From positions 1-31,105 of IMG/VR virus record IMGVR_UViG_3300044956_000800: DNA of 31,105 nt, one strand, 5' to 3'. The position numbers were made by a program, and so were the translations under genes. Positions 1 to 31,105 of this stretch are shown here, piece after piece. The notes beneath the pieces are model-generated. The model was given only the letters and a program-made list of their open reading frames with translations, was not told the origin of the DNA and made no database searches. Source of the DNA: a virus. Each line of letters starts with the position of its first letter. Positions within the stretch are counted from its first letter, which is position 1.

Positions 1-91
1 ATTCTTCGTTACGCCAATTATGATTTAGCGTTTTTAGAGTATCATCCAGAGGAAGCTCTTGTTCTACTTTAACATAATTAAATAAGCCCAT
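1..91 (-). CDS. Small phage protein, N-terminal part only (runs off the window)
   Basis: An open frame starts at ATG 91 and is still open at base 1, giving 30 codons beginning MGLFNYVKVEQELPL. This opening resembles a widespread group of small phage proteins that begin MGLFDYVK; their function is unknown to me. The start is well supported: a TTGACA-N17-TAATAT promoter ends 6 nt upstream. The gene follows the cysteine-rich protein that ends at 101, so it can also be read through from the uvsE operon. Only the N terminus is visible, so no role is assigned. Confidence 0.7.
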   Translation of the reverse strand, partial: MGLFNYVKVEQELPLDDTLKTLNHNWRNEE

Positions 92-97
92 ATTAGT

Positions 98-126
98 ATA
101 TTACTCTAAATTATTTTCTTTGTCAA
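98..126 (-). promoter_or_regulatory. Sigma70-type promoter, leaderless for the gene starting at 91
   Basis: On the minus strand: TTGACA (126-121), 17-nt spacer, TAATAT (103-98), then 6 nt to ATG at 91. The -35 is a perfect consensus and lies inside the 3' end of the upstream gene. The expected transcription start falls on the A of ATG. Confidence 0.75.
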
Positions 127-376
127 ATTTAAATTTTTGGCATCCTTGATGCTCAAAAGTTAATAATCCATACCTATGACTATTTTTATTTAAACAAACT
201 CCCCAATCTTGTCCTAATTGTCCTTCTAATGGAATAAAGTATTTGCATCCCATAGAGCAATCTGGATATTCCACCTCTGGATTTGCCCATCTTTCTATAT
301 CGCCAAAAGGCTTATAATCTTCTGGAAGTTTATTTACGATCTTTAATAAATCATTGTGCGTCACATTTAGTCTCAT
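101..376 (-). CDS. Small cysteine-rich conserved protein (DUF3027-like motif)
   Basis: This is a 91-aa protein starting at ATG 376, whose ATG overlaps the stop of the preceding nuclease gene (ATGA), so translation is probably coupled. A longer frame from 409 exists but would lie inside the nuclease gene. Four cysteines (C40, C44, C61, C79) sit in a strongly patterned block, DCSMGCKYF ... DWGVC ... LLTFEHQGC. I associate this block with a small conserved bacterial family (DUF3027-like, from memory), and the cysteines suggest Zn or Fe-S binding. Function is unknown. Its place behind uvsE and a PD-(D/E)XK protein suggests, weakly, a role linked to DNA repair or degradation. Confidence 0.8.
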   Translation of the reverse strand: MRLNVTHNDLLKIVNKLPEDYKPFGDIERWANPEVEYPDCSMGCKYFIPLEGQLGQDWGVCLNKNSHRYGLLTFEHQGCQKFKFDKENNLE

Positions 377-855
377 AATTTTTCCATCTTGTTTAATCCC
401 ACAATCCAATTATCGGGGTTAAATCTACCATATCTTTTCGCTACTTTAATTTTATTAAATTCTTCTCTAGAAATCTTGCCAAGAAGTTCTACTGATGATA
501 ATTTTTTGTTATCTACTCTCGCAAGAATATATGTTTCGGGATGTTTTGTTTCAAATTCTTTCTGTTTAATTTTTAATTCTGGCTCGCCTTCTCCAAAATA
601 TGTGATAGTCTTAACTTCTACTTTATGAAAGTCTTGGCCTTTATCTCTCACAGCATATATAGTTTCATCTATTTTTTCGCCAATAAATTTAGCATAAGCC
701 ATTTCCCCAATCAATCCTATGATATGAGGGTCATATACTGAACCTTTTTTCGTAAGAATACTACGATTACGAATAAAAGTGTTTTTAGCGTTGTGCCTTT
801 TCTTGGCTAACTTTTTAGCAAAAAAAACTTCTTCTTTAGTTAAATTAATTATCAT
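373..855 (-). CDS. Predicted PD-(D/E)XK-type nuclease
   Basis: This 160-aa protein has a compact PD-(D/E)XK-like core: E51 in the helix GLIGEMAYAKF, D75 in GQDF, and E80-V-K82 in KVEVKTITYF. That is the usual E ... D-x(n)-E-x-K arrangement of restriction-like endonucleases. The N-terminal 40 residues are basic and could bind DNA. Its ATG (855) overlaps the uvsE stop codon (ATGA), so it belongs to the uvsE operon. Possible roles are processing of damaged DNA or degradation of host DNA. The fold call rests only on motif spacing, so the exact activity is open. Confidence 0.65.
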   Translation of the reverse strand: MIINLTKEEVFFAKKLAKKRHNAKNTFIRNRSILTKKGSVYDPHIIGLIGEMAYAKFIGEKIDETIYAVRDKGQDFHKVEVKTITYFGEGEPELKIKQKEFETKHPETYILARVDNKKLSSVELLGKISREEFNKIKVAKRYGRFNPDNWIVGLNKMEKL

Positions 856-1751
856 AGCTTCGCAAAAGATTGTTCTTTCATTTTTAATTCAAAATCTACA
901 TCTACATTGTGTCCGTATGTATCGGGCAAGCGAGTAGCATAATCAGCGTGTTTGCGTGGGTTTTTATGTCCAACAATACTTTCTGAGTAATGAAATAATG
1001 GAGTATGATTGCCCCAAGTAATTCGTGCAAGATGAAATGCTTGTTCCTCTGATAGATTATCTGGATGACATTTATGATGAAGATAATCAAAAGTAATAGG
1101 AATATTAGATACAGAATGAAAATGTTTCATCAGTTTCTTAATAGACCAGCAAGTATCTTTATCGTCATTCTCTATAACTAATCTAGACTTTACATCTTGT
1201 GATAGCCTATCAAAGTTGCTCATAAACTTCTTTACTATATCATTTAGATCGCCCTTTGCATTATGTATGTGCATATTTATAGGTGCATCATAATTAAGTG
1301 GACAACCAATTTGAGTCATAAACCAACCATAGTGATTCAATTCTTTGATTGTTTTATCTACTGCATTATCATTATCACTAGCAAGAACATTAAATTCGCT
1401 AGGATGACAAGAGATACGAACATTAGTAGATTGTATTAGCTTTTTGATGCTATCAAATGATGCTAGTATTCTGGTATAATCTGGTAAATATTCGAGTTTA
1501 ACATTTGCTTTGTCGTAAGTAATAAGAGGAAATAAATCAGAAGAAAGTCTATATGTATGATTATGGTCAGCACAATATTTTATATAGTGATATGTGGTGA
1601 GCATATTGTTTAATATTCTAGAAGATAGAGCAGAAATAGCTTCTTGTCTACTCATAGACGCAAACCGAGTATAAGTCATTGTATTGAACTTGATAGGTTC
1701 ATCTCGCTCTGCTAAAGATAATACAATACAGCAAACGCCTTTTCGATTCAT
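852..1751 (-). CDS. uvsE: UV damage endonuclease, UvsE/UVDE family
   Basis: This 299-aa protein has the full layout of the UvdE TIM-barrel family, which nicks DNA 5' of UV photoproducts and starts an excision pathway independent of UvrABC. Visible metal-site and barrel motifs are RISCHPSEFNVL, NMHIH, the VIENDD strand, ITFDYLHHKCHP, FHYSES and KHADY, which supply the His/Glu/Asp ligands. Length matches bacterial family members. It is first in an operon with a PD-(D/E)XK protein and a small cysteine protein. A TTGACG-N17-TAAGAT promoter ends 6 nt before ATG 1751, predicting a leaderless message. Photodamage repair fits a phage of sunlit water. Confidence 0.93.
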   Translation of the reverse strand: MNRKGVCCIVLSLAERDEPIKFNTMTYTRFASMSRQEAISALSSRILNNMLTTYHYIKYCADHNHTYRLSSDLFPLITYDKANVKLEYLPDYTRILASFDSIKKLIQSTNVRISCHPSEFNVLASDNDNAVDKTIKELNHYGWFMTQIGCPLNYDAPINMHIHNAKGDLNDIVKKFMSNFDRLSQDVKSRLVIENDDKDTCWSIKKLMKHFHSVSNIPITFDYLHHKCHPDNLSEEQAFHLARITWGNHTPLFHYSESIVGHKNPRKHADYATRLPDTYGHNVDVDFELKMKEQSFAKL

Positions 1752-1757
1752 ATTAAC

Positions 1758-1786
1758 ATCTTAATCTAAAATACAACAATCGTCAA
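1758..1786 (-). promoter_or_regulatory. Sigma70-type promoter, leaderless for uvsE
   Basis: Minus strand: TTGACG (1786-1781), 17-nt spacer, TAAGAT (1763-1758), 6 nt to ATG 1751. No Shine-Dalgarno fits in the remaining space, so the transcript should begin at or next to the start codon. Confidence 0.75.
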
Positions 1787-1797
1787 GAGCATAAAAA

Positions 1798-1974
1798 TTA
1801 TTTGTAAATATATGTAGATGAACCATTTTGTTTTTTTAATTCTTTTTTAATCAACGACTTTTGTTTTTCTTCTGCCCAGTTTATGCTATCAAAGTTTTGC
1901 TTAAATCTGTGAGAGAAACAATTTCTTGGCGTATCACCTTTACCAGCTCCTTTATTTGGTGTTTTTTCGCTCAC
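1798..1974 (-). CDS. Small basic phage protein, 58 aa, GTG start
   Basis: A frame of 58 codons starts at GTG 1974 and stops at TAA 1800-1798. It begins MSEKTPNKGAGKGDTPRNCF and ends in a lysine-rich tail. The segment GKGDTPRNCFSHRFKQNFD strongly recalls small phage proteins that carry a GKGD-PRNC-F-NYD pattern, which is the reason to believe in this short gene; its role is unknown. It fills most of what would otherwise be a gene-free stretch between uvsE and 2083. Directly upstream, overlapping the start codon, lies an array of CAAATA/TATTTG hairpins that probably forms its leader or control region. Confidence 0.7.
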   Translation of the reverse strand: MSEKTPNKGAGKGDTPRNCFSHRFKQNFDSINWAEEKQKSLIKKELKKQNGSSTYIYK

Positions 1975-2082
1975 AAATATGACTCTTTATTTGAAGATTT
2001 GGTGTTAGCAAATATAGCTTTATTTGCAAAAATCCTGTTAGCAAATACGACCTTATATTTGGGATTTTTTTGTTAGCAAATA
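1974..2082. repeat. Array of three hairpin repeats in the leader of the 58-aa gene
   Basis: Three imperfect tandem units each contain CAAATA and TATTTG arms: 1974-1979/1988-1993, 2008-2014/2021-2027 (7 bp, GCAAATA/TATTTGC) and 2042-2047/2056-2061. The third is nested in an outer 8-bp stem, 2028-2035 with 2062-2069 (AAAAATCC/GGATTTTT). The 12-mer TGTTAGCAAATA recurs at 2003, 2036 and 2071, a period of 33-35 nt. On the minus strand each copy also reads TTGCTA-N16-TAWARN, which could be a weak tandem promoter. Candidate roles are RNA attenuator, repressor-binding array or tandem promoters; none can be settled by reading. Confidence 0.7.
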
Positions 2083-2376
2083 TTACTTTTTGAAATCGCC
2101 AAGATCACGATCAAAAGAAAACTTGCCAACACTTTCTACAAGACCTTCGTAAGTTTCTTCTGTGCATCCTGCCATTTCAGTAAATGGAGCAATTACAGCG
2201 AAAACACCAAATGCACCAATTGTTACTGCTGAAGATATGGGGCGAACCAATACTAAATCCCCAGCAGATAGAAAACCATCTGCGACTGGAGTAGTTTCAT
2301 CTTGAGTCCCAGTATCAGCTAAGCTTAAAGAAGCGAAAAATAGTGCAATTAGTAATAATGTTTTAATTTTATTCAT
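2083..2376 (-). CDS. Small exported protein resembling a proteobacterial envelope protein
   Basis: This 97-aa protein has a clear signal peptide (MNKIKTLLLIALFFASLSLA, cleavage near residue 20). A hydrophobic segment follows around residues 48-68 (SAVTIGAFGVFAVIAPFTEM), then a tail ending FSFDRDLGDF. The pattern of signal peptide, LV-RP, hydrophobic stretch with PFT, and a final F-F-R-LG-F matches, from memory, a small uncharacterised envelope protein common in Proteobacteria. That suggests a host-derived cargo gene acting in the inner membrane or periplasm. It has its own near-perfect promoter and faces no overlapping neighbour, as expected for an independent moron-like unit. Confidence 0.8.
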   Translation of the reverse strand: MNKIKTLLLIALFFASLSLADTGTQDETTPVADGFLSAGDLVLVRPISSAVTIGAFGVFAVIAPFTEMAGCTEETYEGLVESVGKFSFDRDLGDFKK

Positions 2377-2384
2377 GTTCTTAT

Positions 2385-2413
2385 ATTATATGCATATATA
2401 TTTATTTTGTCAA
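2385..2413 (-). promoter_or_regulatory. Perfect sigma70 consensus promoter (near-leaderless) with overlapping palindrome
   Basis: Minus strand: TTGACA (2413-2408), 17-nt spacer, TATAAT (2390-2385), then 8 nt to ATG 2376, so the leader would be 0-2 nt. A perfect palindrome, CAAATATATTTG (2411-2422), overlaps the -35. It uses the same CAAATA/TATTTG half-sites as the hairpin array at 1974-2061 and may be an operator. Confidence 0.8.
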
Positions 2414-2443
2414 ATATATTTGGCGTTTTTTAATTAGTAAATA

Positions 2444-2944
2444 TCATTTCAGTCTCCAATTTATTCCTTCTTCTATTCTATCTTTTGGCCAATGTTTAAA
2501 ATATCCTTTTTCTTCTAAATATTTAGTTGCAGAATTTAATTTGTGCAATTTAAAAACCAAGACGATTCCTGCGTGTTGAAAATGAGTAGATATTCCATTT
2601 AGCTCTTCTTTTTCATCTGGATGATCCATTATTAATAAATAGTCTTTCTCCATTAATACTTTATTTTTATTGTAAATATAATCAAATAGTTTATTATTAT
2701 TTAATTCTTTTGGATCAAAAAGCAAGACACAAACATCTTTTTTTTCTAGGTTTAATAAAGACTTATCAATCTCATCATCGATATTTATCCAATCAATAAA
2801 AGAAATATAAATTTGATTATTTATTCTAGCTTTTCTTGCAAATGGACAAAGCGACCAACCTCCAAGATTTTTATTTGGTTTTTCTAGAACATTCTTCATC
2901 CAGTGAGTCAATCTGTCTATTATAGCTTCTTTATCCTTTATCAT
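2444..2944 (-). CDS. Phage protein of unknown function with a GGWSLCPFA motif
   Basis: This 166-aa protein starts at ATG 2944. A longer frame would run back into the tRNA gene and is not credible. Notable segments are GGWSLCPFARKA near residue 29 and, in the second half, LIMDHPDE, ISTHFQHAGIVLVFKLHKLN and EKGYFKHW. I recall comparable LCPFA proteins in marine phages, and the motif faintly echoes DUF1415, but this is not a firm assignment. The gene follows tRNA-Ser in the same direction, with only the 3' processing site between them, so it is likely co-transcribed with the operon that starts at 5079. No function can be stated. Confidence 0.75.
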   Translation of the reverse strand: MIKDKEAIIDRLTHWMKNVLEKPNKNLGGWSLCPFARKARINNQIYISFIDWINIDDEIDKSLLNLEKKDVCVLLFDPKELNNNKLFDYIYNKNKVLMEKDYLLIMDHPDEKEELNGISTHFQHAGIVLVFKLHKLNSATKYLEEKGYFKHWPKDRIEEGINWRLK

Positions 2945-2955
2945 TTTAAAATATT

Positions 2956-3042
2956 CGGTGCGAGTAGGATTCGAACCCACGGATGATTTTACTCATCGAA
3001 AGTTTAGTAAACTCCTGCTTTAGACCACTCAGCCATCGCACC
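2956..3042 (-). tRNA. tRNA-Ser with apparent anticodon ACT
   Basis: The cloverleaf is complete: acceptor GGTGCGA (3042-3036) pairs with TCGCACC (2963-2957); D arm GCT/AGC; anticodon stem GGAGT/ACTTT (two G-U pairs) with loop TTACTAA. A long variable arm has stem GATGA/TCATC, and the T arm is GTGGG/CCTAC with loop TTCGAAT. The long variable arm and G73 (2956) mark a serine tRNA. The anticodon (3008-3006) reads ACT, which would pair with AGU; the usual serine tRNA here is GCT. CCA is not encoded. The gene lies 4 nt after the stop of the flavin reductase gene and should be cut out of the operon transcript. Confidence 0.9.
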
Positions 3043-3046
3043 AAAA

Positions 3047-3652
3047 TCATTTTAACCAAACTGATGTGGGATTATAAGCTTCTGTGTCAAGATAATCCCA
3101 CACCTTCCAATCTTTTTGATTTTTTGCATAACTAATTATGTTTGAAAGAAATGCTTGTAGATCTTCGATATGCCAAACATCGTCTAGTAATTTTTTGCCC
3201 ATATATCTTGATTGATGCGCGACATGATCTGCGTAACTATACGCAAAGGCTGAAAAAGGAGGAAGAACACAGCCCATCGAACAAAGAACTCCTTGCATCC
3301 TAGATGCAACTTCTTTACCTCCTACAGAATGCATGGTAACAATTACCCCCGCTGGTTTACCAAGAAGATGTTTTTTGCCTTCTATCTCTGTCATCTTCTC
3401 AAAAAGTTGTTGCATATTAGATCCCCAACTATCCCAATAAGTTCCCGTACAAAAAATGAGCGCATCGCTTTCTTTAATTATATGCCTAACTTTAGGCCAA
3501 TAGAAGTCTTTATGTAAATGAAGTATTTTAACTTTAATACTTGCATCTATTTTATTTATTTTTCTTCTGATTTTTTTTATCAATGATGCTGTATTTCCAT
3601 TTTTTCCTCCAATAGAGCCATTAATAATTGTTAAAGTAATTTTATCCTTCAT
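3047..3652 (-). CDS. NADPH-dependent FMN reductase / flavodoxin-fold protein
   Basis: This 201-aa protein has a flavodoxin-like fold. The first strand and phosphate loop read TIINGSIGGKNGNTASLI (FMN phosphate binding). The strand SDALIFCTGTYWDSWGSNMQQLFEKM is the usual 'want to bind flavin' segment of the NADPH-dependent FMN reductase family, and GKPAGVIVTMHSVGG follows as the next core strand. The usual role is two-electron transfer from NAD(P)H to flavin or a quinone-like acceptor in the cytoplasm. The partner in the phage is unknown. Its ATG (3652) overlaps the stop of the preceding gene (ATGA), and a tRNA lies 4 nt downstream. Confidence 0.8.
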   Translation of the reverse strand: MKDKITLTIINGSIGGKNGNTASLIKKIRRKINKIDASIKVKILHLHKDFYWPKVRHIIKESDALIFCTGTYWDSWGSNMQQLFEKMTEIEGKKHLLGKPAGVIVTMHSVGGKEVASRMQGVLCSMGCVLPPFSAFAYSYADHVAHQSRYMGKKLLDDVWHIEDLQAFLSNIISYAKNQKDWKVWDYLDTEAYNPTSVWLK

Positions 3653-4395
3653 GACTTAAAAAGATTTAAAAATGGGCAATTACTCTTATTGTTGTTCTCA
3701 ATTCTTTTTTTCATTAAATTCCAAGATTCATATCTTGCATATTCTTTTAAAGAAACATCTTTTTCTATTTTTTTTATCATATCCTCTGGAGTTTCTTTTT
3801 GCTCTAATGCAAATTCATCATTATTCGATTTAGATTGAAATTTTATGTAATAAAGTGGCATGCCCCTTTTTAATCTTATATCTTCGTCTGTTTTTAATAT
3901 TTTAAATGCAAAATTTACTGGTCTATTCCATTCTGAAACGCAAAATGTTCCTGGAATAAGTTCTAGATTTATTCTAGATAAATTTGGATGATGATGAAGC
4001 TCTATCCATACATTTTTTTCCTTCGTCCAAAAGAAAATCTGATACTCAAATTGAACTTCTGGCATTGTATCTTTACCGTTTCTATGAACAAAAAAATAAT
4101 CTTTTAGTGGATCTCCAATTCGATCATGATTAATTAGTTTATGCATTTTATCATAAGAAAAAGTTATATCAAACGGCTGATTTACTATCCATGTGTTTTT
4201 ATTCCATTCTTTAAAAGCTGGACATTTAAAATGTTCATAATTATTATCATAATTTAGTAAAGATTTTGTAAGCGGTAAGAAAAAATCTGATGACATTGGG
4301 CTTCCTTTTTTTAGTTCGTAAAACCATGGATAATTAATTGTTTGATTATTTGTCTTTGGATAGCCTAAAAACCAAGAATAATATATTTTTTTCAT
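3649..4395 (-). CDS. Phage protein of unknown function (DUF6065-like)
   Basis: This 248-aa soluble protein is rich in aromatic residues. It contains KCPAFKEWNKNTWIVNQPFD, a central FEYQIFFWTKEKNVWIELHHHP, and GTFCVSEWNRPVNFAFKI followed by RGMPLYYIKFQS. This layout resembles a family found in cyanophages and other marine phages that I associate, tentatively, with DUF6065. Its start overlaps the stop of the upstream 95-aa gene (TAATG) and its end overlaps the start of the flavin reductase gene (ATGA), so the three are translationally linked. Beta-rich aromatic strands hint at a ligand-binding fold, but nothing identifies a substrate. Confidence 0.8.
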   Translation of the reverse strand: MKKIYYSWFLGYPKTNNQTINYPWFYELKKGSPMSSDFFLPLTKSLLNYDNNYEHFKCPAFKEWNKNTWIVNQPFDITFSYDKMHKLINHDRIGDPLKDYFFVHRNGKDTMPEVQFEYQIFFWTKEKNVWIELHHHPNLSRINLELIPGTFCVSEWNRPVNFAFKILKTDEDIRLKRGMPLYYIKFQSKSNNDEFALEQKETPEDMIKKIEKDVSLKEYARYESWNLMKKRIENNNKSNCPFLNLFKS

Positions 4396-4682
4396 TATAG
4401 TCTAGATATATTATTGACGTGATTTTTTATTAAGTTATAAACTCTAATTTCTTCGGGCGTAGCTTCTCTTTCTATTTTTGTTAAGTCGTTAAATATATAT
4501 TCTTTTAATTGATGATGTTTAAAGTGAAAAGTTTTTTTATCTGCATTTTTTAAATGGCTATATTGAATATATCTAAATGGTAATTCTTCGCCTTTTATTT
4601 TATACAAAGTCCCCAACTTAAGTTCTTTTTCTTCTATCGGGAAAATACCATCAATAAAATTTAATATTTTTATCCAATTCAT
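4395..4682 (-). CDS. Hypothetical phage protein, 95 aa
   Basis: This is a small charged protein without signal peptide or membrane segment. The N-terminal half (KELKLGTLYKIKGEELPFRY) looks like a small beta barrel and the C-terminal half is helical (TPEEIRVYNLIKNHVNNI). It sits between overlapping neighbours: its ATG overlaps the stop of the 67-aa gene and its stop overlaps the next ATG. That tight packing is the main evidence that it is real. I do not recognise the family. Confidence 0.7.
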   Translation of the reverse strand: MNWIKILNFIDGIFPIEEKELKLGTLYKIKGEELPFRYIQYSHLKNADKKTFHFKHHQLKEYIFNDLTKIEREATPEEIRVYNLIKNHVNNISRL

Positions 4683-4882
4683 AGTATGCCAAACACTTTA
4701 AGTAGTACTAAAGAAGAAACCGTTGCACTCAATAAGCTACTACAAGTCCTAATAATTTCAAGTTTGTGATTGTGATGATCTACCCATATTTCAAATGTAT
4801 CTCTTAATTTACCTTTGGCTAATAATTTGCGTCTTTGTTTCTTACTTAGTTTAAGGTTTGATATGTCTTTTAAGGTTATCAC
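4679..4882 (-). CDS. Hypothetical small protein with a C-terminal membrane segment
   Basis: This 67-aa protein is basic at the N terminus (LKLSKKQRRKLLAKGKLRD) and ends in a hydrophobic stretch (LLSATVSSLVLLKVFGIL), so it may be tail-anchored in the membrane with the basic part in the cytoplasm. It overlaps both neighbours by 4 nt, the usual pattern of coupled phage genes. No family is recognised. Confidence 0.65.
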   Translation of the reverse strand: MITLKDISNLKLSKKQRRKLLAKGKLRDTFEIWVDHHNHKLEIIRTCSSLLSATVSSLVLLKVFGIL

Positions 4883-5079
4883 TTTTTTCTTGATTTTTTC
4901 TTGGGTTTTCCTTTAGCAACTTTTACAGGTTTCCAAATTTTATGATTCTCATCTAAATCAACGCTCCAATTCATTAACTTGCTGTAAATTGAATAGCCAA
5001 ACCCATTAAACCACTGCATAGTAGTCCTGCTAATAATATCGCCTACATAGTATAGAGTTAAAGATAGTAAATATTTCAT
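4879..5079 (-). CDS. Small phage protein MKYLLSLTLYYVGD..., first gene of its operon
   Basis: This 66-aa protein has a hydrophobic N terminus (MKYLLSLTLYYVGDII), a middle WFNGFGYSIYSKLMNWSVDLD and a strongly basic tail (KGKPKKKSRKK). The opening resembles short phage proteins beginning MKYLLSLTFYWIGD; their role is unknown. It heads an operon of overlapping genes running through the flavin reductase gene and tRNA-Ser. A TTGACA-N17-TAAAAT promoter ends 6 nt before its ATG, predicting leaderless translation. Confidence 0.75.
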   Translation of the reverse strand: MKYLLSLTLYYVGDIISRTTMQWFNGFGYSIYSKLMNWSVDLDENHKIWKPVKVAKGKPKKKSRKK

Positions 5080-5085
5080 ATCTAA

Positions 5086-5114
5086 ATTTTATCTATAATT
5101 AAATATATTGTCAA
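5086..5114 (-). promoter_or_regulatory. Sigma70-type promoter, leaderless for the 66-aa gene operon
   Basis: Minus strand: TTGACA (5114-5109), 17-nt spacer, TAAAAT (5091-5086), 6 nt to ATG 5079. It lies downstream of the terminator at 5222-5257 and therefore restarts transcription for the next operon. Confidence 0.8.
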
Positions 5115-5221
5115 GTTATTTTGACCCTGGATATCTAGAAACCATTGTTACTTTATATTTATTCACTTCAGATCCTGTAAAATCTTTAAAAATCTGTATA
5201 TATCTGATTAGATAAAAATAC

Positions 5222-5257
5222 AAAACCCCGCAGGTCTTATGGCTTGCGGGGTTTTTT
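5222..5257 (-). terminator. Strong rho-independent terminator (works in both directions)
   Basis: A perfect 11-bp stem, AAAACCCCGCA (5222-5232) with TGCGGGGTTTT (5245-5255), and a 12-nt loop are flanked by T-rich tracts on both strands. It is the clearest terminator in the window and closes the ACP operon that reads leftward. The stop codon of the 89-aa gene (TAA, 5239-5237) lies in the loop, so the terminator is partly coding. Confidence 0.92.
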
Positions 5258-5506
5258 ATTCTTCTTTATAAATTCATTAATTTCTTTCTCTATAATAAAA
5301 AGATTATTCAATTCGAATTCGCCTTTTTGTACCAAGACTTTAATTTTATTTGTCGTTTCTATAATTTCTTTTTCTGTCTCTAGCGACCAAGGCATATCAT
5401 TTAATTTATCTATTTTAGAAAATTCTTTGTTTGCTAGATCTTCCAAAAAGGAAGAAGAACTAATTGCTAACAACGCTTTCTGGATTAAGTCTTGTTCTTT
5501 ACTCAT
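5237..5506 (-). CDS. Hypothetical phage protein, 89 aa, last gene of the ACP operon
   Basis: This is a helical, highly charged small protein (for example MSKEQDLIQKALLAISSSSF at the start and FIIEKEINEFIKKNKKPRKP at the end) with no signal or membrane segment. Its ATG overlaps the end of the 80-aa gene. The last codons (KKPRKP) are encoded by one arm of the terminator stem and its stop codon lies in the loop, so terminating ribosomes would cover the hairpin. No family is recognised. Confidence 0.7.
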   Translation of the reverse strand: MSKEQDLIQKALLAISSSSFLEDLANKEFSKIDKLNDMPWSLETEKEIIETTNKIKVLVQKGEFELNNLFIIEKEINEFIKKNKKPRKP

Positions 5507-5741
5507 TTTTTTTAATTTTTGGTCCGAACTCTACTAAAACTTGCTTTCCATGAACTTCAAAATATCTAAGTGAAAAGCCCTTATGATTTAAAATATTGCA
5601 TAATTCATCAAAATATTTCCTATCAACATAAGCGCCGATAACATGATCTTCGTGAACACTTACTCCATATTGGTTAGTAAATTCTGAGCATAAACATAGA
5701 GCTTCTTCTGTATTGCTTATAATATTATTTACACTAATCAT
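5499..5741 (-). CDS. Hypothetical phage protein, 80 aa
   Basis: The protein contains EEALCLCSEFTNQYGVSVHE and ends with strands YFEVHGKQVLVEFGPK, looking like a small alpha/beta domain. Three cysteines are present, but not in an obvious metal-binding pattern. Its ATG overlaps the stop of the 62-aa gene by 4 nt and its end overlaps the next start. It is part of the ACP operon. Function is unknown. Confidence 0.7.
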   Translation of the reverse strand: MISVNNIISNTEEALCLCSEFTNQYGVSVHEDHVIGAYVDRKYFDELCNILNHKGFSLRYFEVHGKQVLVEFGPKIKKNE

Positions 5742-5926
5742 TTAGATTTGATTTTGTATAGTTCTGGCTTAGTCGTTATCTTATTGAGATAATTTTTAGC
5801 GTGATTTAATCCTTCTTTGCTATATGGAAAAACACCATATTGGAAATTATCTTTTTTAGAGATAAGAATATAATACTTCTTTCTTTTAAAGGACTTCTGT
5901 TGTTTGATTTTTCTTTTTTTAGCCAT
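5738..5926 (-). CDS. Hypothetical small basic protein, 62 aa
   Basis: The N-terminal third is almost entirely basic (MAKKRKIKQQKSFKRKKYYI), followed by FQYGVFPYSKEGLNHAKNYL. It may bind nucleic acid through the basic leader, but this rests on composition alone. It overlaps the upstream gene by 8 nt and the downstream gene by 4 nt, inside the ACP operon. Confidence 0.6.
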   Translation of the reverse strand: MAKKRKIKQQKSFKRKKYYILISKKDNFQYGVFPYSKEGLNHAKNYLNKITTKPELYKIKSK

Positions 5927-6239
5927 GGATAATATATTCCACTAAATTTTTCCATTCATTTTTAGTATGTCCAAATACGCTATTATAAGCTACATAATAA
6001 GAATTGTATCTCCACCAACCATCTTCTAAAATATCAGGATCAATATCTAATTCAGAATATAATTCTAAAAGGTTCTTTGTCGGAGAAGTATTTTCTGATG
6101 GTTTTGGGGTAGTCATAACTTTATCCAAATAAATAGTTATTAATTGATTCAACTTTTGATCATCTTCTGATTTTCCATAAAATTTAGCCAATACATATAG
6201 CCTTGGCCTTATTTCATTTCGATTTCGAATTTGATTCAT
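5919..6239 (-). CDS. Hypothetical phage protein, 106 aa, after the ACP gene
   Basis: This soluble protein has an acidic centre (LLELYSELDIDPDILEDGWW) and an aromatic C terminus (YNSYYVAYNSVFGHTKNEW). Its start at 6239 lies inside the last codons of the ACP gene (26-nt overlap), so its expression depends on the ACP message. No family is recognised; a partner role for the ACP is conceivable only from position. Confidence 0.65.
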   Translation of the reverse strand: MNQIRNRNEIRPRLYVLAKFYGKSEDDQKLNQLITIYLDKVMTTPKPSENTSPTKNLLELYSELDIDPDILEDGWWRYNSYYVAYNSVFGHTKNEWKNLVEYIIHG

Positions 6240-6498
6240 CGTTAATTTTCTTATTCAAGAACTCAATAAATTCTCCAAAAGCTTTCATACTAGTTTTCAT
6301 TTCTTCTATCTGCTTGGCATTTTGTATCAACCAAATATTATACTTATCTTCTATTTCCGAGGCTATTGATAATAAAGCGAATGAATCTAAATTAAGGTCT
6401 TCTAAAGAAGTATTCTCTTCGATAGCTATTCCTTTTTTATCTTTTAAAAGTTCATTTCTAATTAAAGTCTTAATTTGTTCTGGATCTACTGTTTTCAT
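6214..6498 (-). CDS. acpP: Acyl carrier protein
   Basis: This 94-aa protein has the acidic four-helix ACP pattern. The carrier motif DLNLDSFALLSIASEIEDKY places the phosphopantetheine acceptor at S39 (after D38), with the acidic recognition helix next to it. The usual DSL is DSF here. A C-terminal extension of about 15 residues is polar. The phage also encodes a holo-ACP synthase (8498-8806) that could load this ACP. The gene has its own promoter (TGGACA-N16-TATAAT, 6 nt before ATG 6498) inside the end of the purA-like gene and leads an operon of five genes. Which acyl or aminoacyl group it carries is unknown. Confidence 0.85.
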   Translation of the reverse strand: MKTVDPEQIKTLIRNELLKDKKGIAIEENTSLEDLNLDSFALLSIASEIEDKYNIWLIQNAKQIEEMKTSMKAFGEFIEFLNKKINDESNSKSK

Positions 6499-6504
6499 AT
6501 TAAT

Positions 6505-6532
6505 ATTATATCAAATACTTTCTTTATGTCCA
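6505..6532 (-). promoter_or_regulatory. Sigma70-type promoter, leaderless for the ACP operon
   Basis: Minus strand: TGGACA (6532-6527), 16-nt spacer, TATAAT (6510-6505), 6 nt to ATG 6498. It overlaps the last codons of the purA-like gene. Confidence 0.7.
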
Positions 6533-7506
6533 GAAAATACTACGTCACAGTATTCTTTTAATTCATTTAAAATATATTGTTTCATATTAGCGAAGTCATT
6601 AAATTTAATGAAATTAGGTCCCGAATTTTCATTATCTGTTTTAAGTTTGAATATATTAAGCTGTTCTAAAATATCGCATTTATTAATTATTAGTTTAGTG
6701 GTTCCAGATATTATAATCGCTTCTTTTAGTTTAGCAAGATTTAACCAATTTGTTATTCTTTTTCTATTAGTTGTTGTTCCATATTCCTTTCCTAGGTCTA
6801 TCAATTTATTTAACTCGTCATCTTGCCAAAGACTTTCTGGAAAAAGCGGATCTACTCCACTTTTGGTATCATATATTTTAGCTACCCCAATAATATCTTT
6901 TATTTTTTTGGGACTAAATCCTAAAGAGCAGGCTGAATAAGGTAATGTTTCACTACTGGTAACATATGGATAGTCTCCATAATTTATATCTAACCAAAAA
7001 CTTTGCGCTCCCTCACACAAGACGCTTCCTTCTAATTTACCATCCCAAATGTATTTTTTATCTAGATAATTTTTAGCTAATTTACCAATCCTTAACATCT
7101 TGTCTCCATATGCGGGAGCTATTCCTTGACCTGTTGTTCCTAACCTGGGTTTTAGAAATTTAAGATCATATCTTATGTGTCTTTCTGTGATTAGATTCGT
7201 CTTTGGACTCACTTTAATTAAAGAAGTATCGAATCCTTCTTTTTGTAAATACTCTATTTCGTCAAAAAATTTATCAATATTAATTACGCAATTTGGCCCA
7301 ATAATTGATTTTTTATTGTGAAATACACCAGAAGGAATAATATGCGTTTTATATTTTTTACCATTTAAATAAACTGTATGCCCTGCATTTGGACCACCAT
7401 TCCAACGACATACATAATCATAGTTTTTAGCTAAAGCGCTTGATATCTTACCTTTTCCTTCATCGCCCCAACAGATACCAAATATAACATCTACATATTC
7501 TATCAT
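6511..7506 (-). CDS. purA: Adenylosuccinate synthetase-family enzyme (PurA / PurZ-like)
   Basis: This 331-aa protein (ATG 7506 in a TAATG overlap; a TTG at 7515 is possible) has the whole PurA core: WGDEGKGK with D15, NAGHT with H43, GTTGQGIAPAYGDK, EGAQSFWLDINYGDYPYVTSS, TTTNRKRI for aspartate binding, and INKCD for guanine of GTP. PurA makes adenylosuccinate from IMP, Asp and GTP. The short length matches archaeal PurA and phage PurZ rather than the roughly 430-aa bacterial enzyme. PurZ acts on dGMP to build 2-aminoadenine DNA and often lacks this Asp, which is retained here. So PurA, or a PurZ0-like enzyme that keeps the Asp, are both open. An IMPDH/GMPR-family gene lies 1.3 kb upstream. 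Confidence 0.88.
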   Translation of the reverse strand: MIEYVDVIFGICWGDEGKGKISSALAKNYDYVCRWNGGPNAGHTVYLNGKKYKTHIIPSGVFHNKKSIIGPNCVINIDKFFDEIEYLQKEGFDTSLIKVSPKTNLITERHIRYDLKFLKPRLGTTGQGIAPAYGDKMLRIGKLAKNYLDKKYIWDGKLEGSVLCEGAQSFWLDINYGDYPYVTSSETLPYSACSLGFSPKKIKDIIGVAKIYDTKSGVDPLFPESLWQDDELNKLIDLGKEYGTTTNRKRITNWLNLAKLKEAIIISGTTKLIINKCDILEQLNIFKLKTDNENSGPNFIKFNDFANMKQYILNELKEYCDVVFSGHKESI

Positions 7507-7724
7507 TATTCGCAATCGTAAATCCTATTAGGATTTCTAATATCAAAAATACTTACATTTTGTTCTATTTTTTCATTAATAATAGATAATGTTTCATGAT
7601 CAATTACCTTATTAACGATTCCGCAATAGCCTTCGTCTAGAAGAGAGTTGACGACTATGAATACTCTTTTTCCTATCATCTTTTTCAAGATGTTTATTTT
7701 AGTTTTCTTTAATATTGAATCCAT
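7506..7724 (-). CDS. Small phage protein with an SH3-like segment, before purA
   Basis: This 72-aa protein contains the segment MIGKRVFIVVNSLLDEGYCG followed by IVNKVIDHETLSI and VSIFDIRNP. It looks like a small beta barrel and resembles short phage proteins I have seen with KVFI ... EGICG ... SIFDVR. It has no known function. Its stop overlaps the purA-like start (TAATG), so the two are coupled. A TTGATT-N17-TAATAT promoter stands 6 nt before its ATG. Confidence 0.7.
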   Translation of the reverse strand: MDSILKKTKINILKKMIGKRVFIVVNSLLDEGYCGIVNKVIDHETLSIINEKIEQNVSIFDIRNPNRIYDCE

Positions 7725-7730
7725 AATTAT

Positions 7731-7759
7731 ATATTATCCTTGATTTTAACAAAAATCAA
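7731..7759 (-). promoter_or_regulatory. Sigma70-type promoter, leaderless for the 72-aa protein / purA pair
   Basis: Minus strand: TTGATT (7759-7754), 17-nt spacer, TAATAT (7736-7731), 6 nt to ATG 7724. The -35 lies in the last codons of the phosphohydrolase gene. Confidence 0.65.
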
Positions 7760-8408
7760 GCTTAATATTGCCTTTTTTATCTATTGTTAAATAACTACAA
7801 GTTTCTTCACAAAAACTGCCTAAATTAATATATTCATTTGATACTTCTGCAACGTGAGTATGACCACAAATCACTTGATTAAAATTATTCTTATCAATAT
7901 ATACTAAAGCATTTTCCTTTACTTTGGAGCTTTTTTCTATAAAAGAATTTGATTTACCCTTAAAGATGCTAAAAAAATCATCTGCAAATGGGGTATGTTT
8001 TCTCACAAAATAATATAATTTAATAATAATATTTGTCATTATTTTATATTTAGTAAAATATATATCAAATATATCTCCATGCACAATTAAAATTTTATTA
8101 TTTTTATATTGTATAATATAATCATTTTTACATTTAAACCCCAAAAGAATACTCATAAACTCGGCTTTTAAAAAACAATGATTTCCAATCAAATATATGA
8201 TTTCTGATTTTTTACTTAATTTCCTCAATTTTGAAAGAACTTTCCAGTGATCTTTATTTAGTCTGCGCAAATTATGATGATCGAAAAGATCACCTGCAAT
8301 TATAATTTTATTTGCTTTAATTTTTTTAAGTATTTTTAATAATTTGGCAGCTTTACAACTTTTAGATCCTAGGTGAACATCTGAAAATATTAAAATATCC
8401 GTTTTCAT
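7746..8408 (-). CDS. Metallophosphoesterase, LpxH-like (UDP-2,3-diacylglucosamine hydrolase family)
   Basis: This 220-aa calcineurin-like phosphoesterase shows the metal-binding motifs in order: SDVHLG (D10, H12), AGDLFDHHNLRR (D40), GNHC (N76, H77), IVHGDIFD and CGHTHVAE. The D-HHNLRR wording after GDLFD is close to the LpxH/YbbF family, which hydrolyses UDP-diacylglucosamine in lipid A synthesis. The usual GNHD is GNHC here. The residue after GNH is often Asp or Glu, so activity may differ. Nearby ACP and AcpS make an envelope-lipid role attractive, but a nucleotide phosphohydrolase is equally possible. No clear promoter or Shine-Dalgarno is visible upstream. Confidence 0.8.
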   Translation of the reverse strand: MKTDILIFSDVHLGSKSCKAAKLLKILKKIKANKIIIAGDLFDHHNLRRLNKDHWKVLSKLRKLSKKSEIIYLIGNHCFLKAEFMSILLGFKCKNDYIIQYKNNKILIVHGDIFDIYFTKYKIMTNIIIKLYYFVRKHTPFADDFFSIFKGKSNSFIEKSSKVKENALVYIDKNNFNQVICGHTHVAEVSNEYINLGSFCEETCSYLTIDKKGNIKLDFC

Positions 8409-8497
8409 TACAGATCAATAAAATTAGGTCGAAATGAATTTGTGTTTGTAGAGTTTTTTGCTATTGCTAGATTTGTAATTTTATTTTTTTAAAAAAA

Positions 8498-8806
8498 TTA
8501 AACATTTTTAAAAACTATTGCTGTCGCATAGTCTCCGTCATGACTAATAGAAATCATACAATCTATATTTTTGCCATCTATTAATATTGAGGGCTTTTTA
8601 TTAATCGTTAATATTTCTATCTCTTTATTTATCTTTAAGATCCCAGCTTTATATGCTGCTTCTTTTGCAGCCCATTTTCCAGCTAATTTTTCATGAATAT
8701 TATTAGCCTTTGTCTCAGCGATTTCTCTTTGAGAGAAGACTTTTTCTATGAAAGATTTAGACTTATTTTTAAGTCTATTTATATTAAATATATCTATACC
8801 AATCAT
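8498..8806 (-). CDS. acpS: Holo-[acyl carrier protein] synthase
   Basis: This 102-aa protein is a short but complete AcpS: N-terminal GIDIFNINRL with Mg ligand D5, the helix GKWAAKEAAYKAG with Mg ligand E49, and the C-terminal strand ISISHDGDYATAIV. AcpS transfers 4'-phosphopantetheine from CoA to the serine of an ACP. The natural partner is the phage ACP at 6214-6498. Bacterial AcpS is usually about 120-125 aa, so this is slightly trimmed. It starts 3 nt after the IMPDH/GMPR-family gene ends and is the last gene of the long operon from 11960. Confidence 0.9.
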   Translation of the reverse strand: MIGIDIFNINRLKNKSKSFIEKVFSQREIAETKANNIHEKLAGKWAAKEAAYKAGILKINKEIEILTINKKPSILIDGKNIDCMISISHDGDYATAIVFKNV

Positions 8807-8808
8807 AT

Positions 8809-9915
8809 TTATTTACCGTGAGCAAAACTTTCATACATACTATTAGGACTTACTTTCACTACTTTTATTTTATTTGTCCAAATTCCACCTCTAATTTCTT
8901 CTATTGATCTAAAACCAAGATAACTCATGGCGCTTCTCAATCCATTTGCAAAATCATAAACAACATCTTCTAAAGTTTTATCTTTTAATAAGGGAATTAA
9001 AGTTCTATCCCCTTCGACAAAAAGATTCTTTTTTGTTCCATCGTAAAGCTCGTAATCTTCCACTACGTCTTTACTTGCCATGCCTCTATATTTGGCAAAT
9101 AGTTTCCCATCTTTTTCTATAATATTCTCCTCATCAACAACATCAGCGATACCCGCAAAAATTCTACCGCAGATAACTCCATCTGCTCCGCTTGCAATAG
9201 CCTTTACAAGATCTCTAGGATTTCTAATTCCTCCATCAGCTAAAATGCTTGGCCTGTTCTCTTCTTTTGGATGTTCATGTCGAAAATAATCTAGATTTGC
9301 TAATTGAAAATTTCTTACTGCTTTCCAAGCATAATACAATCCTGTTACGCTTGGGCAACCTATGCCTGTTTTAATTTGTGTCAAACACATACTTCCTGGA
9401 CCAATGAGGTGTCTAAAACCATCTGCTTCTAAATTCGCTAAACGATAAACACTTTCTTTTGTTAAAGTATTTCCAACGATAATATCTTGAGTATAGCTAG
9501 ATTGTTTGTACCATATCAGAAAATCTTCTACATTTTGTGATAATCCATTCGCTGTATCCAAAAAGAATATGTCTGTATATTGAGATATAATTGGTAGTCT
9601 AGTCTGAAAATCTTTTAGTCCAATTGCATTAATGCAAAAATTACTTTCATCTTTAATATATTTTGCTTTTTTAGCTTGTTGTTCTGGAGTCATGAATCTG
9701 TGAAGAACTCCTGCACCTCCAATCTGATTTATTTTAATGCATGGTTTAACAGATGAAACTGTATCCATTGGAGAAAGGATAATAGGGATATCTATATACT
9801 TATTTTTCGAAATTTTCGTGATCGTGCTGACTTCTTTTCTAGATGAAATATTAGAAAAGTTTGGCAACAATGCTATATCATCGTATCCTAATCCGTCTTC
9901 TATATGTATTTTCAT
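8809..9915 (-). CDS. IMP dehydrogenase / GMP reductase family enzyme (GMPR-like)
   Basis: This 368-aa TIM barrel has no CBS pair. It starts DGLGYDDIALLP and contains ILSPMD, the catalytic loop GPGSMCLTQIKTGIGCP with C177 and T179, LADGGIRNPRDLVKAIASGA and GADGVICG. After YRGMAS there is no Arg-Tyr pair like the IMPDH flap dyad, which argues for GMP reductase (GMP to IMP). However, the Glu expected in GMPR after MSS is Lys here, and the C-terminal ESFAHGK recalls the ESHPH end of IMPDH. Direction therefore stays open. With PurA it could turn GMP into AMP. It starts 1 nt after the stop of the 102-aa gene. Confidence 0.85.
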   Translation of the reverse strand: MKIHIEDGLGYDDIALLPNFSNISSRKEVSTITKISKNKYIDIPIILSPMDTVSSVKPCIKINQIGGAGVLHRFMTPEQQAKKAKYIKDESNFCINAIGLKDFQTRLPIISQYTDIFFLDTANGLSQNVEDFLIWYKQSSYTQDIIVGNTLTKESVYRLANLEADGFRHLIGPGSMCLTQIKTGIGCPSVTGLYYAWKAVRNFQLANLDYFRHEHPKEENRPSILADGGIRNPRDLVKAIASGADGVICGRIFAGIADVVDEENIIEKDGKLFAKYRGMASKDVVEDYELYDGTKKNLFVEGDRTLIPLLKDKTLEDVVYDFANGLRSAMSYLGFRSIEEIRGGIWTNKIKVVKVSPNSMYESFAHGK

Positions 9916-9916
9916 A

Positions 9917-10225
9917 TTAAAACTCTAAAATCGATCCATCTTTCTTTTTTAAATGTATTATTTTTGCTTGCTCTTCTTTCTTTATTTTAAGAATTTCGTC
10001 AGGTAAAAGAAATTTATCAAGATTATCTTTGATATTATCTAAAAATGCAATATTATTTTTATTGCAAGGGCAATTTGGTTTTTGTCCAACCTTTTGATAA
10101 ATATCACAATAAATTGGAAGCTGACCATCGTTTCCTTTAAGGTTATAAGAATGTATTATCACAACCAATTCCCAATGGTGTTCAATTAAAAGAATATCTT
10201 TGTTTTTATCTATTTCTTCATTCAT
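9917..10225 (-). CDS. Hypothetical phage protein, 102 aa, with a CPC motif
   Basis: The protein has a short N-terminal domain (HHWELVVIIHSYNLKGNDGQ) and three cysteines (YCDIYQKVGQKPNCPC), then a charged helical C terminus. It overlaps the upstream gene by 8 nt. A TATTAT hexamer stands 6 nt before its ATG, but the -35 is poor. It belongs to the operon carrying the GMPR-like gene and acpS. Function is unknown. Confidence 0.7.
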   Translation of the reverse strand: MNEEIDKNKDILLIEHHWELVVIIHSYNLKGNDGQLPIYCDIYQKVGQKPNCPCNKNNIAFLDNIKDNLDKFLLPDEILKIKKEEQAKIIHLKKKDGSILEF

Positions 10226-10559
10226 ATTTTGATAATATATTTACTATCTTATAGTATACCAAACTTGAGACATAAATTAAAGCAAAAAATTTATATCCTA
10301 CAAAAAAACTAGTAACAATGGATAACCAAAAATTTAAACAAAATGGACAGGTAATCAGCCTAATAAAAAAACAATTGTAGTTTAATCTTAAAAAATTTAT
10401 GAAATCCGTATTTAATCCAGCAATAGTTGATTTTTCATGCTGATGAATGATTTTATTTAGAAGTGGAAAACTTTTAAAATACTCAATAAAAGCATCGGTT
10501 TTAAACCATACTAATAATAATAGGGTATTAAAAAAAGAAAATAAAAATGCCTCGATCAT
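10218..10559 (-). CDS. Membrane protein with a CPFCLNFW motif
   Basis: This 113-aa protein has three hydrophobic stretches: residues about 1-20 (MIEAFLFSFFNTLLLLVWF), 67-90 (LITCPFCLNFWLSIVTSFFV) and 93-108. The CPFC pair is next to or inside the second segment and followed by NFW. Such C-x-x-C-x-x-x-W motifs occur in small uncharacterised membrane proteins of bacteria and phages (DUF1360-like, from memory) and might bind metal or form a disulfide. It overlaps the secreted repeat protein's stop (ATGA) and is likely expressed together with it. Confidence 0.75.
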   Translation of the reverse strand: MIEAFLFSFFNTLLLLVWFKTDAFIEYFKSFPLLNKIIHQHEKSTIAGLNTDFINFLRLNYNCFFIRLITCPFCLNFWLSIVTSFFVGYKFFALIYVSSLVYYKIVNILSKYE

Positions 10560-11071
10560 TCTGGACTTTCTGCTGAATAGGCGGCTTTTTTATCAGATCT
10601 TAAAGATCTTGTATATGTATATCCATTTTCAATAATTTCTGGATTATTAATGAGCTTCGTATCAAAATCGCTATTTTTATAACTATAGCGATTGTTACTC
10701 AGGTTTTTATCAACTCCATTTTCTAGTGAATCTTTTCTACAATCTAAATCTGATATATATCTATCGGGAAATTGTCTTGGATACACGCTATTCGTAGATG
10801 TAGTCCTATAAACTCCCCATTGTTGAGAAGAAGTATAAGTGTTTTGTTTTCTGACTATGTAAGTAGGAAAAATTCGATGAAAAATTGTATTCGTACCCAA
10901 ACTATCATACAACCAATATTCATTATCATTCATTTTCCTAATTGTCATAGATGGAAATTGCCTTGGATATACGCTGTTTGTACCGAATGTTCTTGTTATT
11001 GTAGCTTCTTCTCTTTGGCTAAAAGAATTAGATGATAAAAATAATAAAGTTAAAAATAAAAATTTATACAT
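10556..11071 (-). CDS. Secreted protein with three YPRQFP-type repeats
   Basis: This 171-aa protein starts at ATG 11071, which overlaps the dUTPase-like stop and has a strong GGAGGAG ribosome site 7 nt upstream. A further upstream ATG (11089) would add a charged leader and is not favoured. Residues 1-19 (MYKFLFLTLLFLSSNSFSQ) form a signal peptide. The mature part has three repeats of about 17 residues: GTNSVYPRQFPSMTIRK (30-46), GTNTIFHRIFPTYIVRK (59-75) and STNSVYPRQFPDRYISD (92-108). The C-terminal 60 residues are polar. It would act in the periplasm or outside the cell. I do not recognise the family. Confidence 0.8.
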   Translation of the reverse strand: MYKFLFLTLLFLSSNSFSQREEATITRTFGTNSVYPRQFPSMTIRKMNDNEYWLYDSLGTNTIFHRIFPTYIVRKQNTYTSSQQWGVYRTTSTNSVYPRQFPDRYISDLDCRKDSLENGVDKNLSNNRYSYKNSDFDTKLINNPEIIENGYTYTRSLRSDKKAAYSAESPE

Positions 11072-11498
11072 TAGTTTCTCCTCCATCAAATAAATAAATA
11101 TTTATAGGACTTAGAATCATATTCGCTATCTTATCTCCAACATAAACATCTATCCTAGTTCTTTCTCCTAAAAATCTTTCATTATCTGACATCATATAGG
11201 GGCTTTTTGGTATATTACCATTAGTTACCATTATAAGCAACTCTTTTTTTTCTTTAGGTAAGATTATATCTTGAAATACGTGCAATCCATTCCTAATATA
11301 GTTTTCTTTCCTTGGCAAAATTATTCCAACATACCCTTCTGGAATTTCTATTTCTATAAACGTTTTAATTAATCTTCTTTCTCCTGGAGAAATACAGCAT
11401 CTTTCGCCGCTTGAAATGCTATAGATAGCATTATTAAATTCGTTTGTAGGTTTTTTGCCTTTATTATGAAGTGATTTAAATTTAATTATCGGATTCAT
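11064..11498 (-). CDS. dUTPase-like protein with degenerate catalytic motif
   Basis: This 144-aa protein follows the dUTPase/dCTP deaminase fold order: a PGERRLIKTFIEIEIPEGYV strand pair, GIILPRKENYIRNGLHVF (motif II position) and GDKIANMILSPI (motif IV). In true dUTPases motif II is PRSG and motif III carries the G-V-I-D-x-x-Y catalytic Asp. Here the Ser is Lys, and the motif III region reads HVFQDIILPKEKKELLIMV with only a displaced Asp. The activity may be changed or lost. It overlaps dCMP deaminase by 17 nt, and dCMP deaminase and dUTPase normally act together to make dUMP, so a pyrimidine-related or regulatory role fits. Confidence 0.75.
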   Translation of the reverse strand: MNPIIKFKSLHNKGKKPTNEFNNAIYSISSGERCCISPGERRLIKTFIEIEIPEGYVGIILPRKENYIRNGLHVFQDIILPKEKKELLIMVTNGNIPKSPYMMSDNERFLGERTRIDVYVGDKIANMILSPINIYLFDGGETNV

Positions 11499-11901
11499 AT
11501 TTTTGTAAATCTATATTATGAAATTTAAATATTTTTTTAGAGTTCTCATCTTTTTCATATTCTTCCCCATAAATAACTTTTGATATGTTTGTAGAGGCTA
11601 TGATATTTGCGCAACTAGAACATGGCAAGAGAGTAACAGCTAATATATTAGCTTTCTTTACATCAACATTTGATAAAGCATTTACTTCTGCATGAATTAT
11701 ATAATTTCTTCTGCTATCTCTATCATTCCAAAATGTTTCGTTCTCTGTTTGACCGGCTCTTAAGCCATTATATCCTACGCCCAAGACTCTTCCGTTTTTA
11801 TCTAAAACGCAAGCGCCAACTTTTTTATGTGGATCTTCTGATCTTTTTGATGCAACTATAGCTATCTGCATAGCCATATCTTCAAAAGATATTCTTTTCA
11901 T
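11482..11901 (-). CDS. Deoxycytidylate (dCMP) deaminase
   Basis: This 139-aa protein is a zinc-dependent deaminase: H70-A-E72 (HAEVNAL), the PCSSC pair (C94, C97) as zinc ligands, and KKVGACVLD plus GVGYNGLR as substrate-side strands. The N-F/W-x-D-R segment before HAE is typical of dCMP deaminase rather than tRNA or cytosine deaminases. It converts dCMP to dUMP for dTMP synthesis, which suits an AT-rich phage. Its start codon overlaps the stop of the 20-aa membrane peptide gene (ATGA), so it is read from the promoter at 11967-11995. Confidence 0.92.
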   Translation of the reverse strand: MKRISFEDMAMQIAIVASKRSEDPHKKVGACVLDKNGRVLGVGYNGLRAGQTENETFWNDRDSRRNYIIHAEVNALSNVDVKKANILAVTLLPCSSCANIIASTNISKVIYGEEYEKDENSKKIFKFHNIDLQKYESDN

Positions 11902-11960
11902 TTAGATTTTGCTGACAGCCCAATGAATACAAACATAGCCATAATAAATGTTATCGTCAT
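11898..11960 (-). CDS. 20-aa membrane peptide gene heading the dCMP deaminase operon
   Basis: A 20-codon frame starts at ATG 11960 and stops at TGA 11900-11898, giving MTITFIMAMFVFIGLSAKSK. It is a hydrophobic helix followed by a short basic-polar end, as in small membrane peptides. Two facts support expression: a TTGCAT-N17-GATAAT promoter ends 6 nt before the ATG, and its stop overlaps the deaminase start (ATGA). It may be a functional membrane peptide or a leader whose translation delivers ribosomes to the deaminase, which has no Shine-Dalgarno of its own. Confidence 0.6.
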   Translation of the reverse strand: MTITFIMAMFVFIGLSAKSK

Positions 11961-11966
11961 AAATAT

Positions 11967-11995
11967 ATTATCCCATAATTTTTGAAAAAATGCAA
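11967..11995 (-). promoter_or_regulatory. Sigma70-type promoter, leaderless for the leftward nucleotide operon
   Basis: Minus strand: TTGCAT (11995-11990), 17-nt spacer, GATAAT (11972-11967), 6 nt to ATG 11960. It overlaps the divergent promoter 11982-12010 by 14 bp, so polymerase cannot occupy both at once. Confidence 0.65.
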
Positions 11996-12010
11996 GGATT
12001 TTTATATAAT
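11982..12010 (+). promoter_or_regulatory. Sigma70-type promoter, leaderless for the gene at 12017
   Basis: Plus strand: TTGAAA (11982-11987), 17-nt spacer, TATAAT (12005-12010), 6 nt to ATG 12017. This fixes the start at 12017 instead of the in-frame ATG at 11990, which lies within the promoter. Confidence 0.8.
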
Positions 12011-12016
12011 AAATAT

Positions 12017-12427
12017 ATGACAATTATTGAGGCTGCAAATAAGCTGCTAGAACATTTTACAAAAAAAGATTCATTCTGCATGGAAACCGATTATATTGAT
12101 TTGATGCAGTTATCCGAAAACCCAGAAGAGAATAAAATTACTTTTATATTGGCGCTAGAAGATTTAGAAAAAAATGATATTATAAAAGGATATATCGAAA
12201 GAAAAAAAAGAATATATATATTAAAAAAACCTTTAAATTCTTTTGAGCAAAATATAAATATAGGAGGTTTTACATGCAATATGATTGCAAAAGTTATTAA
12301 TGATTTCTGCGATAAAATAAAAGATAAAAGAGATTATTGCGATTCAAAAAATATAACTGAAAAAGATATTAGAAATTTAATGTTTATTGCAACCATGCAT
12401 AGCGAAAACCAAAATAAAATAGATTAG
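12017..12427 (+). CDS. Phage protein with a winged-helix-like N terminus
   Basis: This 136-aa protein opens MTIIEAANKLLEHFTKKDSF and continues with a helix pair and a two-strand wing (LALEDLEKNDIIKGY ... KKRIYILKKP), which looks like a small winged helix. I have seen the same opening in several marine phage proteins without known function. The second half (FTCNMIAKVINDFCDKIKD) is helical with cysteines. The ATG at 12017 is set by the promoter 6 nt upstream. It could be a transcriptional regulator of the early region, but that is inference from fold and position. Confidence 0.75.
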   Translation: MTIIEAANKLLEHFTKKDSFCMETDYIDLMQLSENPEENKITFILALEDLEKNDIIKGYIERKKRIYILKKPLNSFEQNINIGGFTCNMIAKVINDFCDKIKDKRDYCDSKNITEKDIRNLMFIATMHSENQNKID

Positions 12428-12428
12428 C

Positions 12429-12457
12429 TTGACTACATAATAAATGTATTGTATAAT
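12429..12457 (+). promoter_or_regulatory. Sigma70-type promoter, leaderless for the dNMP kinase gene
   Basis: Plus strand: TTGACT (12429-12434), 17-nt spacer, TATAAT (12452-12457), 6 nt to ATG 12464. An in-frame ATG at 12449 lies within the spacer and -10 region and cannot be the start from this promoter. Confidence 0.8.
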
Positions 12458-12463
12458 TCGATA

Positions 12464-13057
12464 ATGCTTAATAAAATTATTGGCGTTTCTGGATGTGCAA
12501 GATCAGGAAAAGATACATTTTTTTCTATATTAAAAAAATATATTCCAGAAGTAGAGCAGGTGGCTTTAGCTCATGAATTAAAAAAACATTTAGATGATTT
12601 TGTAAAATCAAAAATTGGCATATCTGTATTTACGGATGAAACCAAAGATAAAAGTTTAATTCGTGGATTAATGGTGGAATATGGCAAGATTAAACGACAA
12701 CAAACAGAAGGAACTTATTGGACTTGTCTGGCTCAAAAAAAGATAAATGAAATATTAAGAAGTGATAAGATTCCAGTTATTACAGATGTAAGATATGATA
12801 TTTATCCAAAAGATGAATTCTTTTGGTTAAAAGAGCAGAATAACGGACTTTTAGTTCATATTACTCGGATGTTTGGAAGCGATGAAATTCCTCCTGCTAA
12901 TGAAGAAGAATCTATTAACAATGAAAAATTAAAAACTAAGGCTGATTACTCTATAAAATGGAATACAGTCGGGGCTTATCATACAGCTTTAAATGATTAT
13001 CATCTCAATGAAATAGTGAAAGGATTTATAAAATATTATGAAAAATTTAGAAAGTAA
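12464..13057 (+). CDS. Deoxynucleoside monophosphate kinase (T4 gp1-like)
   Basis: This 197-aa protein has a P-loop at the N terminus, GCARSGKDT (residues 10-18), the pattern of T4 gp1-type dNMP kinases. A lid and substrate region follows (LIRGLMVEYGKIKRQQTEGTYW), then ITDVRYDIYPKDE and LLVHITR. These enzymes phosphorylate several dNMPs to dNDPs, the step between dCMP deaminase / thymidylate synthesis and the triphosphates. The start at 12464 follows from the promoter. The gene overlaps the next one (sigma factor) by 20 nt. Confidence 0.88.
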   Translation: MLNKIIGVSGCARSGKDTFFSILKKYIPEVEQVALAHELKKHLDDFVKSKIGISVFTDETKDKSLIRGLMVEYGKIKRQQTEGTYWTCLAQKKINEILRSDKIPVITDVRYDIYPKDEFFWLKEQNNGLLVHITRMFGSDEIPPANEEESINNEKLKTKADYSIKWNTVGAYHTALNDYHLNEIVKGFIKYYEKFRK

Positions 13058-13640
13058 AACTGATCAACAACTTATTCGAAGAGTACAAAATAAAAATTGC
13101 GAAGAAAGTTTAAAAATATTAATCAATAGACATAGTCCTTTATGTTACAAGATATATAAAAAATATACGCCTTCCTTTAACGTAAAGAATATAGATTTAA
13201 ATGAAGTTTATCAGCAAAAAGATTATATTATATACAAGACAGTAATATCATATAAATCTAATAAGAAAGTTAAATTTTCAACATGGTTAGGAAATCAAAT
13301 TAGATATCAATGCTTAAACGCTATAAATAAAAAAGAAGATATTATTTATTTAGAGCAAAAAAAGCTTCAATTTTTAATAGATAAAAACAATACGGAAGAT
13401 AAAACTAGTAAATTAGTTGAGCTAAAGGAATATATTATAACTTTATTAGATCAGTTAAAAGATGAAAGAATATCTAAAATATTTAATATGAGATATTTTC
13501 AAAACACTTCAAGTCAAACTTGGACTAAAATTGGCAAAAAAATGAAAATGAGTACGCAAAATGCAATAAACCTCCATAATAAAGGAGTCCAAATTTTAAA
13601 AAATAAATTGACAAGTAAGGATTTGTTTGATAAAATATAA
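13038..13640 (+). CDS. Phage RNA polymerase sigma factor, sigma70 family
   Basis: This 200-aa protein has a sigma region 2-like segment from about residue 8 to 96: DQQLIRRVQ, ILINRHSPLCYKIYKKY, then KFSTWLGNQIRYQCLNAI, which is the F-T-W/Y-x4-IR-x-x2-N pattern of region 2.3-2.4. A region 4 helix-turn-helix lies near 145-195 (WTKIGKKMKMSTQNAINLHN). Regions 1.1 and 3 are absent, as in small phage and ECF-type sigmas. It would direct host RNA polymerase to phage promoters. A good candidate target is the GTGTAAWW element that replaces TTGACA/TATAAT in the right half. The ATG is inside the kinase gene. Confidence 0.82.
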   Translation: MKNLESKTDQQLIRRVQNKNCEESLKILINRHSPLCYKIYKKYTPSFNVKNIDLNEVYQQKDYIIYKTVISYKSNKKVKFSTWLGNQIRYQCLNAINKKEDIIYLEQKKLQFLIDKNNTEDKTSKLVELKEYIITLLDQLKDERISKIFNMRYFQNTSSQTWTKIGKKMKMSTQNAINLHNKGVQILKNKLTSKDLFDKI

Positions 13641-13656
13641 CAATAAGGAGAACAAA

Positions 13657-13977
13657 ATGAGCGAAAATAATAAAACTGATTGGTCAAAGCTAGAACTAGG
13701 TGCTCTTTGGAAGAGAAAGAGCGCGACCCAAACATATCTAAGTGGATATATTAAAGTCGATGAGCTTGGTACTCAAAAAGAAGTTAAAGTTATAGTCTTC
13801 TCTAATAAGAGTAAGAAGGACAATGATAAGGCTCCAGATTTTAGAGTATATCTATCTGAGCCAAAAAATACTTCTTCCGAAGCTTCAACGAAAGCTCCTG
13901 TAAATAATCAAGTAAAGCCTGTACAAAAGAAAGCGCCAGTTACTGTATCAGAATCTGAAGATGAAGATATTCTGTGA
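13657..13977 (+). CDS. DUF736-like small protein with acidic tail
   Basis: This 106-aa protein starts at ATG 13657, which has a good AGGAG 6 nt upstream; an in-frame start at 13627 lies inside the sigma gene. The first 70 residues (KLELGALWKRKSATQTYLSG, then VKVIVFSNKS and APDFRVYLSEP) follow the DUF736-like pattern 'GALWKR ... YLSGYI ... F-N ... P-D-R-Y'. The tail is proline/alanine/lysine-rich and ends with the acidic SESEDEDIL. Acidic tails of this kind are common in ssDNA-binding proteins that recruit partners, but that role is only a suggestion. Confidence 0.8.
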   Translation: MSENNKTDWSKLELGALWKRKSATQTYLSGYIKVDELGTQKEVKVIVFSNKSKKDNDKAPDFRVYLSEPKNTSSEASTKAPVNNQVKPVQKKAPVTVSESEDEDIL

Positions 13978-15062
13978 GTAAAAACTTAGCATTACATTTA
14001 CCTGTCAATGCTGTAAGTTTCGGGCAGGTTTCAGTTGGTATTCTTAGAGAATTCTATAGAAGAAAGCTGGAACCTTGCCTGTTTCTTATTGGTGATCAAG
14101 CTGATTTAAGCGTGTACAACGCGGATACTGATTTCTCTAAATGGATGCAAGATTGTTCTAACAGATCTTTAAAAGACCATAAAAGATCTAATCCAATATT
14201 TAAATTATGGCATCTGAATGGATCTTTGGAAAGTTATAGTGATAAACAAATTCTTTTGACTTTTTATGAATTAGATTCTCCCACGGCACAAGAGCTTAAC
14301 ATTATGAAGAATAATTATAAAATCCTTGTATCCTCAGAGTATACACAAAATGTATTTAAAGAAGCTGGACTAACTAACGTAGATTATATCCCTTTAGCTT
14401 TTGATAAGTATAGTTTTTTTGTAAAAAACAATAACAATATTCTAAATGACAGAATAACTTTTAATGTTGTAGGAAAATTAGAAAGAAGAAAGCATCATGC
14501 TAAAATTATTAAGTCTTGGGCAGAAAAATATGGTAATAACAAAGATTATTATTTGAATTGCTCAGTATTTAATCATTTTATTAAAATGGAAGATCAGCAA
14601 AAGCTCTTGGCAGCATTATTAGGGAATAAAAAATATTTTAATATCAATTTCTTAGGGTTTATGCCAAACAATAGTATTTATAATGACTATTTAAATAGTG
14701 GAGACATTATAGTTGGAATGAGCGGTGGAGAGGGCTGGGGTTTGCCAGAGTTTAATAGTTTATGCTTAGGAAAACATGGAGTTATTCTAAATGCTCACGC
14801 TTATAAAGGATGGGCAAATGAGCAAAATGCAACTCTTGTGAATCCTCATAGTAAAGTAGAAGCTTATGATGGTATGTTCTTTAAGAAGGGATCTCAATTT
14901 AATCAAGGGAACATTTTTGATTTTGATCACAATGATTTCTTAAAAGCTTGTGACGTAGCTATAAATAAAGTTAAATTAAATAGAGTAAATCAAAATGGTT
15001 TAGATCTTCAGAAAAAATTTACATTTGAAAAAATGGTAGATAATATACTTAATTATGCCTGA
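13974..15062 (+). CDS. Glycosyltransferase, GT4/GT1-like (GT-B fold)
   Basis: This 362-aa protein starts at GTG overlapping the previous stop (GTGA). The N-terminal half has an opening strand ALHLPVNAVSFGQVSVGI and the middle LVSSEYTQNVFKEAGLTNV, typical of the acceptor domain. The C-terminal half starts TFNVVGKLERRKHHAKIIKSW and contains the donor-binding block MSGGEGWGLPEFNSLCLGKH, with the two glutamates of the E-x-E motif, and a final helix TFEKMVDNIL. It probably transfers a sugar from a nucleotide-sugar to phage DNA, a virion protein or the host surface; the acceptor cannot be told from sequence. Confidence 0.85.
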   Translation: MSKNLALHLPVNAVSFGQVSVGILREFYRRKLEPCLFLIGDQADLSVYNADTDFSKWMQDCSNRSLKDHKRSNPIFKLWHLNGSLESYSDKQILLTFYELDSPTAQELNIMKNNYKILVSSEYTQNVFKEAGLTNVDYIPLAFDKYSFFVKNNNNILNDRITFNVVGKLERRKHHAKIIKSWAEKYGNNKDYYLNCSVFNHFIKMEDQQKLLAALLGNKKYFNINFLGFMPNNSIYNDYLNSGDIIVGMSGGEGWGLPEFNSLCLGKHGVILNAHAYKGWANEQNATLVNPHSKVEAYDGMFFKKGSQFNQGNIFDFDHNDFLKACDVAINKVKLNRVNQNGLDLQKKFTFEKMVDNILNYA

Positions 15063-15405
15063 GTATTTATACCAACATCCGTCTACAGAAGAGATTAAAA
15101 GTCTCATACAAAGCATTCACGATAAACATGAATATGTAGATTCTAATGGTATAAAATGGAATAGAATTTTTACTATACCTCAAATGGGGGTAGATACAAA
15201 AATGGATGCTAGTACAGATTCAAGAACTTTTACAGAAAAAACTAAAAATAAAAAAGGTTGTTTAGGCGATCTATTTGATCAAAGTAAAGAATTATCAGAA
15301 GCTAGGAAAAAGATGTACGGAAAAGACCCAGTCAAAAAGAAATATTGGGATGACTGGAGCAAAAAACGTAAAGGTAAGAAACATCCAGAGATGTTTAAAG
15401 ATTAA
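15055..15405 (+). CDS. Conserved phage protein (FmdB-like N terminus)
   Basis: This 116-aa protein begins MPEYLYQHPSTEEIKSLIQS, similar to the start of FmdB-type putative regulatory proteins but without their zinc-ribbon cysteines; only one Cys is present. The second half, KNKKGCLGDLFDQSKELSEA and a tail KKRKGKKHPEMFKD, matches a group of phage proteins I recall with 'GDL-D-S-ELS-R ... DPVK'. Function is unknown. It overlaps the glycosyltransferase gene by 8 nt and is the last gene of the rightward unit. It ends 2 nt from the convergent gene without an obvious terminator. Confidence 0.75.
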   Translation: MPEYLYQHPSTEEIKSLIQSIHDKHEYVDSNGIKWNRIFTIPQMGVDTKMDASTDSRTFTEKTKNKKGCLGDLFDQSKELSEARKKMYGKDPVKKKYWDDWSKKRKGKKHPEMFKD

Positions 15406-15407
15406 AT

Positions 15408-15671
15408 TTAAACAAATTTTAAATCTAGTTCTAGCTTACCTACTGCTTGTCCTCTATCAAATCTTTTGATAAAATTTGTTCCTTCTTTTGAGATTTCAGC
15501 ATGATAAGATTTGCCATTCTTAAGACTAATCTTAATGTGATCTGCTAAAACAGAAACAGTTTTTAGATTACGAATATTGTCTTTAAGAGAACGAGCTATT
15601 GCACAATTTTCTGGATTAGCTAATTCGCCTTCTTTAATATTCTTATTTGTTACTTTGATTTGTTTATTCAT
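15408..15671 (-). CDS. Conserved small phage protein, 87 aa (ENCAIARSL motif)
   Basis: The protein contains IKEGELANPENCAIARSLKD, then a beta-rich C terminus. Similar short phage proteins carry an NCPIALAL-type motif; no function is known. Its start overlaps the stop of the 212-aa gene (TAATG) and is preceded by AGGAGGT, a full Shine-Dalgarno embedded in the last codons of that gene. This shows that the phage also uses ordinary ribosome sites inside operons. Confidence 0.75.
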   Translation of the reverse strand: MNKQIKVTNKNIKEGELANPENCAIARSLKDNIRNLKTVSVLADHIKISLKNGKSYHAEISKEGTNFIKRFDRGQAVGKLELDLKFV

Positions 15672-16309
15672 TATTTTACCTCCTCTATTTTATACTCATA
15701 GTTATCATTGTCTTCTGTTGCCCATTTTGGGCAATTTTCTACAGTATAAATCTGACTATTAACTTTACGTTCAATTAGATTATGACCTTGTTTAGTTACA
15801 TAATTTGGATCGTATACTTTTATTCTATTGTTAGGCTGAATTGCGAAATTACCATTATCTAGTTGTATAACATGTCCGCATTTATGTTGCCCAGGATTTT
15901 CACTAAATCCAAAATTAAGCTCGTTAAAATCACTATGCGCCCAATCAAGAGTAAATAAATAAATTCCTAAATATTCTTTACCCGTCCTCGCTAAAAATTT
16001 AATTTTTTTATTTTGAAGCAGCGAGAATTTTGTTACAGAGATATGATAACTGAAGCTGTCCCATAGCTGTAGCTCATGCAAATCTTGCTCTGGTATTTCT
16101 TCTTGTGTGCAAAATGCACTAATTGGTGCATGCCACCAAATGCCACCATCTTCCATTAAAAAATTAAAAAGTGGAGCCTGACTTGGCAAACTTGTAACTC
16201 CAAAAACTAAACAAGAAAAATATTTATCATGTGAGTCTTTTTGATTTCTTAGATAGTTTCCTCTAACGAAACATTCTATTGGCGGTATATTTGCGTTTAA
16301 AAATGCCAT
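15671..16309 (-). CDS. Conserved phage protein of unknown function, 212 aa
   Basis: The start is ATG 16309 (MAFLNANIPPIECFVRGNYL); an upstream TTG at 16315 is less likely. The protein has a beta-rich central part with DGGIWWHAPISAFC, LWDSFSYHISVTKF and AHSDFNELNFGFSENPGQHK, and a C terminus with FAIQPNNRIKVYDPNY. I have seen this type in marine phages, always without a role. It shares an operon with the 87-aa protein and faces phoH across a 56-bp divergent promoter region. A GTGTAAAT element on the minus strand lies 17 nt before its start. Confidence 0.75.
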   Translation of the reverse strand: MAFLNANIPPIECFVRGNYLRNQKDSHDKYFSCLVFGVTSLPSQAPLFNFLMEDGGIWWHAPISAFCTQEEIPEQDLHELQLWDSFSYHISVTKFSLLQNKKIKFLARTGKEYLGIYLFTLDWAHSDFNELNFGFSENPGQHKCGHVIQLDNGNFAIQPNNRIKVYDPNYVTKQGHNLIERKVNSQIYTVENCPKWATEDNDNYEYKIEEVK

Positions 16310-16316
16310 CTTCAAA

Positions 16317-16326
16317 TTATTTACAC
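16317..16326 (-). promoter_or_regulatory. GTGTAAWW element (putative phage-type promoter) for the 212-aa gene
   Basis: Minus strand GTGTAAATAA starts at 16326, 17 nt before ATG 16309. It is one of eight similar elements upstream of genes in the right half of the window. Confidence 0.45.
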
Positions 16327-16341
16327 ATTATTTGATATCCA

Positions 16342-16351
16342 GTGTAATTAT
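16342..16351 (+). promoter_or_regulatory. GTGTAAWW element / TTTACA-N17-TGTAAT promoter for phoH
   Basis: GTGTAATTAT begins 24 nt before ATG 16366. The site also reads as TTTACA (16320-16325), 17-nt spacer, TGTAAT (16343-16348), so it may be served by host sigma70 as well as by a phage sigma. The expected leader is about 10 nt. Confidence 0.5.
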
Positions 16352-16365
16352 AAACGTAAGATTTA

Positions 16366-17109
16366 ATGTCTAAAAAACACAAGCAAAAGTCACAAGATAA
16401 ATCACCAGTAGTTCCTCAAAGAGACAAAATTGAAGGCTTTTTAGATATTCGTGAACTGCAATGGACAGACAATCAAAAAAAATTCATAGAATTAATACAA
16501 AATAAAGAGACGAAAATTGTATTCTGTAAAGGCCCAGCAGGAACAGCTAAAAGTTTATTATCTGTATATTCTGCTCTAAAAGCTCTTAATGAAAAAAAAA
16601 TAGGCGAGATATTCTATATTCGTAATCCTGTAGAAAGTTCTACCCATAATCTTGGATTTTTAAAAGGCGATTTACATAGTAAGTTAGATCCTTATTTACA
16701 GCCATTAATGGATAAATTGCATGAATTATTACCTAAATCTCAAGTAGAAAGATTATTAAAAGAGGAAAGAGTAAAAGGATTACCAGTAGGGTTTCTTCGT
16801 GGATTGAGTATTAATGCTAGTTATATTATATGTGATGAAGCTCAAAATTTGAGTATACATGATCTTCTTCTTATTACTACTAGAATGGGTAGATTTAGTA
16901 AACTTATATTAATTGGCGATATTAGACAGTCAGACATTAAAAATAGTGGTTTTGAAAATGTATATAATTTATTTGAAGATAAAAAAAGCAAAGACAAAGG
17001 TATTCATACATTTAAATTTGGGGCAGATGATATTATGAGAAATAATGTACTGGCTTATATTATTGAAAAATTTGAAGAATTATCTGCTAAAACCAATACA
17101 CGTAAATAA
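16366..17109 (+). CDS. phoH: PhoH-like ATPase
   Basis: This 247-aa protein is a single-domain PhoH. Walker A is GPAGTAKS (residues 56-63), Walker B YIICDEAQN (153-161), with sensor motif ILIGDIRQSD and the family-specific IRNPVESS and GFLKGD blocks. PhoH proteins are RNA-linked ATPases of unclear function and are widespread in marine phages. The N-terminal 20 residues are basic and variable. It opens the rightward packaging region but is separated from the zinc-ribbon gene by 46 nt with a possible promoter. Confidence 0.93.
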   Translation: MSKKHKQKSQDKSPVVPQRDKIEGFLDIRELQWTDNQKKFIELIQNKETKIVFCKGPAGTAKSLLSVYSALKALNEKKIGEIFYIRNPVESSTHNLGFLKGDLHSKLDPYLQPLMDKLHELLPKSQVERLLKEERVKGLPVGFLRGLSINASYIICDEAQNLSIHDLLLITTRMGRFSKLILIGDIRQSDIKNSGFENVYNLFEDKKSKDKGIHTFKFGADDIMRNNVLAYIIEKFEELSAKTNTRK

Positions 17110-17119
17110 AGATTAAAAT

Positions 17120-17148
17120 TAGAAAAAAGTATATTTAAAATATATAAT
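17120..17148 (+). promoter_or_regulatory. Possible leaderless promoter for the zinc-ribbon gene
   Basis: TATAAT (17143-17148) ends 7 nt before ATG 17156; the -35 position reads TAGAAA, a poor match. It fits the leaderless layout only in its -10 and spacing. Confidence 0.4.
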
Positions 17149-17155
17149 TTTATAT

Positions 17156-17539
17156 ATGCCAAAAGTATATTGTAGTAATTGTGGAAACGCTATACAATAC
17201 AGCGATATTAAACCTAATTTTTGTCAAAAATGTGGAGCAAATTTAGCTTCTGGTAAAGTCCAAATCGCTGCACAACCACAAATAGAAATTATTCAAGAGT
17301 CTAAGCCAAGATTAAATAATCTAAATTGGGATATAGAAATACAAAAACCAAAAGGCGAAAAATTAAAAGATTTAGCCAAAGGTGAAAAAACAAATATTGA
17401 TCGCAGATTTGTAGAAGAAAATATTTCAAAAGAAGAATTTTTAAAACAATTTCAAAAAGAAGCAGGTACTTTGCGCAAAGGTAATCAAAATTACCAAGCT
17501 TCTGATGATGGTTACGATGAAGAACCAGAAGATGCGTGA
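17156..17539 (+). CDS. Zinc-ribbon protein, 127 aa
   Basis: The N terminus carries a classic zinc ribbon: YCSNCG (C6, C9) and FCQKCG (C23, C26). The rest is polar and probably flexible: residues 60-95 are lysine-rich (EIQKPKGEKLKDLAKGEK), and the end is acidic (DDGYDEEPEDA). The stop overlaps the GTG start of the next gene, a sigma-like protein with its own cysteine cluster, so the two may function together in transcription. No family beyond the ribbon is recognised. Confidence 0.75.
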   Translation: MPKVYCSNCGNAIQYSDIKPNFCQKCGANLASGKVQIAAQPQIEIIQESKPRLNNLNWDIEIQKPKGEKLKDLAKGEKTNIDRRFVEENISKEEFLKQFQKEAGTLRKGNQNYQASDDGYDEEPEDA

Positions 17540-18213
17540 AAAAACCAACATTTGAAAATAAATTTAACGAAATAAATACTGAAATCTACAAGCGAAAGCA
17601 TAAGTGGAATTTAACTTCGCTTGCTTGGATGGATTTTGATGATGTAGCTCAAATACTTAGAATCCATATTCACAAAAAATGGAATATGTATAATCCAGAA
17701 CAGCCACTTGCTCCTTGGATCAATAGAATTGTTAGTAATCAGATTAAAAATCTTATTCGTAATAATTATGGAAATTATTCTCGTCCATGCTTAAAATGTG
17801 CAGCAGCTGAAGATGAAGAACATTGTAATATTTATGGTAAACAGTGTAACTCTTGTCCACTTTATGCCTCTTGGGAAAAAAATAAAAAAAATGCTCATGA
17901 CACAAAGCTACCTCTTGCATTAGAAAATCATATAAAAGAAGTTTATGAAATGCAAGATGGTAAAATCAATATAGAAGAAAGCGCAAAAAATATACATCAA
18001 AAAATGCAACAAGTCTTAAAACCAACCGAATGGAAAGTCTACAAACTATTATATATTGAACATAGAGATGAAGATCAAGTTGCTGCTAGCATGGGTTATA
18101 AAACAAATGAAAAGAATAGGGCTCCTGGATACAAACAAGTACAAAACATTAAAAAAGCTATAATGATTAAAGTTAAAAAATATATTTATGGCGATGAGAT
18201 AGATATTCGATGA
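17536..18213 (+). CDS. Sigma70-like transcription factor with inserted zinc-binding loop
   Basis: This 225-aa protein has a GTG start in a GTGA overlap. Residues 30-78 resemble sigma region 2 (DFDDVAQILRIHIHKKWNMY ... APWINRIVSNQIKNLIRNNY). Directly after it comes a cysteine cluster C85-x2-C88-x8-C97-x6-C104-x2-C107, which should bind zinc. The C terminus (residues 155-220) looks like region 4: a helix starting KPTEWKVYKLLYIEHRDEDQ, then VAASMGYK and a basic helix. This would be a second phage sigma, or a sigma-like co-activator comparable to T4 gp55 with gp33. It sits just before the packaging genes, which suits control of late transcription. Confidence 0.7.
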   Translation: MKKPTFENKFNEINTEIYKRKHKWNLTSLAWMDFDDVAQILRIHIHKKWNMYNPEQPLAPWINRIVSNQIKNLIRNNYGNYSRPCLKCAAAEDEEHCNIYGKQCNSCPLYASWEKNKKNAHDTKLPLALENHIKEVYEMQDGKINIEESAKNIHQKMQQVLKPTEWKVYKLLYIEHRDEDQVAASMGYKTNEKNRAPGYKQVQNIKKAIMIKVKKYIYGDEIDIR

Positions 18214-19289
18214 ACGATATAATCTTAACAGACGAGCATAAAAAGAAAATTCTTGATGAATGGAACTCTAGACCTTCTGATCCTCCTTCTCTTGCAGAAT
18301 TAACTAAATTAATATTTGGCGAAGGATTTGATGGCAGAAGTCAGCAAGGCAAATTAATTAAAAATTATCTTGCTTCAAGACAAATTGTTCCAAAGAAAAG
18401 CCACGAATATGAACCCAAGGGATTAATAGATTTAACAGAAGAACAAAAAGAATATATAAGCAATAATTGTCCTACAATGACTGCTGTAGAAATGGCAAGA
18501 ATAATATTTAAGAATAATGATCTTACAAATCTAAATCAAGAAACAAGGACCGTAGGCGAATATATTAAAACTTTAGATTCTAAAATAGTATATTCTAATC
18601 CTAATGAAATCCCAGAAGGAGACTATAAGCCTCCAACAACTCAAAATAGATGTTTAGCGAGAATTAATAGATATGTTCATGAAGGTATTGATGAATCTAA
18701 ATTAACTGGAAAACAAAAAAGAGATATACAATCTTTAATCGGATATCTTCATACATATCGCTTTTTGCATCAAATTAATACATATCAAGATGAGAGTGAA
18801 AGAGAACTATTTGAAAGTAGCTTTATAAGATATACTTTTGATAAAAATGATCTTACTCAAGAGGAAGTAGATCAGTATATTGTTCTTGCTACGGAGGTGG
18901 TTATATCATCTAATATACAAGAAACAATCCAAGCTCTTCAATTACAGCTTGATCAAACTGTAGAGTCTGGAGATAAAATTTCAATGTCTCTTGTAGAAGC
19001 TATTAGTACTGCTCGAAATGAATATAATCAATCTGTTACTAGACAACAGAAACTTTTAAGTGATCTTAAAGTAAAACGAAGCGAAAGATTAAGTAAGCAA
19101 GTAAAAGAAAATGCATCAATATTAAATCTTGTTGAAATTTGGAAAGAAGAAGAAAGTAGAAAAGAAATGATCCGATTAGCAGAGATGCGTAAAGAATTAC
19201 TTGCTAAAGAAGTGGAAAGACTAAGCACCATAGATGAAATTAAAGCTAGAATTATGGGTATATCTAAGGATGAAGTCTTGAACGGATGA
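18210..19289 (+). CDS. Putative small terminase subunit (by position), helical
   Basis: This 359-aa protein has two similar N-terminal modules, residues about 5-55 (LTDEHKKKILDEWNSRPSDP) and 73-120 (LTEEQKEYISNNCPTMTAVE). Each looks like a helix-turn-helix with L-T-x-E/D-x-K followed by an A-x-L/M-A-R/K-I-F segment. Residues 235-350 form a long coiled coil rich in Glu, Lys, Arg and Gln. Repeated HTH units plus a coiled coil, directly upstream of the nuclease and large terminase, suggest a DNA-recognition subunit of packaging. The family is not recognised by sequence, and it is larger than T4 gp16 (about 164 aa). Start ATG overlaps the preceding stop (ATGA). Confidence 0.6.
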   Translation: MNDIILTDEHKKKILDEWNSRPSDPPSLAELTKLIFGEGFDGRSQQGKLIKNYLASRQIVPKKSHEYEPKGLIDLTEEQKEYISNNCPTMTAVEMARIIFKNNDLTNLNQETRTVGEYIKTLDSKIVYSNPNEIPEGDYKPPTTQNRCLARINRYVHEGIDESKLTGKQKRDIQSLIGYLHTYRFLHQINTYQDESERELFESSFIRYTFDKNDLTQEEVDQYIVLATEVVISSNIQETIQALQLQLDQTVESGDKISMSLVEAISTARNEYNQSVTRQQKLLSDLKVKRSERLSKQVKENASILNLVEIWKEEESRKEMIRLAEMRKELLAKEVERLSTIDEIKARIMGISKDEVLNG

Positions 19290-19290
19290 A

Positions 19291-20223
19291 ATGCAAATTG
19301 AATGTAAAATTTGTAATGAAATTTTTGCAGCAGATAAATTTCTTCATCTGCATTTAAAAGCTCATAAAATAACTACTGCAGAATATTATCAAAAGTATTA
19401 TCCAAGATATGACTTTCTGTCTGGAGAGATGATTAATTTTAAAAATAAAGATCAATATTTCACAGATGATTTTAATAATAAAAATAATCTAAAAGCTTAT
19501 GTAAAAAATTTAGAACCAGAAAAATTAGAAGAGTTTCTAAAAGGTTTATTACTTAAAAGAAAAGAAAGAAAGAATCTTATTTATTCTCCGACTCAAGTAG
19601 AATTAAGATCTTTAATTATGCCTTCAATTGTTACTTTTAATAAATATAAATTAAATTATTATAAAATATGTGAAGATATTGATTTGAAAAATAAATTTCA
19701 AAAATATAATAATGAAGAATTAAAATTTGAAGAATCTGATAAATATCAAATAATGATTGATACTAGAGAGCAAAATCCTTTGAGATTTAGATATCAGCAA
19801 CAAGTAGCTAAATTAGATTTTGGAGACTATACATTAAATGATATTGAAAAGTGTTGCTTTACGGCTGTAGAAAGAAAGAATTTATCTGATTTCATCGGCA
19901 CTATGAGTGCAGGTTACGATAGATTTAATAATGAGATAGAACGAGCTAAAAATGCTAATTACTACCTTGTAATACTAATTGAAGAGTCTTTAGCAGATTC
20001 TCTCTCATTTAATTATTTACCTCATATATCCAAAAAGATTAAAGCTACTCCAGAGTTTATATTTCATAGAGTAAGAGAATTAAATCAAAGATATGATAAT
20101 ATACAATTTGCATTTGCTGATGGCAGAAGAAAGGCTTCTGAATTGCTTATTAAAATATTGACTGGCAATTGCTTTCATAAAAAATATGATTTGCAATTAT
20201 TAATTGATTTAGGTATAATTTAG
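19291..20223 (+). CDS. XPF/ERCC4-type nuclease with N-terminal zinc finger
   Basis: This 310-aa protein has two parts. Residues 1-45 form a C2H2-type finger (C5, C8, H21, H25) with the sequence MQIECKICNEIFAADKFLHL and a following YYQKYYP, as in MucR-like or phage HNH-associated fingers. Residues 150-300 form an ERCC4 nuclease: IDTREQNPL (D157), LDFGDYTL (D179), VERKNLSDF (E194, R195, K196, D200), then a helix with YDRFNNEIERA. This family cuts branched or flap DNA structures near ss/ds junctions. Sitting 1 nt before terL, it may trim branches from concatemeric DNA before packaging, the job T4 gives to endonuclease VII. Confidence 0.82.
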   Translation: MQIECKICNEIFAADKFLHLHLKAHKITTAEYYQKYYPRYDFLSGEMINFKNKDQYFTDDFNNKNNLKAYVKNLEPEKLEEFLKGLLLKRKERKNLIYSPTQVELRSLIMPSIVTFNKYKLNYYKICEDIDLKNKFQKYNNEELKFEESDKYQIMIDTREQNPLRFRYQQQVAKLDFGDYTLNDIEKCCFTAVERKNLSDFIGTMSAGYDRFNNEIERAKNANYYLVILIEESLADSLSFNYLPHISKKIKATPEFIFHRVRELNQRYDNIQFAFADGRRKASELLIKILTGNCFHKKYDLQLLIDLGII

Positions 20224-20224
20224 T

Positions 20225-22057
20225 ATGTGGTATTGTCCAGAAAAATATCTTAAAAAAGATTTAGTTGATATTAATAAACAACTATTAGAAATTCAAGGTC
20301 CAATGCTAGATAAAGAAGCTAAAATAAGTTTAGCTAAATTTTTAAGAGCAAATCTAGGATTAACCACAGAGTTAATTAGTGGAATCAAACTAGCTCCATA
20401 TCAAGAAGTTAATTTAAAAGCTTTCTTTAATCGTAATTTTAATATGTGCGTATGGGGACGAGGTTGTTCTAAATCATTTATTGCAAGCGTATATTGTTTT
20501 TTACAATGTATATTTGAACCTAATTCTAAAATATTAATTGCAGGACCAACATTTAGAACTGCTAGAAATATTTTTACAAATTTAGAAAAGATTGTTAATA
20601 GTAAGGAGGCTCAATTATTACAACAAGCATTCGGAGTCAAAAGCAAAAGAAATGATTTATTTGAATGGGAAATTAATGGTGGAAATATTGTGGCAATTCC
20701 TCTTAATGGTGAAAAAGTTCGAGGTTTTCGCGCTAATGTGCTTGTGCTTGATGAGTTTCTTCTCATACCAGAAGACATAATTAAAAATGTATTAATGCCA
20801 TTCCTTGTAGCGCCTCAAGATATGAAAGAGCGTATTCAAATTAGAGAAATGGAAGATAAGCTAATTCAAGAAGGGCTAATGAAAGAAGAAGATAGAATAG
20901 TGTTTCCAAATAAATCAAAAATGATTGCATTATCTTCTGCTAGTTATACTTTTGAAAATCTTTATAAAACTTATAAAGAGTGGGTCGGTAATATATACTC
21001 CGAAGATGCTGTTAAAGATGCAACATACTTTGTTAGTCAAATGGGATACGAAGCTTTACCAGAGGAAATGGTGGATAAAACAATTATAGAAGAAGCTCAA
21101 GCTGGTGGATTAAGTCATAGCGGATTCTTAAGAGAATACTGTGCTCAATTCACAGACGGCAGCGATAGTTATTTTTCAGCCAAAAAGATGCATGAATGTA
21201 CTATACCAGATGGTGATTCACCAACTTCAAAAATATATGGTGATAAAGATAAAAAATATATATTAGCTATTGATCCTAGTTTTAGCAATAGTCCAAGCTC
21301 AGATTATTTTGCTATGAGTATTATTGAATTAGATGAAGAAAATAAAGATGGAATATTAGTGCATTCTTATGCTGTAGCTGGTGGAGATTTAAAAGATCAC
21401 ATTATATACTTTCATTATCTTATGAGTAATTTTAATGTAGATATGGTTATAATTGATAATGCAGGTTATCAATTTATTGATTCTGCGAATGAAAATGAAT
21501 TATTCCGTAAATCTGGAATAGAATTAAAATTTTTTGAAGTTAATTCTGATACAGAAGGCGTTGAATATGACAGAATGATTAAAGATGCAAAAAGACAATA
21601 TAATAAAGAAACGCGAAGGATCTGTTTTAAACAAATGTTTACTACTGATTTTATTCGTAGATCTAATGAATATTTACAAGCATCTATAGATCATAAAAAG
21701 ATATGGTTTGCTAGCCGTATATGTGCTAATGGAGAAGCTTTTGGAAGAGTCACGGGTTCGAATCTAAATATTGAAACAACTGGTTTTGATAATCTTATAG
21801 ATTTTGTGGAAAATCAAGACGATATGATATATGGTACTAAAAAGGAATGCAATCTTATAGAAGTAAGAAGTACAAGCCGTGGAATTCAATCATTTGATTT
21901 GCCTCAACACCTTAAGCGAAACACTAGCGCACACAGAGCTAGAAAAGACAGATATACAGCTCTTATGTTGGGAAATTGGGCAAGTAAAATTTACTTTGAT
22001 ATGGCTAAAGTACAAGATAAAATTGAAACTGAAACATTTAGACCTATAATGTTATAA
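20225..22057 (+). CDS. terL: Large terminase subunit (packaging ATPase-nuclease)
   Basis: The 610 residues match the length of T4 gp17. ATPase domain: Walker A variant WGRGCSKS (77-84), Walker B NVLVLDEF (171-178), coupling motif ALSSAS near 237. Nuclease domain, RNase H-like: ILAIDPSFSNS near 345 with the first Asp, VDMVIIDNAGY near 417 with the second, and a downstream acidic stretch for the third. The protein docks on the portal, cuts the concatemer and pumps DNA into the head. The ATG follows the preceding stop by 1 nt, so terL is translated with the ERCC4 nuclease. The portal gene follows after 29 nt. Confidence 0.93.
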   Translation: MWYCPEKYLKKDLVDINKQLLEIQGPMLDKEAKISLAKFLRANLGLTTELISGIKLAPYQEVNLKAFFNRNFNMCVWGRGCSKSFIASVYCFLQCIFEPNSKILIAGPTFRTARNIFTNLEKIVNSKEAQLLQQAFGVKSKRNDLFEWEINGGNIVAIPLNGEKVRGFRANVLVLDEFLLIPEDIIKNVLMPFLVAPQDMKERIQIREMEDKLIQEGLMKEEDRIVFPNKSKMIALSSASYTFENLYKTYKEWVGNIYSEDAVKDATYFVSQMGYEALPEEMVDKTIIEEAQAGGLSHSGFLREYCAQFTDGSDSYFSAKKMHECTIPDGDSPTSKIYGDKDKKYILAIDPSFSNSPSSDYFAMSIIELDEENKDGILVHSYAVAGGDLKDHIIYFHYLMSNFNVDMVIIDNAGYQFIDSANENELFRKSGIELKFFEVNSDTEGVEYDRMIKDAKRQYNKETRRICFKQMFTTDFIRRSNEYLQASIDHKKIWFASRICANGEAFGRVTGSNLNIETTGFDNLIDFVENQDDMIYGTKKECNLIEVRSTSRGIQSFDLPQHLKRNTSAHRARKDRYTALMLGNWASKIYFDMAKVQDKIETETFRPIML

Positions 22058-22061
22058 ATAG

Positions 22062-22071
22062 GTGTAATTTT
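22062..22071 (+). promoter_or_regulatory. GTGTAAWW element before the portal gene
   Basis: GTGTAATTTT begins 25 nt before ATG 22087 in the 29-nt gap after terL. There is no Shine-Dalgarno in the gap (AAAACAAACAAAA precedes the start), so start selection here is not by a classical ribosome site. Confidence 0.5.
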
Positions 22072-22086
22072 TAAAAACAAACAAAA

Positions 22087-23964
22087 ATGGCTAAAAAAGA
22101 CGAAAATAACCCAAAATTAACCAATTTTACTACTAGTACAGAGCCTCTTATGGCTGGGTCTGGATTTAAAGAAATTAAAGCCAGCGATAAGACTAGAAGA
22201 AATAGAGCTGGAACTATAGAGAGAGCAGATAAATACTCTAATATTTCTAATGGGTTAATACCTTTTAACAGAACAGCTAATAATATTTATAGTGCTTCTA
22301 ATATGGATATAAGAGATGCTGTTATCTTATGTCAAAAATGCTATTATAATTTTGCTATATTTAGAAACACAATTGATTTAATGACCGAATTTAGTAGCAG
22401 TAAGATTTATTTTAAAGGTGGTAGCCAAAAGAGCCGAAACTTCTTTGAAGCTTTATTTGACAAAATTAATTTATGGAGTTTTCAAGATAAATTCTTTCGC
22501 GAATACTATCGTTCTGGAAATGTATTTATATATCGCTTTGATACTAACATTAAAGAAGATGATTTAATTAAAATTACTCAAACATTTGGAGTTAGCAAAG
22601 CCGCTTCTGTTATTCTTCCTGCTAGGTATATAATTATTAACCCTGCTGATATTCAAATTGGCGGTAATATAAGTTTTGTTACAAATAGATTTTATAAAGT
22701 ATTAAGTGATTATGAATTAGAAAGACTTCGTCATCCAAGAACAGACGAAGATAAAGAAGTCTATGATTCTCTTCCTCAAGAAGTAAAAGATAATATTCAG
22801 AAGAAAACTAATAGCGCACTTATGCCATTAGATACTCATAGGCTTGTTGCTGTATTTTATAAAAAGCAAGACTACGAGCCATTTGCTGTGCCAATGGGAT
22901 ATCCTGTGCTTGAAGATATTAATGCTAAAGCTGAGATGCGTAAAATGGATATGGCAGTCACAAGAACAACTCAACAAGCAATTCTTCTTGTTACCATGGG
23001 AACAGATCCAGAAAAAGGCGGTGTTAATCAAAAGAATCTAGAAGCTATGCAAACTCTTTTCCAAAATGAAAGCATTGGGAGAGTGCTTATAGCAGACTAT
23101 ACAACAAAAGCAGAGTTTGTTATTCCTGCTATTGCTGATCTTCTTGATCCAAAGAAATACCAAGTTATTGATAGAGATATTCAAATTGGTTTAAATAATA
23201 TTCTTATTGGAGATGAAAAATTTGCTAATCAAAGTATTAAAGTACAAGTATTTATTGAAAGGCTAAAACAAGCTAGAGAAGCATTTATTAATGAATTTCT
23301 TTTCCCAGAAATAATTAGGATTAGTAAAAGTTTAGGATTTAAAAATTATCCTACTCCATATTTTGAAGATATTGATCTTAAAGATGATATTCAATATGCT
23401 AGAATTTATAATAGACTTGTTGAACTTGGAGTATTAACTCCAGAAGAAGGTCTTACAGCTATTGAAACTGGTAGATTACCAGATCCAGAAGCTTCTCTTG
23501 AAAGTCAGATAAAATATAAAGAACTTCGCGATCAAGGTTATTATACTCCATTAATTGGTGGTAGTCAGCCTCAAGCTGGTAGACCAGCAGGAACTAGCTC
23601 ACCACAAGCCACAAAAAATGTTAGTCCAATTGGTACAGGCCAGCAATCTAAAGCAGAGTTTAGCGCTAAAAAAGTAAGTGAAAATTTTGCATTAGCTTCT
23701 AAATTACAAGAGCATGTAACAGATTTAGTTAAACAAAAGTTTAATATTAAGAGACTGAATAAACAACAAAAATCTATCATAGATGATATTACAAGAATGA
23801 TTGTAGTAAATGAAAGTTCGGATAAATGGATTGAAAGTGCTACCGACTATGTAGAAAATCCAATAGATAAAAATAAAGATAATATCAAATCTACAATTGA
23901 TATCGCTTCGAATCATCAAGTAGACACTTATATAGCTGGTATATTGAGAAATAGTAAGGTTTGA
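22087..23964 (+). CDS. Portal protein
   Basis: This 625-aa protein follows terL directly. Features typical of portals are an N-terminal clip/wing part with YYRSGNVFIYRFD near 138 and PARYIIINPADIQIGG near 180, a long central stem, and a helical C-terminal part starting QVFIERLKQAREAFINEFLF. A proline/glycine/serine-rich linker at about 495-525 is followed by a helical tail. It forms the dodecameric ring at the head vertex through which TerL moves DNA. It is larger than T4 gp20 (524 aa), so this is not a standard T4 member. The gene ends 5 nt from the convergent adhesin gene. Confidence 0.88.
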   Translation: MAKKDENNPKLTNFTTSTEPLMAGSGFKEIKASDKTRRNRAGTIERADKYSNISNGLIPFNRTANNIYSASNMDIRDAVILCQKCYYNFAIFRNTIDLMTEFSSSKIYFKGGSQKSRNFFEALFDKINLWSFQDKFFREYYRSGNVFIYRFDTNIKEDDLIKITQTFGVSKAASVILPARYIIINPADIQIGGNISFVTNRFYKVLSDYELERLRHPRTDEDKEVYDSLPQEVKDNIQKKTNSALMPLDTHRLVAVFYKKQDYEPFAVPMGYPVLEDINAKAEMRKMDMAVTRTTQQAILLVTMGTDPEKGGVNQKNLEAMQTLFQNESIGRVLIADYTTKAEFVIPAIADLLDPKKYQVIDRDIQIGLNNILIGDEKFANQSIKVQVFIERLKQAREAFINEFLFPEIIRISKSLGFKNYPTPYFEDIDLKDDIQYARIYNRLVELGVLTPEEGLTAIETGRLPDPEASLESQIKYKELRDQGYYTPLIGGSQPQAGRPAGTSSPQATKNVSPIGTGQQSKAEFSAKKVSENFALASKLQEHVTDLVKQKFNIKRLNKQQKSIIDDITRMIVVNESSDKWIESATDYVENPIDKNKDNIKSTIDIASNHQVDTYIAGILRNSKV

Positions 23965-23969
23965 TTAAA

Positions 23970-24923
23970 TTAAGCATTTATTCTGAAAGTTCCAGCACCA
24001 GCTGTAAATGTATAAACTCTATCTGAACCAACTATAGCAGATGAAACTGATCCTGTTGTAGTTACGCTAATAGACGATGATAATCTAATCCTCGCAACAC
24101 CATTTTGTCCACTACCGCCACCATTACCTGTGCTACCACAACCAGGATTTCCATAGCCACCCCCTTTTCCTCCAGATCCATATGATCCATTTCCATCAGT
24201 ACCGTTAAAATTATCTCCTCCTCCACTTCCACCTACAGAATATAGTACCGATGATCCATTTATATCATTATATGCACCAGCCCCTGCTGAATTACCGCTA
24301 CCTGCTCCACCCCAGCCTCCACCTCCACCACCTTGTTTCGATCCAGAGCTACCATTTCCACCATTATTTCCTTGTCCGCTGGTTGCAGTTCCTCCTACAC
24401 CACTACTGCTAGAGCCATGTGATTGTCCACCTCCTCCACCTCCTCCAGACCCTCCATTATATCCTGCGCCCCATCCATTACTACCTCCTCCACCACCTCC
24501 TCCACCTACAGCTGTAAAACCAAAAGCAGATGTATTACCACCATTTGATGATTGACCACCTCCTGAGCCAACACTAATATTATATGTTGTATTATAAAGT
24601 ATGAAACTACTAGCACTATGTATAACTCCTCCACCCCCTCCACCTCCTCCACCCCACCTATTAAAACATCCGCAACCACCACAATTTGTTTCAGCATAAC
24701 CATTTCCTCCACCTCCTCCACCTCCAACTAACAAAAACCTAGTAAAAAGTCCCCAAGCTTTACCATGACCATGGCTCATAGATATACTTGTTCCAGAACC
24801 AACTCTACCAAATAAAATTCTTAAATCAGCATCATTCATGTTAATAGAAGCTGTTGCAGATCTAATAAGCTCTAAATTTACTTGCCCTAAACTAATTGAG
24901 TTTGGAGAAGACGGAAGAGGCAT
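23970..24923 (-). CDS. Glycine-rich tail adhesin-like protein
   Basis: This 317-aa protein has three parts. Residues 1-55 (MPLPSSPNSISLGQVNLELI ... SGTSISMSHGHGKAW) match the opening of many phage tail or fibre-associated structural proteins. Residues 65-275 consist largely of poly-glycine blocks (GGGGGGGG broken by S, N, W), as in polyglycine-II sandwich adhesins of the S16 gp38 type. The last 40 residues are beta-rich (VARIRLSSSISVTTTGSVSS). It follows the S74 fibre gene by 3 nt in the same direction, so it probably caps the fibre and binds the receptor. Base composition is richer in G+C than its neighbours because of the glycine codons. Confidence 0.8.
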   Translation of the reverse strand: MPLPSSPNSISLGQVNLELIRSATASINMNDADLRILFGRVGSGTSISMSHGHGKAWGLFTRFLLVGGGGGGGNGYAETNCGGCGCFNRWGGGGGGGGGVIHSASSFILYNTTYNISVGSGGGQSSNGGNTSAFGFTAVGGGGGGGGSNGWGAGYNGGSGGGGGGGQSHGSSSSGVGGTATSGQGNNGGNGSSGSKQGGGGGGWGGAGSGNSAGAGAYNDINGSSVLYSVGGSGGGDNFNGTDGNGSYGSGGKGGGYGNPGCGSTGNGGGSGQNGVARIRLSSSISVTTTGSVSSAIVGSDRVYTFTAGAGTFRINA

Positions 24924-24926
24924 AAA

Positions 24927-27002
24927 TTATTTATTTTCTTTTATTTTAGCTATTTCTTCTTTTAATTTCGAAATTTCTTTTGCTAGTTCTACACAAGATG
25001 CTAAAGCAGCATTTCCATAAGAAACAGACAATTCTCCATCTTTATTAGATGTTACTGCATTAGGCATTACTTGTCTTAAGCTTTGAGCAGATACTCCAAC
25101 TTGAGTTTTAATTCCATTATCTTTTTCATTAATATCTGTTCTATCGTAGATGCCACTTTTTACTTTAGCTAATTTTTCTACAAAATTATTATCAAAATTA
25201 CGCCAATTTGTTTTTACTCTCTCATCAGAATAAGCTGTTATATTTCCAATACACCATATACTGGAAGACAAAGCTGTCTGAGTAATTCCATTCACAACAA
25301 TTAATTGACCATGAGTAGAAAGATTAGCTCCTTGACCTCCGACATTTGGATGACTCCAAGCTATACCATAGAAATTATTATTACCCGTTCCAGCACTCAG
25401 ACTAGTCCCATCTGCTGTCATTGTATATGCTGAACCCATAGCGAAAACAGATTGAAATCTTACACTATCATATAATCCAACTAAACCATATCCATAATTA
25501 GCATTTGTAAGAATATCTCTGGCTACAGTTAAAGATCCATTAGGAATAACAACATTTGATGTTCCATAATTAATTCTTAATCCCCACGAGCTGGCATGAT
25601 TAAGAAGACCAAAGCCGGAAGCATCAGAATACACTGCTCCTTTTCTGGCAACGGGGAGGTGAGCTGAATCCCAAAAATCTATGCCAGAAGAGGTTCCGCT
25701 AGAATATATTCTTTGACAATTGTTCCAAGCACTACCATAAATATCTAATTTATAATTTAAAGTCTTTGTAGTAGTGCCAATCCCAATATTTCCTGTTGAT
25801 ACTCTTAAACCTGTTCCATCTACTTGCACAAAGCTTCTGTCATATTCGTCTCTAGTATCTAAAATTATACCTGTATCAAAGCTTATTCTTAATTGTTGAT
25901 ATACGTTAGGTATCCATGGTCCACTTGTTCTATGTATTGCATAATTAGTAGTACCAGCAGTATGCCAATAAATACCAGCAATACTATCTGTAGCAACACT
26001 ACTGCCTAACAAAAGATTAATTCTACCAGTACCACCTACATGAAGTTGATCTTCAGGAGCAACAGTTCCAATGCCTACTTTGCCACTATGTGAAATGGTC
26101 ATTCTTGTTTGTGCGCCTGTGGTATAATTATCTGTTGTAGCTAAAAACATTTGAGTCCCATAAGCCCCGCTACCTCTAACATAAATTCCAGCTTGTGTGC
26201 CACCACTATTTCCATTCCAACTTATACCGTTTGCATTATCAGCTGTAGTTATACCTGAAAAATGAATACCACCATAAGCTGATGCTCCAGGAGTAGTTGT
26301 ACTAATAGCAAATCCAGCACTTCCAATATTTAATTTTGTGCTTTCGTCTGTAGTGCCAATACTAACAGAACCAGTTGTTCCTGCTCCTCTGGTCATTCTG
26401 CAAATTTCTGTTAAAGTAACAGTATTACCTGCTGTTCCAGGTGCAGCGCCTCTAAATATAAAACCTCCATTAGAAGAAAAAGATAATTGAGAAACTGAAT
26501 CGTTCTCTAAATATCTTACTCCTGTTGTGTTAGTACTAGCAGTTCTTAAATCTCCATTATAACTAATGCAAGCATAATCACCTCCACCGTTTCCTATTGT
26601 TAAGTTCAATGGAAATACCACTTGACGTCCAGTGTCAGATCCAATTAGAGTGTTTGAAACGTGCAAAGCTCCTTTCATAGAAGTCAATCCACCAACGCCT
26701 ACTCTTCCACTAGAGTCTATTGTTAATCTATCAAGATTTTGAGTTGCATCATAAATTCTAAATAATTTTGTTGTATTTCCTGTCTGAGCTAATATTCTCC
26801 ATTCAGCATTAGTGACTCCTGTATCTGTTAGCCTAATATCTGCGCCTGAACCATACACATGAAATTTAGAAGTTGGATTAGCAATACCGATTCCAACAAA
26901 TCCATCACTATTTCTAATAAATAATTTACTAGTATTTGAAGTTTGTAAATCTAAACCTGTGGACGAACTATTAATGCTTTCTACCTGTAGAGTTCTTGGC
27001 AT
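24927..27002 (-). CDS. Tail fibre with C-terminal S74 intramolecular chaperone
   Basis: This 691-aa protein has at least five copies of a fibre repeat of the type VGIG-x-x-x-P-x-x-K/Q-L/F-x-V-G: near residues 36 (VGIGIANPTSKFHVYG), 99, 213, 311 (VGIGTVAPEDQLHVGG) and 406. The rest is Gly/Ser/Thr-rich beta structure. The C terminus, about 590-691, is a peptidase S74 domain: YSDERVKTNWRNFD with the catalytic Ser/Lys pair, VGVSAQSLRQVMPNAV, and a last coiled coil (CVELAKEISKLKEEIAKIKE) that trimerises and is cleaved off after folding. It forms a trimeric receptor-binding fibre. A GTGTAATAAT element lies 14 nt before its ATG. Confidence 0.92.
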   Translation of the reverse strand: MPRTLQVESINSSSTGLDLQTSNTSKLFIRNSDGFVGIGIANPTSKFHVYGSGADIRLTDTGVTNAEWRILAQTGNTTKLFRIYDATQNLDRLTIDSSGRVGVGGLTSMKGALHVSNTLIGSDTGRQVVFPLNLTIGNGGGDYACISYNGDLRTASTNTTGVRYLENDSVSQLSFSSNGGFIFRGAAPGTAGNTVTLTEICRMTRGAGTTGSVSIGTTDESTKLNIGSAGFAISTTTPGASAYGGIHFSGITTADNANGISWNGNSGGTQAGIYVRGSGAYGTQMFLATTDNYTTGAQTRMTISHSGKVGIGTVAPEDQLHVGGTGRINLLLGSSVATDSIAGIYWHTAGTTNYAIHRTSGPWIPNVYQQLRISFDTGIILDTRDEYDRSFVQVDGTGLRVSTGNIGIGTTTKTLNYKLDIYGSAWNNCQRIYSSGTSSGIDFWDSAHLPVARKGAVYSDASGFGLLNHASSWGLRINYGTSNVVIPNGSLTVARDILTNANYGYGLVGLYDSVRFQSVFAMGSAYTMTADGTSLSAGTGNNNFYGIAWSHPNVGGQGANLSTHGQLIVVNGITQTALSSSIWCIGNITAYSDERVKTNWRNFDNNFVEKLAKVKSGIYDRTDINEKDNGIKTQVGVSAQSLRQVMPNAVTSNKDGELSVSYGNAALASCVELAKEISKLKEEIAKIKENK

Positions 27003-27006
27003 ATCA

Positions 27007-27016
27007 ATTATTACAC
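27007..27016 (-). promoter_or_regulatory. GTGTAAWW element for the fibre gene
   Basis: Minus strand GTGTAATAAT starts at 27016, exactly 14 nt before ATG 27002. If the element sits at -14 to -5, transcription would start at the ATG. Confidence 0.5.
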
Positions 27017-27114
27017 ATTCTTTATAAGGTTAATCACAAAATACACTTAAAAAAGTAAAAACAGATTTTTTGTTAACAACAGAGCATTTTTTCCTTTTTT
27101 TATCTTAAAGAACG

Positions 27115-27124
27115 CTGTAATATA
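27115..27124 (+). promoter_or_regulatory. CTGTAAWW element for nrdA
   Basis: CTGTAATATA begins 26 nt before ATG 27141. It matches the right-half element in 7 of the first 8 positions (GTGTAAWW). No -35 of TTGACA type lies 17 nt upstream, where the sequence is T-rich. Confidence 0.45.
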
Positions 27125-27140
27125 GAGTCTAGCCCGAATT

Positions 27141-29402
27141 ATGAGTAAAGAAATTTTAGTTAAAAAAAGAAACAATGTATCTGAAAAATTTGATATAGAA
27201 AAAATAAATAGAGTCATAAAATGGGCTATAGATGGTTATAGTGGAGTAAGTTTAACTGATATAGAAATTAATGCTAAAATTAATATGCACGAAGGAATTA
27301 GCACGAAAGAAATTCATAAACTACTAATAGAAAGTGCTGCAAATCTTATATCAATATCTAGTCCAAATTACCAATATGTAGCAAGCAGACTCTTGAATTA
27401 TCAATTAAGAAAAGAAGTCTGGAAAGGTAAACACGCTCCAAGATTAATAGAATTTATACAAAATGGTATAAAAAATAAAACTTATGATTCAGTTCTTCTT
27501 GACAAATACAGCGAAGATGAACTAAATAAAATAGGCGAATTTATAGATCATGATAGAGATTATAATTTCACTTACGCTGGTATAAAACAATTATGTGATA
27601 AATATTTAATTAAAAATAGAACTACTGGCGTAATATATGAAACTCCTCAGTTCGCTTATATACTAATAGCTGCTTATGCTTTTATAAATTATCCAGTTGA
27701 AACAAGATTAAATTATGTAAGAAAATTCTATGATGCTATTAGTAAACATAAAATCAATCTACCCACACCAGTAATGGCAGGAGTAAGAACTAATAGTAGA
27801 AATTATGCTAGTTGTTGTCTTATTGGAGTAGATGATACAAGAGAGAGTATTACGGCTAGTGCTACTGCTGTCAGTATGGCTACTGCAAATAGATGTGGAA
27901 TTGGAATTGATGTAAGTAAAATAAGAGCGCTTGGATCTCCTATTAAAAATGGTGAAGTTGTGCATACTGGTTTGATTCCATTTTTAAAAATTTATGAGAG
28001 CAGCGTTAAAGCATGGCAACAAAATGGTTTAAGAGGAGGCAGTGCAACTTGCAATATTCAATGGTGGCACTATGAAATTGAAGATATTGTTGTTTTAAAG
28101 AATAATGCTGGCACAGATGATAATAGAGTTCGTAAATTAGATTATACAGTTGGAATGAGCAAGCTTTTCTATGATAGAGTACTAAAAGATGAAGATGTAA
28201 CTTTATTTAATAATGCAGAAGTTCCAGAATTATATGAAGCTTGGGGCACAAAAAACTTTGATAAAATATATAAAGAATGCGAAAACAAAAAATTAAAAAT
28301 CAAAAAGAAAGTACCTGCTCGTAAACTTTTCTCATTAATAATCAAAGAAAGAGTAGAAACAGGAAGAATTTATATTTTAAATGTAGATCATGCTAATGAA
28401 CATGGAGCTTGGTCTGATAAAGTTACCATGAGCAATCTTTGTACAGAGGTTATTCATCCAACTATTCCGTTAAATGATTATCATGATAAAGAAGGCGAAA
28501 TTGGAATGTGTATCCTTTCGGCAGTTAATATGCTAGAAATTAAAAACTGGCAAGATCTTGAAAAGACTTGCGATCTTATCGTAAGATTTCTTGACGAAAT
28601 CATTGAGCTTCAAGATTATTTTAATATTGCTGCTGAAAATTTTGCTAAAAAACGTCGTAGCCTTGGAGTAGGTGTTACTAATCTTGCAGCTTATTTTGCT
28701 AAACATGAATTAAAATATAATTCTGACAAGACTCTTCCAGTATTAGATGAGTGGATGGAACATTTTCAATACTATCTATTAAAATCTAGTCTTCAATTAT
28801 CTAAAGAAAAAGGCAAATGTGAAAAATTTGATAGAACAAAATATGCAAAAGACATATTACCAATTGATACCTATAAAGATAAAGTAGATGAAATTTGCAA
28901 GAGAAAATTATCTCTTGATTGGGAATCTCTTAGAAAAGAAATTAAAGAACATGGACTAAGGCATTCAACATTATCTGCTTGCATGCCTTGTGAGAGTAGT
29001 TCTGTTATTCAGTCTTCAACAAATGGAGTTGAACCTATCAGAAGCTTAATTACTTATAAAATGAGCAAAATGGGTAAGCTTCCAGTATTAGTTCCAGGAA
29101 TAGGAAAATATGAAGGTAATTACGAACTTGCTTATGATTTTAAAGATAATTCTGGATTATTAAAAGTAAATGCAATTATACAAAAATATATTGACATGGC
29201 TATATCAACTAATGTATACTATAATTATTCTCATTATGAAAACAATGTTCTTCCAGATGCGAAAGTTATGAAAGAGATTATGTTTGCGTATAGCCTTGGA
29301 TTAATTAGCCTTTATTATTTAAACAGTAATGATGGAGATAAGGAACAATTATTAGATCAAAAAGAAGATCGTGATTGCTCCTCTGGAGCGTGTAAATTAT
29401 AA
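27141..29402 (+). CDS. nrdA: Ribonucleoside-diphosphate reductase, class I alpha subunit
   Basis: This 753-aa protein matches the length of NrdA. Residues 1-95 are an ATP-cone (SKEILVKKRNNVSEKFDIEK). The catalytic barrel has C225 (NYASCC), the N432-L-C434-T-E436 active site with thiyl C434, and C457 (GMCILSAVN), the partner of C225. PCESSSVIQSSTNGVEPIR is the phosphate-binding segment. The C-terminal C746/C751 pair (CSSGACKL) recharges the active site through thioredoxin or glutaredoxin. It reduces NDPs to dNDPs with NrdB and is followed by nrdB after 3 nt. The ATP-cone suggests dATP feedback is kept. Confidence 0.96.
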   Translation: MSKEILVKKRNNVSEKFDIEKINRVIKWAIDGYSGVSLTDIEINAKINMHEGISTKEIHKLLIESAANLISISSPNYQYVASRLLNYQLRKEVWKGKHAPRLIEFIQNGIKNKTYDSVLLDKYSEDELNKIGEFIDHDRDYNFTYAGIKQLCDKYLIKNRTTGVIYETPQFAYILIAAYAFINYPVETRLNYVRKFYDAISKHKINLPTPVMAGVRTNSRNYASCCLIGVDDTRESITASATAVSMATANRCGIGIDVSKIRALGSPIKNGEVVHTGLIPFLKIYESSVKAWQQNGLRGGSATCNIQWWHYEIEDIVVLKNNAGTDDNRVRKLDYTVGMSKLFYDRVLKDEDVTLFNNAEVPELYEAWGTKNFDKIYKECENKKLKIKKKVPARKLFSLIIKERVETGRIYILNVDHANEHGAWSDKVTMSNLCTEVIHPTIPLNDYHDKEGEIGMCILSAVNMLEIKNWQDLEKTCDLIVRFLDEIIELQDYFNIAAENFAKKRRSLGVGVTNLAAYFAKHELKYNSDKTLPVLDEWMEHFQYYLLKSSLQLSKEKGKCEKFDRTKYAKDILPIDTYKDKVDEICKRKLSLDWESLRKEIKEHGLRHSTLSACMPCESSSVIQSSTNGVEPIRSLITYKMSKMGKLPVLVPGIGKYEGNYELAYDFKDNSGLLKVNAIIQKYIDMAISTNVYYNYSHYENNVLPDAKVMKEIMFAYSLGLISLYYLNSNDGDKEQLLDQKEDRDCSSGACKL

Positions 29403-29405
29403 CCT

Positions 29406-30470
29406 ATGAAAAGTGTTTTAAATTTAAAAAATATAGACCATACTAAACAGCCATTATTTTTTGGCGAAGATTTAAACTTGCAAAGATATGATAAATTCAA
29501 ATATCCTGTCTTTTTCGAATTATTCAAAAAACAAGAAGAATTCTTTTGGTGGCCTCATGAAATAGCTCTCAATAAAGATAGAAGCGACTATAAAGAATTA
29601 GCTGGCCAAGAAAGATTTGTATTTGATACTAATCTTAAGTTTCAAACTCTTGGAGATAGTATGCTTTCAAGAAGCATACATTCTCTTAAGGATTATGTAA
29701 GCAATCCAGAACTTGAAATTTGTATGAATACGTGGCAAAGATTTGAAGGAATTCATAGTTATTCTTATTCTTATTTATTAAATAATGTGCATCCAGACGC
29801 TAGTAAATTCTTTGATAGTATTATGGAAGATAAGGAAATTGTCAATCGAGCAGAGCTTATAAGAAATAATTTTAATAAAATACTTGGCGATGATGATAAA
29901 AAAGATTTAAAACAAAAAATATTCGACTGCATACTTTCAGTTAATGTAATGGAAGGCCTTGTATTTTATGCTAGTTTTGCTTGTTCATTTTATTTTGGAT
30001 ATAGAGGCAAAATGGAAGGTAATGCAAAAATTATTAAGTTTATTCAAAGAGATGAAGCTTTACATTTTGCTACAACTCAAAACTTGATCAAGATATTAAG
30101 AGAAGAAGATAAAGAAGGATTTACTTCTATAGTTAAGAAAAGCGAAGATAAAATCTATGCATTTTATGAACAAGCCGCAAAGAATGAAATATCTTGGGCA
30201 GAGTACTTGTTTAAAGATGGCTCTTTACTTGGATTAAATGCTGAGGTTTTAGGGGGTTATGCAAAATGGCTTTGTGATGCTAGGTTGCGCAGTCTGGGTT
30301 ATAAAAAAATATTTAATCAGAAAGATAATCCTATATCTGGATGGCTAGACAGCTATCTTGATAGTAGTAAAGTTCAGGTCGCACCACAAGAAACAGAAAT
30401 TTCTACATATAAAATTGGAGCAAGAAAAACTGATATATCAAATGATGATTTTGATGATATGAAACTATAA
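29406..30470 (+). CDS. nrdB: Ribonucleotide reductase, class I beta subunit
   Basis: This 354-aa protein has the di-iron ligands and radical site of class Ia NrdB: D84 (TLGDSM), E114 and H117 (FEGIHSYSY), Y121 as the radical tyrosine, a Glu near 197 (VMEGLVFYASFACS), and Glu and His in IQRDEALHF near 232-235. The last 30 residues are a flexible tail with a YKIGARK-like end and acidic residues that bind NrdA. All ligands are intact, so it should form the tyrosyl radical. It is co-transcribed with nrdA. Confidence 0.95.
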   Translation: MKSVLNLKNIDHTKQPLFFGEDLNLQRYDKFKYPVFFELFKKQEEFFWWPHEIALNKDRSDYKELAGQERFVFDTNLKFQTLGDSMLSRSIHSLKDYVSNPELEICMNTWQRFEGIHSYSYSYLLNNVHPDASKFFDSIMEDKEIVNRAELIRNNFNKILGDDDKKDLKQKIFDCILSVNVMEGLVFYASFACSFYFGYRGKMEGNAKIIKFIQRDEALHFATTQNLIKILREEDKEGFTSIVKKSEDKIYAFYEQAAKNEISWAEYLFKDGSLLGLNAEVLGGYAKWLCDARLRSLGYKKIFNQKDNPISGWLDSYLDSSKVQVAPQETEISTYKIGARKTDISNDDFDDMKL

Positions 30471-30482
30471 TAATATACTAAA

Positions 30483-30492
30483 GTGTATTATA
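30483..30492 (+). promoter_or_regulatory. GTGTATTA element for the 66-aa gene
   Basis: GTGTATTATA starts at 30483, 14 nt before GTG 30497. It also reads as a TATTAT -10 (30486-30491) ending 5 nt before the start, without a -35. Confidence 0.45.
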
Positions 30493-30496
30493 TGGT

Positions 30497-30697
30497 GTGA
30501 CAGAAATTAAAAAAAACAAAAAAGTCAATCATCTGACTGTACAAGAATGCGAGTCTATACTAAAAAGGTTAGCTGGACAAGTAGAAAACAGGTACTATCA
30601 ACATGTTTTAGAGCATTACAGAAAGCTTCTACCGCCTCATTATGCGGCTGTAGAGCTAAATAAAATACCAAATGATGGTTATGCTACTTTACCGTAA
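30497..30697 (+). CDS. Hypothetical phage protein, 66 aa
   Basis: This is a small helical protein (NHLTVQECESILKRLAGQVE, then YYQHVLEHYRKLLPPHYAAV) starting at GTG 30497. No Shine-Dalgarno precedes the start, but a GTGTATTATA element stands 14 nt upstream. The next gene starts after 40 nt with its own element. No family is recognised. Confidence 0.65.
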   Translation: MTEIKKNKKVNHLTVQECESILKRLAGQVENRYYQHVLEHYRKLLPPHYAAVELNKIPNDGYATLP

Positions 30698-30723
30698 TTT
30701 TAATTAAAAATAATAAAATACAA

Positions 30724-30733
30724 GTGTAAATAT
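30724..30733 (+). promoter_or_regulatory. GTGTAAWW element for the 112-aa membrane protein
   Basis: GTGTAAATAT starts at 30724, exactly 14 nt before ATG 30738. TATA-rich sequence fills the gap and leaves no ribosome site. Confidence 0.5.
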
Positions 30734-30737
30734 ATAT

Positions 30738-31076
30738 ATGAATTTCGACATGGGCACATTATTCAATATAGTTCTTGGGGCTCTCACATTTTTAGGAGGA
30801 TGGTTATTTACTAGAGTATTTTCGCTTATTGATAATCAAGACGAATTATTAAATAAACTAAATGAAAAAATATTTTCTGATTTTATAACTTTAAGAAAAG
30901 AAGTAGAGTCAGAAGGTCGTAAACATCAACAAGAAATAGCTGATTTGGCTCTTAAAGTAAGCACAACTTATGTGACAAAAGAATCATTTGAAGCTTATTT
31001 TGATAGAATCGAAGCAAAACTTGATCGTAATTTTGAGACTATTCAACAACATTTAATTAATAAAAATAAAAATTAA
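30738..31076 (+). CDS. Membrane-anchored coiled-coil phage protein
   Basis: This 112-aa protein has one N-terminal membrane segment (residues 7-25, LFNIVLGALTFLGGWLFTRV) followed by a long coiled coil (DELLNKLNEKIFSDFITLRK ... FEAYFDRIEAKLDRNFETIQ). The shape recalls XhlA-like or spanin-accessory proteins and phage proteins opening MGTLFNIVLGALTFLGG that I have seen near lysis or structural genes. A lysis role is therefore possible but unproven. The start is fixed by the 14-nt spacing to the GTGTAAAT element. Confidence 0.7.
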   Translation: MNFDMGTLFNIVLGALTFLGGWLFTRVFSLIDNQDELLNKLNEKIFSDFITLRKEVESEGRKHQQEIADLALKVSTTYVTKESFEAYFDRIEAKLDRNFETIQQHLINKNKN

Positions 31077-31086
31077 CTGTAATAGT
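31077..31086 (+). promoter_or_regulatory. CTGTAAWW element at the right edge
   Basis: CTGTAATAGT starts at 31077, just after the stop of the membrane protein, and predicts a start codon 14 nt on, where a GTG is found (31091). Confidence 0.4.
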
Positions 31087-31090
31087 TAAT

Positions 31091-31105
31091 GTGATCGTTT
31101 CCGAA
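31091..31105 (+). CDS. Possible start of the next gene (GTG), cut by the window edge
   Basis: Only five codons are visible (GTG ATC GTT TCC GAA, read M-I-V-S-E). The reason to call it is the GTG exactly 14 nt after the CTGTAATA element, the same spacing as at 27002, 30497 and 30738. The ATG two bases earlier leads at once to a stop. Product unknown. Confidence 0.35.

Follow-up and report, generated by a model that had tools for sequence, protein, structure and literature searches.

Acyl carrier proteins (ACPs) have been annotated in phage genomes for over a decade without a function being attached to them. Small carrier proteins comparable to the one described here are encoded as orphans by Erythrobacter phage R6L (PMC5463345), Vibrio phage R16F (PMC10152775) and Alteromonas phage R22Y (PMC11705849), as well as by Xanthomonas phiXF1 and Brevundimonas Bajun; single phage ACPs are also present in PHROGs. 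A carrier accompanied by its activating enzyme is known from the cyanophages P-HM1 and P-HM2, for which an ACP and its synthetase, with no function assigned to them, were reported by Sullivan et al. in 2010 (PMC3037559). In the genome of P-HM1, a T4-like cyanophage, the ACP gene (PF00550) is ~22 kb from that of a 4'-phosphopantetheinyl transferase (PF01648).

The DNA considered here is a 31-kb IMG/VR virus record (the window, by which we mean the whole stretch analysed). Like P-HM1 and P-HM2, it encodes a carrier protein together with a phosphopantetheinyl transferase. Phages with a carrier and an activator were thus already known, and an earlier sequence-only reading, which held that no described phage system has exactly this set, put the matter too strongly. 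What survives of that statement concerns the type of enzyme: the P-HM1 transferase could not be aligned to the window AcpS and, to judge from its sequence, looks Sfp-type rather than AcpS. The P-HM1 ACP also differs from that of the window, being a canonical ACP of DSLD type that carries a C-terminal tail. What is new is the AcpS-type pair, found in the window clade and in several unrelated uncultivated phages. A tblastn search of 50,697 phage records for AcpS-type enzymes returned only unannotated contigs and bacterial-looking records; the isolated phages with orphan ACPs differ from the window in that no AcpS was found in them by this search. The contents of the phage-labelled records OR84xxxx and MW495066 (Microcystis phage MaAM05) look like bacterial DNA, and the acpS of MaAM05, whose neighbours are secDF, scpAB and smc, was for that reason not accepted as a phage gene.

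The operon lies on the minus strand of the window. In reading order it encodes a dCMP deaminase, a dUTPase-like protein, p175, a DUF1360-like protein, p102, an enzyme of the IMPDH/GMP reductase type and AcpS, followed by a metallophosphoesterase, p72, PurA, ACP, p106, p62, p80 and p89. The ACP, AcpS and calcineurin-fold genes that had been noticed together in a 2.6-kb stretch are all present there as intact ORFs, and each matches its assigned family. Relatives retain all three, at median dN/dS values of 0.23, 0.20 and 0.11, respectively, and their presence is therefore not a matter of chance.

The ACP (6214..6498, minus strand) is a protein of 94 aa with a phosphopantetheine site at S39, within the sequence NLDSF. 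It matches the Pfam PP-binding family above the curated cut-off (PF00550, E 1.6e-4; 22.3 bits against 20.8), and the ACPs of some relatives score below that cut-off. The AF2 model has four helices, of which helix II (residues 39-53) begins at S39, and nearly all the structures that match it best are carrier proteins, with Z up to 9.7. AcpM and other free-standing specialised carrier proteins are among the best matches in both sequence and fold; unlike these, the phage ACP has a gene that travels with that of a dedicated synthase.

This synthase, an AcpS-type holo-ACP synthase (8498..8806, minus strand), is compact, at 102 aa. It exceeds the cut-offs of PF01648 (E 1.3e-11; 44.9 against 25 bits) and TIGR00556 (56.8 against 45.35 bits), and falls under that of the acpS equivalog TIGR00516 (36.9 against 59.8), which the AcpS of a distant sister lineage passes at 89.1. 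The window protein matches solved AcpS structures, and its metal-binding residues D5 and E49 correspond in an alignment to D8 and E58 in Bacillus subtilis AcpS (1f80). The two enzymes share fold family and catalytic residues and are ~33% identical, the phage protein being ~20 residues shorter. Searches of GTDB genomes found neither cellular relatives of the window AcpS nor host-binned contigs of the phage.

The distribution of the two genes was followed in 81 PurA-bearing viral loci, namely the window and 80 loci obtained from an IMG/VR search with PurA. AcpS occurs in 13 of them, the window included, all in one clade of large uncultivated phages. The ACP is present in every one of the 12 AcpS contigs that reach its site, i.e. 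that extend past PurA; the contig of L081 stops inside PurA and was left out of this count. Neither gene occurs in any other locus of the set, and profile scans with ACP or AcpS added to these contigs no more than a single weak record. Among larger relatives that are ACP-negative, eight of 87-172 kb had no match to PF00550 or PF01648. On the PurA tree, the ACP contigs group together save for L060, which has a long branch; pairing within the group therefore counts as approximately one evolutionary event. Ser39 of the ACP and D5, K48 and E49 of AcpS are invariant among relatives, so that neither the phosphopantetheine site nor the metal ligands, the loss of which had been named as grounds for refutation, have disappeared in homologues. 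ACP and AcpS are a conserved pair under purifying selection, and the proposal of a dedicated ACP with its own activating enzyme holds insofar as the two are always together in the clade with catalytic residues intact. Co-inheritance of the carrier with its activating enzyme, in one whole clade and in unrelated lineages, implies that the phosphopantetheine arm is important for the phage.

We consider it just probable that ACP and AcpS form a self-sufficient module of two genes, making a specialised holo-carrier independently of the host AcpS. On the evidence of family and residues, Ser39 of the phage ACP would receive 4'-phosphopantetheine from CoA through the action of the phage AcpS, and the phage would thus have no need to rely on recognition of a divergent carrier by the host AcpS. 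The holo-ACP may then bear an acyl or aminoacyl thioester and pass its cargo to a phage-specific acceptor. In the window clade, no loading, adenylating or condensing enzyme was found in fragments of up to 47 kb, and searches with PF00501 and PF00109 gave no match. As these incomplete genomes yielded no loading or transfer enzyme over the length sequenced, such an enzyme would be a host enzyme, an unrecognised protein, or one encoded in a part of the genome not yet seen. That no loader, condensing enzyme or acceptor was found in the window lineage over this length counts against the module.

The first candidate for an unrecognised partner would be p106, a 106-aa helical protein (5919..6239, minus strand; AF2 pLDDT 78) that is coupled to the ACP. 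Its gene follows the ACP gene directly and overlaps its 3' end in each of the 11 ACP contigs extending that far, and it was found only in the ACP clade. It evolves faster than ACP and AcpS (dN/dS ~0.46), and a fold search gave no PDB match below E 1. The small proteins downstream of the ACP had been put forward collectively as candidate partners; this stands for the 106-aa protein, which is ACP-specific, but not for those of 62 and 80 aa, since p62, p80 and p95 belong to the phage family in general.

A broader AcpS scan of IMG/VR found AcpS with a carrier protein in other, unrelated phage lineages. In the distant sister lineage (L163, L164, L166 and L167), AcpS, a 75-aa protein and ACP are adjacent, and neither PurA nor the phosphoesterase separates AcpS from ACP; the 75-aa protein shows no similarity to p106. 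This lineage shares with that of the window a glycosyltransferase, rIIA-like, clamp-loader-like and other genes. In L176, L179 and L180, the genes for an AMP-binding enzyme of the ANL type, a free carrier and AcpS stand in a row (L176:4009-6402). The L176 contig, of 316 kb, in which the adenylation enzyme comes directly before the carrier, also encodes a terminase and the Gp23 capsid protein. The gene row of this jumbo phage, as of L179 and L180, reads as a self-contained loading system. In L171 and L181, a ketoacyl synthase gene overlaps the ACP gene (L181:9446-10875, L171:6628-7985), with AcpS a few kb upstream. L174, L175, L177 and L178 group AcpS with a radical SAM gene, a gene resembling a fatty acid desaturase and an ACP of the canonical FAS type (L174:3917-6309). 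ACP and AcpS are close together in L170 and in L172/L173, and the T4-like contigs L165/L168/L169 and L190/L191 carry AcpS too. L154 and L156-L161 were rejected as phage AcpS, being of cellular type and most lying near genes like pdxJ, recO and era. Several contigs of the wider scan had no terminase or Gp23 match on their sequenced part, and their viral nature therefore rests on the classification made by IMG/VR itself. The AcpS tree has long branches, and the number of acquisitions is not settled by it.

The matching chemistry in three unrelated lineages with AcpS and a carrier (adenylation enzyme, ketoacyl synthase and desaturase) counts in favour of the two-gene module. The presence of AcpS without a visible PP-binding protein in L155 and L162, on contigs of 29 kb and 142 kb, counts against it. 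A wider reading, which we put forward tentatively as a possibility, is that phages have repeatedly gained self-activating carrier systems for phage-specific acyl or aminoacyl modification, consisting of a carrier and AcpS and, in some lineages, also an adenylation enzyme or ketoacyl synthase, and that the window lineage uses its ACP and p106 in this way. The adenylation enzyme or ketoacyl synthase that neighbours the pair in some lineages makes the question of the cargo directly testable.

One of these lineages bears on whether the phage ACP, once activated by the phage AcpS, might instead feed the fatty-acid or phospholipid pathway of the host during infection. Such auxiliary metabolism would be in keeping with the Roseobacter prophages that carry acpP-fabF-fabG (PMC8224337), and with the phage lineage in which a canonical ACP is paired with a fatty acid desaturase and AcpS. 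However, the window ACP is far below the cut-off of the FAS-ACP equivalog TIGR00517 (24.7 bits against 70.45), which the desaturase-linked phage ACP passes (85.7), and no ketoacyl synthase was found in the window lineage or its larger relatives. We regard this role as unlikely for the window. The difference between the two phage ACPs on this model suggests that the window ACP is a specialised carrier, unlike the fatty-acid ACP of the host.

Alternatively, the holo-ACP could deliver no acyl group and have a binding, structural or regulatory role, either as part of the virion or attached to an enzyme of the host or phage. An ACP has been detected by mass spectrometry among the virion proteins of Erwinia jumbo phages (PMC7760394), and orphan ACP genes in other phages lie beside the major capsid gene or between the gyrase genes. 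A purely structural role would, however, need no dedicated AcpS unless the prosthetic group matters, and in other lineages thioester enzymes are found beside the carrier; we rate a structural role as rather improbable.

The metallophosphoesterase (7746..8408, minus strand; 220 aa, PF00149 E 1.1e-13) is a neighbour of the pair only. The sequence-only reading had described it as LpxH-like and had grouped it with ACP and AcpS, naming lipid A or phospholipid remodelling among its options; the phosphoesterase would then act as LpxH. The genes are indeed adjacent in the window, and the top NCBIfam match of the phosphoesterase is an LpxH model. The score is nevertheless only 46.8 bits against a cut-off of 134, and a second LpxH equivalog gives 33.8 against 190.35. 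LpxH has a GNR motif in place of GNH. GNH, not GNR, is present in all 36 homologues in which the motif could be read. The phosphoesterase also occurs in 24 PurA loci that have neither ACP nor AcpS, often far from PurA, and is missing from L008, which has both. A unit of three genes is not supported by this distribution: it is the pair that is conserved in relatives, not the trio. The phosphoesterase is not LpxH and is outside the ACP module. No acyltransferase of the LpxA or LpxD type was noticed, and we consider lipid remodelling by the three proteins extremely unlikely.

Two purine enzymes are likewise neighbours only: a PurA-like adenylosuccinate synthetase (6511..7503, minus strand; PF00709 E 1e-79) and an IMPDH/GMP reductase-type enzyme without CBS domains (8809..9915, minus strand; PF00478 E 6e-64). 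As they share an operon with the carrier, the latter might, together with them, supply a group with which purine nucleotides or DNA are modified. Yet PurA and the IMPDH-type enzyme are found in ~60 loci without ACP or AcpS, and the sister lineage has ACP and AcpS without PurA on the contigs seen. The window PurA, moreover, retains its catalytic Asp and scores 103 against the cut-off of 300 of NF038379, the model for PurZ of the 2-aminoadenine pathway, and so does not qualify as PurZ; the WGDEGK motif is kept in 80 of 81 relatives. Nucleotide or DNA modification is on these grounds very unlikely. If the two-gene module is correct, as we think just probable, the phosphoesterase and purine enzymes have the operon in common with ACP and AcpS, and not the function. 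The IMPDH Arg-Tyr dyad is missing from the flap of the IMPDH-type enzyme in 71 of the 73 relatives examined, and this enzyme and PurA may together turn G into A nucleotides for a phage genome of 30% GC.

Other products of the operon and its relatives have features of their own. The p175 protein (10556-11083) is predicted to be secreted and has three TN(S/T)(V/I)(Y/F)xRxFP repeats that are strictly conserved within the ACP clade; a secreted repeat family resembling it is present in ACP-negative relatives. A CxCNKN motif is conserved in p102 (9917-10225), and small CxC proteins like it are found at nearby places in ACP-negative relatives; p102 was rejected as a partner of the ACP, the look-alike CxC family being present in many of these. 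A small SEC-C-like zinc protein (FKKCCG) directly precedes PurA in L007 (9787-10014) and in 55 other ACP-negative loci, and is absent from the ACP clade. Lastly, PurA/p72 and the phosphoesterase are separated in L058 (contig G009; L122:2971-4481) by an insertion that encodes a GNAT acetyltransferase and a 361-aa protein, ATP-grasp-like in look and with no Pfam match.

Follow-up and report, generated by a model that had tools for sequence, protein, structure and literature searches.

Phage phiEco32 encodes a sigma factor, gp36, that reads middle and late promoters of the form tAATGTAtA (PMC8948821, PMC4331800). The available text of these papers describes a single −10-like element without a −35 in front of virion genes, with start sites 6–8 bp downstream and a gp36 that lacks region 4; neither a zinc module nor leaderless starts are mentioned in it. 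T4 late promoters likewise lack a −35 and are recognised solely through an element of 8 bp around −10 (PMC2988020). The T4 late sigma gp55 is sigma2-like only, and works together with gp33 and the clamp gp45. ECF (group 4) sigma factors such as SigW, SigH, SigL and SigE join sigma2 to sigma4, have a short specificity loop and read a strict −10, which has a GTT core in the case of SigH (PMC6411747; PMC6372665); their promoters require a −35 at fixed spacing, and no knuckle has been described in their linker. CorE and CorE2, the metal-dependent ECF sigma factors of Myxococcus, carry a CXC motif in the linker and a C-terminal Cys-rich domain (PMC8999054). A search of the literature turned up nothing relevant on phage promoters of the GTGTAA type or on phage sigma factors with an inserted zinc module.

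The protein analysed here, ZS, has its closest precedents in gp36, gp55 and CorE. It is encoded in a viral DNA stretch of 31,105 nucleotides, referred to in full as the window. If ZS reads the GTGTAA element described below, it is, like gp36 and gp55, a phage sigma factor using a single −10-like element without a −35, and the predicted start distance is similar to that of gp36; the motif and the hosts differ from those of phiEco32. Unlike gp36 and gp55, ZS has a full sigma4, fused to sigma2 with a cysteine knuckle. It resembles the ECF factors in its two domains, short specificity loop and strict −10, but its linker region holds a four-Cys knuckle and the GTGTAA sites, if ZS is their reader, do without the −35. 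With CorE it shares metal-binding-type cysteines between sigma2 and sigma4, although its linker motif is CX2C rather than CXC and it has no C-terminal Cys domain, all of its invariant cysteines lying within residues 85–107.

Two sigma factors in the window

The original prediction had placed two sigma-like proteins in the window, and both open reading frames, S1 and ZS, were found at those coordinates (Table 1). Both are genuine sigma factors. S1, predicted to be a compact region 2 plus region 4 protein, proved to be one: it matched the sigma70-ECF profile TIGR02937 (42.7 bits, profile positions 3–165 of 165) and the sigma family phrog_351 (E 3e-11). Its nearest solved relatives were RpoD/SigA (E 1e-10 to 1e-7), and its loop, of the KFSTW/KFSTY type, aligned to SigA without gaps. 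Orthologues were identified in five relatives at 35–81% identity, and S1 was present in the long relatives G001–G003 and in G007. Its operon has a predicted TTGACT-N17-TATAAT promoter.

Table 1. Features of the window discussed in the text.
Feature	Coordinates	Strand	Basis or remark
S1, compact sigma (sigma2 + sigma4) like a truncated primary sigma	13038..13640	+	profiles, PDB relatives, orthologues
Predicted divergent late promoter GTGTAAAT of 214-aa gene 15671-16315	16319..16326	-	motif placement
Predicted late promoter GTGTAATT of phoH	16342..16349	+	predicted start 16356 (C-G step), 10-nt leader
TTAGAA-N18-TATAAT promoter-like site of zinc-ribbon/ZS operon	17119..17148	+	prediction; conserved in most relatives
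Zinc-ribbon protein, YCxxCG-x12-KPxFCxxCG and variable acidic tail	17156..17539	+	constant ZS neighbour
ZS, ECF-like sigma factor	17536..18213	+	profile matches, fold comparison, family alignment
CX2C-X8-C-X9-C metal-site segment of ZS, codons C85 to C107	17788..17856	+	invariant Cys, motif, fragment model
Predicted late promoter GTGTAATT of portal-like gene 22087	22062..22069	+	conserved in G002, G007
Predicted late promoter GTGTAATA of tail-type gene 24927-27002	27009..27016	-	GTGTAA-ATG 8 nt; leaderless predicted
GTGTAAAT upstream of nrdB	29390..29397	+	inside NrdA C-terminal codons (A-C-K)
Predicted late promoter GTGTAAAT of gene 30738	30724..30731	+	GTGTAA-ATG 8 nt; leaderless predicted

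ZS comprises 225 residues with two recognised domains, sigma2 (residues 1–80) and sigma4 (142–221), separated by a cysteine knuckle (84–107), located where sigma3.1 would be, and a linker (108–141). A short acidic-hydrophobic C-terminal tail, xEIDIx, is kept in most family members. The Pfam profile Sigma70_r2 (PF04542) matched residues 32–77 at 24.3 bits, against a cut-off of 24.0. TIGR02937 matched 56/56 family members; in the window protein it covered residues 28–189 with 37.5 bits, below the curated cut-off of 42.9, which most members miss and one relative passes at 43.1 bits. Foldseek searches with both models returned nothing at E < 0.001, and it was domain-wise structural alignment that proved informative. 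Model residues 1–78 superposed on region 2 of sigmaH, as seen in sigmaH-RNAP complexes, with Z 8.9 and 2.6 Å over 73 residues, so that the expected sigma2 helices are present in the predicted structure. The sigma4 domain (residues 148–219) matched 3vfz at 62/62 residues (1.8 Å) and 8jzt at 57/57 residues (1.2 Å). The full-length model reached a pTM of 0.41, and its loop was predicted with low confidence. A profile search of the PDB gave weak matches alone (5or5 and a RecR zinc finger, E 0.2–0.8); the best sigma relative, itself weak (E 0.24–0.78), was a sigmaE/SigW chimera solved with GTAAAA, to which the specificity loop aligned gap-free.

It had also been suggested that the window encodes a gp55/gp33-like pair. 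In its fuller form, ZS and the neighbouring zinc-ribbon protein would be activated by a clamp bound through the xEIDIx tail. The conserved tail, the −35-less promoter that T4 also has (PMC2988020) and a clamp-loader-like protein in G002 are consistent with this reading. ZS, however, has a well-formed sigma4 of its own, which gp55 does not, and therefore shows no gp55/gp33 split. The T4-type clamp profile PF02916 had no match in G001–G003 (among the controls it matched once, below the cut-off), PHROGs gave no clamp candidates in G002, and the tail was not convincingly shared with other proteins. We consider such a pair improbable.

A four-cysteine knuckle and a zinc-ribbon neighbour

The cysteine site of ZS begins directly after region 2.4, as had been proposed. 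C85, C88, C97 and C107 were invariant in 92/92 aligned sequences, and the CX2C-X8-C-X9-C motif occurred in all 142 of the 142 unique ZS sequences. The original prediction of region 2, a five-cysteine cluster and a region 4-like end therefore holds for both domains and for four of the cysteines; the fifth, C104, is a cysteine in only 64/92 sequences, which rules out a five-Cys site. A fragment model built without metal gave the loop a pLDDT of 72–86. The four invariant cysteines are spaced as in a knuckle and may bind zinc or, alternatively, an Fe-S cluster.

A separate zinc-ribbon gene had been noted ahead of ZS, and this was borne out: the two genes overlap by 4 nt, and a zinc-ribbon ORF lies immediately upstream in 211/211 loci, counting those with enough flank. 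The four ribbon cysteines were invariant (80/80), and the protein is possibly a co-factor of ZS. Most relatives have a predicted TTAGA or TTGACA-N17/18-TATAAT promoter upstream of the same gene. In some, GTGTAA stands directly upstream of the ZS operon, which makes autoregulation possible. A separate middle class of TTAGA-N18-TATAAT promoters read by S1 was considered and rejected as too weak (18 matches against 8 in a mirrored control).

GTGTAA as a late signal without a −35

The raw count of GTGTAAWW in the window was at chance level (7 seen, 5.7 expected); placement and relatives were therefore examined instead. With start codons assigned mechanically as the longest ATG ORF, 6/9 GTGTAA occurrences in the window lay within 30 nt upstream of a same-strand start codon, where 0.19 were expected (p 7e-9). 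Across seven genomes no hexamer was more enriched ahead of genes than GTGTAA (102 seen, 5.1 expected), and at distances of 8–9 nt to the start codon it was found 43 times against 1.1 expected, with one-mismatch variants near background. Placement p values ranged from 4e-5 to 2e-32 across 10 genomes or contigs. The enrichment was absent from stretches of three control phages, and the method recovered ATAAAT/TAAATA in the control HTVC008M. T4 late promoters (TATAAATA) are not those of this lineage, which has GTGTAA instead; TAAATA was weakly enriched in the same seven-genome count (94 vs 35).

Upstream of 107 GTGTAA sites no −35 information was detected, with a weak T enrichment 24–26 nt upstream. 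The motif fronts portal, tape-measure and tail genes, and early genes tend toward TTGACA-N17-TATAAT promoters. GTGTAAWW emerges from these computations as a lineage-wide late signal; that it is −10-like and has no −35 agrees with what had been proposed from the window alone. The divergent pair at 16319/16342 recurs in G007. One of the six well-placed occurrences in the window, that upstream of nrdB, is probably a coincidental by-product of the NrdA C-terminal codons.

The GTGTAA-ATG distance has a sharp maximum at 8 nt, while for the remaining half of the sites it varies from 10 to >40 nt. A pyrimidine precedes the ATG in 25/25 genes with the motif at distance 8, and in a separate long-leader set this offset from GTGTAA is also where a pyrimidine-purine step is most frequent (28/52). 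These two independent gene sets suggest that transcription starts 8 nt after GTGTAA, and many late mRNAs should consequently be leaderless. Ribosome-site-like sequence was observed in 28/51 long leaders and in 2/55 short ones. The tight distance in many genes would also suit a translation or RNA-processing signal rather than a promoter, but the variable half of the cases, often with ribosome-site-like sequence in between, the divergent pairs between opposite genes and the start-site-like step at the same motif offset in both gene sets make this reading highly improbable.

ZS as the candidate reader of GTGTAA

ZS is the best candidate reader because all tested genomes that carry ZS also have GTGTAA, even where ZS identity falls to 37–40% (it is the top hexamer in that most distant contig as well), and because its closest solved sigma2 by sequence, albeit a weak match, is the chimera solved with GTAAAA. 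It is preferred over S1 since the ZS operon has TATAAT-type promoters and the relatives of S1 are RpoD/SigA. S1 could nevertheless be the reader, with ZS serving another promoter class or acting as an accessory factor: both sigma domains are complete in it, it too is kept in the near-complete relatives, and its presence in G001–G003 and G007 means that presence or absence cannot separate the two proteins. We regard this as unlikely. S1 resembles primary sigmas and has a SigA-like loop that predicts TATAAT-like reading, so that it is more plausibly a reader of TATAAT-type promoters than of GTGTAA; its operon has a predicted promoter of that type, and S1 identity between the window and G001 has fallen to 35% (ZS: about 51%) with no change in GTGTAA.

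We therefore favour ZS, with reasonable confidence, as the late sigma of the lineage, made from a TATAAT-type promoter, displacing the host sigma and reading GTGTAAWW with the start fixed 8 nt downstream. In the proposed order, early genes would be read first from TTGACA-N17-TATAAT promoters, and ZS, once made, would use sigma2 and sigma4 to occupy host RNA polymerase in place of the host sigma. No multisubunit phage RNAP was found in three near-complete relatives, and a search with PF00940 (T7-type RNAP) gave no match, nor did it give one in the controls. ZS would then read the single strict element G-14 T-13 G-12 T-11 A-10 A-9 W-8 W-7, its ECF-type specificity loop recognising GTAAWW as a SigW-like −10. 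Where an ATG stands at the fixed start the mRNA would be leaderless; where it lies further downstream, the leader would tend to carry an AAGGA-type ribosome site.

ZS retains a good sigma4, normally a −35 reader, yet GTGTAA sites show no −35. The leading GT would still be double-helical, bordering the melted bases on their upstream side, which is the position expected of a module directly after region 2.4, and the four-Cys knuckle, in place of primary-sigma regions 2.5/3.1, could contact or brace it, so that a −35 would not be needed. Our tentative proposal is that the knuckle is a new promoter-reading module that recognises or braces GT at −14/−13, frees a sigma4-bearing sigma from the −35 and fixes the start, giving many leaderless late mRNAs from a single GTGTAAWW across a widespread lineage, probably on Flavobacteriales-type hosts. 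It is quite conceivable, however, that sigma2 alone reads GTGTAAWW and that the knuckle stays off promoter DNA, with a structural or regulatory part in folding, redox or metal sensing, or zinc-ribbon docking. CorE-type factors sense metal through linker and C-terminal cysteines (PMC8999054), the zinc-ribbon neighbour is constant, and the residues between the ZS cysteines are partly variable. A promoter role would better suit a knuckle that directly follows the −10-reading helix, the many conserved residues from N68 to C107 and the extra fixed GT just upstream of an ECF-type GTA core.

If correct, the model describes natural gene control by one short, near-invariant element that defines the late promoters and whose spacing also sets leaderless starts of translation. 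Searches of INPHARED by tblastn gave no match for S1, for ZS or for its most distant family member; with no named phage in that collection carrying a detectable ZS, the model, if true, would provide a first handle on gene control in this lineage. A family-B polymerase was searched for and not found, and a PurZ (2-aminoadenine genome) assignment was rejected, the PurA-like protein scoring far better as PurA. The lineage is abundant, with >400 IMG/VR contigs in one limited scan, and the phages that carry ZS are a large, uncultured group from aquatic sources.

Sigma genes and the cysteine knuckle

The original prediction placed two sigma-like genes in the window, and both were found at the predicted positions: S1, a compact sigma, and ZS, a sigma with a cysteine knuckle. 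The virus record is AT-rich (31,105 bases, GC 0.30). S1 (200 aa) matched TIGR02937 over its full length (42.7 bits, profile positions 3-165 of 165) and the sigma family phrog_351 (E 3e-11). ZS (225 aa) reached the Pfam cut-off for Sigma70_r2 at residues 32-77, and TIGR02937 was matched by all 56 members of the aligned ZS family. Neither protein had a tblastn match in 50,697 records of named phages; a limited pattern scan of IMG/VR identified 417 relatives of ZS and 497 of the terminase beside it. Besides ZS and a compact sigma, some relatives carry a third sigma, which is longer (273-289 aa), RpoD/RpoH-like and over the TIGR02937 cut-off.

In the full-length ZS model (pLDDT 71, pTM 0.41), two domains were well formed and the part between them was modelled poorly. 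Residues 148-219 resembled sigma4 (3vfz, 62/62 residues, 1.8 Å; 8jzt, 57/57, 1.2 Å; 2h27, sigmaE region 4 on -35 DNA, 68/69, 2.8 Å), and residues 1-78 resembled sigma2 of sigmaH transcription complexes (Z 8.9, 2.6 Å, 73 residues). A second model of residues 1-127, from a wider alignment, had a pLDDT of 72-86 across the cysteine loop. The long helix of regions 2.3-2.4 (residues 58-81) passes directly into the knuckle (84-107), which is followed by a helix, a further linker of ~30 residues and sigma4. The knuckle is therefore added on where region 2.4 ends, which bears out the predicted insertion; primary sigmas have regions 2.5 and 3.1, their readers of the extended -10, in this place (PMC6411747).

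A cluster of five cysteines had been proposed. C85, C88, C97 and C107 were invariant across 92 ZS sequences of full length, with identities as low as 50%, while C104 was a cysteine in only 64. The pattern CX2C-X6-12-C-X7-13-C occurred in 142/142 unique near-full-length sequences, and a distant ZS (about 37-40% identity) on a Flavobacteriaceae-binned contig retained the four cysteines, a pattern from which metal binding may be inferred. Every one of the 211 loci that extended far enough upstream had a zinc-ribbon ORF directly before ZS; in the 80 partners compared, the four ribbon cysteines were invariant and preceded a variable acidic tail with a few short conserved patches. Most ZS proteins end in a short conserved tail, [DEG][IVA]D[ILF]x (window residues 220-225), reminiscent of a partner-binding peptide, and most S1 orthologues have FDKI-like C-terminal tails.

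The GTGTAA signal and its genes

For the window and six long relatives, gene starts were assigned by a mechanical rule. Within the 45 nt preceding genes, GTGTAA was enriched more than any other hexamer (102 genes against 5.1 expected), with enrichment in each of the seven genomes, including those with 40-44% GC. In the window, six of nine copies precede a start on their own strand by no more than 30 nt, where 0.19 would be expected (p 7e-9); placement was significant in all ten genomes or contigs tested. Distances of 8-9 held 43 copies against 1.1 expected, with single-base variants near background, which shows that the signal is strict. As anticipated for a -35-less GTGTAAWW, two W bases were favoured directly downstream, and no -35 was seen upstream, where T was only slightly enriched, at 24-26 nt from the motif. 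With the same method, GTGTAA was not enriched in stretches of 50 kb from Cellulophaga phages phi14:2 and phiST and Pelagibacter phage HTVC008M, and the T4-like ATAAAT/TAAATA was recovered in HTVC008M.

In the relative G002, genes behind GTGTAA include those for portal, tape-measure and tail proteins. The motif is absent there before the genes for DNA polymerase, primase, DnaB helicase, exonuclease, rIIA/rIIB and a clamp-loader-like protein, several of which had TTGACA upstream. TTGACW-N16-18-TATAAT-type sites numbered 23 against 1 for the mirrored control. The S1 operon is preceded by TTGACT-N17-TATAAT, and the zinc-ribbon/ZS operon in most relatives has TTAGA- or TTGACA-type TATAAT sites in front. 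At a few ZS loci (L075, L077-L080, L139), GTGTAA lies directly upstream of this operon, which suggests positive autoregulation. A small conserved virion-region protein (SQTHGKxE..TLDQIWGDxG) has a TTAGA-N17/18-TATAAT site like that of the ZS operon. Before nrdB, GTGTAAAT coincides with the codons for ACK at the C-terminus of NrdA; it was also found in G002 and the relative G007, and is either there by chance or a promoter lying within a conserved coding end.

Among 118 genes, the distribution of GTGTAA-to-ATG distances rose abruptly to a peak at 8 nt (23 genes; 15 at 9 nt). A pyrimidine preceded the ATG in 25/25 distance-8 genes and in 47% of motif-free genes. For 52 other genes, whose leaders measure at least 16 nt, the pyrimidine-purine step peaked at the same motif offset (28/52; 6-19 at other offsets). 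From these sequence patterns together, transcription is predicted to start 8 nt after GTGTAA; for distance-8 genes this would be at the A of the ATG, giving leaderless messages. AAGGA-like ribosome sites occurred in 28/51 long leaders and 2/55 short ones. The predicted geometry is the same as that of phiEco32 gp36 promoters, whose starts lie 6-8 bp after their single element (PMC8948821).

Probable assignment of GTGTAA to ZS and the possible role of the knuckle

Since long relatives also carry S1 orthologues, presence alone cannot separate S1 from ZS; four points favour ZS as the reader. The best PDB sigma match of the ZS profile, a weak one (E 0.24-0.78), was a sigmaE/SigW region-2 chimera solved with GTAAAA, aligned gap-free through the specificity loop; GTGTAAWW includes GTAAWW, and ECF sigmas require strict -10 matches, that of sigmaH having a GTT core (PMC6411747, PMC6372665). 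S1 best matched primary sigmas (E 1e-10 to 1e-7), so TATAAT-like reading is predicted for it. GTGTAA was again the top hexamer on the contig that bears the most divergent ZS (5 against 0.17). TATAAT-type sites before the zinc-ribbon/ZS operon are expected for a regulator made ahead of late genes. The simplest cascade would run, in this presumed order, from host sigma to S1 and ZS and on, through ZS, to the late genes. No multisubunit RNA polymerase was found in three near-complete relatives, consistent with use of the host enzyme.

With the start as +1, the element would read G-14 T-13 G-12 T-11 A-10 A-9 W-8 W-7. Its GTAA would match an ECF-type -10, the register agreeing within one base, and the extra GT, just as strict, would fall in double-stranded DNA immediately upstream, the place expected for a module attached right behind region 2.4. 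For this reason we favour, tentatively and at somewhat under even chances, a knuckle that reads or braces an extended -10 in place of the missing -35 contact; that it serves structure, sensing or the docking of a partner is about equally probable.

Phage sigmas known to read a single -10-like element include phiEco32 gp36 and T4 gp55, and CorE has linker cysteines (CXC; PMC8999054). Partial literature coverage yielded no described sigma with a complete four-cysteine site after region 2.4 and no GTGTAA promoter. The ZS family is best filed as ECF-like by fold but, if it reads GTGTAA, as departing from that class in its lack of a -35 and as similar to gp36/gp55 in its mode of action. Two binned contigs and the rarity of ribosome-site motifs tentatively suggest that the host is related to the Flavobacteriales. 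In G002, a separate polymerase exonuclease-subunit ORF lies between the two DNA polymerase ORFs.

Coordinates of features in the window and in relatives (G numbers)
Feature	Location	Strand	Remark
S1	window 13038-13640	+	
ZS	window 17536-18213	+	
GTGTAAAT before nrdB	window 29390-29397		
Acyl carrier protein	window 6214-6498	-	one gene stretch with the next three
PurA-like adenylosuccinate synthase	window 6511-7515	-	PurA rather than PurZ
Holo-ACP synthase	window 8498-8806	-	
IMP dehydrogenase/GMP reductase-like enzyme	window 8809-9915	-	
tRNA-Ser	window 2955-3043	-	anticodon ACT; overlaps start of ORF 2444-2980
DNA polymerase (phrog_405)	G002 69511-72108 and 72952-73698	-	two ORFs, 865 and 248 aa
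Small SQTHGKxE..TLDQIWGDxG protein	G002:33133-33480; G005:65038-65376; G008 C12:27164-27523		
Relatives listed for the third sigma	G001:129399-130073	-	
	G003:26369-27046	+	
	G010:70556-71233	+
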